A stretch of 64,000 nt of DNA from Siniperca chuatsi. Its lineage: Eukaryota; Chordata; Actinopteri; Centrarchiformes; Sinipercidae. The number at the start of each line of letters is the position of its first letter. Positions within the stretch are counted from its first letter, which is position 1. A program made the position numbers and the translations under genes. The stretch lies in the NCBI RefSeq assembly GCF_020085105.1, contig NC_058055.1, positions 16,439,822 to 16,503,821 on the forward strand. The letters run 5' to 3'. Positions 1-64,000 of the stretch are shown here, piece by piece. The notes below the pieces were generated by a model. It was not told the origin of the DNA and did not search any database. It saw only the letters and a list, made by a program, of their open reading frames with translations.

Positions 1-2841
1 GCAGGGTGAGGTAACGAGCGCGATACAGCAGCTGTAGGGACGTCGAAAGCCGTCCTCCAGCAAAGCAGTACAGGGCCAGGTAAGTCTGAATCACAGATAT
101 GAGAACACTTCCATGTGAAGACACAAGGGGAATGTTACAGTTAAGTAAGATGTTTTTTAAAAGAACAACATGATTAGCATGTTATGGTGGAACTCACATA
201 GTCTTGTATGGTCTGTGGATGGTCTATACCTTGTACTCTCTCACTACTCATAACAGCCTTTTCCTGGTGGCTGAGGGCCTGTGAGACATTGAGAAATGAG
301 GGAAACATTACTTTAGCTCATAAATGTTCATATTTCTGTCTGTTTGTATCATAATGCAAGTCAAAGACTGTATGATATCACTTAACAAAACTGGAGATGT
401 GGGTGATGATTCAGAAGTCTGGAACCAGGCTAGGTAACAGGTCATGTAGAAATGAACTTTAATGCATATTTACATCTGCATATTCCCCCAAGATGTAGCT
501 GAGTCGTCCCAGGAGACGCAGGCACATGCAAACATCCTCGTGCAGGACCCCACAAACGCTGCTGAACAGAGTCACGGCCTGGCTAATCATTTCATAGCCG
601 TCTTTGAGAAGCCCTGAAAGCAAACATAAAACACTGCTGATGAGCCTTGAATGTACAAAAAATAATAACCTGCTCTTCACATGACGTACATGATTTTACC
701 TATCTGCAAGTCCAAATCTGTGCAAATCAGTGTTGGATGCATGATCTATGTTTTTGCACTGTAGCAAGACAAATAAATAATGGCAGCTGCCAGGATCGGT
801 ATTGATTAGAGGCTGGGTATTTAATACTTTGTGTTAAATGCCAGGGTGGTGACTCTAGCTGTTTCTGTATATGCACTGAGTGACAGAATGGACAGCTCAT
901 GTAATCTTATGGTGCCTTCAAGTGCACGATACAAGTCCATTTGAAAGAACCACTGATGGGGTATTCACAACCTAACATGTTAAACAATAGGTTCACATTT
1001 TTAAGTGTATCTTAATACAATACTCACATGTACATATGTACATTGAAGGTGTAATTGGTTGATGTAATTGTTCCCCGGGCCACACTGGCCACAAAGAGGT
1101 CCGTATACTTAAAGCTATTTTCAATATAATTGACAAAATCCACTGACCTTATTCTGTGCAACAACAGTTTGTGAAGTTCAGCTGAAGCTAATATAGACTT
1201 CAGTCTGAGTTCATTTTGTACCCAAAAGACTGAAAAATCAGAAGATACCTGCTTGATTTTTCTGACTCAGACTACTGAAGCCTCATATTAACTTTTATCT
1301 GAGCTTAAGAATGTATTTTTACACAGAGCGAGGATTTTGTCCCCCATCACTTATATTGAAATTGCTTTAATCTCTTTGTGGCAAGTATGGACAGCAGCAA
1401 CAATTACAGCGAACAAAAACTCTTTCAATGTCCACACGCGAGTATTGTTTTAAGACAGACTTGAAAAAAGTCCTTTAAAGTTTCTGAGTTCAAAGGTTGT
1501 AAGTTATTTTTAAATCACTTTTTTCTCATTCCTAAACATGACATTACAATGCAAAAAACACCAAATAATTCACAGTTGTTTCAAAATGGGAACAGTACTG
1601 TACAATGTCCATTCATGTTGTCAGTTGCCTAGCAACAAGGTTCTAAAGGCTTAAACCACTTGAATGTAAAGTATATTGTTAACTTTACTTCCTACATTGA
1701 GAATATGACCTCATGAGTTAAATTTAAAGGTACCAATAATATCACCTACACCGAGTCTGTATCAGGTTATATATGTTGAATAATGTGATACTACTGTGTA
1801 TTGATGCTTGCAGGGAAACATTTTTTGTTACACATCCCCCACAGTGCCTCTGTAGCTGGTAAGGATATAATGCCGTGCTCAGTAGCAGGTTGGCAGGGCA
1901 GATACCTTTCCATATGAGCCCTCCAGTTAATGGACAGTCACTTTAAGCACCCAGGTGAGGCCACCATGCTACCCTAAATAAAAACATATATACTGTATTT
2001 TATGTAGCTTTAAGTGCATTTGTGTCTCTCACCCTGCTGTACTGCCACCTGTGCGTGTTGCACAAGCCGTGAAGCATCTGCTCCCGTAGGTTTGAGATGT
2101 CTGACCACAGGGAACATGTTGACAACATCTTCCTCACTAAATGCTGGCCTATGTCGAGACTCAAACACATACTCCCTCAGCTGCACCTAAATACAGAGAC
2201 AATGAAGAAGGGGAACAGCTGCATTTTAAAGCTGCACTAGATGACTTTGCACTTTGGCAGCCCCAAGTCAATGCTGGAGATTATTTCAGTTTTTAAGGGC
2301 TTGTTGGACTTGTAGCATAATATCAGCCCTCAGCTTGTGTAGCAAGACCTCTGTTTTATTAAGCATCAAATATGAGCACACATGTTTTTCACACATGTTC
2401 TCTGTGAACTTGACAAAATAGAGGTGTGGCCAAAACCTCAGACCTAAATCTCATCTTTGCTTCTGGAAGGGGTGAAAATGGTGGAAAAACCATTACCACC
2501 ATTATTGGTGAGTCCAGTTTTCTATCAAAAGAGATCTTGCTCTTTAGAAGAACATTTTGTATTTCTCTCTCTAATCCTTATGATGCACTTTGACACAAAA
2601 GGTGTGGTTTCAGCTAAAATTCTTGCCTAGTGCAGCTTTAAGATAGACAAAATAAACAAAATTTCATAAGTAAACGTATTATGAAGAGCAGCATGTTAGA
2701 TGTCTGACCTGGATGCCTGTCTTGATGGCAATCTCTCTCAGTAGGGAGATCCTCTGAAGGCTGTGCTTTTCTATCACTTCATCTATACTTTCACTGAACA
2801 CAGAGAGGATGACAGTGTAAAATCAGGTTGCACATATCCAG

Positions 2842-2905
<64 letters not shown>

Positions 2906-5900
2906 GTCTATTGTGTAGTGGTAATAATCTTCAGCCTCAGTCCTGACCCGGCCCCACAGCTCACTGGGGGTCAGTTTAGCCCACACACTGTCTGTCAACG
3001 AGTCGACTCGACTCCCGTGGCTGCGGCGGCGGCGGCTCCTGCGACGAGGGAGTACCTTATCTGAGCAGGAGCCAGGGACACAGGAGGAGGAACTCAGGAG
3101 GCAGTTTAGGAAGTGACTGACGGCAGCGGAGAAAGCTGCAGGTTCCACATCCTGGGAGAAAAGAAGATATATGTTGATATTAGAAAAGTAATGCTAGATT
3201 GCAAAATATTATTTTAATATTTTACTTGTTAACATTATTTGAGCACTTCACCTGTAGGTAGGTCCTGAAGATGTGTTTTGTACTTCTGATGATGACTTCA
3301 CTGATAGAAATTCTCTGTGAGGGAACATTTGCTCAGTTATTTGATGAGGAAGACTTCAGCATCCTGACAGAGCTCATGCTTTATTTCCTCAGTTTGAAAC
3401 TTGTGTGTAAAGTGTGTCTTTAGCAACCAAAAGTATCATACTCATCGCTGTGTACTATATCAAAAAGTCGGCTGGTCCTCACTAGCAACAAGAGGAGAAC
3501 TAGACTCTATCATTTTTGTTTATAAATGTCTGCCACTAAAGCTGCCTCAGCGTATCACATCTCTTCTCAAATTGAAAACTTCTGTTCTGTTGATCCCAGG
3601 ACCGGCTAACTCTTGATACTCCATGAGTAAATACTGAATGTGGGAAGACTGCCTTCTAGTACTTTGCATCATATAAATAGAATTAATTACAAAGGACATT
3701 AAAACTTAGAAGTCTCATACTATTGGATGAATTTAAACTATTCATTTTGGAGCTCTCTTGCAAAAGATCTCATCTGGATCTCAATGAGACTACCTGATTA
3801 AATAATGGTTAAAATAATAATAATAATAGGTATAGTGTATCAAGATCTTCTGTCTCGAACAAAATATGAGATCCAACCTAACAGAACTGCCACATGTCAG
3901 GCCACAATTATAAATATCTTACTCAATCCTTCACCACAAAAAGAATGTGATTCAAGTGGAAATATTATCAAAGTAAAAGTAAATTCAAGAGCAAGAGGTA
4001 GGCAGCTATGATGACTTTACACACATGTGGTATGGTTGTTAATAGCTGTAGTGAGTACCTGTATGTGGCTGAGTCTCCCCCTCTCCTCCACCTTGTTCAG
4101 CTCCCTCAGTAGGGTGCCCAGGTATCGTACGTTCACACCCCGCTGGTGCAGCGCTGAGGTCAGGGTTGCTCCATCCATTGGTAATGCTGTGTGGTCGAGA
4201 CAGTCCCTCAGCTACCACACACACACACACACACACATGCAGGAGCAGCAGTAGAATTATATATATCATCTTAAACTTCATGCACATGAAAGACCTGAAC
4301 ATCATTGCTCCACAGAGGACTCACCACTGCTGGAATCTGATTAGACAGAAGAAAAGCAGCCGCGTCCCATAACAACAGTCTCTGCCTCTTAACCTCCTCA
4401 ACACACTCAGAGGGGAAACAAACACCTGCAGCGAAGACACACAATTCAATCTTAGTCTGATTTTCTTTTACTTTATATAAATGACTGAGTGTGTGTGTGT
4501 GTGTGTGTGTGTGCACAATACCTGGAGAGCAAACATCAGGATTGAAGCGGATGTCAAAGCAAGTGTCACTCACTGATCCGACAGCCTCACAAGCTTTCAT
4601 GATCACATTTCTTCTCTGAAATTCTACAAAAGTAAAATATGAATGCATCATTCATTATTAATTGACATAGCACATTCAAACAATCCTCACCACTTTCCTT
4701 GGCCCCAATCATTAGTTAGCAATGAATATTTGGTCTATTAAATGTGATGTAAGTTTATTAATAACCATTACAGTAAGAATTATTTTACTTCAGCAGAAGT
4801 GGTGCTTTTTATAATAACACATGATCTGGTTTTATTCACCCATGTCAGCACCGGCTATGGCTGTATCTCCGGTTCTCGGCTCACAGGCCGGCTCTTCACT
4901 CTGCTCCATGGCTTTATCCTGTTCTTCCAGTTGGCTGAGCCCCTGGGACACCATCTTGACATAAAGTTCATACCTGCAACAGAAAAAAACAAGATAAGAG
5001 GAAAAAGATACTTCATTTCCACAGCTCAGTTCATCCTGCTGGTTTAATAGTAACATGGTGGCTGCATTTGTGGGGTTCCACATCTCCTCTTCCTCACCTG
5101 TGCTGGACGAAGGCCTCTATGAGCTCTGGTCTCAGGCTGGCCAGGCTGTGATGATGTTGCCGTGGGTAACCAAAGCCTTTACACTCCTTCGGCACCTCCC
5201 TCCTCTCCTCTGTCTCTGAGAACTGGAAGTTAAGGTCGGGGGGGAAGGTGCGGAGAAGGTCCAAGATGTAGGGTCTTCCGTCATTACCCAGGATGCCTTT
5301 GGTCTCGATGCCAGAGCAAAGCTCCACTGGGCTGTTGCTGTGGTCGAGCACCTGGTGACGTTGGATTCTTAGCGGTTTACTGGTTTTATCCAGAAGCTCC
5401 AGAAACCTGGATCAATGTTCAAAATTAAAAAAAACAAAATTAAAGGTTGCCTCATTACACGTTTGAACTTGTACTTGATCTAAATACCTAAAATGTAAGA
5501 CTTCATTGTTTTTTGTCAGTGTGTGTGTGGGGGGGACCTGGGATGTGTAAAAACTGTTTTTCCATAGTCATTTGAGCCGTAGACTACACTCTGCTCCTGA
5601 TTTTTCTCCAGTATCCCAGGAACGATCGTCTGAGCGATAACACGAATGCCACGATAATCCACCACAGCTGTCCCAAGTGTGTGAAGCCCCTCTATGTCGA
5701 CAGATGCGTATGCCTGTAGCAGAGCAACACAAGTATTTTTGTTCTAATTGCAAGAACATGAAGGGATACACCTAATCATATCCTTACAGAACCATTGAAT
5801 GTAATAGTGTCCCTTCTGGAACAAACATACTTTTAAACGGGACAGATGAAACAGTAAATGCATCCCAAACACCTCACTACTCATGCAGGTATTGTTGTCA

Positions 5901-8900
5901 GGATCTCTACCTGTGCTCCTTTTAGGTCACAGATGGCAGCAGCATGAGCAGCAGTGTTGCCCCCTAGTGGGCGGTAGTGCTCAGATATGTCGAACCCCAG
6001 GCTGAAGAAGAGATTGTTCCAGATGAACATCTGCATATGAGGCGCCTCCCCTGGGTTCAATGGCATCACGTTACCGTCGATAATGGCTACAGCACCTCTT
6101 GTTGCAGCCGCAACAAAGTCACTGTTGGTCTGGATGGATGAATCTTGGTTAACACACTTTCTCTTCCTTGATTTTAATAAAAGCAATACAATCTAATTTA
6201 ATCTAATCACAATTAAATCTCAGAGCAGGAGGAGGAAGGAATAATTTAACAGTTATTTCATTAAAAAGCTGAACAGTACAGCTATAAGATGGCTTCGGGG
6301 ATTTAACCTGACTATCTAACCATTAATCAGGCAGACAATTGTAAAAAAGATGTTAAGAAGTCTGTGGTCTTACCTTGAATATGCTCCTCTCTCTGTGCAG
6401 GCGCTCCTGAAGGGAGTTCCTGGTGAGTTCCCTACATCCCTGTAGCTCCTCATTCCAGTCCCGACTCTGTGGTCATAACACACAACCTAAATATCAGCAC
6501 CATCATCACTATCAGTTAGCCTCAGATGCACCATGAAACCTTTGTTTTTGTGTGTAGGTGCATACATGATGCATGTGCCATATGTTCTGTACTTTATTGC
6601 AATGTTACATTTCTCTGCATTTTCAAATGTAACCTTTTCCCCCTATTTTATGTATGCAACCTGCCCAGCTGTGTGCTCGTCCTGGCCCATGCGACTGGTG
6701 TGAGTATCCTCCGCTCTGACACAGTCGAGAGTGTGGTCTCCATGGCGGGCGATCCAGGTGAACACCTGGAAAGGTGCTGCGATCCGCTCATAAGGGTGTT
6801 GCTGGACTCTGGTTCACAGCAATTGATAGAAAACATTTTTCTATCAGTAAGGTTAGTGGGAGTGTGAGGATTTCTGTTTTATTGGGATGAAAGTAATTTT
6901 CATGTTACTGTCTAGTACTACCAAGCCTCATGTGAATTCTAGACATTTTCATCCATATATTGGAGTTTCCAACTTGACCACAGATGCTTTGCTCACCTCT
7001 TTTTCTGCAGGACACTGAAGTTTTTCCTGAAAGCAGGACTGACTTGACTCAGCAGCTCGACTAGAGAGTGGCAAAGGATTTTGGGAACTGCAGGTTTAGG
7101 GTTGAAGTTGAAGGCAGTTGACCTGCAGCAGTCAGAGCATAAGTTGAATCCAGGTATGTTTCTACTATCCTCAACAAACGTAATTGTTGATGGTTTACTG
7201 CTCTCTGAGGTCGGTGTTGCTCTAATAAATACTTGCTTAGTTGTGGAACTTAGAACTGAGAGTCTACAGCCATGCTAGCAACTCTGTGAGACTGTACTTA
7301 GGCCCAGAGGTGCATTGAGCTAGTTAAGGGATCACCAAAGTTATTACAATTCATCCTGTGGGGGAAATGAATGTCATGGCTATTCATCCGTTAGTTGCCA
7401 TGATCGGATACATCGTCTGGGAACCATGAATGTCTGTACAAAATTGTGCGTGCCAATCCAGTAAGATATTTCTCAGGATAAGTGAAAACTTTGACCTGTT
7501 GTTGGTACCTGAGAAAAGTAAGGGGGTCATTTAAAGTCATTAAAATACCTCAACTGGGAACCATGAATGTCTGTACAAAATTTCGTGCCAGTCCATTAAG
7601 AGATATTTCATTGGGTAAATGAAAACTTGCTGACCTGCTGGTGGCGCTAGAGGAAAAGTCAGAGTCATTGGCAATCCATCCAATAGTTGTTGAGATATTT
7701 CAGTCTGGACAAAAGTAGTGGGCCGACCAACCATCATTGCCATCCCTTGAGCCACGCCGCTAGCATGGCTAAAAACTCTTCAGTTGTCATAGCTTAGCAA
7801 ACATGCAAATGGCTGAACAGTTTAGCACTCACTGGTTGAGGTAGAAACCGCGTGTAGAGGATGTAATGTTGAGTTCTTTGTCTTCCATAGTCAGGACATT
7901 GAGGTACATTAAGTCCCCATGCATCTTCCTGTTTCCTGGAGGGGGGTTCCAGCTGCTCATGGTCAGAACCCGCAGGCATTGTAATGGCTGTAATGATGTA
8001 AGTAAGAAAATTCCACTGTTGCTTCACTATAACTGAATACATGTTTCAGTGAATGTTAAATGTCATGTCATATTTGCCATCACAAAAGCTGATCTCTTAC
8101 CTTCCAGTCATCTCTGACTGGCTGCAGTGGAGTAAGTGGTCGGTCCTTACATCCAGGGAGGATGTATTCTGGAGGGCTGCAGTCAATAGACTCCTTTTCA
8201 GAAGCTCGTCTGTTCCCCACACTGTCACTATCTGAAGGGATGAATGTGGAGGTTAAAGGGTTGAAGGATTACTGACAGAAATGCTCAGACAAAACCCGAT
8301 TTGAGGGGGTAATGAGAGAGTATTATATTACCCTTGTCTCCTCTGGTGTAAAAGGTGAGGTAAGATAGTGAGCTGCAGTTCACTCCGTTGTATGCATCTG
8401 CGGGGTCAAGGCTCCTCAGAAGATCACGTACATGTCTGAGATGAAGACGAGCATCGCGCACTGAGTAAGAATCTGCAACAAGATCAGAAGAAATGCTTGT
8501 TTAATTCAATCTTACACAGGTGCACGATGAATGGAAAGCCTTTTGCTATGTTGAATTTCACGAAATAGGATAACAACCAAATCAGTACACGTATGGACAA
8601 TATAAGATGAAACAACATTTGATATCACCTAGCCTTGGAAAATGAAAAATACACTGCATTTAAGTGTTGCATTTTCCCCAAAATGCAGCTGCAAGTGGAA
8701 CATTTAGTAGGGTTAAAAGTGAGTGATGCATTAGATAGAAATAATTTTTAGTTGGTGGTGATGTTAATTGAAGCATAATTAAACTGTGGTCAGGTTCTGT
8801 GGAGCCACAAATGATGTTGTAAACCTTCCTGGACGAAGTTAAGTATTTGGCTATTTTCACCATGTTTGCACAACCTGATGATCTGAGACATAAAAGTCTC

Positions 8901-11900
8901 ATTTCCACTGCATGGTAAAGCTTGGCTCAACTCACTTTTGGTACCAGGTACTTTTCTCGATTTTGTTTTCCACTGCAGATAGTATCACGTCAATGTAGGC
9001 GAGATTCTTAGCTGAATGTCATAAAACTGCTGTGCCATCATCTTCAACACATCACAAACACACACAAAAAGGAAACTCTCACTGGATCCTTTCATCGGCA
9101 ACCAAACAGGAACATCTGCACTTTGTCAATTGACCACGGCGTGGTTTTAAAAAAAATATGGGTCAGGTGAATGAAAAAAATTGCGGTCGCTATTGGTAGC
9201 GATTTCCCATGTCACGCAAATGACGATTCTCTCTGACCAATCAGTGGTCTGCGGTGGTCTTTTAGTATCGGCTCAACTTGCTTGGAACCTCGACCGAGGT
9301 GATACCAAAAAAAGTACCAGGTACGAGGTACTATCCCTAACTTTTGCCAATGGAAAACCAAAAAAGAATGGTTCCAAGCGAGTTGAGTTGAGTCAAGCCG
9401 TGCCATACCATGCAGTGGAAATGAGGCAAAAGAGAGAGCATCTGTCTGACACCTGTAGAAGTTAATAACAGTTTGGATGAGAGGTCTATGTGAAGTTCCT
9501 GATGTGAAGTCTAATAAAACTGGACTGATGCTGACAATGTTGCACTCGAAGAAAGGAAAGGATGAGGCAGTTACCCTCCACCACCTTGATCAGTGCTCCG
9601 TCCTGGATGCCCTGGATGGAGCTTAGCTCTGTGAGGCTGTTGAGCGCGGTGCCTCCCAGCTGGAGGGAGAAGCATGTGCGGTGGCATGTGATCTCGTGCT
9701 CCATCAGCACTTGGTGCAGCTCCGCCACCAGCAGCTGGCCTGACACCTGAGAGTGGAGGAGAGACAGAGAGTTTGGATCGGAGCGATTCAGAAAGACATG
9801 TAGATACAGTGAAGTGTCTTTAAGAAAATAATGACAGCAGTACAGCAGAACCTGAAGCTCAAAACTTTCTTGTCCAGGAGGTTGAATTCTGACAGTAAAG
9901 CCGGTCTCTTGGAGATCAACTATGTCACGAATGCTGAGTTGTTTGCTTTTATCAACATCAGACTGCACTTGACGATCATCCTCAGGGCTTTCTTCAATTT
10001 GACTTGGAGGTGCTGTTGACGACAGAAGAGACAAAAAGGGTATGAAACCTGGCTGCGTGATATGGAGGATCATTTTTCCCAGAATTGAAATTAAAAGGGA
10101 AAATGGAAAACAAACTATTATTATATTTCAATGCAGGATAATCATGCAATAATAAAATGTTTAAAAAAAGGAAGCTGGAAAAGGAAATTATATACTGAAA
10201 AGCCAAATGGATGTTATTAAATGATAATTTGAAAAAGACAAGTGAAATCTCCAATCCTTAAATGGAAAATATAAAAAGCTAAATGCTCAAATTAAAAGCT
10301 TAAATGCAAAAACTTACATTGATACATATAATTGAAGAGGAAATAAAAAACATAATTACAAAAAATGGAAAGAGAAAATAAATTAAGATGCAAAGTTACC
10401 GTTTAGATTTTCAATTTTCCACCCTCCTTTTTGCATTTGACTTTTTCCATTTGGTATTTCACATTTCACTTTTCATTTTTTAATTGCCATTTCACAATAT
10501 CAATTTGTCATTTATATATCCAGTTTCCTTTTTCTTTTTAACATTCAATTATAGCGTGATTATCAAAATATAATAATACAGTAGTTTATAATAATATAGC
10601 CATTTCCACTTTTAATTTTAATTCTGAGTAAAATTATCGTGATGATCCATTGTACAAGCTGCGAGTAGAAGCCTTAGGAACATGTTTGAATATCACAGTA
10701 CATAGACAAAAACACACTGTACATAGAAAATACAAGCAAAGATAAGTCAAATCACGCACCTTTGACATGTGCCGCTGCCAGAAACAGCCTGTCAACTGAA
10801 AACAAGGTCATTTGGATCATCTCAGCCCCGTCCTCCTCCACCTGTGGCAGAGCTGTCTCCAACTCCAAAACATGCTTGTTGTCGTCCTCTTCCCTCTTTG
10901 GTGGGTGCAAGTTTTCCTGCCATTGAATATGATCTGGATTTAAATTTGACTGATCTGCTGTCAGATCTGTGTGGTGGTTTGTTTTTGTGTGGATGATGTT
11001 ATGGTCATTTTCATTTACATTCTGATCTGACACCACATTCGCCTGTCCCATCTGTGCATTACCCTGATTACTCTGTTGTGTCAGGTCTACGCGACACTCG
11101 GCAGGGTCAAAGTTCTCCACAATTTCAGTGTTGATGCTGTATTTTGTCATCTGTGACTCCACTGCAGCAATGTTCTCATCCATGTTGTTTACATTGTGTT
11201 CAGTTAGCATCACAGAGGTGCACTCTGTGCATTCAGTGTTTTGTTCTTTGTCCTTAACGTTCTCCTGTGTCAGCAAAGTGAAGCACTCCTTCCAGGCAAA
11301 GTCTGTATTTTCCTGAGCAGCAACAGTCTGCTGCTGCAACTTAAAGACATTCTCGTCGTCAGTGTCTAACTCCTCTATCATCTCTGTATTTTGTTCCATT
11401 TGAAGTGTATGCTTTGTTAACGTGGTGGTCAGTTCCTCATGGATGTGACTCTGTTTCAGTTCTTTCTGTTCATCTTCCTTGTGTCCGAAGGCCAGTTTGT
11501 TTTTCTCTGTCTGTCTTTCCACCTTCCCTGGCACCTCTAACTCAACAAAAGCGTCTATGTCAGACCAGGTTCCAGACAAGGAATCTATCCTTTTCTTTTG
11601 TTTCTCTGATGACATTTCTGAGTTTCTCTCTCGTGATGTTCGTGTATCTGTTTGTGCCTCCAAGAGCACAGCCACCTGCATCAATGTTTCCTGTTCTTCC
11701 CAAACATCCACAACCACCTCTTTTGCAGTGCCAGCATTTGTTAGTGTGTTTACTTCTCTCTCCACAGTCTCATTATGGCACACAAGTATTTCTGTTTGTA
11801 CTTCTGCTTGTGACTCTGTCTGAGTCTGTACCCCCATACCAATCTGTGTCTCCACTTCGGTCTGTGTCTCGACCTCAGAATACCCGATATTTCTCCCCCT

Positions 11901-12248
11901 GTTGCTCTTCTCTTGTCCTTCATCTTCTGGCTCATCCACCCTCTCTCCCTCTTCCTCCTCAGACACCAGCAGACACACCATCGGCTCCACCAGAGTCACG
12001 TCCCCTCCCAGGTTGCTGCTCAGGATGATGTCAGGAAACAGGAAGTGCTCTGGTTCAAGGGTTGGGTTTATCACACCGGTGGAGACAGTTAACAGATTGT
12101 CCTCCAAGTCGTCCGGCAGGCTTGGCGATTCACATTCACTCTCTTCGCTGGATAGCAGAGGGGATCTTTCCGCCTCACCCTGGGCCGGTGCATTCTTACA
12201 CTTAAAGTAGTTTGACAGTGTGTGACAGCACTGGACAATGTTTCCCAT
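1..12248 (-). CDS. cluh: CLUH-family protein (clustered mitochondria homologue), partial at left edge
   Basis: CLUH is a cytosolic RNA-binding protein that handles mRNAs of nuclear-encoded mitochondrial proteins. Twenty-three exons are visible, 5' to 3' on the minus strand: 10760-12248, 9852-10012, 9575-9746, 8332-8472, 8101-8231, 7833-7987, 6997-7122, 6661-6808, 6374-6466, 5911-6129, 5538-5713, 5098-5406, 4840-4973, 4522-4623, 4325-4425, 4059-4211, 3252-3314, 2904-3151, 2709-2793, 2033-2186, 474-613, 198-278, 1-85. All phases agree, giving about 1,555 codons before the C-terminal part leaves the window. Landmarks follow human CLUH: the CLU_N region ([12 protein letters not shown]), the Clu core ([34 protein letters not shown]), DIRFNPDV, and the start of the TPR region ([17 protein letters not shown]). 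The start ATG at 12248 is the first in its exon, and an acceptor lies at about 12291, so a 5'UTR exon is upstream. Divergence suggests a teleost paralogue (cluha/cluhb), which I cannot resolve. Confidence 0.93.
2843..2903. repeat. (CA)n microsatellite at a CLUH splice donor
   Basis: About 30 CA units on the plus strand. On the coding (minus) strand this is (GT)n beginning exactly at the 5' splice site of the exon at 2904-3151 (GACAG/GTGTGTGT). Confidence 0.95.
4215..4238. repeat. (CA)n microsatellite
   Basis: Short CA run directly upstream (in the gene sense) of the acceptor of the CLUH exon at 4059-4211. A (GT)n run at 4489-4512 lies close to the donor of the neighbouring exon 4522-4623. 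Confidence 0.9.
7270..7775. repeat. Common fish dispersed repeat in a CLUH intron
   Basis: Contains the recurrent phrases 'atgaatgtctgtac', 'catccaatagttgttgagat' and 'gctagcatggc'. The same family recurs at 43435-43500 and 44204-44712, so it is an interspersed repeat. It fills most of the intron between the exons at 7833-7987 and 6997-7122. Confidence 0.8.
8893..9432. mobile_element. MITE-like element with inverted ends in a CLUH intron
   Basis: The left end (catttccactgcatggta, near 8898) and right end (taccatgcagtggaaatg, near 9408) are inverted copies, and further inverted similarity extends inward around ggtaccaggtac and ggttccaag. No transposase frame is present, so this is a non-autonomous DNA element about 540 bases long. 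I could not fix the target-site duplication. Confidence 0.75.
10073..10759. other. AT-rich intron 1 of the CLUH gene
   Basis: Simple A/T-rich intron sequence with many 'aaatggaaaa'-type runs. I see no exon, RNA gene or recognisable element in it. Confidence 0.6.
10760..12248 (-). other. Long acidic N-terminal coding exon of the CLUH gene
   Basis: This 1,489-base exon encodes about 496 residues not found at the start of human CLUH as I recall it. It begins MGNIVQCC, with further Cys at 17, which suggests membrane acylation; residue 6 (Gln) does not fit the strict myristoylation pattern. An acidic dileucine signal (ERSPLL, residues 27-32) follows. The rest is Glu/Gln/Thr-rich and looks disordered, with TQT motifs at residues 128-130 and 142-144 like dynein light chain (LC8) anchors. 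The exon ends AAAG/GTGCGT with an in-frame stop just inside the intron. The leftover phase-1 base joins exon 2 in frame, so splicing to CLUH is the simplest reading. An independent single-exon gene remains possible. Confidence 0.75.
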
Positions 12249-12309
12249 GGTACCTTTGTACACAAAACAGCAATACAAGTGTCCAGGTGGTCTAAGGGAG
12301 AAAAAACCA

Positions 12310-15300
12310 CAGTGTTTATACGGCTTCAGTGACCATAAGCTTTTTCAGAGAAACTTAAAGGTAATCTACGGTTGATTACAAATGGGTTTTATTTTTGTAG
12401 CTTCAGCCAGTGGTTTGTTATAATAACATTGCACACCCAAAGTAATGTAAGTTTTTGCCTTTTCGCTTTATTTAGAGGTAAAACTGAAAGTGAGCGCAAA
12501 GGGAGAGGGAGGGTTTTCACGTAAAACCAAACTATGGTAAGTATGGTTCAAAGCTGAACAAGGATGTCGAACTGTAAACTGTATAGACTTCTGTTTTCTC
12601 TTCCAAATAAGTTTGACTAACCTGTATGTTTGTTTACAACCTGTACAATCGTTGGACCTATTTTTAGCAAGATGTAATAAACTAAAGTTTTCTTTTAACA
12701 GCAGCGGAAAATCTTGTTTTGCTGACCTCCAGTGCTTTATCTTCTCAGCTTGCTGCAGTGATGTAGAAGTGTACTTGAGGGTGTGGTTAGTACACTGTGA
12801 CATCACTGTGTGGTGTGGTGACAGGTGCAATAGAGCACACTTCTAACCAAACTCAACCCAGTGTTGGGTGTAGTCAGAGGTGAAACTGACTCAAAAGTTT
12901 CATCCAGAAACTCTGCTTTTCAGCCTGATGTTAAAATCTAGCATGCATGAATAGTTTGAATTAAGCTGCTGTGTATAAACTGCAAAAGGCTTTGTCACTG
13001 TCACATGTGTGTGTGTCTGTTTGTGTGTGTGGTGTGTGTGAATGCAAGCAGCTAAGAGCCTTAGACAACAGCTGATGACAGGAAGATTATGAAGTGTTCC
13101 TGCAGTGGTGTCACCTTACAGTGGAAAGAACTGGAAAACTTCGGAGACTAAATCTCATCAGATGAACTCTGGAATGATGTTGGATATGTGGCAATCCTGG
13201 AACACAGATGAAACGGCACTCTGAGTACAATTTTAAAAGTTAAAACAACGCCTCTAAGTTACAGTTTGGCTACATAAGAGTATAAATCAAAACAGCAGAA
13301 TATCCTAAATAGACCCAATGTTAATGTCCTGATTCCTAATTAGAGTTTTTATAAAAGTAACACCTTATTCAAGCTCATGAGAACACAAAAGTACAGCAGA
13401 AAACGTGTGTGCATGTACCTCAAACAACAGAAGAATAAAACAGCATCAATATCACATAATGTAACCATCTATGTGCCCTACCAGCCAGTGTAGAGAGAGG
13501 GAGAGTCTGCCGGTCTGTGTCATCTTCTCCAGACTCCTCTCCTGTTCATCCTGCTGAAATCAGAGAGCTGAGTTTCCCAGGCTTTCCTCTAGAGCAGGAG
13601 GCTCCACTGTCCCTGCTGCGAAACAACGTTACACAAACCGTGTGTCAGTGCATGTGTGTGTCTGCCCTTCATGGGTGGAGAGGAGCTGTGAGAGTGCATG
13701 TAGGCCCTCTATTCACACATACGCACACACACGTACATTCGCACACCTAGTACCCATTCAAATCCAGAAGAGGGCAACCTCTCTGCCGTTCATGATGTAA
13801 CTTCCTGTATTCACACTGGTCCATGCACTCTCTATCAACCTTGAATGTGAGCACATGCAGAAGGTGTATAAATAGCAGCAGCAGGAGGTCTGGCACCCCT
13901 TCACATGTTTTGCCCCCCCCCCTTGTGAAAACACAACAAAAAGCATGACACAGCACACCCCTCCCCAAACACAAACCTCCAGTATACTGTCCCCGTTCGC
14001 ATCACACACTTTCATGCATGAGCTGGAACGCAGCTCTCTGGTTGCCATGGCAGCGCTGCAGAGAGACATTAACATTCTGAGCACAGTCTCCAAGACAACT
14101 GTGGGAACATTCTAGAATGGGACGTTTGCTAGGAGACGAGTTGCATGTGTTCCGTAAACCGACTACTACATGTGAGTAATACTGTAGTTTTAAGTGGTTG
14201 GTAGTTTTGTATTAAAATGGTATTTAAATGAATCATTAACTCCTGATGATTGTCAATAAATTAATCAATAAATTAATCACAGAGTCCATAAATGTTCATT
14301 TACCAACTCACAATGCCAGTTTTTCACCACAGTGAAAGTTTCATTTAGTTTAATTCCATTTTATTTGTTCACTGCATCATATAAATACAGTTTTCAGCTT
14401 AGGCCACCACATTGGATCACTGAAAAAACTAGTGGCTCGTGTTAATAATAATTTTAAAAAAGCTCTCTTTGGCCTTGTGTGTGTGCATTCACCTCAGCAA
14501 ATGTCTGTATCATTCAGTGGGCTGCTATGGCATGCTGCAAATAAATCTGTACATTAGAAAAGAAGCAGATTGCAAAATTTCAGACTGTGAGTCATCACAA
14601 TGTTCCTGCATACCTCCTCAGAGTCCTCTGAACTCTCCACCCCCTCTCTCTTTTAATATTTAATTTGACTGTAAAAGCCTAGAAGATTCAGTGATACAGG
14701 TGTTTGTGAACTTTATGACAATGCATGTGAACTGCAGTGAATAAAATGTGGCTTATTCTTGTCTGAACTGGAAGCTGACAAAACATTGCTTTCATAGTAC
14801 CTTCATCAACACTGCATAGAGCATAAATATAAGAACGAGACTTACTGTAGGAGTTTTACTTCTTTGGCACCTACAGCAATGCAGGCAGATCTGATCATAT
14901 TTTAATCCCAGTCAAGGTTTGGTGGTACTGCCACCCAGTGTAGGACTTGATATAAAAGCCTATGAAAAGCACACTGTAACCTCCTCCCAGAGTTGGTGAA
15001 AATGAAGTGGGCTGTGAACCATTCTGACAGGGTTTTGCTGATATTTAACACTGGTGAATGTTTTGTATTATGTACGGTTTAGGGCAGATTATTCTCTTGA
15101 TTAATTGTTTGGTCTATAAAACATCAGAAAATAGTCAAAAATGCCCGTCACAATTTTCTAAAGTGATGTTTTCAAATGTTTCGTTTTGCTTGACCAACAG
15201 TCCAAACCCCAAAGATATTTAGTTTACAGTGATAAAAATCAGAGAACAGAGGCAAATCCTCACATTGGACACCCTTAAACAGACAACATGACACCAGAAA

Positions 15301-15800
15301 TACTTCTCAGCCATTATTAGGCACATTGCATGAATTTAATAAAGTGCAAATCATAAAAAATGTCCCTAAGCCTTCTAGAGTAACTTCCCGAACCTGGAAT
15401 ACGGCTAGTATGAAAAAGCAGGTTGCCACTTTGTACGGTGTAAGTGTTCATAGACCCAGAGGCAAGGCTACTAATTACAGGCAAAAACCGTGTTCAACAG
15501 TGTTAAAATAAAAAGGCATCCATATGAAACAGTCCCAATATTCGGCCTTTTTTCACCCACTCATTTCTTCACATTCTCAAAGTACATGTTGTACCATCAA
15601 ATTCAGTTAATACGTCTATGTGTAGGTTCAATCACACTTCGATCTTGTGCAACTAACTCTAAATATCTAACTCACGTCCTGAAATCTACAGACAATCACA
15701 AGGTTACATCTCTCTCATCTTAAGCCTTTTCTAGAATAACTGCATCAGATGTTGATTGATCTTGGCCGAGACCTGCTGGAAGACAGCTTTGTCTTTTTAT
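12310..15800. other. Intergenic region between CLUH and ccdc92b
   Basis: This holds the CLUH 5' side, so a 5'UTR exon and promoter are expected, and then the ccdc92b 3' side. No supported coding exon was found. It contains (GT)n near 13003-13040, a poly-C run at about 13911, an RFX-like half-palindrome GTTGCCATGGCAGC at 14041-14054, and a common fish repeat at 15075-15260. Confidence 0.55.
15075..15260. repeat. Fish dispersed repeat ('gaccaacagtcc' family)
   Basis: Shares 'tctataaaacatcagaaaat' and 'gaccaacagtccaaac' with copies at 19590-19855, 30880-31115 and 60455-60770. It is non-coding. Confidence 0.75.
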
Positions 15801-15805
15801 CTTCA

Positions 15806-18061
15806 TCACAGAGCAGTTTCTCCCTCTCCTGCTCCCATGTCCACCCTCCTGTGCACCCTGCTGTCCTCTATATCCTCCCACTCGTCCTCCAGCCCCTCTC
15901 CATCCTGCGTTCTGATTGGTGGGTTCAAGCGAAGGAGGCGGTATCTAAGCGGCACCAGGAAGAGGGCGGGGTCAGGCATGGGGTGTGGCCTCTGCGGTGA
16001 TGTCACTCTCTCCTGTGGGACACAAGCTCTGACCCTCTCCTCCCTCATGGTGACACGCTTCTTGTGTCTTGCTTCTGGTTGGCTGGGAGAGGCTGGAGGA
16101 GGCGGAGACAGAAGCCAGTCTGAGCCCTCCCCTTCATCATCATCGTCCTCCTCGTCTTCATCCTCCTCTTCTTCTTCTTCTTCTACCTCCTCTCCTCTGG
16201 GTTCCTCCTCTCCCTCTGCAGCAGACTCTGTGCTGTGCCGTTGCTGGAACAGTTTTAAGCGTGCGGTGTGGAGCTCGTGGCAGAGGCTCGTCGTGATGGC
16301 ATTCTGGCGTTGCAGCTCACGACTCAGCAGCGTGATCTTGTGGCTGCGGCGTTTCAGTTCCTCCAGGAAACACCGCTCTTCTTCCCTGAGGCTCCTTCCG
16401 AGCGCCGATGCTCGTGCTCGGCCGGCCCGCAGCTCCCCACGTGCGGCGACCATCATGCACTGCTGGTCCTCCAGGAGACGCTCTGCAGCCTCGCAACGTG
16501 CTGCAAGCTCTGCTTCCTCCTCTGAGAAACAAGCACAAACACATACAGTATGGGCTGAAGTGTATATATGCACATTACACAAATACAGGAAATAGAGTAG
16601 ATGTTGAGGAGATTATTGTATATTTGGTCTGTTTTTTCTATGATGCATATCTCTTTCATTTCATCTGCTCGATCAATCCTCATTTTACATTTCATACATT
16701 TTTCTTTTCACCGTGCCTTTCTGTGCTCTTTCACACAAATATACAGTAATTTTACTTCTCTATGATTTAGAACTCATTTTGCACATCTTATGCAGTCCTA
16801 AATAACAGTTCTTAAATGTTACCTCATAAAACGAAGCCCTCATTTACACCAATTTTTGCGTTTATCAAGGACTTACTGGACTAAAACACTTAACAGACGT
16901 GGATATAATGATGTTGCTTGCAAAACATTTTGAGTAAAAATATGCAAAACCAAATAAATGTGCAATGTTGTAGGAAGAAATAGTGCTTTGATGTTGCTAT
17001 ATCTTCTAACTTTTTATCTATGATGTACATTTTCATGTACTGCAACAAAGTAAACATAATCTGTCTGTCTGTCGCATTGCATTTTCTTGCAGGAAACATA
17101 GAGCACATTGTTACCATGCTGTGTCCTGTCACACATAACTAACTAGAGATGTGCCGGTTGAACTTTTTCTCTCCCAGTACCGATTCTGATACCTCAACTC
17201 TACCGATCCAATACCAGTGGTCTCTTTTTCCAAATTTTAAATCTGTGTCCCTCACTGCGTGGAACTCATTGTTGATAGTTTTTATGTCAGGATGCTGTGG
17301 ATTCAGTGGCCTGCTATGACTGAATGTAACTGAATGAAACACTGAATTTTATGATGGCATTTATGATGGCATTTACACTGTATTTAATGTGGATAGATTA
17401 TGTCATGGCTGATACGCAATCCACATTATCAAGTCACAATCGGTACCGATACCAATTGGGCATATCATTGCATTCCTATTACTAACATATAGAATAAAAT
17501 ACAAAAATAAATAAAACATAGTGAATATAAATACATATAATTATACATTAGTAATGCAAATATATTAAAAGTTTAATCTCAATATACTGTGTGGTATCGT
17601 GCCTCGTCATTGTACCCCCTTCTATCATGACGTCCTTGTGAATTCCCAGTCCTCCTCTGCCTTTGTGCTTTCCTCTCCATAATTAGGATATACAATTTCA
17701 GCATCTCCCACATATAATTTTACCCCTCGTCAGCAAGAAGTTGTAATGTCTTACCTTCTGTGTTTCTGTCAGGAAACCTGGAGTCCAGCTCACAGCTTAG
17801 CTCTGCAGCCAGGAGGAGTAGAAGCACAACAGGCAGACAGACAGAAAAAGATAAGATACAGACAGACAGGTGGTCAAGTGGTAAAGAGACACATTAAGAG
17901 ATGGAGAGCAGCAGGTCACCAGTAGACTGACCATGACAGCGCCTCTTCAGGTGTGTGATCTCCAGCTGCAGACCGGTCAGCATGGCCAGGTGCTCCCGCT
18001 TCAGGAAGGCGATGTCTCTCTCCACACTGGCCACCTGCAGCTCCAGCCTCCCGGCATCCAT
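15806..18061 (-). CDS. ccdc92b: Coiled-coil domain-containing protein 92B
   Basis: Three coding exons: 17932-18061, 17755-17802 and 15806-16521, with phases 1 and 1, giving a complete 297-residue protein. The start ATG at 18061 matches the CCDC92 family start: the spacing from Met to the conserved FLKREHLAML coiled coil is the same as in CCDC92. An acceptor at 18080 shows an upstream 5'UTR exon. Exon 3 carries a second coiled coil (CFLEELKRRSHKITLLSREL), a 25-residue Glu/Asp tract encoded by imperfect GAG/GAA repeats near 16140-16200, and the family MPDPALFL motif near the C-terminus. CCDC92 proteins are associated with centrioles and cilia; the function of the B paralogue is little known. 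The neighbouring CLUH gene matches human 17p13.3, which supports B rather than CCDC92 itself. Confidence 0.9.
17140..17470. repeat. Probable dispersed repeat in ccdc92b intron
   Basis: AT-rich stretch with inverted 'taccgat'-type words (ccagtaccgattctgatacc near 17175, cggtaccgataccaattggg near 17440), suggesting a short non-autonomous element. No reading frame is supported. Confidence 0.4.
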
Positions 18062-18364
18062 GGCTGACGCCCCACACAACCTGCACACAGATGCTGGTAG
18101 CTAGATGATTTATGATAAGGGATTTCCCAGCACAGCTGTTTACATTAAAGTAGTATCCCAATTTGAGCTCTGACATAGAGCAGTGCCTGGATATTAAGTG
18201 TCAATTCCATGGAAAACAAATAAAATTGCTTATATTTATGTATTATGTTTATTTATTGAGAGTGATACATCACACCACTAATACTATAACGACTTACAGT
18301 ATATTACAGTGCTTTCTCTGAAATATTTAAGAGGTTTTTTTGGTAATTGTCTTGTAAGCTTATT

Positions 18365-18715
18365 TGAGAAATGCCTACGCGCTCTTATTTAATGTCATTC
18401 AGTTTGATTTCTCGCCCATAAAAGCTCTCTGATTTCTGCACCGGTGCTCGGCGTCTACCTGTAACTGTGCGCTCATCTCTCTGTGACCGGGGCCTACCGT
18501 GATACTGAAGCGGTGCCCTATTCAAAGCGTTTCTCATGGATCCTCGTATCGCCTCGGTATCTCTGTCCTTGATGCAGCAGAGATGGAGAAAACAAAAGAC
18601 CCGTGCAAAACGTCCAGTGTGCAAAATGGCACTTTTCCGCGTCTCTTTCTATGCTCTCTGGTGAGCTGTTTCACTGTTGCCGCTGGCCGACGTTTTTCTT
18701 AGTGTGAATGAACCC
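18365..18715 (-). repeat. Repeat unit with a conserved open frame, copy 1
   Basis: Read on the minus strand, this begins 'gggttcattcacactaagaa' and carries an open frame including LCCIKDRDTEAIRGSMRNAL. The same DNA and frame recur on the plus strand at 21763-22010, so this is an interspersed element rather than a gene. No homologue is recognised. Confidence 0.6.
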
Positions 18716-20580
18716 TGCTGCAGTCAAGAGTCGGAATAACCTCCTCATAACCTTCTGGCTGTACTTGCAGTACTGTGCCGCTGCTGTACTCACAACAAAG
18801 CAGCCCGGTATGAGGGGTGATTAGTGCCACGATGCAGGAAGAGGAGGAGGTGGAGCTCCATGGAAATGATGGTACCAGCTGTTGCCAACAATAAAGGAAA
18901 TTGGATTTTTTTCTCCTATGATGACATTGACCTAAAGTCTCACCCCACCTCTGGTGATGTTTTTCATCAATCTTTTGGAAAAGCTTATGTGTCATATGAG
19001 GCTATTCATTTATTTTCAGTGGAAGGAGAAGTATTTAGATGCCTAGTAAAAGTACCAATAGTGTAAAATATGTAAAAAAAAAAAAAATAAATAAAAATAA
19101 CGTAAAAATTCCCTGTTACAGTTAAAGTCCTGGATTCATATTACTATTATTAGCAAAACATTATCAAAAGTCAAAGTACTCATTATGAAGAGGCCCTTGC
19201 AGTGTTGAAATTATTATATGTTATTGTTATTGCTGATGTAATAAAGTATTAGCAGCATTTTAATGTTGTAACTGGTCAACACAGTGCCAGTTTTAACAAA
19301 TATTTATACTGTTTGGTAGTTTAATCAATAATGATGCACTATATTTTATAAAGTGATCAGGCTATATGTTTCTATGTGAAATCCTAATTTGCAAAATAAC
19401 TGAAATAAATGTAGTTGAGTAAAAAGCAGAATAATTCCTCTGAAATGTAGTGGAGTATTAAGTATAAAGTTGCAGAAAATGGAAATACTCTGACCCAGGA
19501 AGTACAAGTACATGCACAGTCTCACATTTAAAGAAAATTCTCAGAAATCTTGTCATCCTCTAAAACGCGGATGCATATTCTGATTACGGCTGCAGCCATT
19601 TTCATTATCGATTAATCTGCTGATTATTTTCTCAATTTATAGTATTGTCTATAAAATGTCAGAAAATTGTAAAAAATGTTATATGTGATCATTTTCCACA
19701 GCCCACGTGACATCTTCAGATGTCTTGTTTTGTCCGACCAACAGTCCCAAACTCAAAGATATTCAGTTAACTATCATGTAAGACATGAAAGAAAAACATC
19801 AAATCCTCACATTTGAGAAGCTGAAACCAGCAAGTGTTTGGCATTTTTGCTGAAAAATGACTAAAACAAGCCAAGTCAAGTCAAGTTTATTTATATAGCA
19901 CATTTCATACGACAGGCGTAGACTCAATGTGCTTCAAAATAAAAGCAAGCAAGAAGAAATAGGCAGAAATCATGCATAGCAAAAACATATTAGATAGCAA
20001 CATATAAGATAAGGAGGTATTACATATATGGAAACACATAAGATAAAAACAGCAAGATAAAAAGGTATTACAATAAAAATGGAATAAGATAAGTAGCTAT
20101 TATCATTATTATTAAAAAGGGAATAATAATAATGATAATACTAATTCTATGATAAAAAATTTACCCATTAACCACACACTTTAAACCTAAGTAAAAGCTT
20201 GTGAAAAAAGATAGGTTTTTAGTCTGTTTTTAGTCTATCAACTAATCAATCAATTATTTATTAATGAATCTGTTTAATTTAATACTACATACTACCTGGA
20301 TGACTGATTACTCAACACAAACACTGACTGGTTGCATCCAAACACTTTCAGCAGACTGCTGCTCTTCTCTTCACTAGTCAGGAGACTATTTAGAGAGGCA
20401 GGTGAAGAGATGCATGAGGTGAAGAGTGGAGGAGATCAACCATGTCTCATAATAAACTTTTTTTCATATAATAAAATGTTGCAGTAAATAAATGAAAGCT
20501 GTATACAATGGCCATTCATTCCATAATACTGAATATGAGATAGATGATGAAGAAGAAGAAAAACTGCACAAGTTCAGGTT
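18716..20580. other. Intergenic repeat-rich stretch
   Basis: No gene seen. It holds AT-rich fish repeats, including the 'gaccaacagtcc' family at 19590-19855 and a common fish element beginning 'agtcaagtttatttatatag' at about 19880-20230. Confidence 0.6.
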
Positions 20581-20583
20581 GAT

Positions 20584-20589
20584 TTTATT
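20584..20589 (-). promoter_or_regulatory. Polyadenylation signal of the left fbxo40 copy
   Basis: TTTATT on the plus strand, AATAAA in the gene sense, about 115 bases after the stop codon at 20704-20706. Confidence 0.6.
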
Positions 20590-20703
20590 TGTTCTGTGTG
20601 TTTGTTCTTATTTGTCCCTATACTTGTGCAGTGTAATCTGGCCATCAGTGTAAATAATACACAAATAAATTCTAACCCAGCAGGTAGAATTAAATGGGTT
20701 TTT

Positions 20704-23700
20704 TCATCTGTGTCTTGTGAAATGGTTGACGAGGGTAAGCCTCTCCTGGCTGCCCCCCTGTTTCTCACTCATGCTGGGGAGGGCAACAGGCTCACTGTGT
20801 TGAGAGGTCTCGTAGTAAGGACAGACTTTTAGATGAGCAGATATAGGAGGGACGTCTGCCATATGCCACGAATCCACTGAGGAGAAGAGGTGACTGAACT
20901 CCCACACCTGGAGAGAAACAGGAGGAGAGTCAGGGAGAGAGAAAACTAAAACATGGATCACCGTTAGTATGGTATTAATTATTATAAAACATTACAATGA
21001 TGGATGGATTGGATGATTTAGTATGTATATCTCACAGGTTTGGCCCTCCACTTGGCTCCCCCATGTGAGTAGGTCTTCCTCTCCCAGCGGAGGGTGACCA
21101 TCCCTCTCTCCTGCAGCAGAGAGGAGCACACCTGCCTCATGAGCCGGGACACCAGAGCCAGCTGGGACAGGGACAGACTGTCCAGGAAACTGGCCATGTG
21201 GCACAGCACCTCGTAGGGCAGCGAGCTCAGAGAGTACTCGCCTCCTCTCTTCCTCTGAGGGGTGGAGGAGTCCACTGTGCTCCTGGACGCCTGGGAAGCG
21301 TCACCTACTGAGGCTAAAAGTGTCGGACGCAAGTTGAAACTCCTCAGCTGCTGACTGCAGGGAAGAAAAAATACTAGTTAGGATTTAATTCACTGAAGCA
21401 AATACAAACCCAAGTGCAATCTGTTTGTGTGCATCACAACACAACTAAGATTGTGTGTGGTCAAGAACTTAATAGTTTAGCTTCATTTTACTTTACTGTG
21501 TCGTGAACATCAGAATCAGAATCAGCTTTATTGCCAAGTAGGTTTACACATACAAGGAATTTGCTTTGGTATTTTGGTGTAAAACCATAAACATAGTAGA
21601 AATATAAAGAAATACAAAGCAAGTACTGCAGGTCAAGAATCATAAATATAAAATATAAAATTGACAATAAGATATTAAAGAATATAAACAAAATAAGAAA
21701 ATAATAAAGAATATGTTCAATATGACTGTTATTTAAATGATGAATGTTTGTACAATGTGCAGCAGGGTTCATTCACACTAAGAAAAACGTCGGCCAGCTG
21801 CAACAGTGAAACAGCTCACCTGAGAGAAACGAGGAAAAGTGTCATTTTGCACACTGGACCTTTTGCACGGGTCTTTTGTTTTCTTCATCTCTGCTGCATC
21901 AAGGACAGAGATACCGAGGCGATACGAGGATCCATGAGAAACGCTTTAAATAGGGCACCGCTTCAGTATCACGGTAGGCCCCGGTCACAGAGAGATGAGC
22001 GCACAGCTCTTTAGCTGCTAAATGCTCCACTATGTTAACCAGCTAGTTGCTAATTGAATCTGTCTGCTGTTTGGTGCCGAGCAGGTAGTGTACAGTGGGT
22101 TGTGTCTGAAAATGGCGCTATGAGAGCAGTGACAGTGAACCAAATCAGAAAAGTTGTGGGCCGGACAGCTAAACAATAAGTTGAAACTTGTTATAAAGCT
22201 CTATAAAGCCGAAGGGAGCTGCAGATTGGAGTGATTATTCTCTGTAGGTTCATCATTACCCTGGCTACTTTATTTTTACATAGTTATTTGATCTGTTGTT
22301 ACTATAAAAATCCCTTGTTGCTATAAAAATACAGATTATAGCAGCTTTAAGTTCCAGTGTCACTTTAAAGTTGCATTTAAGAATTTACAAACTTTAAGGG
22401 GAACTCCTTAACCGATTTTACACATCAAAGTCTGGTCTTGGGGAGTACTGCTGCGTATGTGAAAAAAGTTGTATTAAACCTTTTGTGGCTCCAGATGGAG
22501 CAGTGAGAGTGAACCTAAACAGTAAAGTTGGGCCTGACAGATAAACTGACAGAGCTGCAGATTCAGATGATAATTCTCTGTAGGTTCATCAGTAAGGTAG
22601 TATATATATCAGTAGTATCATATGGGCAACACTTTCACATTGTCATTTGACACATTGTTATTATAAAAATATCGATTATAGCCACTTTAAAATTTAAAGT
22701 TGTGAAAATATTAAAACACAAAGGGCAGACCTAAATGTTGGAATCTGGACAGATGAATGTGAGTTGTGCTCACTTATAGGAGACGGTGGCTTCATGTGTG
22801 GAGGGCTGAAACCTCCTCTGGCTGTAGGTGCATCCCAGATACGCTAGGGGGCATCTCTGCATGAACCATCCACTCAGACACGTCTGGATGTCGCTGTGGA
22901 CGTTCCTGGAAAGGAGATGACGATTCATGCATTCATCAAACACGCCTAATATGTCCATCCACAGCTAACGAAAAAGGCACTCATGTCCAAGCGTTTTGCA
23001 GGTGGTGGACAAACGAAAAAGACACTGAAAATAAAAATGGATTCTACTCCTATTTTACATGAACAGTATTTATCCTGCTAGTTGACATTTACAATTGGTT
23101 GCATCATTTTGGTAATCCACACTTGTTGAATTCTCAGTGACAAATCAACATTTATCACTTTAATGTTAGTACGTTGAGATAAGAGGGGCAAACATGGCAT
23201 GTGCCAGGAGTAAGGGAGGCACCTGAAATGTGTGGCGAACTCTCTGCGGTGGAAGCTGTGACCACAAAGGAAGGTGAAGACACAGCTGGCTCTGTTGTGT
23301 CTGCTGTTCACACTCTCTGCCTGCAGCTGAAGATGAAGCTTCAGCGGCCTGTCCACCACCACCTCCGCCAGAGTCGTCTTCCCTTTAAACGGAGCCGAGC
23401 GGAACGAGTACGTCTGTGTTCCCTCGTCAACAAAGAGCCCATCCACTGCCTTTGACTTGCTGATCTGCATGGAAGCCAATCGATCACAATACATAATTAA
23501 TTATAGTTAACGGACCAAACCAACGTTTTTACATGTTTTAGGCCATTTAAAAGGGTCATACATTATGTATTGTGTACATGTATTTTAAACTTTTGAATTA
23601 GTTTATTTTTTACATACATTCCAGGAAGCCGTTGTTTCCCACTCGTTTCCATAGTGCCTCACATACCATAAGTTCGTATGCAGGAGTCGATTTCTCTTTT

Positions 23701-26700
23701 CCACACAATATGAAAATCAACTTGCAGTAACGTAAAACTGGTTTTGGTCATGAAATGCACCACAGAGAACGTCCTATTAAAATCTTTTTTTTTAGTGGGC
23801 AATTCAAGTTTAGCAGTCAACACTGAAATCCAGCCATAATACCATATTCCATAGACAGAAAAGACATGAAATCCCTAAGCCACTAAGAGATTGTTGGATT
23901 TCCACTGAAGTTCTGTAAAGGATGGTGTCTTGTTAATAAAGATACTGTATAAAGGCTAAAATGTCTAACTATTTGAGAAGTAAATGGGTCCTCGTTCCTT
24001 GTTAACTACTCAGTATTTTGTGTACCTCATTGTAAAATGTTACAAAAAGTATTATACACATATGGTCTCTCATAATATGTTTCAGGAAACCTCAAAATAA
24101 AATACTAGACAGGGTAATTCCTGAAAGTCTCATCTAGCTTAACTGAGTTCCACTTTCATCTCCCTCATCAGGTCATGTGTGCGCAAAGTTTATGTATTTT
24201 TGTTTTGAATAATCTTAATAAAGTTTATGTATTTTTGTCATCAATAATCTGACTGACCTTGTGACCCATGACCTCCTTCTCAGCGTAGCCCAGCAGGGTG
24301 GCTGCTGCTTCATCACAGAACCAGTCCTCTTCGTTGACTCCGAGGTCCGATGTGTCCACACTGCGAGGCTCACTCTGAGCCCGCGCAACCATGTCGTACC
24401 GATGAGCCCGCTGATTGTAGTGATAGCTGTCAGGGATCTTATAGGAAGAAGTGCATGAGAATATATTATATTAGAAACCAGGAGAGTACATTGACCACAT
24501 CTTTCGTAGATTATTATCATGTCTGGTTGACTATAGTGGGTTTTGTTGTTGCATATTTTAAAGCTGCATTGGGAAACTTTGCACATTAGTGGCTGCATTC
24601 GTCAGGACAAGGCAACTGTCTTGTTCCTGTTTTAAAGGCTGCTAAAAGGAGGAGATTCACAAAACACAAAACATTTAAATGTTTTCTCAGCTTCTTAGGA
24701 TGGGATCCCACAAGGACACACCATTTTCTGCCAAAGTTAGAACAGTTTTGGATAATTCACATGATGGATTTCTGTCTGTGCGTTTCTCACTGGTTCGAGG
24801 TGGACAGGGCTCCGTTGGAAAAGGGTGATGATAGGTAGGCTACAGGATTTAACTAATATTTGAATCAAAACGTGATGAACGTTTTGGGACTGTTTGCTCA
24901 TGTTGCCGGGCCACAGTCAATCAAATCTGACCAAACCACACTATAGACTGAATACAGATGGACTTAGCAAGATGTGACGTCACCCGTTAGTTTGCAGTGG
25001 AGCTGGTTTGAAGCCCTGAGTTGCAGCTTACAGTCAGCGCCATCTTTGGACCTTCCAAATAAGGAGTGTGGGGGGCGTGTTTCCGGAGGCAACAAGCCCC
25101 GCCCCCTCAGACCAAAGGCTTGTAATTAATTTTACTGGGATCGCAGTAATGTCACTGAATAAACACAAACTCTTGTAACAGTAACATTAGCTACTGTATT
25201 TAACGTAACTTTTGCATGTACGCCAAAATACTTAAAGCGAATACATTTATGGTGACTGACTCTCAGTCTCAGTCAGCCAACCACCAAGACATGGTGTCGG
25301 TTTGTTATGGACGAACTTCTATCAGTACCCTTGGTACTGCATAGCCTAATAGAATTATTTTCTCTTACATTACATTTTGGAAACACACCTACACAGTCCT
25401 GATGAAGCAGATTAACTTTGTTTAGAAATGTTAACTCTTAATATGTTTTTTTCCCCTCCAAACTTTAACTTTGATTTGATTTACTCATAAATATGTAACA
25501 TTTAAAAAAAAAAAAACTTAAGATTTTAAACCAGGTTTTCAGGGGCTTTAATGTTGTTGAGTGCAAATTTTATCTGGATGGAGCGCCACCTAGCGGCAGA
25601 TTTTGTATTTCATTCTTAAGTATGCAAGCTGATGCCAATTTTACAGTAAATAAATGTAGCCTGAATTCATCACCTTGAAAGAGCGCAGGGTTTGGACTGG
25701 GATAGGCTCCAGGCTGCCATAGACAAAATCTTTATCCCTCGGTGTACAGGCATGGATGTGTCCGAAGGTGAGCAACATGCGCCCATGATGTACCACATAC
25801 ATATTGTACTCCTGCGGGGTGAGATCCTCCCTCAGACGCTCCATCACCCCCTCCTGCCACGGGGCATGCCCTGTCTTACTTGTGTCTGGTGTGTCTGCAG
25901 CCGCACCATCTTTCTCTGTGTCTTTCTGGTCTTTTTTCACCACGCTGTCCTGCCTCTGTGCCTTCACCTTCTCACCAGGGTTTTGTTTGGGATTGTCTTG
26001 GTTTGCCTGAGCGACAGCACAGCCGCCTCTCTCCATGCTGAACATCATCTCACACAGGTTGTATTTCTCTGTGCTGAGGCCTGAGCTTTGATCCACACTG
26101 CTCTGTACTGTCTCTTCAGCAACATTATTCTCACTCAAGCTGTTTTCTGCAGGAACAGATGTGGGCAGACCTACAGGAGAAATGTAAAGTCATCAGATTA
26201 GGAAAGAAAATAACAGAACCTGTATTATTTCGGGTGTTTAAAGCATTTTCAGGTTTCAGGTTTTCAGGGCCTTTAAAGTGACTCCTAACTAAGGTGGTCA
26301 TCTCGTGTTGGACCAAAGCACCATTATTTACCTTCATTGGTATCTTTGTTTGCAACTCCATTGACAAACCCTCCCACTGCTGTCTCCTCTTTCTTCTCAT
26401 CCTTTATTTCCTCCTCTTCTGCCTCCATCAGCTCTGGATAGAGGGGCTTCATTTTCAGGCGGCTGTAAAGGTCTGACTGATCAACCAGGGCCATGGCGAG
26501 ATCCAGAGCCTCCCCCTGGCCCTCAGTTTCCTTCATCATGTTCTCCTGCAGGGCTATGTTGCTGTGTGGGTTTGTGTCATCAGTCGGGCAGCGGAGCCAC
26601 TCCATGGAGCAACACACCACGCTGGCCGGACACACCTGGAGGTGAGCAGCCTGCGAGGAGCGGGGCAGGTGGACCGGACAGCCGTACTCAGCGTTGAGGC

Positions 26701-27049
26701 AGGGCACCCTCACGTTAGGGCAGAGCAGCAGGTGATCCTCCTCTTTGCACAGGTGGAAGAGAGCTCCACAGTGCAGGCGGCAGGGGATGACCGCGCAGCA
26801 CACAGAGACCTCCACCCGAGCCCTGCAGCGCCGGCTGTAGCAGGAATCACAGTGGACATGCTGTCGCACCCTGGAGGCCCGAGAACGATGACTCTGATTG
26901 GATGAGAAAGGAAAAACAGTGGAGCCAACTAGGATGAAAGAATAATTAAGGAGAAAGATGAAGATTTACAACATACATCAAGGTTGTATAATACTTAACT
27001 TTTAATTCAACACCGAAGAATTATATCTGGAAAGTCTGTGACTCACCAT
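20704..27049 (-). CDS. fbxo40: F-box protein 40, left copy
   Basis: FBXO40 is the muscle F-box adaptor of an SCF ubiquitin ligase; in mammals it targets IRS1. Exons in order: 27047-27049, 26332-26893, 25674-26170, 24258-24437, 23223-23464, 22774-22905, 21036-21354, 20704-20907. All phases agree, giving 712 residues (human is about 709). An N-terminal TRAF-type zinc finger (Cys16, Cys19, Cys24 and following, ending VCPASVVCCSMEW) leads to a variable acidic part. The conserved middle (APWQEGVMERL; YNMYVVHHGRML; TPRDKDFVYG), DTSDLG, and the Cys-rich segment (RCPLAYLGCTYSQRRFQPS) follow. The F-box (SLSSLPYEVLCHMASFLDSL) is at about residues 579-619. The initiator Met is the only codon in its exon (ATG/GTGAGT). 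This copy keeps the human-like central region but has extra introns. It is one of a head-to-head pair. Confidence 0.92.
21488..21770. repeat. Common fish repeat in fbxo40 intron
   Basis: Contains 'cagaatcagctttattgcc' and 'acacatacaaggaatttgct', a very common fish interspersed sequence. A reversed fragment occurs at 37862-37918. Confidence 0.7.
21763..22010 (+). repeat. Repeat unit with a conserved open frame, copy 2
   Basis: Inverted copy of the unit at 18365-18715, sharing the frame through GRPRSQRDER. It stops at 'gagcgcacag' and runs directly into another repeat family at 22010, so it is truncated or chimaeric. Confidence 0.6.
22010..22730 (+). repeat. Dispersed repeat R1, copy 1
   Basis: Carries 'tttagctgctaaatgctcc', 'gagcaggtagtgtaca' and 'atggcgctatgagagc'. 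The same words recur at 30255-30790, 33425-34110 and, on the other strand, 55130-55565. It lies within an intron of the left fbxo40. Confidence 0.75.
24600..25670. other. Large intron of the left fbxo40
   Basis: Between the exons at 24258-24437 and 25674-26170. It holds GC-rich repeat-like sequence near 24970-25120 and A/T runs. No exon or RNA gene was seen. Confidence 0.5.
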
Positions 27050-27082
27050 ATCTACAGGACTTTGAATCAGAAGTTTTGTATC
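27047..27082 (-). other. Short exon carrying 5'UTR plus the start codon (left fbxo40)
   Basis: Acceptor ttcttccag/GATAC at 27083 and donor ATATG/GTGAGT at 27046. The last three bases are the ATG. A further non-coding exon upstream ends at 27680 with a strong donor (CTTG/GTAAGA). Confidence 0.65.
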
Positions 27083-28192
27083 CTGGAAGAAAAATACAGA
27101 AAATTGACTGATCCACCGTCACCGGTCGCATATTTCAGATTTTTATGACTAGGTCAACCAAAGAGTGAATACCCCCCTGTTTTATTTGAAGGATTTTTAG
27201 AGGCCTGAAGTGGTAAACATATCCAGTAATTCACAATGATTTTGGGTAGCATGTTTATCTTTTTTGTTTAGTTTCCTGTTGCTTCAGATTTATACTGTGA
27301 CCCTTAAGGTTGGGTCCAATGACACAGGCCACACAACAAATCAGCAGCACAGAAGGACAGTTATGGGAAGCAATTTGCACTGATGCAACATCATTTGTCC
27401 TTCATGCACTCAGCATAAAACAAATGTTACTTGGTTAGGGCCTATATTGTAGTATTGTTCAGTTGTATGTCCTGTGGCACTGTAAATCTGGCGGTTCAAA
27501 ATCTCAACAGTAAATCAGACGAGCACTAAAAGCAACTGAAATATTTAACTTCTACAGTTTTATTACTTGTCTTAGTAGTTTCACTGTTCTGCTTACAAAT
27601 TTAGATCAACAAAAACAGACATCAAAGTATTTCAGCACATTCACAAGGGGATCGAACCTTATCTACACAAAGGTCTTACCAAGGTGCCACAGCAGACGTG
27701 TTGTTTCCTCTTTGGTTTTATAACGTTGCTTTCGGTCCCCGTGCTCTTTGAACTGACAGGTTAAAATTAGCCAAGCAGCACCAAGCAGGTTCAGCAGGAG
27801 ACATAATTCCCTCCTCAGCTTCTCACTCTGCTGCAGTGGATTCAAGCCACAGCCACCAAACTCATTCATTCTGGTGCAGGATGAATGTGTCTGAGCACCT
27901 GTTTCCAGTGCAGAATAAATAGTTAATCTTTTGTTAGAATGATTGCAATAAAATACACACTGACAATGTTTTGGTAATACTTGAATCTCCACCAGAGGAC
28001 GCTGTTTGGATGTTAAATAAGACTCAGCCTCATTTTGCTCTCTGCAGGTTGAAATCAATTGTCTGCAGCACCACAATATGACTCAGAGGGAAGAAGGTGA
28101 GAGAGATTTCCTGATGTAAGTGGCTGCAGGCGCTGGTAACCCAAACCATGTTTCTGACCACCTGTGTAACATTTCTCAGTCAGTACTCAGCT

Positions 28193-28202
28193 CTATTTAT
28201 AA
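28193..28202. promoter_or_regulatory. MEF2 consensus / TATA-like site between the two fbxo40 genes
   Basis: CTATTTATAA is a perfect match to the MEF2 consensus CTA(A/T)4TA(A/G). Its minus-strand reading, TATAAATAG, could also act as a TATA box for the left gene, about 520 bases before its 5'UTR donor at 27680. An E-box CACCTG lies at 28159-28164. FBXO40 is muscle-specific in mammals, so a MEF2/E-box pair in the shared spacer is expected. Function is inferred. Confidence 0.5.
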
Positions 28203-28489
28203 CACACACACACATAGCACAGACACTTGGTCTTTCAAGCACAAGACAGAGTCCAAGGACAGTGTTTCTATCCTTTCCTTACCGCGGTAGGCTAAAGTCT
28301 GTAATTCACTGTTCCCATTGACTCTAATGCCACAGGACTCTGCTGGTATCCTGCCATTGTGTGTTTACATGCAGTTTTTTTCAAGCTGATTGTACTGTGA
28401 GACTTTGAGATTCATCATTTCTTCTCTGTTTGCAGGACAGACCTGCAGCTTCAGATAAAAAAAAAAACTGGTGCCAGAGGATCTGAAGC

Positions 28490-31400
28490 ATGGTATGGTT
28501 TTATTTTGCAACTGTAGCATCAAATGTTGTTAAAACATTCAGTTTTCCACTTTTATTTCCCCTTAAGTAGCTTTAAGGTTGACTGTATCATATACAGTAT
28601 ATTCTGTTTTGGCTCTTTATTGAAGCTATATGATGTTTACACAAAATGAAATATTCAAATCCATGGTTGAACCATTCAGTCAAAATAAAATATTGTCTTT
28701 TGAATCATATTGTACACAAATTCCCCAAATTCAGCCTGACATATTTGGTATCTTTAGAAACTTTAGGATCTCCTCCAGATTTTAAAATAAAGTTCTGTTG
28801 GTTTGAACAATGTTTGGCTGCACAGCACAAGTTTGTAATTAGTGACCCACCTGGGGGGGGTGATAGAGGTTAAAGCCTAATGATGCAATATAAATGCTAA
28901 TAAATATAACTAACCATTCAAATGTATTTTTCTTGACTCTAACAATCATTCTGTTCCTTAATTTTCTTTTTTTCCTTCCTAAACCCAATCAGAGTCATCG
29001 TTCTCGGGCCTCCAGGGTGCGACAGCATGTCCACTGTGATTCCTGCTACAGCCGGCGCTGCAGGGCTCGGGTGGAGGTCTCTGTGTGCTGCGCGGTCATC
29101 CCCTGCCGCCTGCACTGTGGAGCTCTCTTCCACCTGTGCAAAGAGGAGGATCACCTGCTGCTCTGCCCTAACGTGAGGGTGCCCTGCCTCAACGCTGAGT
29201 ACGGCTGTCCGGTCCACCTGCCTCGCTCCTCGCAGGCTGCTCACCTCCAGGTGTGTCCGGCCAGCGTGGTGTGTTGCTCCATGGAGTGGAACCGCTGGCC
29301 AGCCAATGATTCCCATTCTTATCCGAACACAGAGCTGCATGAAAACCTGCTCAGGGAAAGAGAGCAGGGAGCATGTCTGGACCTGGCCATGGCCCTGAAA
29401 GATCAGGACTGCCTGTTTCACTCCATGAAGATGAAGAAACTGTTCCCAGAGCTGGTCCAGAGTGTGGAGGAGGAAGAGAAAGAGGAAGAGAGGAGGGAGA
29501 AAGAGAGGAGGAAGGAGAAGCAGAAGCAGAGAAAGGCCACCTTGGAGAAGGAGGCAGCAGAAAGGGCAGCTGCAAAGAAAGCCTGGGAGTCTTTTAACAT
29601 GTTTGACATCAATACTCCTGATGAAAAAGACAATGAGGATGAAGATGAGGTTGAAGTTGAATATGAGCAGGAGCTAACCCAGGAGCAGAGAGAGGCTATT
29701 GCCAGGGGCTCAGGAGTGAATGCTGATTTGTTAGAAAACTACAGTGCCTGGGAGCGCATGTTCAGCATGGAGATGGGTGGCTGCAGGGAAACTGAAGGGG
29801 CAGCTGTTGCAGGCAAAGGAAAGGAACTGGCTAAAGGGAGAGGAAAAGGCCTGGACACTCTGACAGAGGAAGATATAGCAGATACCTGTATGGGTGCCAC
29901 AGCATCAAACACCTGCAAACAGGTGAGCAGTGCATGCATTGCTTCCTCCACATCCTCCTCCTCCTGTCTCGCTGGAAATCGGAAGAAGAAATTTGTGTAC
30001 GGGCATGTGGAGCCGATGAAGATTATCACTGTGCGTACCTTTAAGATCCCAACCAGCTTCTCTGCCAGGCAGGGCCGCATCCGCAACCCTGGTTTCTACA
30101 GGAGGGAGAGTCAAGCTGTGGATACCAGCGACCTGGGAGTGGCGCTAGAGGAGATGCCAGTGTGGGAGGAAGTTCAGGTGAGATAGAAAAAATTCATCCC
30201 CCTTATAATATTTTCAATCCATTGCACTTCTTTAGGAGAAAATGTCCTTTTTATACCGACAAAAACTGACTTTTTGGCCACTTTGAGGCAGCAGAAACAA
30301 GTTGTGAACATAACACTGACATATCTAGTTGCCTATTTACACATCCGGCAGACAAGGAGCAAACTTTATTTGTAGTCTTGTTTCCAGTCAGCCGATGAAT
30401 GTAAGTCCAATATTCACTCTCTTTTAGCTCTGTTTTTGGTCTCCACCGTCTCCTGAGGGAAATATCTGGCTCTTCTGCTGCTAAATGTGCCATGTGCACT
30501 AGATAGATACTAACTTTGTCATTTGGTGCTGAGCAGGTAGTGTACAGCTTAGAGCTTTTTCACTAAAAACAGCTGCATGCTGTGTCCGAAAACGACGCTA
30601 TGAGAGCGGTGAGAGTGAACCAAAACAGTAAAGTTGCGCCGTAAAACCAAAACAATGAGTTGAAAGAGGCTGAAGAGCTGAGGGGAGCTGCTGAGTCAAG
30701 TGATAATTCTCTGTGTACTACAAGTGACCCCTTTCACATTACACAATCATTTCATCCATTGTTATTATAAACAATGGATTAAAGCCCTTTAAATTAATAA
30801 ATACATTCTATAAGCTTGTATTTTCCTAATGGTCTGTCAAGCCAGAGAGAAATTTTCATTTCTTATCTCAATTAATTTTTACTTGCTTCAGAAGAATTTT
30901 TTTTGACAAATTCACAATATTTTAAAACCATTGCCAGAACAATTAGTCAGTCAATCAATTTGTCATTTATCATTTAAGCCAATTATCAAAAAAAAAAAAA
31001 GCCAACCAATATTTTTGGGGTTTGGACTGTCGGTTGGAAAAAACAAGTAATTTGAAGATTGTCTCTTTGAGCTACGGCACATTGTGATTTACTTTTTTTT
31101 TAACTTTTTATAGACAAATCAATCAAAATCAATTTGTGGGAGAAAATGTTGTCACAGGAAATATGTCAACATGTTCCTTACACTTGGAGCTACATCTGTT
31201 CTTTTAGATTAAATGTATTTTACATCCTGGTGCATCACAAGCCGTTTGTGACATAGTGCGACTATACTGCCATACAAAGCCAAAATGCAGTAACTACATA
31301 TTTAGTTAAGACCAGAATCTGACTGGTTGGCATTTACTTTAGCATATAAAGTCTTTTCATGCCACAGAAATGTATAACTTCAAAGAAAACAGCATGTTAA

Positions 31401-32499
31401 ATGTGTAGATAGCCACGACCAGCCTTAAAGCTAAATTTAAGTACTTACTTATTTATATCACTTATTTAAATGTATTTGAGTGTAAATTAATTAATGATAT
31501 TAATTTAAAGTTAATAATCACAAAATAGTAGATGGAAAGCTGAAAGACCACATTTGTTTGTTGATACTGTATTTCCCCATCATATTCCCTCACTTTTTCC
31601 AAAGGTCTATGTCAATGATTTTTTGTTGTAAAACAATGAGTCCAAAATGCATAATATTAAGGAATGACATCATATCCATCTGTTACAACTCCTTTTTCTC
31701 AACTGCAGGTTTTCTGCAGTTACCGCTCTCTGTCTTTGTAGGGCAGCATAAATATTCATATTTTCCCCATACAAAGAAGAGCGGACAAACATATGTTGCC
31801 TATTTTCTGACAAACAGAGAATCTTCTTCTCAGAAACATTCTTCAACATTATTAATCTATAAAAAGAAGAAATAATCAGATGTATCAATAATGAAAATGA
31901 TCATTAATTGCAGTCATACATAAGGGCATCATAATTTGCATTTGTTTTAAGAGAAAAAAAACAATAAAAGACATTAAATTACTTGCTCAGATGAGTTCAG
32001 TGCCATCATGTTTGTTTAAGACCTCATGACTCTAATTTCACTCCTTATAATTCCTGATAAAAATGATCACAAATATACTGAATAATTACCACATGATGTG
32101 TTTGATTTGCTCCTCAGGCCTCTCTGCTGTGCTCCCTGGAGAAGGAGCAAAGGGGTCACCTGATTGCAGAGAGCGTGTGCACAGATGGTCTGTTACAAGA
32201 TGAAGGTACACAGACTTACAACTTTCTGTCTGCTCCTTTCCGGAGAAACACGTCGCTGGCTGACTTGACCACTGCAAAACCGCTGGAGCTGCACCTTCAG
32301 CTGCAGGTGGAGAGCGTCACCAGCCGACACCACAAGGCAAGCTCCGCTTTTACCTTCCTCTGTGGACACACCTTCCAGCGAGGAGAATATGGCAAACATT
32401 ACAAGTGGGTTTTCTTTTTTTTCTTCTTTTTGTCCAAATACACTTTGGAATCCATATTTTAAATTCCTGCCTGCATGGGAAGCAAATTCCATTATGGTC

Positions 32500-32586
<87 letters not shown>

Positions 32587-35500
32587 CTTTTCTTTCTTTA
32601 TAGTTTTAAGATAAACTAAGTTATGGGACCTGAAAAAAAAATCAAATGTGTTTAAACTCATACCAGAGATAAGACCTTCACAGAAAGTATATTAGTAGAG
32701 AAAAGGAAATTATTAAAGTATTAGTGACTTATATTTCTATTACCATCATTATTACTCTATTCTGTAGGAATTCACTGAACCAATCTGATTTGTCCTAATG
32801 CACTAAACACCACCTGTCTGCCATTACAGTAACATGAAAACAAACGCTACAAGTTAAACTTCATCACTCAGGTCAATAGTAGTTTTATGTTTAATGATTG
32901 TATTGGGCCAAAGCAATGCACAATAATTGTTTAACCAAGTTTTATCATGTTTCATTTTCTAATAATATGCCCTCATATGCAGGAACATCCACAGTGACAT
33001 CCAGATGGGTGTGAATGGATGGTTCGAGCAGAGATGTCCCCTGGCGTACCTGGGATGCACCTACAGCCAGAGGAGGTTTCAGCCCTCCACACATGAAGCC
33101 ACCGTCACCTACAAGTGAGATCAAACTAATAGTTCATCTTTATTATTGTGTGGTACTGATGCACCTTTCTTTTTTAATTTTAAGTTAAAGCAACATATTA
33201 AAGTTGGAACAAAGGAAAATATAAGAGTGTAAACAAATTCAGCTGTGGAAAAAGGGCAATTTAATATATTTCTTTGATGTGTAATTGGAAGACAGAAATA
33301 ATTTAAATACAGTATGCCATTAAAGCCACTACAGTATTTGTAGAATATGGAAACTTTGGCGCCACCCAATGGTCAGCACCCCTGCGTCAGACTGCAATGA
33401 TCTGACCTGGGGACATTGGGATGGTCTCACATTTCATAAAAACATATTTTCGCGAACAGATGCCTATTTACATATCCAGCAGTTACAAGGCAACATTAAT
33501 ATTCATTCAGAGTCGTGTTTGTGGCCACCTGATGAATGTAAGTCCAATATTAACTCTCTTTTAGCTCTGTGTTTGGTCTCCACCAACTGCTGAGGGAAAA
33601 ATCTGGTTCTTTAGCTGCTAAATGCTCCACTATGTTCACCAGCTAGTCGCTAACGGTGTCTGTCAACTGTTTGGTGCTGAGCAGGTAGTGTACAGTGGAT
33701 TTTTCACTGAAAACAACTGCCTGTTGTGTCTGAAAATGGCGCTATGAGAGCGGTGAGAGTGAACCAAAACAGAAAGGTTGTGGGCCGGACAGCTAAACAA
33801 TAAGTTGAAACTTGCTATAAAGCTCTATAAAGCTGAAGGGAGCTGCAGATTGGAGTGATTATTCTCTGTAGGTTCATTGCTACAAGCGACCCCTTTCCCA
33901 TTACACATATTTATTTGATCCATTGTTACTATAAAAATATTGATTATAGCAGCTTTAAGTTTCAGTGTCACTTTAATGTTGCATTTAAGAATCTTTTATC
34001 AAACCTAAAGGGGAACTCTTTTTTTACTCATCAGTCTGTTTTGTTTCGCTTGGAGAGTACTACTGCATATGTGAAAAAAGCTGTATAAAGCCTTTTGTGG
34101 CTCCAGAGGGAGCTGCGTGAAGTCTGATAAATTGCCTCAAGTGATGTCATTTGAGTCAGTGTCGTTTGGGGCTGAAGACTACAAGTTTGAAAGTGAAAAA
34201 ATCCAGGGGTGCGGAATTAGAAAGACTCTGCTTGAGGCTAGCAGCTCGAGGCTACATTAACTGTTTTTAGCATAACGCACCCAAATATCTGACCAAATTG
34301 TGGGCAGTCGAGTTGCATTGTGGGTAACATAGGCGGCAGGTTTTGAAGGAAAAAGAACGCATAGATTAAGAAAGACTCTGGGATCTGCTGTACTGATCTT
34401 TATCCTTTTTTTTTTGACTGTCCTTCTGGAGTCTGACAATGTTATAGTAGAGCAATGCTAAATTGGTGGAGTAATCTTTCAACTGTTGACCAATAGGAAT
34501 TGCAACAACACTGATAAGGATCCTCATCTTCCAAACAAAGCAGGGAAGAGCAGTGAATTAGACCTGAAGTCCTGTATAGTTGCATCCCTTACTCTTAGCA
34601 CTGTCCTGTACTACAGAGTGGGGTGAAACACATTTAAAAGCCAACAAGTCTCAGCAGCAGGCAAAGTAATGCCATCATTGATTTATTGATTGGTATAGTT
34701 CAACAAGCCCATTAATCCCCAGCAGATAAATTACAATAGTTTCAACTTTGTTTTCAGCGAGGATCTGGGCTGCTTTAGCCTGCATCCCATCATCCCTGTC
34801 TCTTTGGGTGACGCCTCCCAGCCGTCCAGGAGCACAGCGGACTCCTCCACCCCTCAGAGGAAGAGAGGAGGGGAGTACTCTCTGAGCTCGCTGCCCTACG
34901 AGGTGCTGTGCCACATGGCCAGTTTCCTGGACAGTCTGTCCCTGTCCCAGCTGGCTCTGGTGTCCCGGCTCATGAGGCAGGTGTGCTCCTCTCTGCTGCA
35001 GGAGAGAGGGATGGTCACCCTCCGCTGGGAGAGGAAGACCTACTCACATGGGGGAGCCAAGTGGACGGTGAAGCAGAGGGTAAGAGCCAGTGTGTCTGTC
35101 AGGAGAATTTATGAGGAGTGACAGTGGGTGTTGCTTTCATCAGCAGCATCTGGGCAGTTTAAAGTATGTCATGTACATTAAAGAGAAACTCATTGTTATT
35201 TTATATGAGAGGGTCCAAATTAAGGTGAGAATACAATACGAGGCAAGACAGGATCAGGTAAGGGCGTAGGTTTGGTAGAAGTGTTGGGCGGCACATGAAG
35301 CCAGGTTGCTTATCGGGCTTTCCATATTAATTATAGTTTAATTTTTAAAAAATATTTGCAAATTTAAATTGTTTGGATAGATTTTTAGTGAGTAAATCAA
35401 GCTGAAACTATAAAATAAGGTTTTGAAAAGACACACAGATGTCTGCATCCCTAGTGGAAATTGTGTCCTTGGCATCAGGATTGAATATTCAGCTATCTCT

Positions 35501-35748
35501 CTCTTGCCTGTCTCTCTCTGTGACTTCAGGTGTGGCAGTTCAGCACCTTGTTCTCTCCTGTGGACACTTGGTGCTTCCAAGACGTGCCGTCTATCTCCGA
35601 GCATCTAAAGGTGTGTCCCTGCTATGAGAGAGAGTCCAGGACAGAGAAGATTCACCTGCCGCGTATCAAAGAGGAAGTCCAAACCAAAACAAGCTGTAAT
35701 GGTCCCACTCTGGTTAACTTGTTTCAGCAGAAGAGGATCATGATGTAG
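28490..35748 (+). CDS. fbxo40: F-box protein 40, right copy
   Basis: Six coding exons: 28490-28492, 28993-30177, 32118-32404, 32983-33114, 34758-35079 and 35530-35748, all in phase, 715 residues ending at TAG 35746-35748. The first exon (acceptor at 28435) contributes only the ATG. The zinc finger, DTSDLG, Cys-rich segment (QRCPLAYLGCTYSQRRFQPS) and F-box (about residues 576-616) follow FBXO40. Residues about 160-205 form a Glu/Arg/Lys-rich helix (EERREKERRKEKQKQR) absent from the left copy and human. The conserved APWQ...TPRDKDFVYG block of the left copy is reduced to a Ser/Cys-rich linker before KKKFVYGHVEP. Poly(A) signal AATAAA is at 35871-35876. Zinc-finger and F-box parts are nearly identical in DNA to the left copy. 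Zebrafish fbxo40.1/fbxo40.2 are likely equivalents, but I cannot say which is which. Confidence 0.93.
30255..30790 (+). repeat. Dispersed repeat R1, copy 2
   Basis: In the right fbxo40 intron 30178-32117. Shares 'gatgaatgtaagtccaatat' and 'agagtgaaccaaaacag' with the copies at 33425 and 55130. Confidence 0.75.
30880..31115. repeat. Fish dispersed repeat ('gaccaacagtcc' family, reversed)
   Basis: Reverse-orientation relative of the copies at 15075 and 60455 ('aatcaatttgtcatttatca', 'ttggactgtcggtt'). Confidence 0.55.
32502..32584. repeat. (AT)n microsatellite
   Basis: An uninterrupted AT run of about 80 bases in the right fbxo40 intron, about 100 bases after the donor at 32405. It is self-complementary and could extrude a hairpin. 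Confidence 0.95.
33425..34110 (+). repeat. Dispersed repeat R1, copy 3
   Basis: The longest R1 copy, in the intron before the F-box exon. It includes the 3' part 'gtgaaaaaagctgtataaag', also seen near 22460. Confidence 0.75.
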
Positions 35749-36531
35749 TGTAAAGCACTGACTTGCTACTGTATGCTGCTCTAATCTGTTGTTATAAAAC
35801 ACGTAGCATGTTGTCCCCTCTTTTTCTCTCTCCTCATATTCCCTGCCGCTGCTGTCCACCGTCATTTAAAAATAAAGGAGACAAATGCCATTAAAAATAA
35901 GAAGAACTTGAGTTGTAATTAAGGCTTTAATCTTAGAGTTATGACTTTAAAAGCACACAAGTCAAAATCTAACTTTATTAATGAAAAATGTCAGAATGGC
36001 ATTTAAGTTAAGTATGTCTGAAATAAATTCAGTAAAGAAATAAAGGTAATCAGGAAGCCACATCTGATGTTTTGCTTCAGATGATTCTATTGCAATGACA
36101 AATGTGTGGTTGTAGAATGGAAAAATGTCACACTTTCAGTCAGGAGCCATCTTGCTTCACAGACCACTCTTCTAATAACTTATACAGTGCATCTATACAT
36201 TTGAAGTGCAGTTACTAATTGTCATTGTAAACACTGAATATACATTTTTGGAAAAACACAATGTGAATACTTGAGCAGTTGTACAATAATGTCCCTTCGA
36301 CAAATAGCTTATTATTTCACAAAACAGTGAAGTTATGAAATTTAACTGACAGTATGTTATGTAATTGTCAGTGTTACAATGAAAATTTGTGTAATTTGCC
36401 AAATTATCTTGTAGATAAACAGCTTAGATGGTATATCGGAGCTGCCCTTGTGTGATGGTAACTTTTTCTTAATCTTTGCTTTTGATTATAATGACAACCA
36501 ATACAAGTTACAATCAAACACTTTAAGTTAC

Positions 36532-37266
36532 TGAGACGGTATGGAAAAATATTTTCTGTGCATCAAAAAATCCAAACCATCAATTAATTCATTTCAAATT
36601 CTGTCACAGATTGTATTGGACACCAAAGAAACACTTCCTCATTAAATTATCTGCAAATCCCCACTGTAGTTTTTGTCCCTACCAACAAAAGGGAACATTC
36701 ATGCATATGGTCTGGGAATGTGAGAAGGTTTATGAGTTTTGGGAAACGATCTCATCAATAATGTCTGATATGATAGGAAAAGAGATACCAGTGCAACCAG
36801 TTGTGCTCCTTCTAAACGATGACTCCAATTTAGGTTTCACAGAGCTACAAAGAAAGATTTGGCTGGCAGGACTAACCTCTGCCAAAAAGATAATTGCGCA
36901 AAGATGGCTCCCTCCCAATACTTTATCTGTGCGACATTGGCTATTTCAGTTTCATGATATACTAATGTTAGAACTAGGCGAGAGCCTCAACTCTTGAGGC
37001 TTGGGAATCTGTGGCAGAAAAGCTTCAAGATGGTAGAATCTAATTTTGTGATATGATTGGACTCTCAAACCTCTGTTGATCTTTATGTTTTATTTTATGT
37101 TAGTTTCTCATATTGCAGACTGTATCTGTTTTGTTTTATTATTGTTATTTTTATTTTATTTTATTTCGCAGGTGTATATGTGACTGTTATTTTGCTTTGA
37201 TTGACCGCTGGAGTGGGGGGGTGTCACATACAGTTACAATAATCAATAAAAATTTGATCAAAAAAA
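36532..37266 (+). mobile_element. 5'-truncated LINE (L1-like) 3' end
   Basis: The open frame at 36602-36997 encodes the C-terminal tail of a non-LTR reverse transcriptase: YWTPKKHF, then the Cys-rich C-x2-C...H-x3-W-x-C pattern (CSFCPYQQKGTFMHMVWEC). It ends in 'aataaaaatttgatc' plus an A-run. Flanking sequence aaacactttaagttac (36516-36531) and aaacactgtaagttac (37267-37282) is a 16-base target-site duplication with one mismatch, which fixes both ends. Confidence 0.85.
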
Positions 37267-37385
37267 AAACACTGTAAGTTACAGAGGTCCTCAGTTCCTT
37301 GAACCACTGTTCAACCACATCATGAGGTAGAAAACTGAATCACTTGAGTCATTTTCGACCAGGAGAAACACAGCGCTGTCTCCCT

Positions 37386-38688
37386 CTAGTGGTTCTTGCT
37401 GGTGTTGTGTGCGTTGGTAAAGACGTCTGCTCTGAGCAGTCTGTAAAACAGCACTATGTTCATGGTGGAGATGAGACTCAGGCCTGCTGTCCCCATCATC
37501 AGGACGTAGCGAGGCATACGTCCACTGTGAGCTGCCAGCCAGATTCAACCCATCGTACAGACATGAAACACCAGTAATCTGCAGGTAAGACAGAAAATCA
37601 GTGAGAAACTGTGTGAACATCTGAAAACCCGAGCAGACGGTCTGCCAGTACAATGCTTTTGAATAAGCTACATAATGACACTAGAATGCATTACATGCGT
37701 TACATCAACGCACATTTTTGCAAATCAAATTGCACATATTAATTTTAAACACTGTACAGCTCTTTAAGATATTTTTTATATTTATGATTCTTGACTTTTG
37801 CAGTGCGTGCTTTTTCTTTTCTCATACTGTGTTTATTGTGACCATTATTTAATGAAATACCAAGGCAAATGTGAAAACCTACTTGGCAATAAACCTGGTT
37901 CTGACTCTGATTCAGGTTTTCCTGGAGTCCTCCACCAGTTGCCTGGCAACCTCACAACAAGACTCCAGGTAGTTACTGCACAACATGTTAATAAGTGATC
38001 TTTAGAGGTGCTGTCAGTCTGCTGGCTCCAGCTTCATATAGAACTGACAGGTATTAGAGTGGTATTGATCTTCTCATCTAAATCTCGGCAAGAAAGTGGA
38101 TAAGCCTATTTCCCAAAATGTCGAACTATTCCTTTAAAATAACCATTGAATGACGTTATAATAAACTTCTTCTGGATGAGCTAGCAGCTTATTAAAGCAG
38201 GTTGAGGAAAGATTAATCATTAATTTCAATACATACTAGCATTCATAGCATATGAACATAAAATGTGATTCTCATGTGTGAGCAGATGCTTCACCTCTCA
38301 TTGTGTCCAACAACATTAATTAGTTTCTCATGTGAAAATACACAAATGCACATGTTCACATTTGAAATGTATTTTGTAGGAGCTTCCACATGCTCACATA
38401 TGAACACTGTCTTGTCAAAGAAGCAGTTAGACTGTAGATTTTCACATGTGACCTTTGTGAAACCTCCAGAGGAAAAGCGCTGAGCCACCTACGTTCCCAG
38501 GTTGAGCCGGCTGGTTATGCTGTAGGTCACAGAGGGGCGAGGAGCTGTAATTTCAGACCCTGGCCTGTTCCTCCATCCTGACAGGAGGAGGCGGTGTCTG
38601 ATATGGAAGGAACACGGAGTTAATCTCAACCAGCAAAGACACCACAGCCAAGCCCAGATAGAGGCGGGGCGTTGAAGCAGAAGATCAC
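37386..38688 (-). pseudogene. tlcd2: TLCD2-like gene remnant (TLC domain), last two exons
   Basis: Two exon-like pieces on the minus strand, 38493-38688 and 37386-37578, have intact splice signals in agreeing phase (GGGAAC/GTAGGT and ctgcag/A). The first gives AVVSLLVEINSVFL, then needs a frame change to continue HIRHRLLLSGWRN; an extra T in 'ttccttccat' explains this. An earlier frame break lies near 'aacgccccgcct'. The second gives LLVFHVCTMG, an in-frame TGA where human TLCD2 has Trp, then IWLAAHSGRMPRYVLMMGTA and MNIVLFYRLLRADVF to a TAG at 37386-37388. The pattern follows human TLCD2. Upstream TLC exons were not found; repeats occupy that DNA. Sequencing error could mimic one break, but not all three easily. 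Confidence 0.65.
38010..38140. repeat. Fragment of an inverted-repeat MITE family
   Basis: Resembles one arm of the element at 51377-52043: 'gatctttagaggtgctg' and 'cccaaaatgtcgaactattc'. Confidence 0.6.
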
Positions 38689-38717
38689 CTGAGTTTGAAC
38701 AGAAGAATCAAAACACC

Positions 38718-39090
38718 AGAGGTGGAAAGTAACTAAATACATTTACTCAAGTACTGTACTTAAGTACAATTTTGAGTTACTTGTACTTTGCTTGAGTAAT
38801 TCAATTTTCTGCTTCTTTATACTTGTACTCATTTCAGAGGAAAATATTCTACTTTTTACTCCACTACATGTATTTGCTGACTTTAGTTACTAGTTACTTT
38901 GCAGATTCAGATTAAACAACACAAAATGTAACCAACAAAAGAATTATGATGCAATTTTATAGATTAAGATAAAACATAATTGATCCTCGGGGGGGAAATT
39001 CACAAGCTACCCAGCAGATAAAGTACATAAAGTAGTTGAAACTAGCTCCACGTTTACCACCTTCATTAAAGTGACGACAACATACTGGTG
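38718..39090. repeat. Fish dispersed repeat ('tacttaagtac' family)
   Basis: Begins 'ggtggaaagtaactaaatac' and includes 'tactcaagtactgtacttaa' and 'tttttactccactacat'. Copies also lie at 41895-42400 and 60835-61385. Confidence 0.85.
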
Positions 39091-39099
39091 TATAATGTC

Positions 39100-42000
39100 C
39101 CCTAGCACAACTTGTTTCATATTTTACCTCTTTAATTCATCAGAAAGACCTCTGCAGTGGAAAATGTTATAAGTAGATTTTGATCCAGATGTTGTGTAGC
39201 CCTTTTCCAGAAGGCAAGTGATCAAACTCTCCATTTGAGGTGTCTTCCTGATGAATATAATATAATATATCAAGTGTGATGGAAATTCTTTGTGAGCTAG
39301 TCGACTCTGATGATGAAGAAGGTTTCAGGAAACTCAGGATGTCTTACACAGCAATGTTTAATGAAGCTCGGCCGAGGAGACTGGTAACAACAGCACAGAG
39401 TGAAAACTCAGTGCACTCCACAATATTTATCCCTTACTAGCACTATAGAGTCTAACCTATTCTCCCTACAAGGTTATGCTTTTCAAGTCTAAATATGTGA
39501 ATTCTAATGCTTACCTAAGTCATGTTGGAATTAGGAGGTCACATGTATTACATTTTAAGGAGAGACAGTTTGTTACATCTACGTCTGAGACAGAGAATGC
39601 AATCTGCTGTCCTTGAGTGTCTAAGCAACAGATCTACACAGCTGTCGCTATGGGTCTACTGCAGGAGACAGCAAAATAATGACTAACACTAATGCTAGAG
39701 ACACAGAGGTTGTTTCATTTCTAGGTTTGCAAGTGACCCCAAGCGTGACATGTGTACCTCACCTGACACCCACATTGGGGCCCTCTAAGGAAAATTCCTT
39801 CACATCCAGATTAAAAACAAGTGTTGGAGGAGGATATGCTGTATTTTTATACTTTACTTGGTTGTACTGAAACATATAAAACTCCCACACTTGCACCAAG
39901 CAGACCTTGAACTGTGAGGAAATAGTGATGTTCAGGATCAGTATCCTCCACAGCTCCAGAGATAAATGTTTTACTACCTCTCCTGGTAAATCAACAACTT
40001 AAAAGAGCTGCACAGAAAGACTCCACAGCTCAGCAATAAGCAAACATACACACAAGGCAGATTCTGTGTACTGCCTCAAAACGTGTCATATATTTTACAA
40101 TGAGACACTGAGGCAAAGAGCTGCTGCCCTGCTGGAGGTGAATCAGGTCACGACCTCTGCTGCCTGAGATTAAACTGTCACACAGATCAAGGCTGAGCAC
40201 CTTTTTTTTTTTGGGGGCAACAGCAGTGAAGGATGACTGTGCAATTTCATTCACTGACCTTGTCATTATCACAACACACAGATATGTAAGGGGTGGACAA
40301 ATTAAGAAGAACACCTCACAATGTAAATATATTATAATATTATGAGCTTCACAGAGTTAATATTAACTGCATGCCTACTGCAAATGAATCAAACACAATT
40401 TGACAGCACACACATAGCATAAAGATATTCACTGCAAATACATAACACTGCAAGTTGGATACAACAAAACAGAAGTTTCCAGAGGACACTAAAAACTGTT
40501 GAACATCCTCGTAATTTAAGGCTTACACTAGGTGTAGCTAGTATCTCCAATAATATCTGAATCATGCAGTCAAAAACAAATGTTAAGAAGCATCTTGTGT
40601 TTTCTGTATTTGCAGCACATTTCTTTATACTGCGTGTGAAATTTGTGTTTCTGAATGTGTGTTTTATTTATTTGCAGTGTTGCAGGGATGAGTGTTTTAT
40701 CTATCTTAAGTTGAAGTGCCTTGAGCTCTCTTGGCCACCGTATTATACACACGTGTACACACACACACACACACACACACACTCATGGTGTAAAGTTTAT
40801 TACCGCAGAGTGGTGGAGGAGCACCTCCCAGGACTGTTTAAATGACTGGTTCAAGGCCACACCCAAGCCACGTTACAGATAAAACAACCTGGAGGAGAAA
40901 GTACAATTAGTTGTACGTAAGCATGCAACACAAATACATTCAGACACAAAACATCATGAAATGTAAAATGTTGAAGTCATGAACTTTCTCACAGTGACCT
41001 TCAGCTCTTTTCAAGTTGCATGACCTGGAAGTCCTTGTTGTAAAAGCCTCATAGATCTAAACTGTAAAGAAATCATCTCCTGTTGTAGAGGACAGCTGAA
41101 TTTCTTTTCCTGTTTCCATTTTAAATAAGGTGAAATGACACAGCTGAAATACACTTGGAGGAAAGAGAGAATGAAAAACGAACTGCTGAAGTTTGTTTTA
41201 ACATTCAGCATGCAGTACATTTGTATACAATCCCTGCCCTCTAACACACATTCCTCCATTCATGTGAAGCGATAAACTGATCACTGATAACAAGTGAAGG
41301 GTGGCAACTCAATGACATGACATCATGGCATGATTCCCTTCCTGGCAAAAAATAAATAAAATAAATAAGAGTTCAACCCACACACTGTTTTCTTGCATAA
41401 AACAAGCTTGACATTATGTACATATCTCAAAACGATGACAATGAAACAGGTGTCCAGCCGTAAAGGCCACTGGCTGCAACCCAAGGCAACTATATATTCA
41501 TATTCAGGTTCAGCCACAGGTGACAACAGGTAGAAAGTGCAGATGTATGATTCACAGTTAGACAAAACCCACAAATGAAAAGCAGAAGATCAGCGTGCAT
41601 CATCAGAAACTGTTGAGTTTTATGCTTGCCTGTTGACAAATGTAACATTTTTGCATGTTCTGATGCGCTCTGACTAAAACACTCTCTGGGTGAAGATCGT
41701 GATTAATTGGAATTCATTAATTGGAAGTTTGCCAACTCATTGCTGTCTTGATTTTACCTTTAATTAGTACCAGATACTATCGCCCATTTCAGGTCCTATG
41801 GATTTATATTTTTCATATCACTTGCTTTCTAGAACATTAAAATAAACTGTGGGACGTGTGAAATAAATATACCTGAATGAATCAACTAACCCATTAACCG
41901 TGGTAATAACCGAGAGTAACTAAGTACAATTTTGTGGTACTTGTACTTTTCTTGAGTATTTCCATTTTCTTCTATTTTCTACTTCTACTCCAATTCAGAG

Positions 42001-42500
42001 GCAAATATTGTATTATTGTACTTTTTACTCCACTACATTTATCTGATAACCTAGTTACTTTCCAGATTCAGATTAATAACACAAATAAGCAACAAATAAT
42101 GTATCATGTATTATCATAGGTTAAGATAAGACTTTATTAATTCACAAGCTACCCAGCAAGTAATTAAAATCAGCCCCACCTTTACCAGCTGCAACATTAA
42201 TGCATCAATAATTATAATCCAATAATATAAATTATTCTGCGATTCTGAATAATGAGTAGCCTACTTTTACGTTTGGTATATTTTGCTGCTTTTGTGAATT
42301 CACTTAAGTAAAAATATGAATGCAGGACAGAGTATTTCTACACTGAGGTATTACTACGTAAGTAAAATATGTGAGCAGTACTTCTTCCACCCCTTCCTAT
42401 AGCCTACTCTCAGGTTTTTTTTAACATTTCGTAATTTCGTAGCGTTTTAAATCCGTGGGCTTTGCAGTGATGGATCTTGAAACTTGAAACGATGTGCGGA
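39100..42500. other. Intergenic region upstream of the AIFM gene
   Basis: No exon is supported. It holds (CA)n at 40758-40783, A/T-rich sequence and a 'tacttaagtac' family repeat at 41895-42400. Short open frames here show no family similarity I recognise. Confidence 0.55.
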
Positions 42501-42954
42501 TGATAGTACCTCCGGTTTTGTAAGTTGTGCTTTTGTCGCGTGTCCATTCAGAGTCGGCGGCTGCTGCCTCGTCAGCCTTTCTCTATACTACCGTTGTGAA
42601 ACACAAAAGACCACGACCGCCTTTCTCTGCAACAATAACGGGGCTGAACATGACCACTGACATCACCCGAACTGTTCATTCACCGGACACCCAAAAGTCA
42701 CTTTTTCTGGCTGATTTTGCTCCGTCTTATCGGACACAAATCGTCCACTTCTCGCAGTCTGGCAGGATCAAGGGATGAGGGTTGGGGATGGACAGGTTGC
42801 CGTGGAAACGGACTCCCATCCCATCATTGAGCTGATGAGCAGAAAACAAACTGTGGACACGGAAAAAACTTCTTTCAGCGGAGCATCTGAGTAACTTTTA
42901 ATGTTTCTGCAGGGGTTTCGTGTGTCTTTGTGGTGTTAAAATTGAATCAGAGAC

Positions 42955-44878
42955 ATGTCTGGGACCAAACCACGTGAGTAACCTGTTTGATTGTTTATCG
43001 TTTGAATAACAGCAGTAGCTGTTTGATAGTTTGAAGTTTAAGCACTGGGTGTTTTAATGATTTATATCATTAATTAAACTACATCTGTAACAACTGATGT
43101 AGCTTTTGTATTTAACATGTTTATGTGTTCAGCCCGTGATGAGTTTCCGGACTCTGATGCAGAGGACACATCAGAGGAGCTGACAGAGGTGGTGTGTCTG
43201 GAGTCAGACCTGCAGGATGGACAGTAAGGAGCGGAAGGGGGGACGTTCACAGCCTGACAACCAAAAAACTCTTTTTATTTATACACCAGGACTTATTACT
43301 GACATATAAAATCATGTATGAACCATTAATTAAAAAATGATGATAGCCACACAAATATCCCTGACAACCTAAAACAGTTTTAATTGGCACATTATTACTT
43401 ATTATTGATATTTAAAGCATTTAAATGATTTGTGTCTACAGCCATGCTAGCTTCTCTGTGAGGCACCTTCAGCTAAACGTTAACATGCTCTCAGTGATAA
43501 TAAGACGGTGTAGTCCCTCATTCGTCCAGGAGTTTTCCATCGTAGAAAAGGTTTCAGTCATAGTCATCTGGACACTGTTTTCAGAATCAAGACGTTTCGG
43601 CTCCCATCCGGAAGTCATTCTCAATTGTGAAACTGGTCTAGGAACTCAGAAATTTAAGCTACTCTGTGTTACATAAGCCCTACCCTCAGGAAGGAGTCTT
43701 CCTGAGTATCTGTTAATAGCTAGTTTCACATGAAACTGACCTAATTGTTTCCAAGATGGCCCAGTAATCAGTAATCGGGCCTATTGTTTTCTGGCTGCAT
43801 CTACTTCATCACTGTTAAGTACCTGATTAGCATATGATTGGCTTGACCAAGGTATTAATACACTATGGTAAACGTTGGGCAGATTGAATCCCAGACCACC
43901 ATTTCTGTTTAAAGAGGGGTTTTCTTTTTTCACAAAAATGGCTTCTTTGACTCCTCTTTCAAACCAACTCTTCTCTCTACTTAGAATCTTCACCTCACTG
44001 TCTTCAAATGTGTGGTTTGTAGCACATGTGTGTGGCCTGATTACTGGGCCATCATGGAAACAAAAGAAGGTCAGTTTCAGGTGAAACTAGGCAGGGTAAA
44101 CAGCAGGGCCTAAGCAACACAGAGTAGCCTTCCGGATGGGAGCCGAAACGTCTTGATTCTGAAAACAGTGTCCAGATGACTACGACTGAAACCTTTTCTA
44201 CGATCTCAGTGATAATGTTAGCATGCTGATTAGCAGGTATAATGTTTAGCATGTTCACCATCTTAGTGTGTTAGCATGCTAACATTTGCTAATTAGCACT
44301 AAACATAAAATATTGTACAGTTCATGCTGATGGGAATGTTTGTCAAGTATTGGATGAACTGAAATTTTGACCTGATGATGGCGCTAGATGAAAAGTTAAG
44401 AGATCATCATAATTATTACAGTTCATCTCGAGGAGGACATGAGGGTCTGTACCAAATTTCATGGCAATCCATCCAACAGTTGTCGAGACATTTTACTCAG
44501 AACCATAAAAGTCAACCTGCTGGCGGTGGAGAGGAAAAGTCGGGATCACCAAAGTTAGTAGGATTCATCCTCTGGGGAACATGAATGTCTGTACCAAGTT
44601 TCATGCCAATCAATCCAGTAGCTGTTAAGATATTTCAGTCAGGATCAAAGTGGTGGACCGCCCGACAGACAGACATTGCCATCCCTGGAGACGTGATGCT
44701 AGCATGGCAAAAAAATAAGCCTACACTCACAGGCCTGACTATACAAACTTTAAACACAGAGTTTACAGAACAAACATCACAGGTACATCATCTCTATTTT
44801 CAAGCACACCTTTCTGAATAATATAAAATTCCATAGAGATAAAAAATCTCGTTTGGGTGTAAAGCTTATGGCACTATC

Positions 44879-44916
<38 letters not shown>

Positions 44917-47900
44917 AGGATGAAGGAGGTTGAAGTGGGAGATCACAGCGTGCTGTTGACACGCAGCGAGGGCAAATACAGTGCCATTGGTAACCAGTGT
45001 ACACACTACGGCGCTCCGCTCAGCAAAGGTAAAGCAGCACGAGGTGTGAGTTTGTGAACTTTCCTTTCTGTGACATGAAGTTAATCCACCGTACTGGCAT
45101 GTTTTATCCACGTGGATTTTGTGTTTTACTATTGTGACACAACTTCATTCAACATTTGGGCAAACAGAATGACTCTGTGTGACTCAGCTTGGAGGATGGG
45201 ATGCTTTCATCTGTTGGAGCTATACATTATCATTTAGGCAGATAAAAGCTTTAATGTAAAGCTGTAGTACATGTTATATATTCTCCAGTTTAATAGTTTG
45301 TCTTAAATTATTGCTAACTTTCTTAACACTAGCACTGAGTGTGTACAGTAAATGATGTGTGTGTGTGTGTGTGTGTGTTCAGGGGTTATTTCAGGCCACA
45401 CAGTGCGCTGCCCGTGGCATGGCGCCTGTTTCAACGTCCATACAGGAGATCTGGAGGAGTTCCCCGGCATGGACTGTTTACCCTGCCACAAGGTACAAAC
45501 CAGAGAGACAGACAGACAGACAGACATTTACTTATGAGGACATTTTCTGTCATTTTAATTGGTCTTTGTTCTCTTTTGAAGGTCAAAATTCAAAACAGCA
45601 AAGTGTATGTGTCTGTAAACAAAAAGGTTAGTAGGTTAACTTTTCTTGCTTCCTGCCTCATCACATCCTTGTAAATTTACTCTGTTCAGTGTGGAAATAA
45701 GAGCCTATTGTGCGTGGGTTTGTGAGGGCTAATGTTTTTTGGATTTTGTGTTTGTATTAAATAATTTTGCATTGTATTTTTGCACTTAAAGTGGTTCAAA
45801 TCCTAATTTTAGGCCATCACCTGCTATTAAAACTCCCCTCTGAAACCCAAACTAAAGAAATTAATTTACGTGGGTTAGCGACTCTAACAGAAAAATACTC
45901 TGGTATGGATGTTTGCCTTTAAAATTACAAAAAAAACCCCATCTCTGCTCAGGTGGAGCAAGGTGGAGCTATGCAGGGAATTAAACAAGGTCACCAAATT
46001 CAATTACTAAATACAACTGTGTCTTTAATCACGCTACAATTGGGATTGGGCCATCCCCCCGTTAAAAATGAACAAATCGCCTACTGCACGCAGTAGTATA
46101 CTTTACTACAGTAAATTGACTTTTGGAAACTTATTAATCATCATCATCATTTTGAATCATCATTGATGGGTGTAGAGTCTATAAAAAATATAAAATGTGG
46201 CGCATTGCATTGTGGGATTGTTAGTAGAAAGTAGTATAAATACCATGAACACTTTTTTTGTTCCATTGTGGGAATTATTGAGTGCACTATGTAGAGCATT
46301 ACATTTAACACTCTTCTGACATTCAAATAAAACATAGATATAGTAAACTATATAGTAAATACAGAGTCCCAGTAAGTCATGGCAGAGCCAGCGTGCACAA
46401 TACCAGGACCCAGAAACTGAAGCAGCTAAATGGAATTTAGCCATCATTCATTTTATTATTGACATACTGCTTTTCCTACTGTGAAAAAAGGCCTATAACG
46501 ATGATAAAGATGTAATTTGTCGCACAGATGCAACAAACAGGAAGCTGTCAATCACGCACCATCTGTACACACAGGCAACACAAGTGAAAACACGTGTGTC
46601 GGTGGACCGTGGCTGTGCATCCATTAAATTAATCAGTCAATAGTTTAACTGCACAGTTACAGCAAAAACCACCAATGGTACAAAAATAAAGACGAAGGTG
46701 TTTAAATAGCAATAGTTTTCAACTGGAATGTAAATAATGTAATGTAATCCTCTCATCATTAACATAGAGTACATATAGGAATACTGTATTTGGGATTTAT
46801 TGTAGGTCCTTTATACTTTTGACCATTTTTATTTGTAAATAACTGCTAATTCTTCCTATTGATGAGTTTATACGATGGTGTGTTTGATACATGATTCAGA
46901 CTCTCAGGCAGGAAAAAAGAGTAAAGAGTATGGGAACTGCAGTACCAGGAGTTACTCACACTGTCCTGCTGCTGGGAGGAGGTGAGTGTGGACCACTCTA
47001 TATGTGTGTGTGTGTGTGTTGCTGTCATTTAAAGCTGAAACAATTGGTTGATTAATCGATTAGTCGACTGACAGAAAATCAATCAGCAACTGTTTTGATA
47101 ACAATCGTTTAAATCACCTTTGAAGCAAAAATGCAAGACAAGCACAAATAACTAAAATCTTAACTACAAACTGGACTCAAACTATAAACTAGGACCATAC
47201 TCGAACTGTAAATATATACAATTGTAATATTCTGTACATGGCAAGTGCAAGTCTTGTAGATATTGTGTATTGTCTTGTATTGTATTGATATAGCGAGGTG
47301 CTTAATTGGAACTGCACAGACGAGTATTGGGAATAACTACACAGTGAATCTATATGTACACACAGTTATGAACAGGTATGTTATGGTTATAACGTGAAAG
47401 TGCAAGTGGACAGTAAACGTTATTGGATGAACAGAGATAAATACGTAATATAATGAATGTCATATAATGTAGATCAGGAGTTCGTCCTAATATGTTTTCT
47501 CAGCGTGTGTGATGGTGTGTTAACTCTCGCAGGGGCTGCGTCATTGATCTGCGCCGAGACTCTGCGGCAGGAAAACTTCAGAGGCAGAATCATCATGGTC
47601 ACCAGAGACGACCTTCTACCTTACGACAAAACCCGACTCAGCAAGGTGCTGCAGAGTAAATGACATGATACGAACACCAACACCAACAGTGATGATTATA
47701 TGTGTGTGTGTTTTTTAATTGACTACCATTACTTACACACACACACACACCCTGCACCCATCTTACAGGTAATGAATGTGGAGAGCGAGAGTATTCTGCT
47801 GAGGAGGATGGAGTTTTTCCATCAGTACGACATTGAGGTGTGGCTCAGGAAAGAAGTGAGTTCCTTTTCTTTCTCCTGTTTACTCACATCTTTAGTCTTG

Positions 47901-50900
47901 ATGTATAATTCCTCACCTTGTGACTACATTCTGCACTTGATACTTTTGCTATTTTGAACTGTATTTGTCTGATGCACAATGTTGTCTGCAAAGTATGTTT
48001 TCCTTTGGACAAGAAATAAAATGTATATCTTGTCCTGGGACTGGCCTGCTGATCAGGACCTGAGCGTGGACGGATTTGTAATGCTTCAGTTTTAAAGGCC
48101 GCATTGTGAAACTGAATGGACTCTCGCCGTGTTTACAGGCGCTGTCAGTGGACACAGACAAGAAGACAGTCACATTTCATGATGGTTCAGTCCAGAGCTA
48201 TGACCAGCTCCTCATCTCAACAGGCTGCAGGTACAGACAAATACACACAGCCCAAGCCTTTATGGGGACCTAGGCAGCCACCGTCATCCCTCAAATGTGC
48301 AAATGTGCACACCAGTAGTTAAGTAGGATTTACGACAATTAAAATCACTATAATGACAAAACTAACAAACAAAAAATGTACCTGGTAAAATTAAAAAACA
48401 CTTGTTTGATGCAGTGTCATTCTTATGGAAAGTGTACATTGAACAAGTACTTGAAAGATAGTATATTATGACTTTAAGATGTACTCTAATTTTGTCATAG
48501 TGCCTTCAAATCTCAAATGTTTTGCATAGATGCGTACCTTTCGTTATATTCCCCAAATTTGCTGTGTCATCTTGTGGATGCAAACATTTGGGGGTACTTA
48601 AATAAAATCAGGGAGTGTATCTTTAAATATTTAAATAATAACAAAAACACTAGCAGAGATTGGCTCTAAGCAGCTTCTTGGCTCACTTGTTCCTTGGGAC
48701 AGCTCTGTTATGAGCAGTTGCACTTATTGATTACTGACCAGGGTCTGGTTTCCCAAAAGCAATTTAAAGCTAAGATAATTGTAAAATCCATCTTATGAAG
48801 AGGTGTTTCCCAAAAGCATCGTAACTGAAGTGACTCTTTGTAACTCATAGGAGGCAAAGAAGCTCCAGAACCTGCAGGAGGAACCAAAAACTACATGTTT
48901 TATTCAAGATTTTATTGTTTTTGTTCATTTTTAAGTCTATACTTTTATCATGAACAATGATGTTCTTTGTTAGGTGACGTTTAATGTAAAATGGGAGATA
49001 ATGTATAAAATTAGAAAATAAGAAAGTAAAACTGAACTAACAAACACACACAACTGATTTGTGCAATTGGTCTGCCAGTTTCTGTCATCATCATCCTCCT
49101 TGCCCTCTTCTCGCCTAATATATTCATCTTTCCTGATATTATATTTTCAGCAGGTCTGATACAGAAATTATGACATTCACAATAGATGACGTGCATATCC
49201 AATGAATCCAAGCTTTATTTTAGGTTTAATGTGAGTTTACTTTCTTAAAGTGACCTTCCACCCTGTAACATGAATTATAAAGGGCAGCAAGCTGCAGACT
49301 ATTTACTGCTCATTTTCATACTGAACAGCTCCTTTATAACACTTATGCTTTGTGATGTATGTAATATACAGCTTACACAGTTAAATTAGCAAAGTTACTT
49401 TAAAGTGTATTCAGCATCATCTTCAGCTCAACAGACAGCTGACGTTAAGAAGCTGTCAACGTATGCGTGCACTCACTTTGTAGAAAAACTCTTACAAAAA
49501 CCTTTTTAACTTCTAAGATTGACCGTTTTCAGGAAACGGGGCCCAAAGCATTTCTCTTGACCCAAAATATTATATAATAGCAGATGTGATAACTGTACCT
49601 TAACTTGGTATAAGGAAGGTGGTCATTGTTGCAACACCACTACACTGCACTGCATTGCTTATAAACAGAATCATGGCCTGTCCTTTAGAGCAAAGGGTCT
49701 GGATTTGCCCGGCATGAAGCTGGACAACGTCAAGATGTTGGAGACACCAGAGGACGCCCGGCAAATCCACACAGCCTGTCTGGGCTGCAACGTCGTCCTC
49801 GTGGGAACCTCTTTTGTTGGTACTGTGTTTGCAGTGCACAAAATATGCACATATGTTTACATTTGTGTGGACTGGCGATGTGTAGGAAATGAAAACAGAC
49901 TGTAGAAAAACGACATAATGGCATCAAATCTACTGCAATGGTTTATTTGATTGTGAAATGTAGATAAAACATAAAGAGTGATGTTTTTAATCCAAATTTT
50001 TTCATTCATCAGTTTTATGGAGGCCCAAAACATATAAAAGGCAGTAAAAGATTAGCATATGAGCCACATATGAAAATAAAAGCTTTTTATTTTTTCCTTT
50101 ACCACCAATCAGTTAATAAAATAAATCAAAAATGTATTTATTTTACTCCTCTACTTAGCTGTCACTAGCTCATTTTGTTTTTCAACTCCTTTTTTTTGTA
50201 TTTTAGTGTCTTAGCACACTTTTCATTCCCTTTTCCCTCCACGCAACATTTCCTGTTTTCCTTGTACTTCTATGCTAATGAGATGTGCATGCATGTCTAG
50301 GGCAATGATTGGATAAAAAGTATAAAGCTTTATTTTTATATGCCATTTTAACAATCAAACTAACTATAATATATTGATGTATAGTGATGTTTAGTTATAC
50401 GGTATTTTTGTCTTGTCTGATAACCTTTTACTACTTTTTAGTTTTGAGGGTCCATACAGTTGTAGTTATTTTCATTAGTTGGTTTTTCATTGGAATATTC
50501 TCTACTTCCTGATATTCTCTACTGCACCTTCATTAACACATTTGTTTTCAGGCATGGAAATTGCATCTTATTTAATAGACAAAGCATCCAGCATCACAGT
50601 GATTGGCAGCAGTGAGCTGCCGTACCAGAACACACTGGGTCGTGAAGTTGGCAGAGTCACCATGATGGTAAGAAAGAGAAAGAGAGTCCTGTATTGTATA
50701 CTTCTCTTTTCAGTTCAGTTACATGTAGTTTAAACTCTGTTGTTCCTGCAGATGCTTTCAGAAAAAAATGTGAGTTTCTACATGAACGATATTGTGACAG
50801 AGGTCAGAGGTGTGGCTGGCAAGGTAAAGTGGGAAAACACATTGTGCCATTTAAAAAAAAAATCAAATTCAGACTTAAACATCAGTGAACACAGAGTGAA

Positions 50901-53900
50901 ATTTTGTTTTTGGGAAAATAAAAACACTTTCAGTTCTTCCTGTTCTCTGTCTCACTGTCCTTTCTTCCCTCAAGGTGAACGCGGTTGTGCTTAAAAATGG
51001 AAAAGTTATCCCAGCTGATGTTTTGATTGTTGGTATTGGTGAGTGCAATGCAGACATTTTTTTGTGATTTCACATTTATACACATCTAAGTAAAGATAAA
51101 AACAGTGAAATGTCATATAATGATAATGGAGAATGCTGGACAGCTTTTACAGTAAATTAAAGCTATTTGTTAATCCAGTAACTATATTTGATCATCACTG
51201 ATAATGGAGTAATATGAGAGTTTTCCTGAAAGCAACCAAAAATCTAGTCCTGTGTAAACAGCCAACATTATAACATCAGAATCTCTTTCTTACCATCATG
51301 GTGACAAAGAATAATGTGATTGGCATGTTGATTTTTGATTCTTTGGATTATTTTGCTGCAAAAGCTTGAGTGTCTTAAAGGAATAGTTCCACATTTTGGG
51401 AAATACACTTATTCACTTTCTGGAGAGTTGAGAAATAAGAAGATCCATATCGCTCTCATATGTCTGTCTAACTGTTAAATATGAAGCCACAGCCAGCAGC
51501 CGGTTAGCTTAGCAGAAAAACTGGAAACAGCTAGCCTGGCTCTGTCCAAAGGTAACAAAATCCGCCTACTAAGACTTCTAAAGCTCACTAACCAACACAG
51601 TATATCTCGGTTGTGTAATGTGTACAAAAACCTCAGTCTAAAACGTCAGTTCACTTTTTTATTCTATACTATTTCTTGGCTGTGAACAGTTACTTCATGC
51701 AGTCTCTGCTGGTTGCCTGGCAACTGCTTACAAGAAATAGTCTGGCACAAAATCCCCTGTAAAACAGCAAACTATTGTTTATGTACAGATTAAAATAATG
51801 GAATATAACATGTTAATTAGTGAGCTTTAGAGGTGCTGATGGGCAGATTTTGTTAGCTTTGGACAGAGCCATAGCTGTTTCTCCCTGTTTCCAGTCTTTG
51901 TGCTAAGCTAAGCTAACCGGCTGCTGGCTGTGGCGTCATGTTTACAGGACAGATATGAGAGCGGTATCGGCCTTCTTTTATAACTCTCTACCAGAAAGAG
52001 AATAAGTGTATTTCCTCAAAATGTCAAACTTTTACTTTAAAAGGTTTTTTATTGTAATTATATTAAATTTCTTAATGATACACAAACAGCCCTGATAGAT
52101 GTGATGTTTCAGAGCAATAACAGAGCTGAGACAAACAGTTCAACAACACCAGAAGTATTCCTGCAAAAACCTGCTCAACCACTTGTGTCCTCTTACTTTC
52201 TTCCATCAGGCATCAAACCTAACTCAGAGTTCCTGCGGGGCAGCAAAATACAGATGGACTCAAAAAACTTTGTAACAGTCGACAAGGTCAGCAAATAACC
52301 TGCTGTTCAACTGATTATCTAGATCTCATTCTGTGCCTTCATTCTCAACACATGTCTTCTTAAACCTTGTGTTTTGTTGAGATTTACATCCTCATTGTTT
52401 GGGGTCCCACAGACAGCGCTGCTTTATGTGTAATAATAATTGCATTGGTAACCCTTATATATATATATTTTATATCTGTTGTTTGCCAATAAGTCATTCA
52501 CTGACAAAAACATATACAGTATGTTATCCTACACTGTGACATTACTTATGTTTTGGGTCAGTTAGACCACAGAAAAGGAATGACCTTATGAACAAACAAG
52601 CAAATGTTATAATATTCTAATAACAGAAATCCAAATATACTTATTTGGGATTTGGGAGGGTTCAATCAACGATAAAGAGTATATTAAAATCCATTATTTA
52701 ATCATGTTTTACAGCTGAGGTCTCTGAAACAGAAGCAGTGCATTAGTTTCTATAACAGACTACTGAAACATGTCATCAGTTCAAAATCATGATTATAAGC
52801 AATTCCTGTCAAATTAGTCAAAAAGTCATGAGGTATCAGGCTGATAAAACAATGTTAGTTTTTTAAAAAAGGGCACAGGTTTTCCAGGAACCCAAATATA
52901 ACATTAGGGTTAATAAACATGTGTTAATCAGTATATTCTGCTGCATTAATCATCGCTTATCTGCATGTATCTCCCTGCTGCAGCACATGCACACCAATGT
53001 CCCCGGTGTGTTCTGTGGGGGCGACCTGGCCACCTTCCCCCTGGCGATGGCCAAAAACCAGCTGGTCAACATCGGACACTGGCAGATGGCACAAGCACAT
53101 GGTAATGTTGTGACAATGTAAATGTCGTCACAAAGTCTTGGGGTTGGTTTCATGAAGATAGACTCTGACTGTAGATCAAACCAACTGTCAGATAGACGTC
53201 TAAAATCACCCGTCACACAAAGCTGTCTAGTTCTTCACTATCTTAAGTAGGACTAATTTCCCATGAATTCTGGGTAAATTAAACCTTTCTTCAAACTAAA
53301 AAGCATGTCCAACTACTCAGCTCCGTTCACTCCAGCAGAAAATGTTTGTTAACAGTTTTAACAGGACATTTTACTGGGAAAAGCCAGTGAAGAGTGTAAT
53401 AGTACAGCATAAAATCATGCAGAAGTGTAGCAGAACTGAGATACTGTGGCTTCTTAATGTGGCAGGACTCAGTACTTCTGCTAACTCATCAGTCAGACTC
53501 AGGATAGTTTGCTTGAACAAATAAAAATGACTGACGATGTCCACACCGTTGAATATTTCCAAGAGGTTACTGCGCTCTCTAAAAACTTAGCAATTACCTC
53601 CTTATTACTTGACCCACAATCTAAGAGCAAAATAAAACAGGCCTAACGCTACAAACCAGGCTAAAATATCTTTGTGAAATCGGCCCCTGAACTCTACCTG
53701 AAAAAGCAATCTAATACGAAAGAATTCAGCTTTATTATAATATAATATAGTATATAGTAAACAGTAATTGTGTAGAAAGATGAGAAGTAAGATGATAGCT
53801 GGGCTATACCAGCCTCAGATATATGTACCATGTCAGATATCAGGGAAATATGGCACTGTGGTAGATAGTGGAGCAAGTAAAACACTAGGAAAAATAATCA

Positions 53901-55717
53901 CTTCCAATGTGATTATTCTCTGTAATAAAGCAACAGAGATAATTCAAGTAGCAGGAATTTTAACAACTGTAGATATTAAGAGATACAGGCTACTAGTAAA
54001 TCCTACTTAATGTTTTTTTATTGTTGTTTAGGGAGGATAGCAGCTCTGAACATGTTGGGTAAACCGACTGAACTCAGCTCAGTTCCTTTCTACTGGACCG
54101 TCCTACTGGGTACAACCATCCGATATGCAGGTGGCCACACACACACACATGCGCACGCACACACACATGCGCGCACACACACACACACACACACAACACA
54201 CACACACACACATTAGACACAAACCCACATGTGCAGGATGTAAGAATATTGTTTGGACCTCATTTTATTATTATCATGTAAAGTTATTTTATATGTTGTG
54301 TTTTAATTAAGTCAATAACTAACTCACTAACTGGACCCTTTAATCAAAGAGCAACAGTGACAAATTTAAAATGCTCTGCCATCCAAACTGTTTATCCTTC
54401 TGCTGTATGCGCAAACTACAGTATATACACTGAATCCCACCATGATAGATTTCTGATTTTCCCACCTATCACCATTAAATGTGGAACTCATGTTTTATTT
54501 TGGTTGTGTGCAGGCTATGGGGAGGGATACACTGACATTGTAATAAAAGGGAAGTTTGAGGACAGGAAGTTCCTGGCATTGTACATCAAGTAAGTTGAGA
54601 AAAACAGCTGCTATTGTTAACAAAAAAACATCTGTCATCGGAAAAATGTAACTCCTTTAATAAATATATGTCCAAATATGTATGTTTTATTTATTTTTTA
54701 ACCTGTAGGAATGATGAGGTCATAGCAGCAGCGAGCCTAAACTACGACCCAGCAGTGTCTGCAGTAGCTGAGCGGTTCGCAGCAGGAAAAGTCATCACGA
54801 AGAAAGAGGCTGAGTATGTAGTATGTTTTTATGCCACTTTATTTCTTTCTATCTTTGGATAATTTTGGTCGAACGTAATCTGAAGGACGGACTGGGTATG
54901 TTCACAGAGATGTACAGATTTTTATTTACAGTGAACAAACAAAGGGGAACAAAGTATCTCATAATGTTTATGGACCTCTAACAGTCATCGAGGGCATTTT
55001 TGCCTTGATTTGATAGGAGACAGTAGAGAGTTGACAGGAAATGAAGGGAGAGAGAACAGAGTCTTTGATGCAGACTCAAACCGGAACGTTGCACTCACAG
55101 CGTCTTTAACCCTCAGGCCACGTGCCTTTATAGCAAGTTTCAAGTTATTGTTTAGCTGTCCGGCCCACAACTTTTCTGTTTTGGTTCACTCTCACTGCTC
55201 TCATAGCGCCATTTTCAGACACAACAGGCAGTTGTTTTCAGTGAAAAAGCTCTAAAAACCCACTGTACACTACCTGCTCAGCACCAAACAGCAGACAGAG
55301 ACAGTTAGCGACTAGCTGGTGAACATAGAGGAGCATTTAGCAGCTAAAGAGCCAGGTATTTCCCTCACCAGTTGGTGGAGACCAAAAACAGAGCTGAAAG
55401 AGAGTTAATATTGGACTTACATACATCAGGTGGCCTCAAACACAACTCCAAATAAATGATAATGTTGCTCGGTGACTGCTGGATGTGGAAATAAGCAACT
55501 GTTTGCTAGCAAGATAAAAGGTGCTTGTTTCTGCTGCCACCAAGTGGCCAAAAAAAAAACAGTTATTGCAGGTTTCTGGGTTTTCTAACGTCGTCAGGTG
55601 ATTATATTATAATCGGATGCAATAAATGAGCTAACAAAGTGCATCAAATGATGTAAATCCTCTCTTTTTCCTCTTCCTGACAGATCAGATGACCTGAGCT
55701 GGCTGCAGTTGTCCTGA
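42955..55717 (+). CDS. aifm4: Apoptosis-inducing factor-like oxidoreductase (AIFM3/AIFM4 type, Rieske plus FAD/NAD domains)
   Basis: Nineteen exons: 42955-42973, 43133-43223, 44919-45028, 45383-45492, 45582-45626, 46900-46981, 47533-47645, 47769-47855, 48139-48230, 49689-49819, 50552-50667, 50752-50823, 50975-51038, 52210-52286, 52984-53101, 54032-54130, 54514-54589, 54709-54813, 55684-55717. Every phase agrees, giving 546 residues ending SDDLSWLQLS. An N-terminal Rieske 2Fe-2S domain has Cys64-x-His66 (CTHYGAPL) and Cys83-x2-His86 (CPWHGAC). An FAD/NAD oxidoreductase module follows: LLLGGGAAS, the second Rossmann VLVGTSFVGMEIASYL, and the FAD-closing GVFCGGDLATFPLA. Then comes the AIFM-type tail RYAGYGEGYTDIVIKG. 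The family is mitochondrion-associated and redox-active. The N-terminus (MSGTKPPRDEF) is acidic, not a classical presequence. Closest is AIFM3; zebrafish aifm4 is my preferred name. Confidence 0.92.
43502..44203 (-). mobile_element. Penelope-like retroelement remnant with inverted terminal arms
   Basis: Arms at about 43540-43780 and 43990-44203 are inverted copies ('cgtagaaaaggtttcagtc', 'gacgtttcggctcccatcc'). Between them, on the minus strand, is an open frame with SREKSWFERGVKEAIFVKKE and PSLNR, which resembles the C-terminal end of GIY-YIG endonuclease regions in Penelope-like elements. The 13-base direct repeat tctcagtgataat flanks it (43489-43501 and 44204-44216). It sits inside an older repeat, in intron 2 of the AIFM gene. 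Confidence 0.65.
44204..44712. repeat. Common fish dispersed repeat, split by the Penelope-like insertion
   Basis: The right part of the repeat seen intact at 7270-7775 ('atgaatgtctgtacc', 'gatgctagcatggc'). The left part is at 43435-43500. Confidence 0.75.
44882..44915. repeat. (TG)n microsatellite at an AIFM splice acceptor
   Basis: The TG run ends three bases before the acceptor of the exon at 44919 (gtgtgtcag/GATG), replacing the usual polypyrimidine tract. Confidence 0.95.
45357..45378. repeat. (GT)n microsatellite at an AIFM splice acceptor
   Basis: The GT run leads straight into ttcag/GGGTT, the acceptor of the exon at 45383. A (GACA)n run at 45510-45530 follows the same exon. Confidence 0.95.
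51377..52043. mobile_element. MITE with long inverted repeats
   Basis: Left arm about 51377-51560 ('aatagttccacattttggga', 'ccagcagccggttagctta', 'cctggctctgtccaaagg') and right arm about 51845-52043 are reverse complements over some 190 bases, so the transcript could fold into a long hairpin. No transposase is present. It lies in the AIFM intron 51039-52209. Confidence 0.85.
53768..54010 (+). other. Possible retroelement protease remnant
   Basis: An open frame in an AIFM intron includes VPCQISGKYGTVVDSGASKT. The DSGA context resembles an aspartic protease of an LTR retroelement. The frame is only about 80 residues, with no adjoining reverse transcriptase seen, so this may be chance. Confidence 0.25.
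54136..54212. repeat. (CA)n microsatellite after an AIFM donor
   Basis: An imperfect CA/CG-interrupted run starting five bases after the donor GCAG/GTGGCC at 54131. Confidence 0.95.
55130..55565 (-). repeat. Dispersed repeat R1, copy 4
   Basis: Minus-strand copy of the family at 22010, 30255 and 33425 ('gcgctatgagagcagtgaga', 'taagtccaatattaactctc'). It lies in the last AIFM intron. Confidence 0.8.
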
Positions 55718-55719
55718 TC

Positions 55720-58340
55720 TACACTTTCCTCCACTCATCCGCTCAACACTTCATCTGTACGATGTCAACATGCAGCCAGAATGTCATTCATCCGTCTCTC
55801 CGTCACCACTGCTCTCACCAAGGACGAAGAGTTTGGAGACCTGCATCAAAATGTTCGATTCAGAAGAGACAGACTTCACTGGTGGCGTGGTGTCAAAGCA
55901 GAATCCACCGTGAAATTTGTATTTACAGTGTTGAAGTATTCGATTTAAACTGTACGTCATACAGTCAGTGTTCGTGTGAGGGGGGACTCCACCATGCAAA
56001 CAACAGATACCTCAGAGGATGCAGCTTTTGAGACTTCTTTTGTAATCTTAATATTTTTTATTATTTCATTAGATTTGATTTTATTTTTATGGCTTTATGT
56101 TTCCAGTAACGGTCAAGAGACATCACATTTAAGATGCCTCAGTAAGTTCTCTGCTGTTAGTATTTAAAAGGCGGCCCACTGCCCACTGCAGCTGTGTACG
56201 TGGTCCAGTCAGTGAGTCAGAGGGGGGATTAGGAGAACAGAGGGGGGGTGTTCAGCTCTTTGAAGCAGAGATGCTGAAATAGGCAATGGTAACAAAACAC
56301 ACCAACAGGGAACAATCGGCCTTTCGACAAACAGCACACAAAGGCAGCATGACGAAACCTTCACAAAAGAAATGCTGTGTTTTCCTCTCGTTCTCCCCTC
56401 TGTCTCTCTGCTGGTTTATCACTGTCTTTACCTCACACCTCTCTTTCCACATTTAGCCCTCGCTTCACTCTCAGCGCCCTTCCTGTCAACAGCATGCCTC
56501 AGTTCACTGCATCCAGGGTTCAACTGGTGCAGACTTTTCAAGGCCAGTACTAGTTATGATATTTTAGGATTGAAGGTGCCAGTGGCTTATATTTTGTACT
56601 GATGTTGTATGTAAAAGATTTGAAACTTTTTTATTTTTTTTATTTTTTTTGCTTAGGGAAAGTTTAACAATATTTAGATCATGATCAACATTTAAATTCC
56701 AAATGTTTCACACGTATTTTAATAGGGAGGGGTGATGCAGATAAAATCTTCAATCACGGTATATATAGTTTAATATTTTCTGGATAATCAATTGAGAAAT
56801 CATTAATTGAAAAAATAACCAGACAGACTCATTTATTGACTAATAGAGCAAGTTAAATACCTGACAAATCAATCTTCAACAAAAAAATATATTAAAAAAT
56901 GATATTTATATAGATCCAGATAAATCCAATAATTTATATTGCCTACTGGTATATATCATCATACATGTTAATTGAATTGTTAAGGTCACAGATCATTAAG
57001 GATAGCCTTCCACTCTTGAAGCTAATTGTAACCTCACATCTCTGGGAGAATTGCATTTACAGCATTATACTGTCAAGTGACAGCTTCAAATTTAAATGTA
57101 TCTACCGGGAACAGCTTTGCACCCTAACACACTGTTACAGTAAGTAATTTAGCATATTATGAATTCTTGAGGTAAGAAAAATATCAGCTTTGTTCCCCTG
57201 AGAAATTTTTAAGTGGAAGATGTTCTTTGCCTCTTGTAAGATTAAAAAGAAAAGTTACAGTGCTGAATATCAGTTCTCTTGTTATTAACAGCTTTGTTAT
57301 CAATGCAAAGTGAACCCTGATCCCATAACAGGGATGTACTTGTCATTTAAACTTTTTGTCCTGTGTTTCACATTGTTCATGCATAAAAACAATCTCAGGC
57401 ACAACAGTACCGTATCTTTTGCATTCATTGACTCGTCAGTGTTGGAGCATCTGATTCACTCATGACTTTTCTGCCATCTATCGTCCAGCAGCGGTAGTGT
57501 TTCTAGGATTTACTTTCACATGGACAAACTGTCCGTCTTTGTAAATTCAGTTCTATAATTAAAAAAAGTCACATCATTTGTTTTCTCACTAACTTGCTTT
57601 TGAGTAACATCTTAGATTATCTACATTTGCACACTATACATCTCAGAATCAGCAGCATTGATTCAGTAGTTTTCCAGGATAAAACAAACCACAGTGATGA
57701 GTGAAGAGGTAAACTACATCAACATAATCATGGCAATTAAATTAAAACTGAACACTGAAAATATTATTAACACACCACTGCTACCTGCCAGTCAGGCAGG
57801 AGTTCAGACTGCATATAGGAATTTAGACTTTTTAAAGATTTACTTTTAATTGTCTTTTAATTTGCCTTTTATAGTTAACAGTATAGAGCGACAAAAATAA
57901 GTAAGAAAGAAGGGTATATCCCTGGCTGGATTCAGGACTTTGTACATTAGAACAGCCAATATGCTTAACAGTTTGAGCTTTTAAACACAGTTTATTAGAT
58001 AGTGTGACAGCATAGTAGCACATTGTTACAGTAATTTCAATTTGAATTAAACATCTTCACACACTCTGGTGGATGGCTTTCTGGGATAAGAAAAGAATCA
58101 AAAGAAAACAGCTAACCTATATTTGAAGTTCTTACATTGCAGTGGTGAAAAAAAGTGTCATGTCTCCCCCCAACCATTTAACCCTCCTCTACCTCACTGA
58201 CCTGTGGACACGCAGATGTGACGGGGGTTCAGTGGTATTATCCTGATTGGGTTTCAGTCCTGAAAGATCAACTTTAGGTCTTTTCTGGAAGTGTTACATA
58301 ATTTAGAAGCGCAAGATAAACTGTGCAAATCCTCTATTAC
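55720..58340. other. Downstream region of the AIFM gene
   Basis: AIFM 3'UTR followed by AT-rich DNA. I found no canonical AATAAA soon after the stop. A possible donor (GTTACA/GTAAGT) at about 57141 follows a short open frame, but no gene could be built. Confidence 0.4.
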
Positions 58341-58351
58341 GTTTTTAACAG

Positions 58352-58517
58352 GCCCATTCAGCAGGAGGACGTCCTGTTCTCGTCCTCTGACAGTCGCGGC
58401 ACTGTAGATGTGTATTTTGTACCTGACAGAGAATGCGTTTCTGTCGGGTGCTTTAAAGGGTATAGAACTGGCAACATGCTCAGTTTCTCTTCAGTTCAAC
58501 TTCTTAATGGCGCCTGA
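58352..58517 (+). CDS. Candidate 3' terminal exon of an unassigned plus-strand transcript
   Basis: Acceptor gtttttaacag/G at 58351, open frame PIQQEDVLFSSSDSRGTVDV to TGA at 58515-58517, then AATAAA at 58568-58573. I do not recognise the protein. Its phase (needs two bases from the previous exon) would fit the AIFM exon ending at 54813, making an alternative AIFM C-terminus possible. A separate gene with exons in 56-58 kb is also possible. It converges on liat1, whose stop is only 145 bases away. Confidence 0.35.
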
Positions 58518-58661
58518 GGATCTTCACTCTGTGCCACAGTGGCTAAATCTGTTTTAATCTGTGAACAAATAAAGCCTGAGATGATTAACAGCATAAGGCT
58601 CTCATTTTGCTTCTTTAATGTGCTCAAATGCAGTAATGACGCAGCCTCCTGTTGGTCAATA

Positions 58662-61511
58662 TCAGTCAAAGCCTTTTTCTCTTTGCTTCTCTTTAGGAAA
58701 AGTCTGTCTCAATGCATCACGGGTTTCTTTTACCAGAGCCTCTCTGTGTGCGATGTAACGGTGCCGCCTGTTGGCCCTGTACAGCTCCAGCCTCTTCTCC
58801 TCAGCCTGGGGGTCCTCTAGCACTCCCTCCCACCTCAGGCTCTCCCTAGCCTGGGCGCTGAGCTGTGCCAAGTACCCCTGTGCCGGAGCTCCACCACCAC
58901 TGGTTTTGTTTGTCGCTGTCAGCAGGGCCGGTGAATCCTTGGGGTGTTTTTTGCTCCTCCGGCTGCTGCCAGCGAGCTGTTCTCCGTCCTTCTTACTGGT
59001 AGCTCTAAGCTTGGGCAGTTGGCCTAAAGGCTGATCTGGACTCTGTGTGGGCAGCAGGGACACCGGCAAGGTCTCAGGAGGTAAAGATACAGCCTGAGTT
59101 TTCACTGTAGGGAGGCAACATAAACATGTAGGCGCACCAAACAAAGCTGAGGGTTTAGATTACTAATGACTCCCTCTGGAGTTGGAGGGCTAATGGCTTG
59201 GTTTACAGTAATGAACTGTAATAAGCCAGTGATGGGAAGTGACACTGAGGGCCTTTTCTCTAATGACCTATTCAACCCTGCAGGGAATCCTCTACCAGCA
59301 GCAGCACATGATCCTAATACTTGTGTTTACATTGTGTACATTTACACTGACCTTCGTTTGAACTGTCAAAGTGATGATACATTAGGATCAGTTCAAATGA
59401 TTTATTTTCTAATCTTAGTTCAGTCTCCTTATCTCTGTAGCATGACTAATTATAAACGCATGCTGTGAGCAAGATTTTAGGGCTTTCAGGCTTTTCATTA
59501 TGTGACAGTTTATATGAGAATACTTTCTGTGTTCGTTGGCAACGTTTACTCCATCAGGAATTCGAGAGGATCTGCTTTTAATAAAAAATGTGGCACAATA
59601 ATTTAATTTCCTTTACTGTAATAAAGCCTCGAGTCCCAAATCTATTTTTCAATCCTTCATTTTTGTGCGGGGAATGCATGAGGATTTCATTTTTCCAGAT
59701 TCCAATCTGGTTTGTCTAGTCGTGTTGCTGGCAGCGGACTCTTGTCATGTAATACATATTAATTCATTTTTTTAAACATAATTTAGAGCTTTTGAGGGAC
59801 TAGGTGTGCAACATACTTTCATGACAAAGTTTTGTTTGTATTGGAGACGGCATAAACCAATCGATGTGCTCTTCTATAGCTTAAAGCAAATGCATGGGCT
59901 CCTTATATGGTGGCCTAGGGGTTTAAGGCGCATGTCATTCCCCTTCTCTCTGTCAAATCTCAAATAAAGGCATAAAATGCCCCACAAAATACATTTAATA
60001 ATAATAAGTAATGTCTATAACGCATGGGTGATGCCCAATGACAGTGACCATGATGGAACAGTAAACAGGCCTGATATATGCATTTCCACTTCCTTTACTA
60101 TACTATAGTATAAAACCACAGAAAATTTAAGAAATAATCCTGCATTCAAATTTCTACTTTTGCAGACCATTAAAATGTCCTTTTGCAGGCTTTGAAAGGT
60201 TAAATCATTCATTTTGAAGAACTGTCCCTTTTTGCTACTTATTGTTGATAAATTTGTTGATGCTCCAGGTTCGTACTTGGCCATGCTGTTGGGTATCTTA
60301 AACTTCTTCAAGCATCATGTTATTTATGAGTTGTACAGTATGTTTTTGTGTATAATCTTAATCTGAACAGTAACTACTGTGCCAGGGATATAAATTACAG
60401 TATTTCCCTGAACGTATAAATTAAAATACTTAAAAGAAGTGCCATTTAGGACAGCAGTGATTATTTTCATTATTGATAAATCTATCGATTATTTCTTGAT
60501 CATTCAATGAGTCTTTCAGTTTTTAAAATGTCGGAAAATAATGGAAAATGTCCATCACAAGTTCAAATTTCTTGTTTTGTCTGACCAACAGTCCAAAACC
60601 CAAAATATTTCTTAAAAAAAATAAAAACAGAATCCTAATATTTGAGAAGCTAGAACCAGTTTGACATTTTTGCTTGATAAATTACTTCAGCAATCAATTG
60701 ATTATCAAATTGTTGTGGATTAGTTTTTGTCCATCGACTAATCAATTAATTACTAATCATTTCAGTTTCTCAAAATTGTACTTATGGTAGGTACTTGAGT
60801 GAAATATTCACCTCTGGGATAATTTCACCAGTGGAGAAATGTAACTAGTACTTTTACTCAAGCACTGTCCTTAACTACGGTTTTAAGGTACTTGTACTGT
60901 ACTTGAGTATTTCTATTTTATGCTGCTTTAGACTTCTGCTTCACTACGTGGCAGAGGCAATTGTTCAGATTTTTACTCCACTACATTTATTTGACAGCTA
61001 CAGTTTCTAGTTTTAGTGATTCATACACAACCTACCCCGAGTTTATAAAATAGGATGCATTGTTACAGATTAAACTACCCAACAGTGAATTAAGTAGTTC
61101 GAATTAGCTCCAACTCAACCAAATAAAACAGTAACATGCTGCTGCACATTAATGTATCAGCAATAATTAAAGCTATAGCCTAATATAATGTAACACTGAC
61201 TGTGGCCATGTTCCTAGATGAGTACATTTACTTTTGAAACTATAAGTACATTTTACTGATAATACTTTCAGACAGTTTTGAATGCTGGACTTTTACTTGT
61301 AGGCTAATGTGTTGTTTTTACATAGTGGTATTGCTACGTGTACTTGTAGGCTAAGTAATGGATCTGAGTGCTTCTTCCACCACTAAAATGTGTATTTACC
61401 TGTATTTTCTGGAGGAGTGGCTTTCTGTCTTTTCTTCTTCTTCTTCTTGTTCTTCCCGTCAGAGTTCCTGAATGGCTGGAGCAGCTTACAGTTTTTGTCC
61501 TCTGGCATCAT
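58662..61511 (-). CDS. liat1: LIAT1-like protein (ligand of ATE1)
   Basis: LIAT1 (human C17orf97) binds the arginyltransferase ATE1 and, through a Lys-rich region, JMJD6. Two coding exons: 61400-61511 and 58662-59104, joined in phase 1, 184 residues. The first holds the poly-basic run KNKKKKKKRQK. The second holds the conserved block SLRWEGVLEDPQAEEKRLEL followed by YRANRRHRY. The primate tandem repeats are absent, as expected for fish. The exon extends back to an acceptor at 61590, but the likely upstream exon (donor CTT/GTGAGT at 61750) has an in-frame stop, so the first ATG of the MMPEDKNC start is chosen. The intron holds common repeats, including a 'tacttaagtac' copy. Linkage to CLUH and CCDC92B as in human 17p13.3 supports the call. 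Confidence 0.75.
60455..60770. repeat. Fish dispersed repeat ('gaccaacagtcc' family) in liat1 intron
   Basis: Contains 'ttgttttgtctgaccaacag' and 'tccaaaacccaaaatat', as in the copies at 15075 and 19590. Confidence 0.75.
60835..61385. repeat. Fish dispersed repeat ('tacttaagtac' family) in liat1 intron
   Basis: Words such as 'gtacttgtactgtacttgag' and 'ttttactccactacatttat' match the copies at 38718 and 41895. It abuts the liat1 coding exon. Confidence 0.8.
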
Positions 61512-61961
61512 GTAGTCTTGGCACACACAGTGCGGATAAATGGGTCTGTGCAGGCTAAACAAGTTAACCGACTCTGAAGACGATTGTGCCTGAGGATAAA
61601 ATGCTTCTCAGAAGAATCCTCTCACTTGCTGCAACACCATTAAATTGGCACATTACAGTCTTTACAGTAAGACAACTGTAAAGTGAAAAAAAGAAAAGAA
61701 ATGTAAGCTATATCCTGAACACAGAGACCTGGAAATCTTCGTTTACTCACAAGAAGTTAGGCTGTACAGCGAGTATCGGCAGCTGCCCTTCAGTCCCGAG
61801 ACAGGCTACTTTATTTTTCGTGGTATAAAATATGCTCGTATATTCCACTAAAAGCTAGAAAATATCTTTGAAATGCTGGATGCTACATTGCTACCTTTGG
61901 TGTTTGTTCCGGCACAAGCGTTCCCACAATCAGGCTTCACCGCCGCGTTGCCAAGTGACGC

Positions 61962-61975
61962 GTCTCCATGGCAAC
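61962..61975. promoter_or_regulatory. RFX X-box candidate upstream of liat1
   Basis: GTCTCCATGGCAAC fits the X-box form GTNNCC-AT-GGNAAC bound by RFX factors. A second half-site, GTTGCCAAGTGACG, lies at 61947-61960. The site is about 210 bases upstream of the putative liat1 5' exon donor. Regulatory activity is inferred. Confidence 0.45.
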
Positions 61976-62455
61976 AGGACACACCTTTACGGCAGAGTAA
62001 CTCTCGCTCTTCTCTTTGGTGAGAAAATGTCTTGTTCGATCCCACCGGAAACATTTCGAAAAACTAAATCGTTTTCTTCAAATTCCTGAAGGTATATATA
62101 TATTAAATAAAACTGTTCAAGTAAATAAATCCCCGGAAGGCAACACAGTATGAAAACTCATCAGACAAGACTCTCTTTATTAGTTACTAAGTTACTAATT
62201 TCAGATTCATCGTCTAGACACGAATACAAGAAAACATACGATGACGTTAAATAACGGGAAACTAACCGGAAACATAATTTGTTACAAACTATAATAAGGT
62301 AGCCTTTATATGTTGGCACTTTATTAAAGAGGGTGATAGGCTACCTTTAGGTTGTGCCAACATAGGGTGGACACAATAACTGTAGCATCCGTGATGGTGT
62401 CCAATCCAAACATAAAGCCTGTTATCTACCCACTTTACTGGCTAAAGCAAATTTA

Positions 62456-62527
62456 TGACCCCGACGTGATTTGAACACGCAACCTTCTGATCTGGAGTCA
62501 GACGCGCTACCGTTGCGCCACGAGGTC
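62456..62527 (-). tRNA. tRNA-Trp (anticodon CCA)
   Basis: The 72-base minus-strand sequence folds into a full cloverleaf: acceptor GACCTCG/CGGGGTC, D-stem GCGC/GCGC, anticodon stem TCTGA/TCAGA around loop CTCCAGA (anticodon CCA), T-arm GCGTG-TTCAAAT-CACGT, discriminator A. It differs from the human tRNA-Trp gene as I recall it at one acceptor base. No TTTT pol III terminator appears in the following 50 bases; only T3 runs do. Confidence 0.95.
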
Positions 62528-62529
62528 TG

Positions 62530-63050
62530 AAATCCTATATAGAACGTTACAGTAACCATAGATAATCATGACGTAATAGTAGAGGACTGACAGGTGTGAC
62601 CTAATTAAACACAAACTCAAGATAAAGATAAAGAAATGAACAAGGAGGTCTTGATCAAAAGTATTGAACCTGCCATGATATAGACACAAACACCATTTCA
62701 CACAGCTGTTGAATACTTTTAATGTATCTATACAATGAGACAGCACTGCTCCAATCACAGTCACTGCATAACAACAAAAAGCAAGTGTATTGTTTTTTTT
62801 ACCTCTACTTTTCCAAATGATCACACTGCATCACTGTGTTGCAGTGTGATCATTTTTATTGTAGTTGTAACATATGCCTGTATGTTACATTAAATACATA
62901 ATTTGAGGTTGCTATGTCTAACAGCAAAATCTTGTAATACAGAATTTAATTTTGTCACTAACGTTACCTTTATTTGACAGCTGTAAGGTGTACATATTTG
63001 TGTTATTTTCATATTTGCATGCGTTATTTTATATTTCATATGTAATACTT
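62530..63050. other. Intergenic, no feature seen
   Basis: AT-rich, with the local inverted repeat tgatcacactgca / tgcagtgtgatca at about 62818-62854. No gene recognised. Confidence 0.5.
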
Positions 63051-63058
63051 GTTACACA

Positions 63059-63072
63059 GTATCCATGGTAAC
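63059..63072. promoter_or_regulatory. RFX X-box candidate
   Basis: GTATCCATGGTAAC is a full match to the X-box form GTNNCC-AT-GGNAAC. It overlaps the candidate exon at 63060-63127, so it may be a promoter element or a coincidence. Confidence 0.4.
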
Positions 63073-63127
63073 GGCGCAGCTATAAAGCCCATCACCGGGG
63101 AAACAAGTCAGACCAGTATCTCCCAGG
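63060..63127 (+). CDS. Possible exon of an unidentified gene at the right edge
   Basis: Bounded by an acceptor (gttacacag) and a strong donor (CCCAG/GTGAGTG), open in the frame IHGNGAAIKPITGETSQTS. I do not recognise the family. I found no partner exons, so the model is weak. Confidence 0.3.
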
Positions 63128-63239
63128 TGAGTGTAACTGTCATATTAATGTATAGCCTCTCTGAGAGAAACAATAACTATATTGACATCCAGAGTGATTA
63201 TCTATGTGTACTAATCCATCTGTATCAGTAGTGTCTTTG

Positions 63240-64000
63240 ATCCTGGTCTAGGTTAGACCAGTCAGTTAATGGTTACTGAGCTTGGCTACAGAAATAATTT
63301 ATTATTATTATAAGTTTCCTTTGATTGTGATTTTCTTTCATACTGAATAGCTTTACTTAGACCGGGTGCTTGTAGGCAATAAACAGATTTTAACTGAATC
63401 GACATCGGAGCTGTCTCAACAAGGGTGTTATAAACTGTGTATAGCCAGACAGAGAAGATTTCCCCCTGTTAGATGTTCTCTTAAAGTTTTTCATAATCCT
63501 ATTGTATCCTATATTTCTACAAAATGTTACCCATTACATCTTCATCTTTTGTAATTTGGATTCTGTGGAGTGTGGATATGAATCTCTCCCCCCTTCTCAT
63601 CCTTCCCTTACATTGTTATGTTTGTTTTCCTACACTTGAGCATGATCTCGGTTGGGGACTGGTGCTGTTGTGGGACTGGAAGCCCTTTGACACTTTATAT
63701 AAATATATATCTGATACTTGGGCGACGCACTTGACTTGACTGTCATCAGAAATTGGAGCTGAATAATAAGTGAGTTATAATAAGTTACTTCACCTACTTG
63801 TGGGAAAATTGGACAGACACTGAAGCCCTCTGGTTGACAGAAAATTTATTTGATCAGTGCAAACAGAAAAATTCAACTATATGCTTCCCGTTTTCACAGT
63901 GAAATGAAATCTCAACACAAGTGAGCACACATGATCATCAGATGAAACCAGAGCAGTGTGAGACCTGCTGGTCGAAACTATTTTAAGGCCTTGGATAAAT
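63240..64000. other. Right-edge region without supported features
   Basis: AT-rich sequence with an open frame at 63366-63554 that matches no family I know. Nothing is supported. Confidence 0.4.

Follow-up and report, generated by a model that had tools for sequence, protein, structure and literature searches.

Two neighbouring, divergently transcribed genes in the Siniperca chuatsi genome carry three short, nearly identical coding patches within sequence that is otherwise heavily diverged, and an unlinked gene pair of the same family lacks this mosaic. As judged from sequence comparison, the pattern strongly supports gene conversion between old inverted copies. We put at roughly 88% the probability of the whole explanation, namely that the genes derive from an old inverted tandem duplication of an FBXO40-type gene and that ectopic conversion persists in three patches that have stayed above a homology threshold.

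A head-to-head gene pair and its near-identical patches

The pair occupies 20.7-35.7 kb of the window, the 64,000-nucleotide stretch that we analysed (C14:16439822-16503821 of a 719-Mb genome in 65 contigs), and consists of two intact gene models based on splice sites and homology. The first gene, G1, is modelled on the minus strand (27082-20704; 8 coding exons, 712 amino acids) and the second, G2, on the plus strand (28436-35748; 6 coding exons, 715 amino acids). Linked, homologous and oppositely oriented, they bear out the head-to-head inverted pair proposed in the initial annotation. The G1 exons, all on the minus strand, are a start exon (27047-27082, placed by its splice sites and a layout matching that of G2, with donor gtgagt), the zinc-finger exon (26332-26893; zf-TRAF_2, 2.8e-34), an exon of the middle coding region (25674-26170), exons at 24258-24437 and 23223-23464, the Cys-rich exon (22774-22905), the F-box exon (21036-21354; F-box_4, 4.6e-52) and the last exon (20704-20907). 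Those of G2, all on the plus strand, are a modelled start exon (28436-28492), the zinc-finger exon (28993-30177; zf-TRAF_2, 5.3e-37), an exon at 32118-32404, the Cys-rich exon (32983-33114), the F-box exon (34758-35079; F-box_4, 7.8e-54), whose end at 35079 keeps the frame open, and the last exon (35530-35748). The ATG closes the small start exon of each gene, with the donor directly after it. The intron after the ATG and three internal intron positions are held in common; three further introns are private to G1 and one to G2. The region between the start exons (27083-28435) is presumed to be the divergent promoter of the pair. As a separate observation, pattern counting found two MEF2-consensus sites and two CASSTG E-boxes in it.

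Both predicted proteins carry zf-TRAF_2 followed by F-box_4, well above the curated cut-offs and in the order that we take to define the FBXO30/FBXO40 family. In zebrafish, the gene names are fbxo40.1 and fbxo40.2; neither name was found in the open-licence literature, and among the papers listed there for fbxo40 in fish no title or abstract opening dealt with this pair. The two genes are presumed to encode FBXO40-type SCF ubiquitin-ligase receptors, and we infer that both are expressed and working. FBXO40 itself is described, in the portion of PMC4443775 concerned with it, as a muscle-specific SCF receptor that targets IRS-1.

A self-comparison of the window recovered the two long inverted matches of the initial annotation, plus a third in the Cys-rich exon. 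The first patch, in the zinc-finger exon (G1 26597-26893, minus; G2 28993-29289, plus; amino acids 2-100), matches its earlier description, with a single, silent difference in 297 nt. In the self-comparison it forms the core of a longer inverted match (26589-26919 with 29297-28966; 332 columns, 97.6%). Its exact identity enters the upstream intron by 8 nt (CCAATCAG) and ends mid-exon at codon 100. The second patch comprises 57 identical nucleotides, or 19 codons, in the Cys-rich exon (G1 22782-22838, minus; G2 33050-33106, plus), again as first reported. The third, in the F-box exon (G1 21047-21305, minus; G2 34807-35065, plus; amino acids 556-642), differs at 4 of 259 nt; the four differences do lie early in the tract, all within its first 70 nt as read along the transcript, and the earlier G1 coordinates, 21050-21308, were 3 nt off. 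This patch starts 49 nt inside the exon and stops 11 (G1) or 14 (G2) nt short of its end. The distance between inverted partners ranges from 2.1 kb for the zinc-finger patches to 13.5 kb for the F-box patches. Near-symmetry about 27.94 kb was confirmed by the midpoints of the zinc-finger patches (27.94 kb), the Cys-rich exon (27.95 kb), the G1 exon at 23223-23464 with its partner (27.81 kb) and the F-box patches (28.06 kb).

The two genes share up to 77 consecutive identical codons, start codon included; when the 675 aligned codons were shuffled 10,000 times, the longest run seen was 21. With the zinc-finger and F-box patches removed, the longest run is 19 and the maximum in 20,000 shuffles is 12, so the Cys-rich patch also exceeds chance. 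Four-fold sites differed at 1/52 and 2/46 positions in the low-divergence coding segments versus 48/78 in the rest. Because diverged coding sequence separates the patches, at least two and probably three separate tracts are needed; the repeated conversion of the initial annotation thus stands in this sense, and conversion itself is strongly supported.

The position of the patch ends bears on how the sequence was copied. Apart from the 5' end of the zinc-finger patch, every end lies inside an exon, and here no patch crosses an exon-exon junction except at the start codon, where the stretch is too short to tell. Replacement through cDNA, with reverse-transcribed mRNA of one gene converting the exons of the other, would suit patches that are exonic and whose exact identity reaches only 8 nt into an intron, at the zinc-finger acceptor. 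It sits poorly with patches that end mid-exon and far apart with diverged exons between them, and with the different intron numbers of the two genes; the patch ends disfavour whole-exon or cDNA replacement, and we regard the latter as extremely improbable. A different concern is that assembly or polishing placed short reads from one copy on the other, homogenising exons that were already similar. The patches are short enough for such mis-mapping. However, mis-mapping presupposes near-identical patches, so the mosaic was not made by polishing alone; moreover, 1 and 4 differences persist in the long patches and the run in the Cys-rich exon is flanked by differences. An artefact is very unlikely.

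The initial annotation went too far in describing a 15-kb palindrome. Matches in inverted orientation between G1 and G2 add up to approximately 0.85 kb, or 1.34 kb of columns in a more sensitive comparison, over a span of 15 kb, and intron numbers differ. Large palindromes of the Y-chromosome type have long, continuous, near-identical arms. No such arms including introns were found across the 15 kb, and the introns are, as had been claimed, unrelated: no match between the genes lies within them, and matches overrun exon edges by at most approximately 35 nt at splice sites. With only 0.85-1.34 kb of 15 kb matched, the word palindrome is apt for gene order only, and the locus is a head-to-head gene pair with identity islands. 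The middle coding region, by contrast with its description as unrelated, is homologous. With the zinc-finger patch, the Cys-rich exon and the F-box patch set aside, the two proteins still agree at 189 of 445 aligned residues, and the G1 exon at 23223-23464, which is not homogenised, matches 32118-32404 of G2 in 150 of 212 aligned nucleotide columns. A shared transposon was also considered as part of the palindrome and rejected. Its copies at 22008-22501 and 33608-34113 are direct rather than inverted and belong to a dispersed repeat that is also present at 30327-30792 and 55126-55503, all four being mutually similar; a query of 33455-34113 gave at least 41 genome matches, with the best 40 of 9137 candidates scored.

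Unlinked family members as an in-genome control

Searching the entire genome at the protein level (28 candidates, all of them scored, gave 19 matches) located three family members besides the pair, which we denote by their contigs: C7 (C7:26065068-26069113), C15 (C15:22037369-22039375) and C16 (C16:16528736-16531896). All three were modelled and codon-aligned with G1 and G2. In an unrooted tree of the five genes, G1, G2 and C7 stand apart from C15 and C16, and the nearest gene to C15 is C16. Against the solved FBXO30 zinc finger (2yre), a C16 fragment was the best match of the four genes compared (119.7 bits over 71 amino acids), with 97.8 bits over 86 for G1, 93.5 over 86 for G2 and 90.7 over 83 for C7. 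By sequence, C15 and C16 resemble a pair of FBXO30 genes. They lie on different contigs and were taken as a yardstick of how far old copies diverge when unlinked.

We measured how often identical amino acids, excluding Met and Trp, are written with the same codon in G1-G2 and in C15-C16. The excess was confined to the three patches: 96/97 versus 24/56 in the zinc-finger patch (p=1.2e-16), 30/36 versus 12/34 in the Cys-rich exon (p=7e-5) and 77/79 versus 23/46 in the F-box patch (p=2e-10). In the other seven segments p was at least 0.09, the lowest value being in the opposite direction. These were the remainder of the zinc-finger exon (24/37 versus 16/37), the G1 exons at 25674-26170 (13/35 versus 19/40), 24258-24437 (17/25 versus 18/34) and 23223-23464 (23/47 versus 23/54), the F-box exon before (1/5 versus 7/9) and after (0/1 versus 1/1) the patch, and the last exon (13/32 versus 14/29); the start codon contributed no data.

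Nucleotide distances gave the same picture. Within the zinc-finger and F-box patches (166 columns, five genes) the distance was 0.008 for G1-G2 versus 0.345 for C15-C16; outside both (412 columns, Cys-rich exon included) it was 0.413 versus 0.383. The double ratio is 0.021 (95% interval 0.005-0.047, 1000 bootstraps). The pair is thus approximately 40 times closer than the yardstick inside the long patches and at least as diverged outside them.

These exons might be thought to be preserved without any exchange, either by strong constraint acting on both protein and codons or by an element at the RNA or DNA level, and the protein is indeed better conserved in the zinc-finger and F-box segments than in the rest in every pair compared. 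Yet every pair but G1-G2, nine in all, shows differences in those segments at 41-88% of four-fold sites and 34-53% of residues. This divergence refutes a constraint common to the family, and the chance that constraint made the patches is close to negligible. Silent sites diverge normally in the other pairs, and conversion between G1 and G2 is therefore strongly supported. A third donor locus was likewise set aside: a genome search for a further copy with the patch sequences found none among the best-scored candidates, the best other DNA matches covering each query only in part, at 72% and 69% for the zinc finger and 73% for the F-box.

GC content at silent sites (GC4) was considered as independent proof of GC-biased conversion and rejected. 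In each of G1 and G2, GC4 was 79% in the patches versus 57.5% in the rest. The unlinked C7 has the same contrast (47/71 versus 85/198, or 66% versus 43%, p=9e-4), so raised GC4 is unspecific and was not counted for conversion; the contrast was not significant in C15 (p 0.58) or C16 (p 0.15). Sites with conserved amino acids elsewhere than in the two long patches, with GC4 of 65/95 in G1 and 60/95 in G2, also speak against that use.

The duplication appears far older than the silent sites of the patches. A tree of the five genes built on 368 columns outside the patches pairs G1 with G2 at a bootstrap of 97, the alternatives having AU p values of 0.029 and 0.033. Their branches measure 0.70 and 0.51 substitutions per site, and those joining C15 and C16 measure 0.38 and 0.44. 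For the patch columns the G1 and G2 branches shrink to 0.013 and 0.005, with alternatives at AU p 0.07, which is not rejected, and 0.02. The sister grouping was not significant in 185 conserved non-patch columns of the 3' half (alternatives AU p 0.11 and 0.12), and with the Cys-rich exon added to the 3' columns the alternatives stood at AU p 0.10 and 0.21. Outside the patches, identity is 42% for G1-G2, G1-C7 and G2-C7 alike. These identities, and the long non-patch versus tiny patch branches, indicate that the duplication is old, approximately as old as the separation of C15 from C16 provided that the two pairs evolve at similar rates, as the yardstick presumes, and that the patch silent sites are young.

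What limits the patches

Gene conversion requires a run of high identity. In the process that we propose, an FBXO40-type gene would have undergone inverted tandem duplication long ago, after which introns and weakly constrained coding sequence would have diverged below the identity required by recombination and escaped exchange. Purifying selection on the protein would have kept three stretches above this level. Whenever a break in one gene is repaired from its inverted partner, patch sequence would be copied and its silent sites reset, each conversion renewing the identity of the patches. The copying process is most probably ectopic gene conversion during repair, with a homology threshold as the likely limit of the patches.

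The initial annotation had conversion limited to the domains under selection. This fits the zinc-finger patch, whose amino acids 2-100 nearly coincide with the zf-TRAF_2 match (amino acids 13-104 from the ATG), and fails for the F-box, where the patch (amino acids 556-642) covers only part of the F-box_4 match (amino acids 579-691): 49 of the 113 domain positions lie beyond it, mostly in the next exon, where 34 of 67 amino acids are identical. Retained homology is the better limit given the mid-exon ends and partial F-box_4 coverage, both of which a threshold would account for.

Selection could instead have set the patches if conversion was wider and only those events were retained that kept the zinc-finger and F-box surfaces identical, as in paired receptors. 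Two of the three patches overlap annotated domains, and domain-restricted conversion is described for oppositely oriented Xenopus ceacam paired receptors in the relevant part of PMC5112662. Against this, the F-box patch begins 23 amino acids ahead of the domain match, ends mid-exon and leaves out the domain positions noted above. We consider selection as the sole arbiter unlikely; selection for identical domains may nevertheless add to the threshold effect.

Returning to the threshold, one tentative extension is that the pair dates back at least as far as the unlinked FBXO30-like duplicates, which possibly stem from the teleost genome duplication, that it has been exchanging sequence ever since, and that the islands are the last survivors of a shrinking conversion zone. 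If so, the islands record, as a natural experiment, the threshold of homology for the escape of paralogues from conversion.

Relation to known systems

The process is known, and the pair is a clean new example of it that stands out by how deeply the sequence beyond the patches has diverged and by its built-in unlinked control. Within one genome, duplicates of great age whose silent sites have otherwise diverged heavily share three short, near-identical stretches. Trees built from the zinc-finger and F-box domains will misdate the duplication, and the pair, if followed in related species, is a place to measure the homology needed for conversion.

Among described systems, the Drosophila Amy genes (Amy-p/Amy-d), with coding-only concerted evolution of a palindromic pair, and Hsp70Aa/Ab, with conversion in a palindromic pair, are likewise linked inverted duplicates with ectopic conversion in the sections of PMC3924832 that treat them. 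There the coding sequence is homogenised, whereas here only three patches are and most coding sequence has escaped. The same sections make the point, for the Hsp70 pairs, that palindromic order may limit crossover-driven changes in copy number. A Caenorhabditis review (PMC3966223, in the part on tracts) reports conversion usually for exons, with faster-diverging introns as a possible impediment, and tracts that there often take in short introns.

The Xenopus ceacam genes, as excerpted in PMC5112662, share with our pair the opposite orientation, poorly conserved flanking introns and almost no synonymous change, and conversion there is confined to one domain exon, or in some pairs to parts of that exon. 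They differ in that a single exon of immune receptors under presumed pathogen pressure is involved, rather than three patches of ubiquitin-ligase-type genes. The poeciliid LWS opsins S180-2/P180 (PMC3087554) are also inverted neighbours in fish, arranged tail-to-tail, for which conversion among LWS paralogues is discussed; a three-island mosaic like that of G1 and G2 was not found in the excerpted account. Mammalian HSPA1A/HSPA1B, in the corresponding extract of PMC5865164, resemble our pair in that purifying selection and conversion act jointly on old linked paralogues, and differ in being described as tandem and almost identical, where G1 and G2 have islands.

Intron layout of the gene pair and its paralogues

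The two head-to-head FBXO40-type genes, G1 (minus strand, 27082-20704) and its inverted neighbour G2 (plus strand, 28436-35748), are interrupted differently. In the gene models, three introns are found only in G1, following the exons that end at 26332, 25674 and 24258, and one only in G2, following the exon that ends at 30177. These positional differences point to introns gained or lost separately in the two copies since they duplicated. The models of the three unlinked paralogues (C7, C15 and C16) each have a single large coding exon followed by a last exon. Within C7:26063500-26070500, the last exon of the C7 paralogue is apparently preceded by a GC-AG intron with the donor GCAAGT.

Repeats in and around the genes

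Self-comparison of the window uncovered copies of an abundant dispersed repeat at 22008-22501, 30327-30792, 33455-34113 and 55126-55503; a genome-wide search returned at least 41 matches, with 40 of 9137 first-look candidates scored. The same comparison revealed an inverted pair of ~250 bp (93.8% identity), apparently a repeat element, with one copy downstream of G1 (18465-18722) and the other within the G1 intron preceding the F-box exon (21758-22006). A long (TA)n microsatellite occupies ~32500-32584 in a G2 intron, where several open frames give rise to false ORFs.

Further from the pair, a 76-bp inverted repeat (43539-43614 and 44129-44204; 98.7% identity, copies ~0.5 kb apart, self-comparison) perhaps marks the ends of a small transposon. 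Pfam matches place exons of a clustered-mitochondria (CLU) gene at 5097-10127 on the minus strand, with two CLU matches above cut-off and CLU_N slightly under its own.

Candidate sites between the start exons

The stretch separating the two start exons (27083-28435) contains two MEF2-consensus sites (27761 and 28193), where base shuffling predicts ~0.3. CASSTG E-boxes also number two there (27896 and 28159), versus ~0.8 expected. As sequence matches, these candidate sites would suit a divergent muscle promoter.
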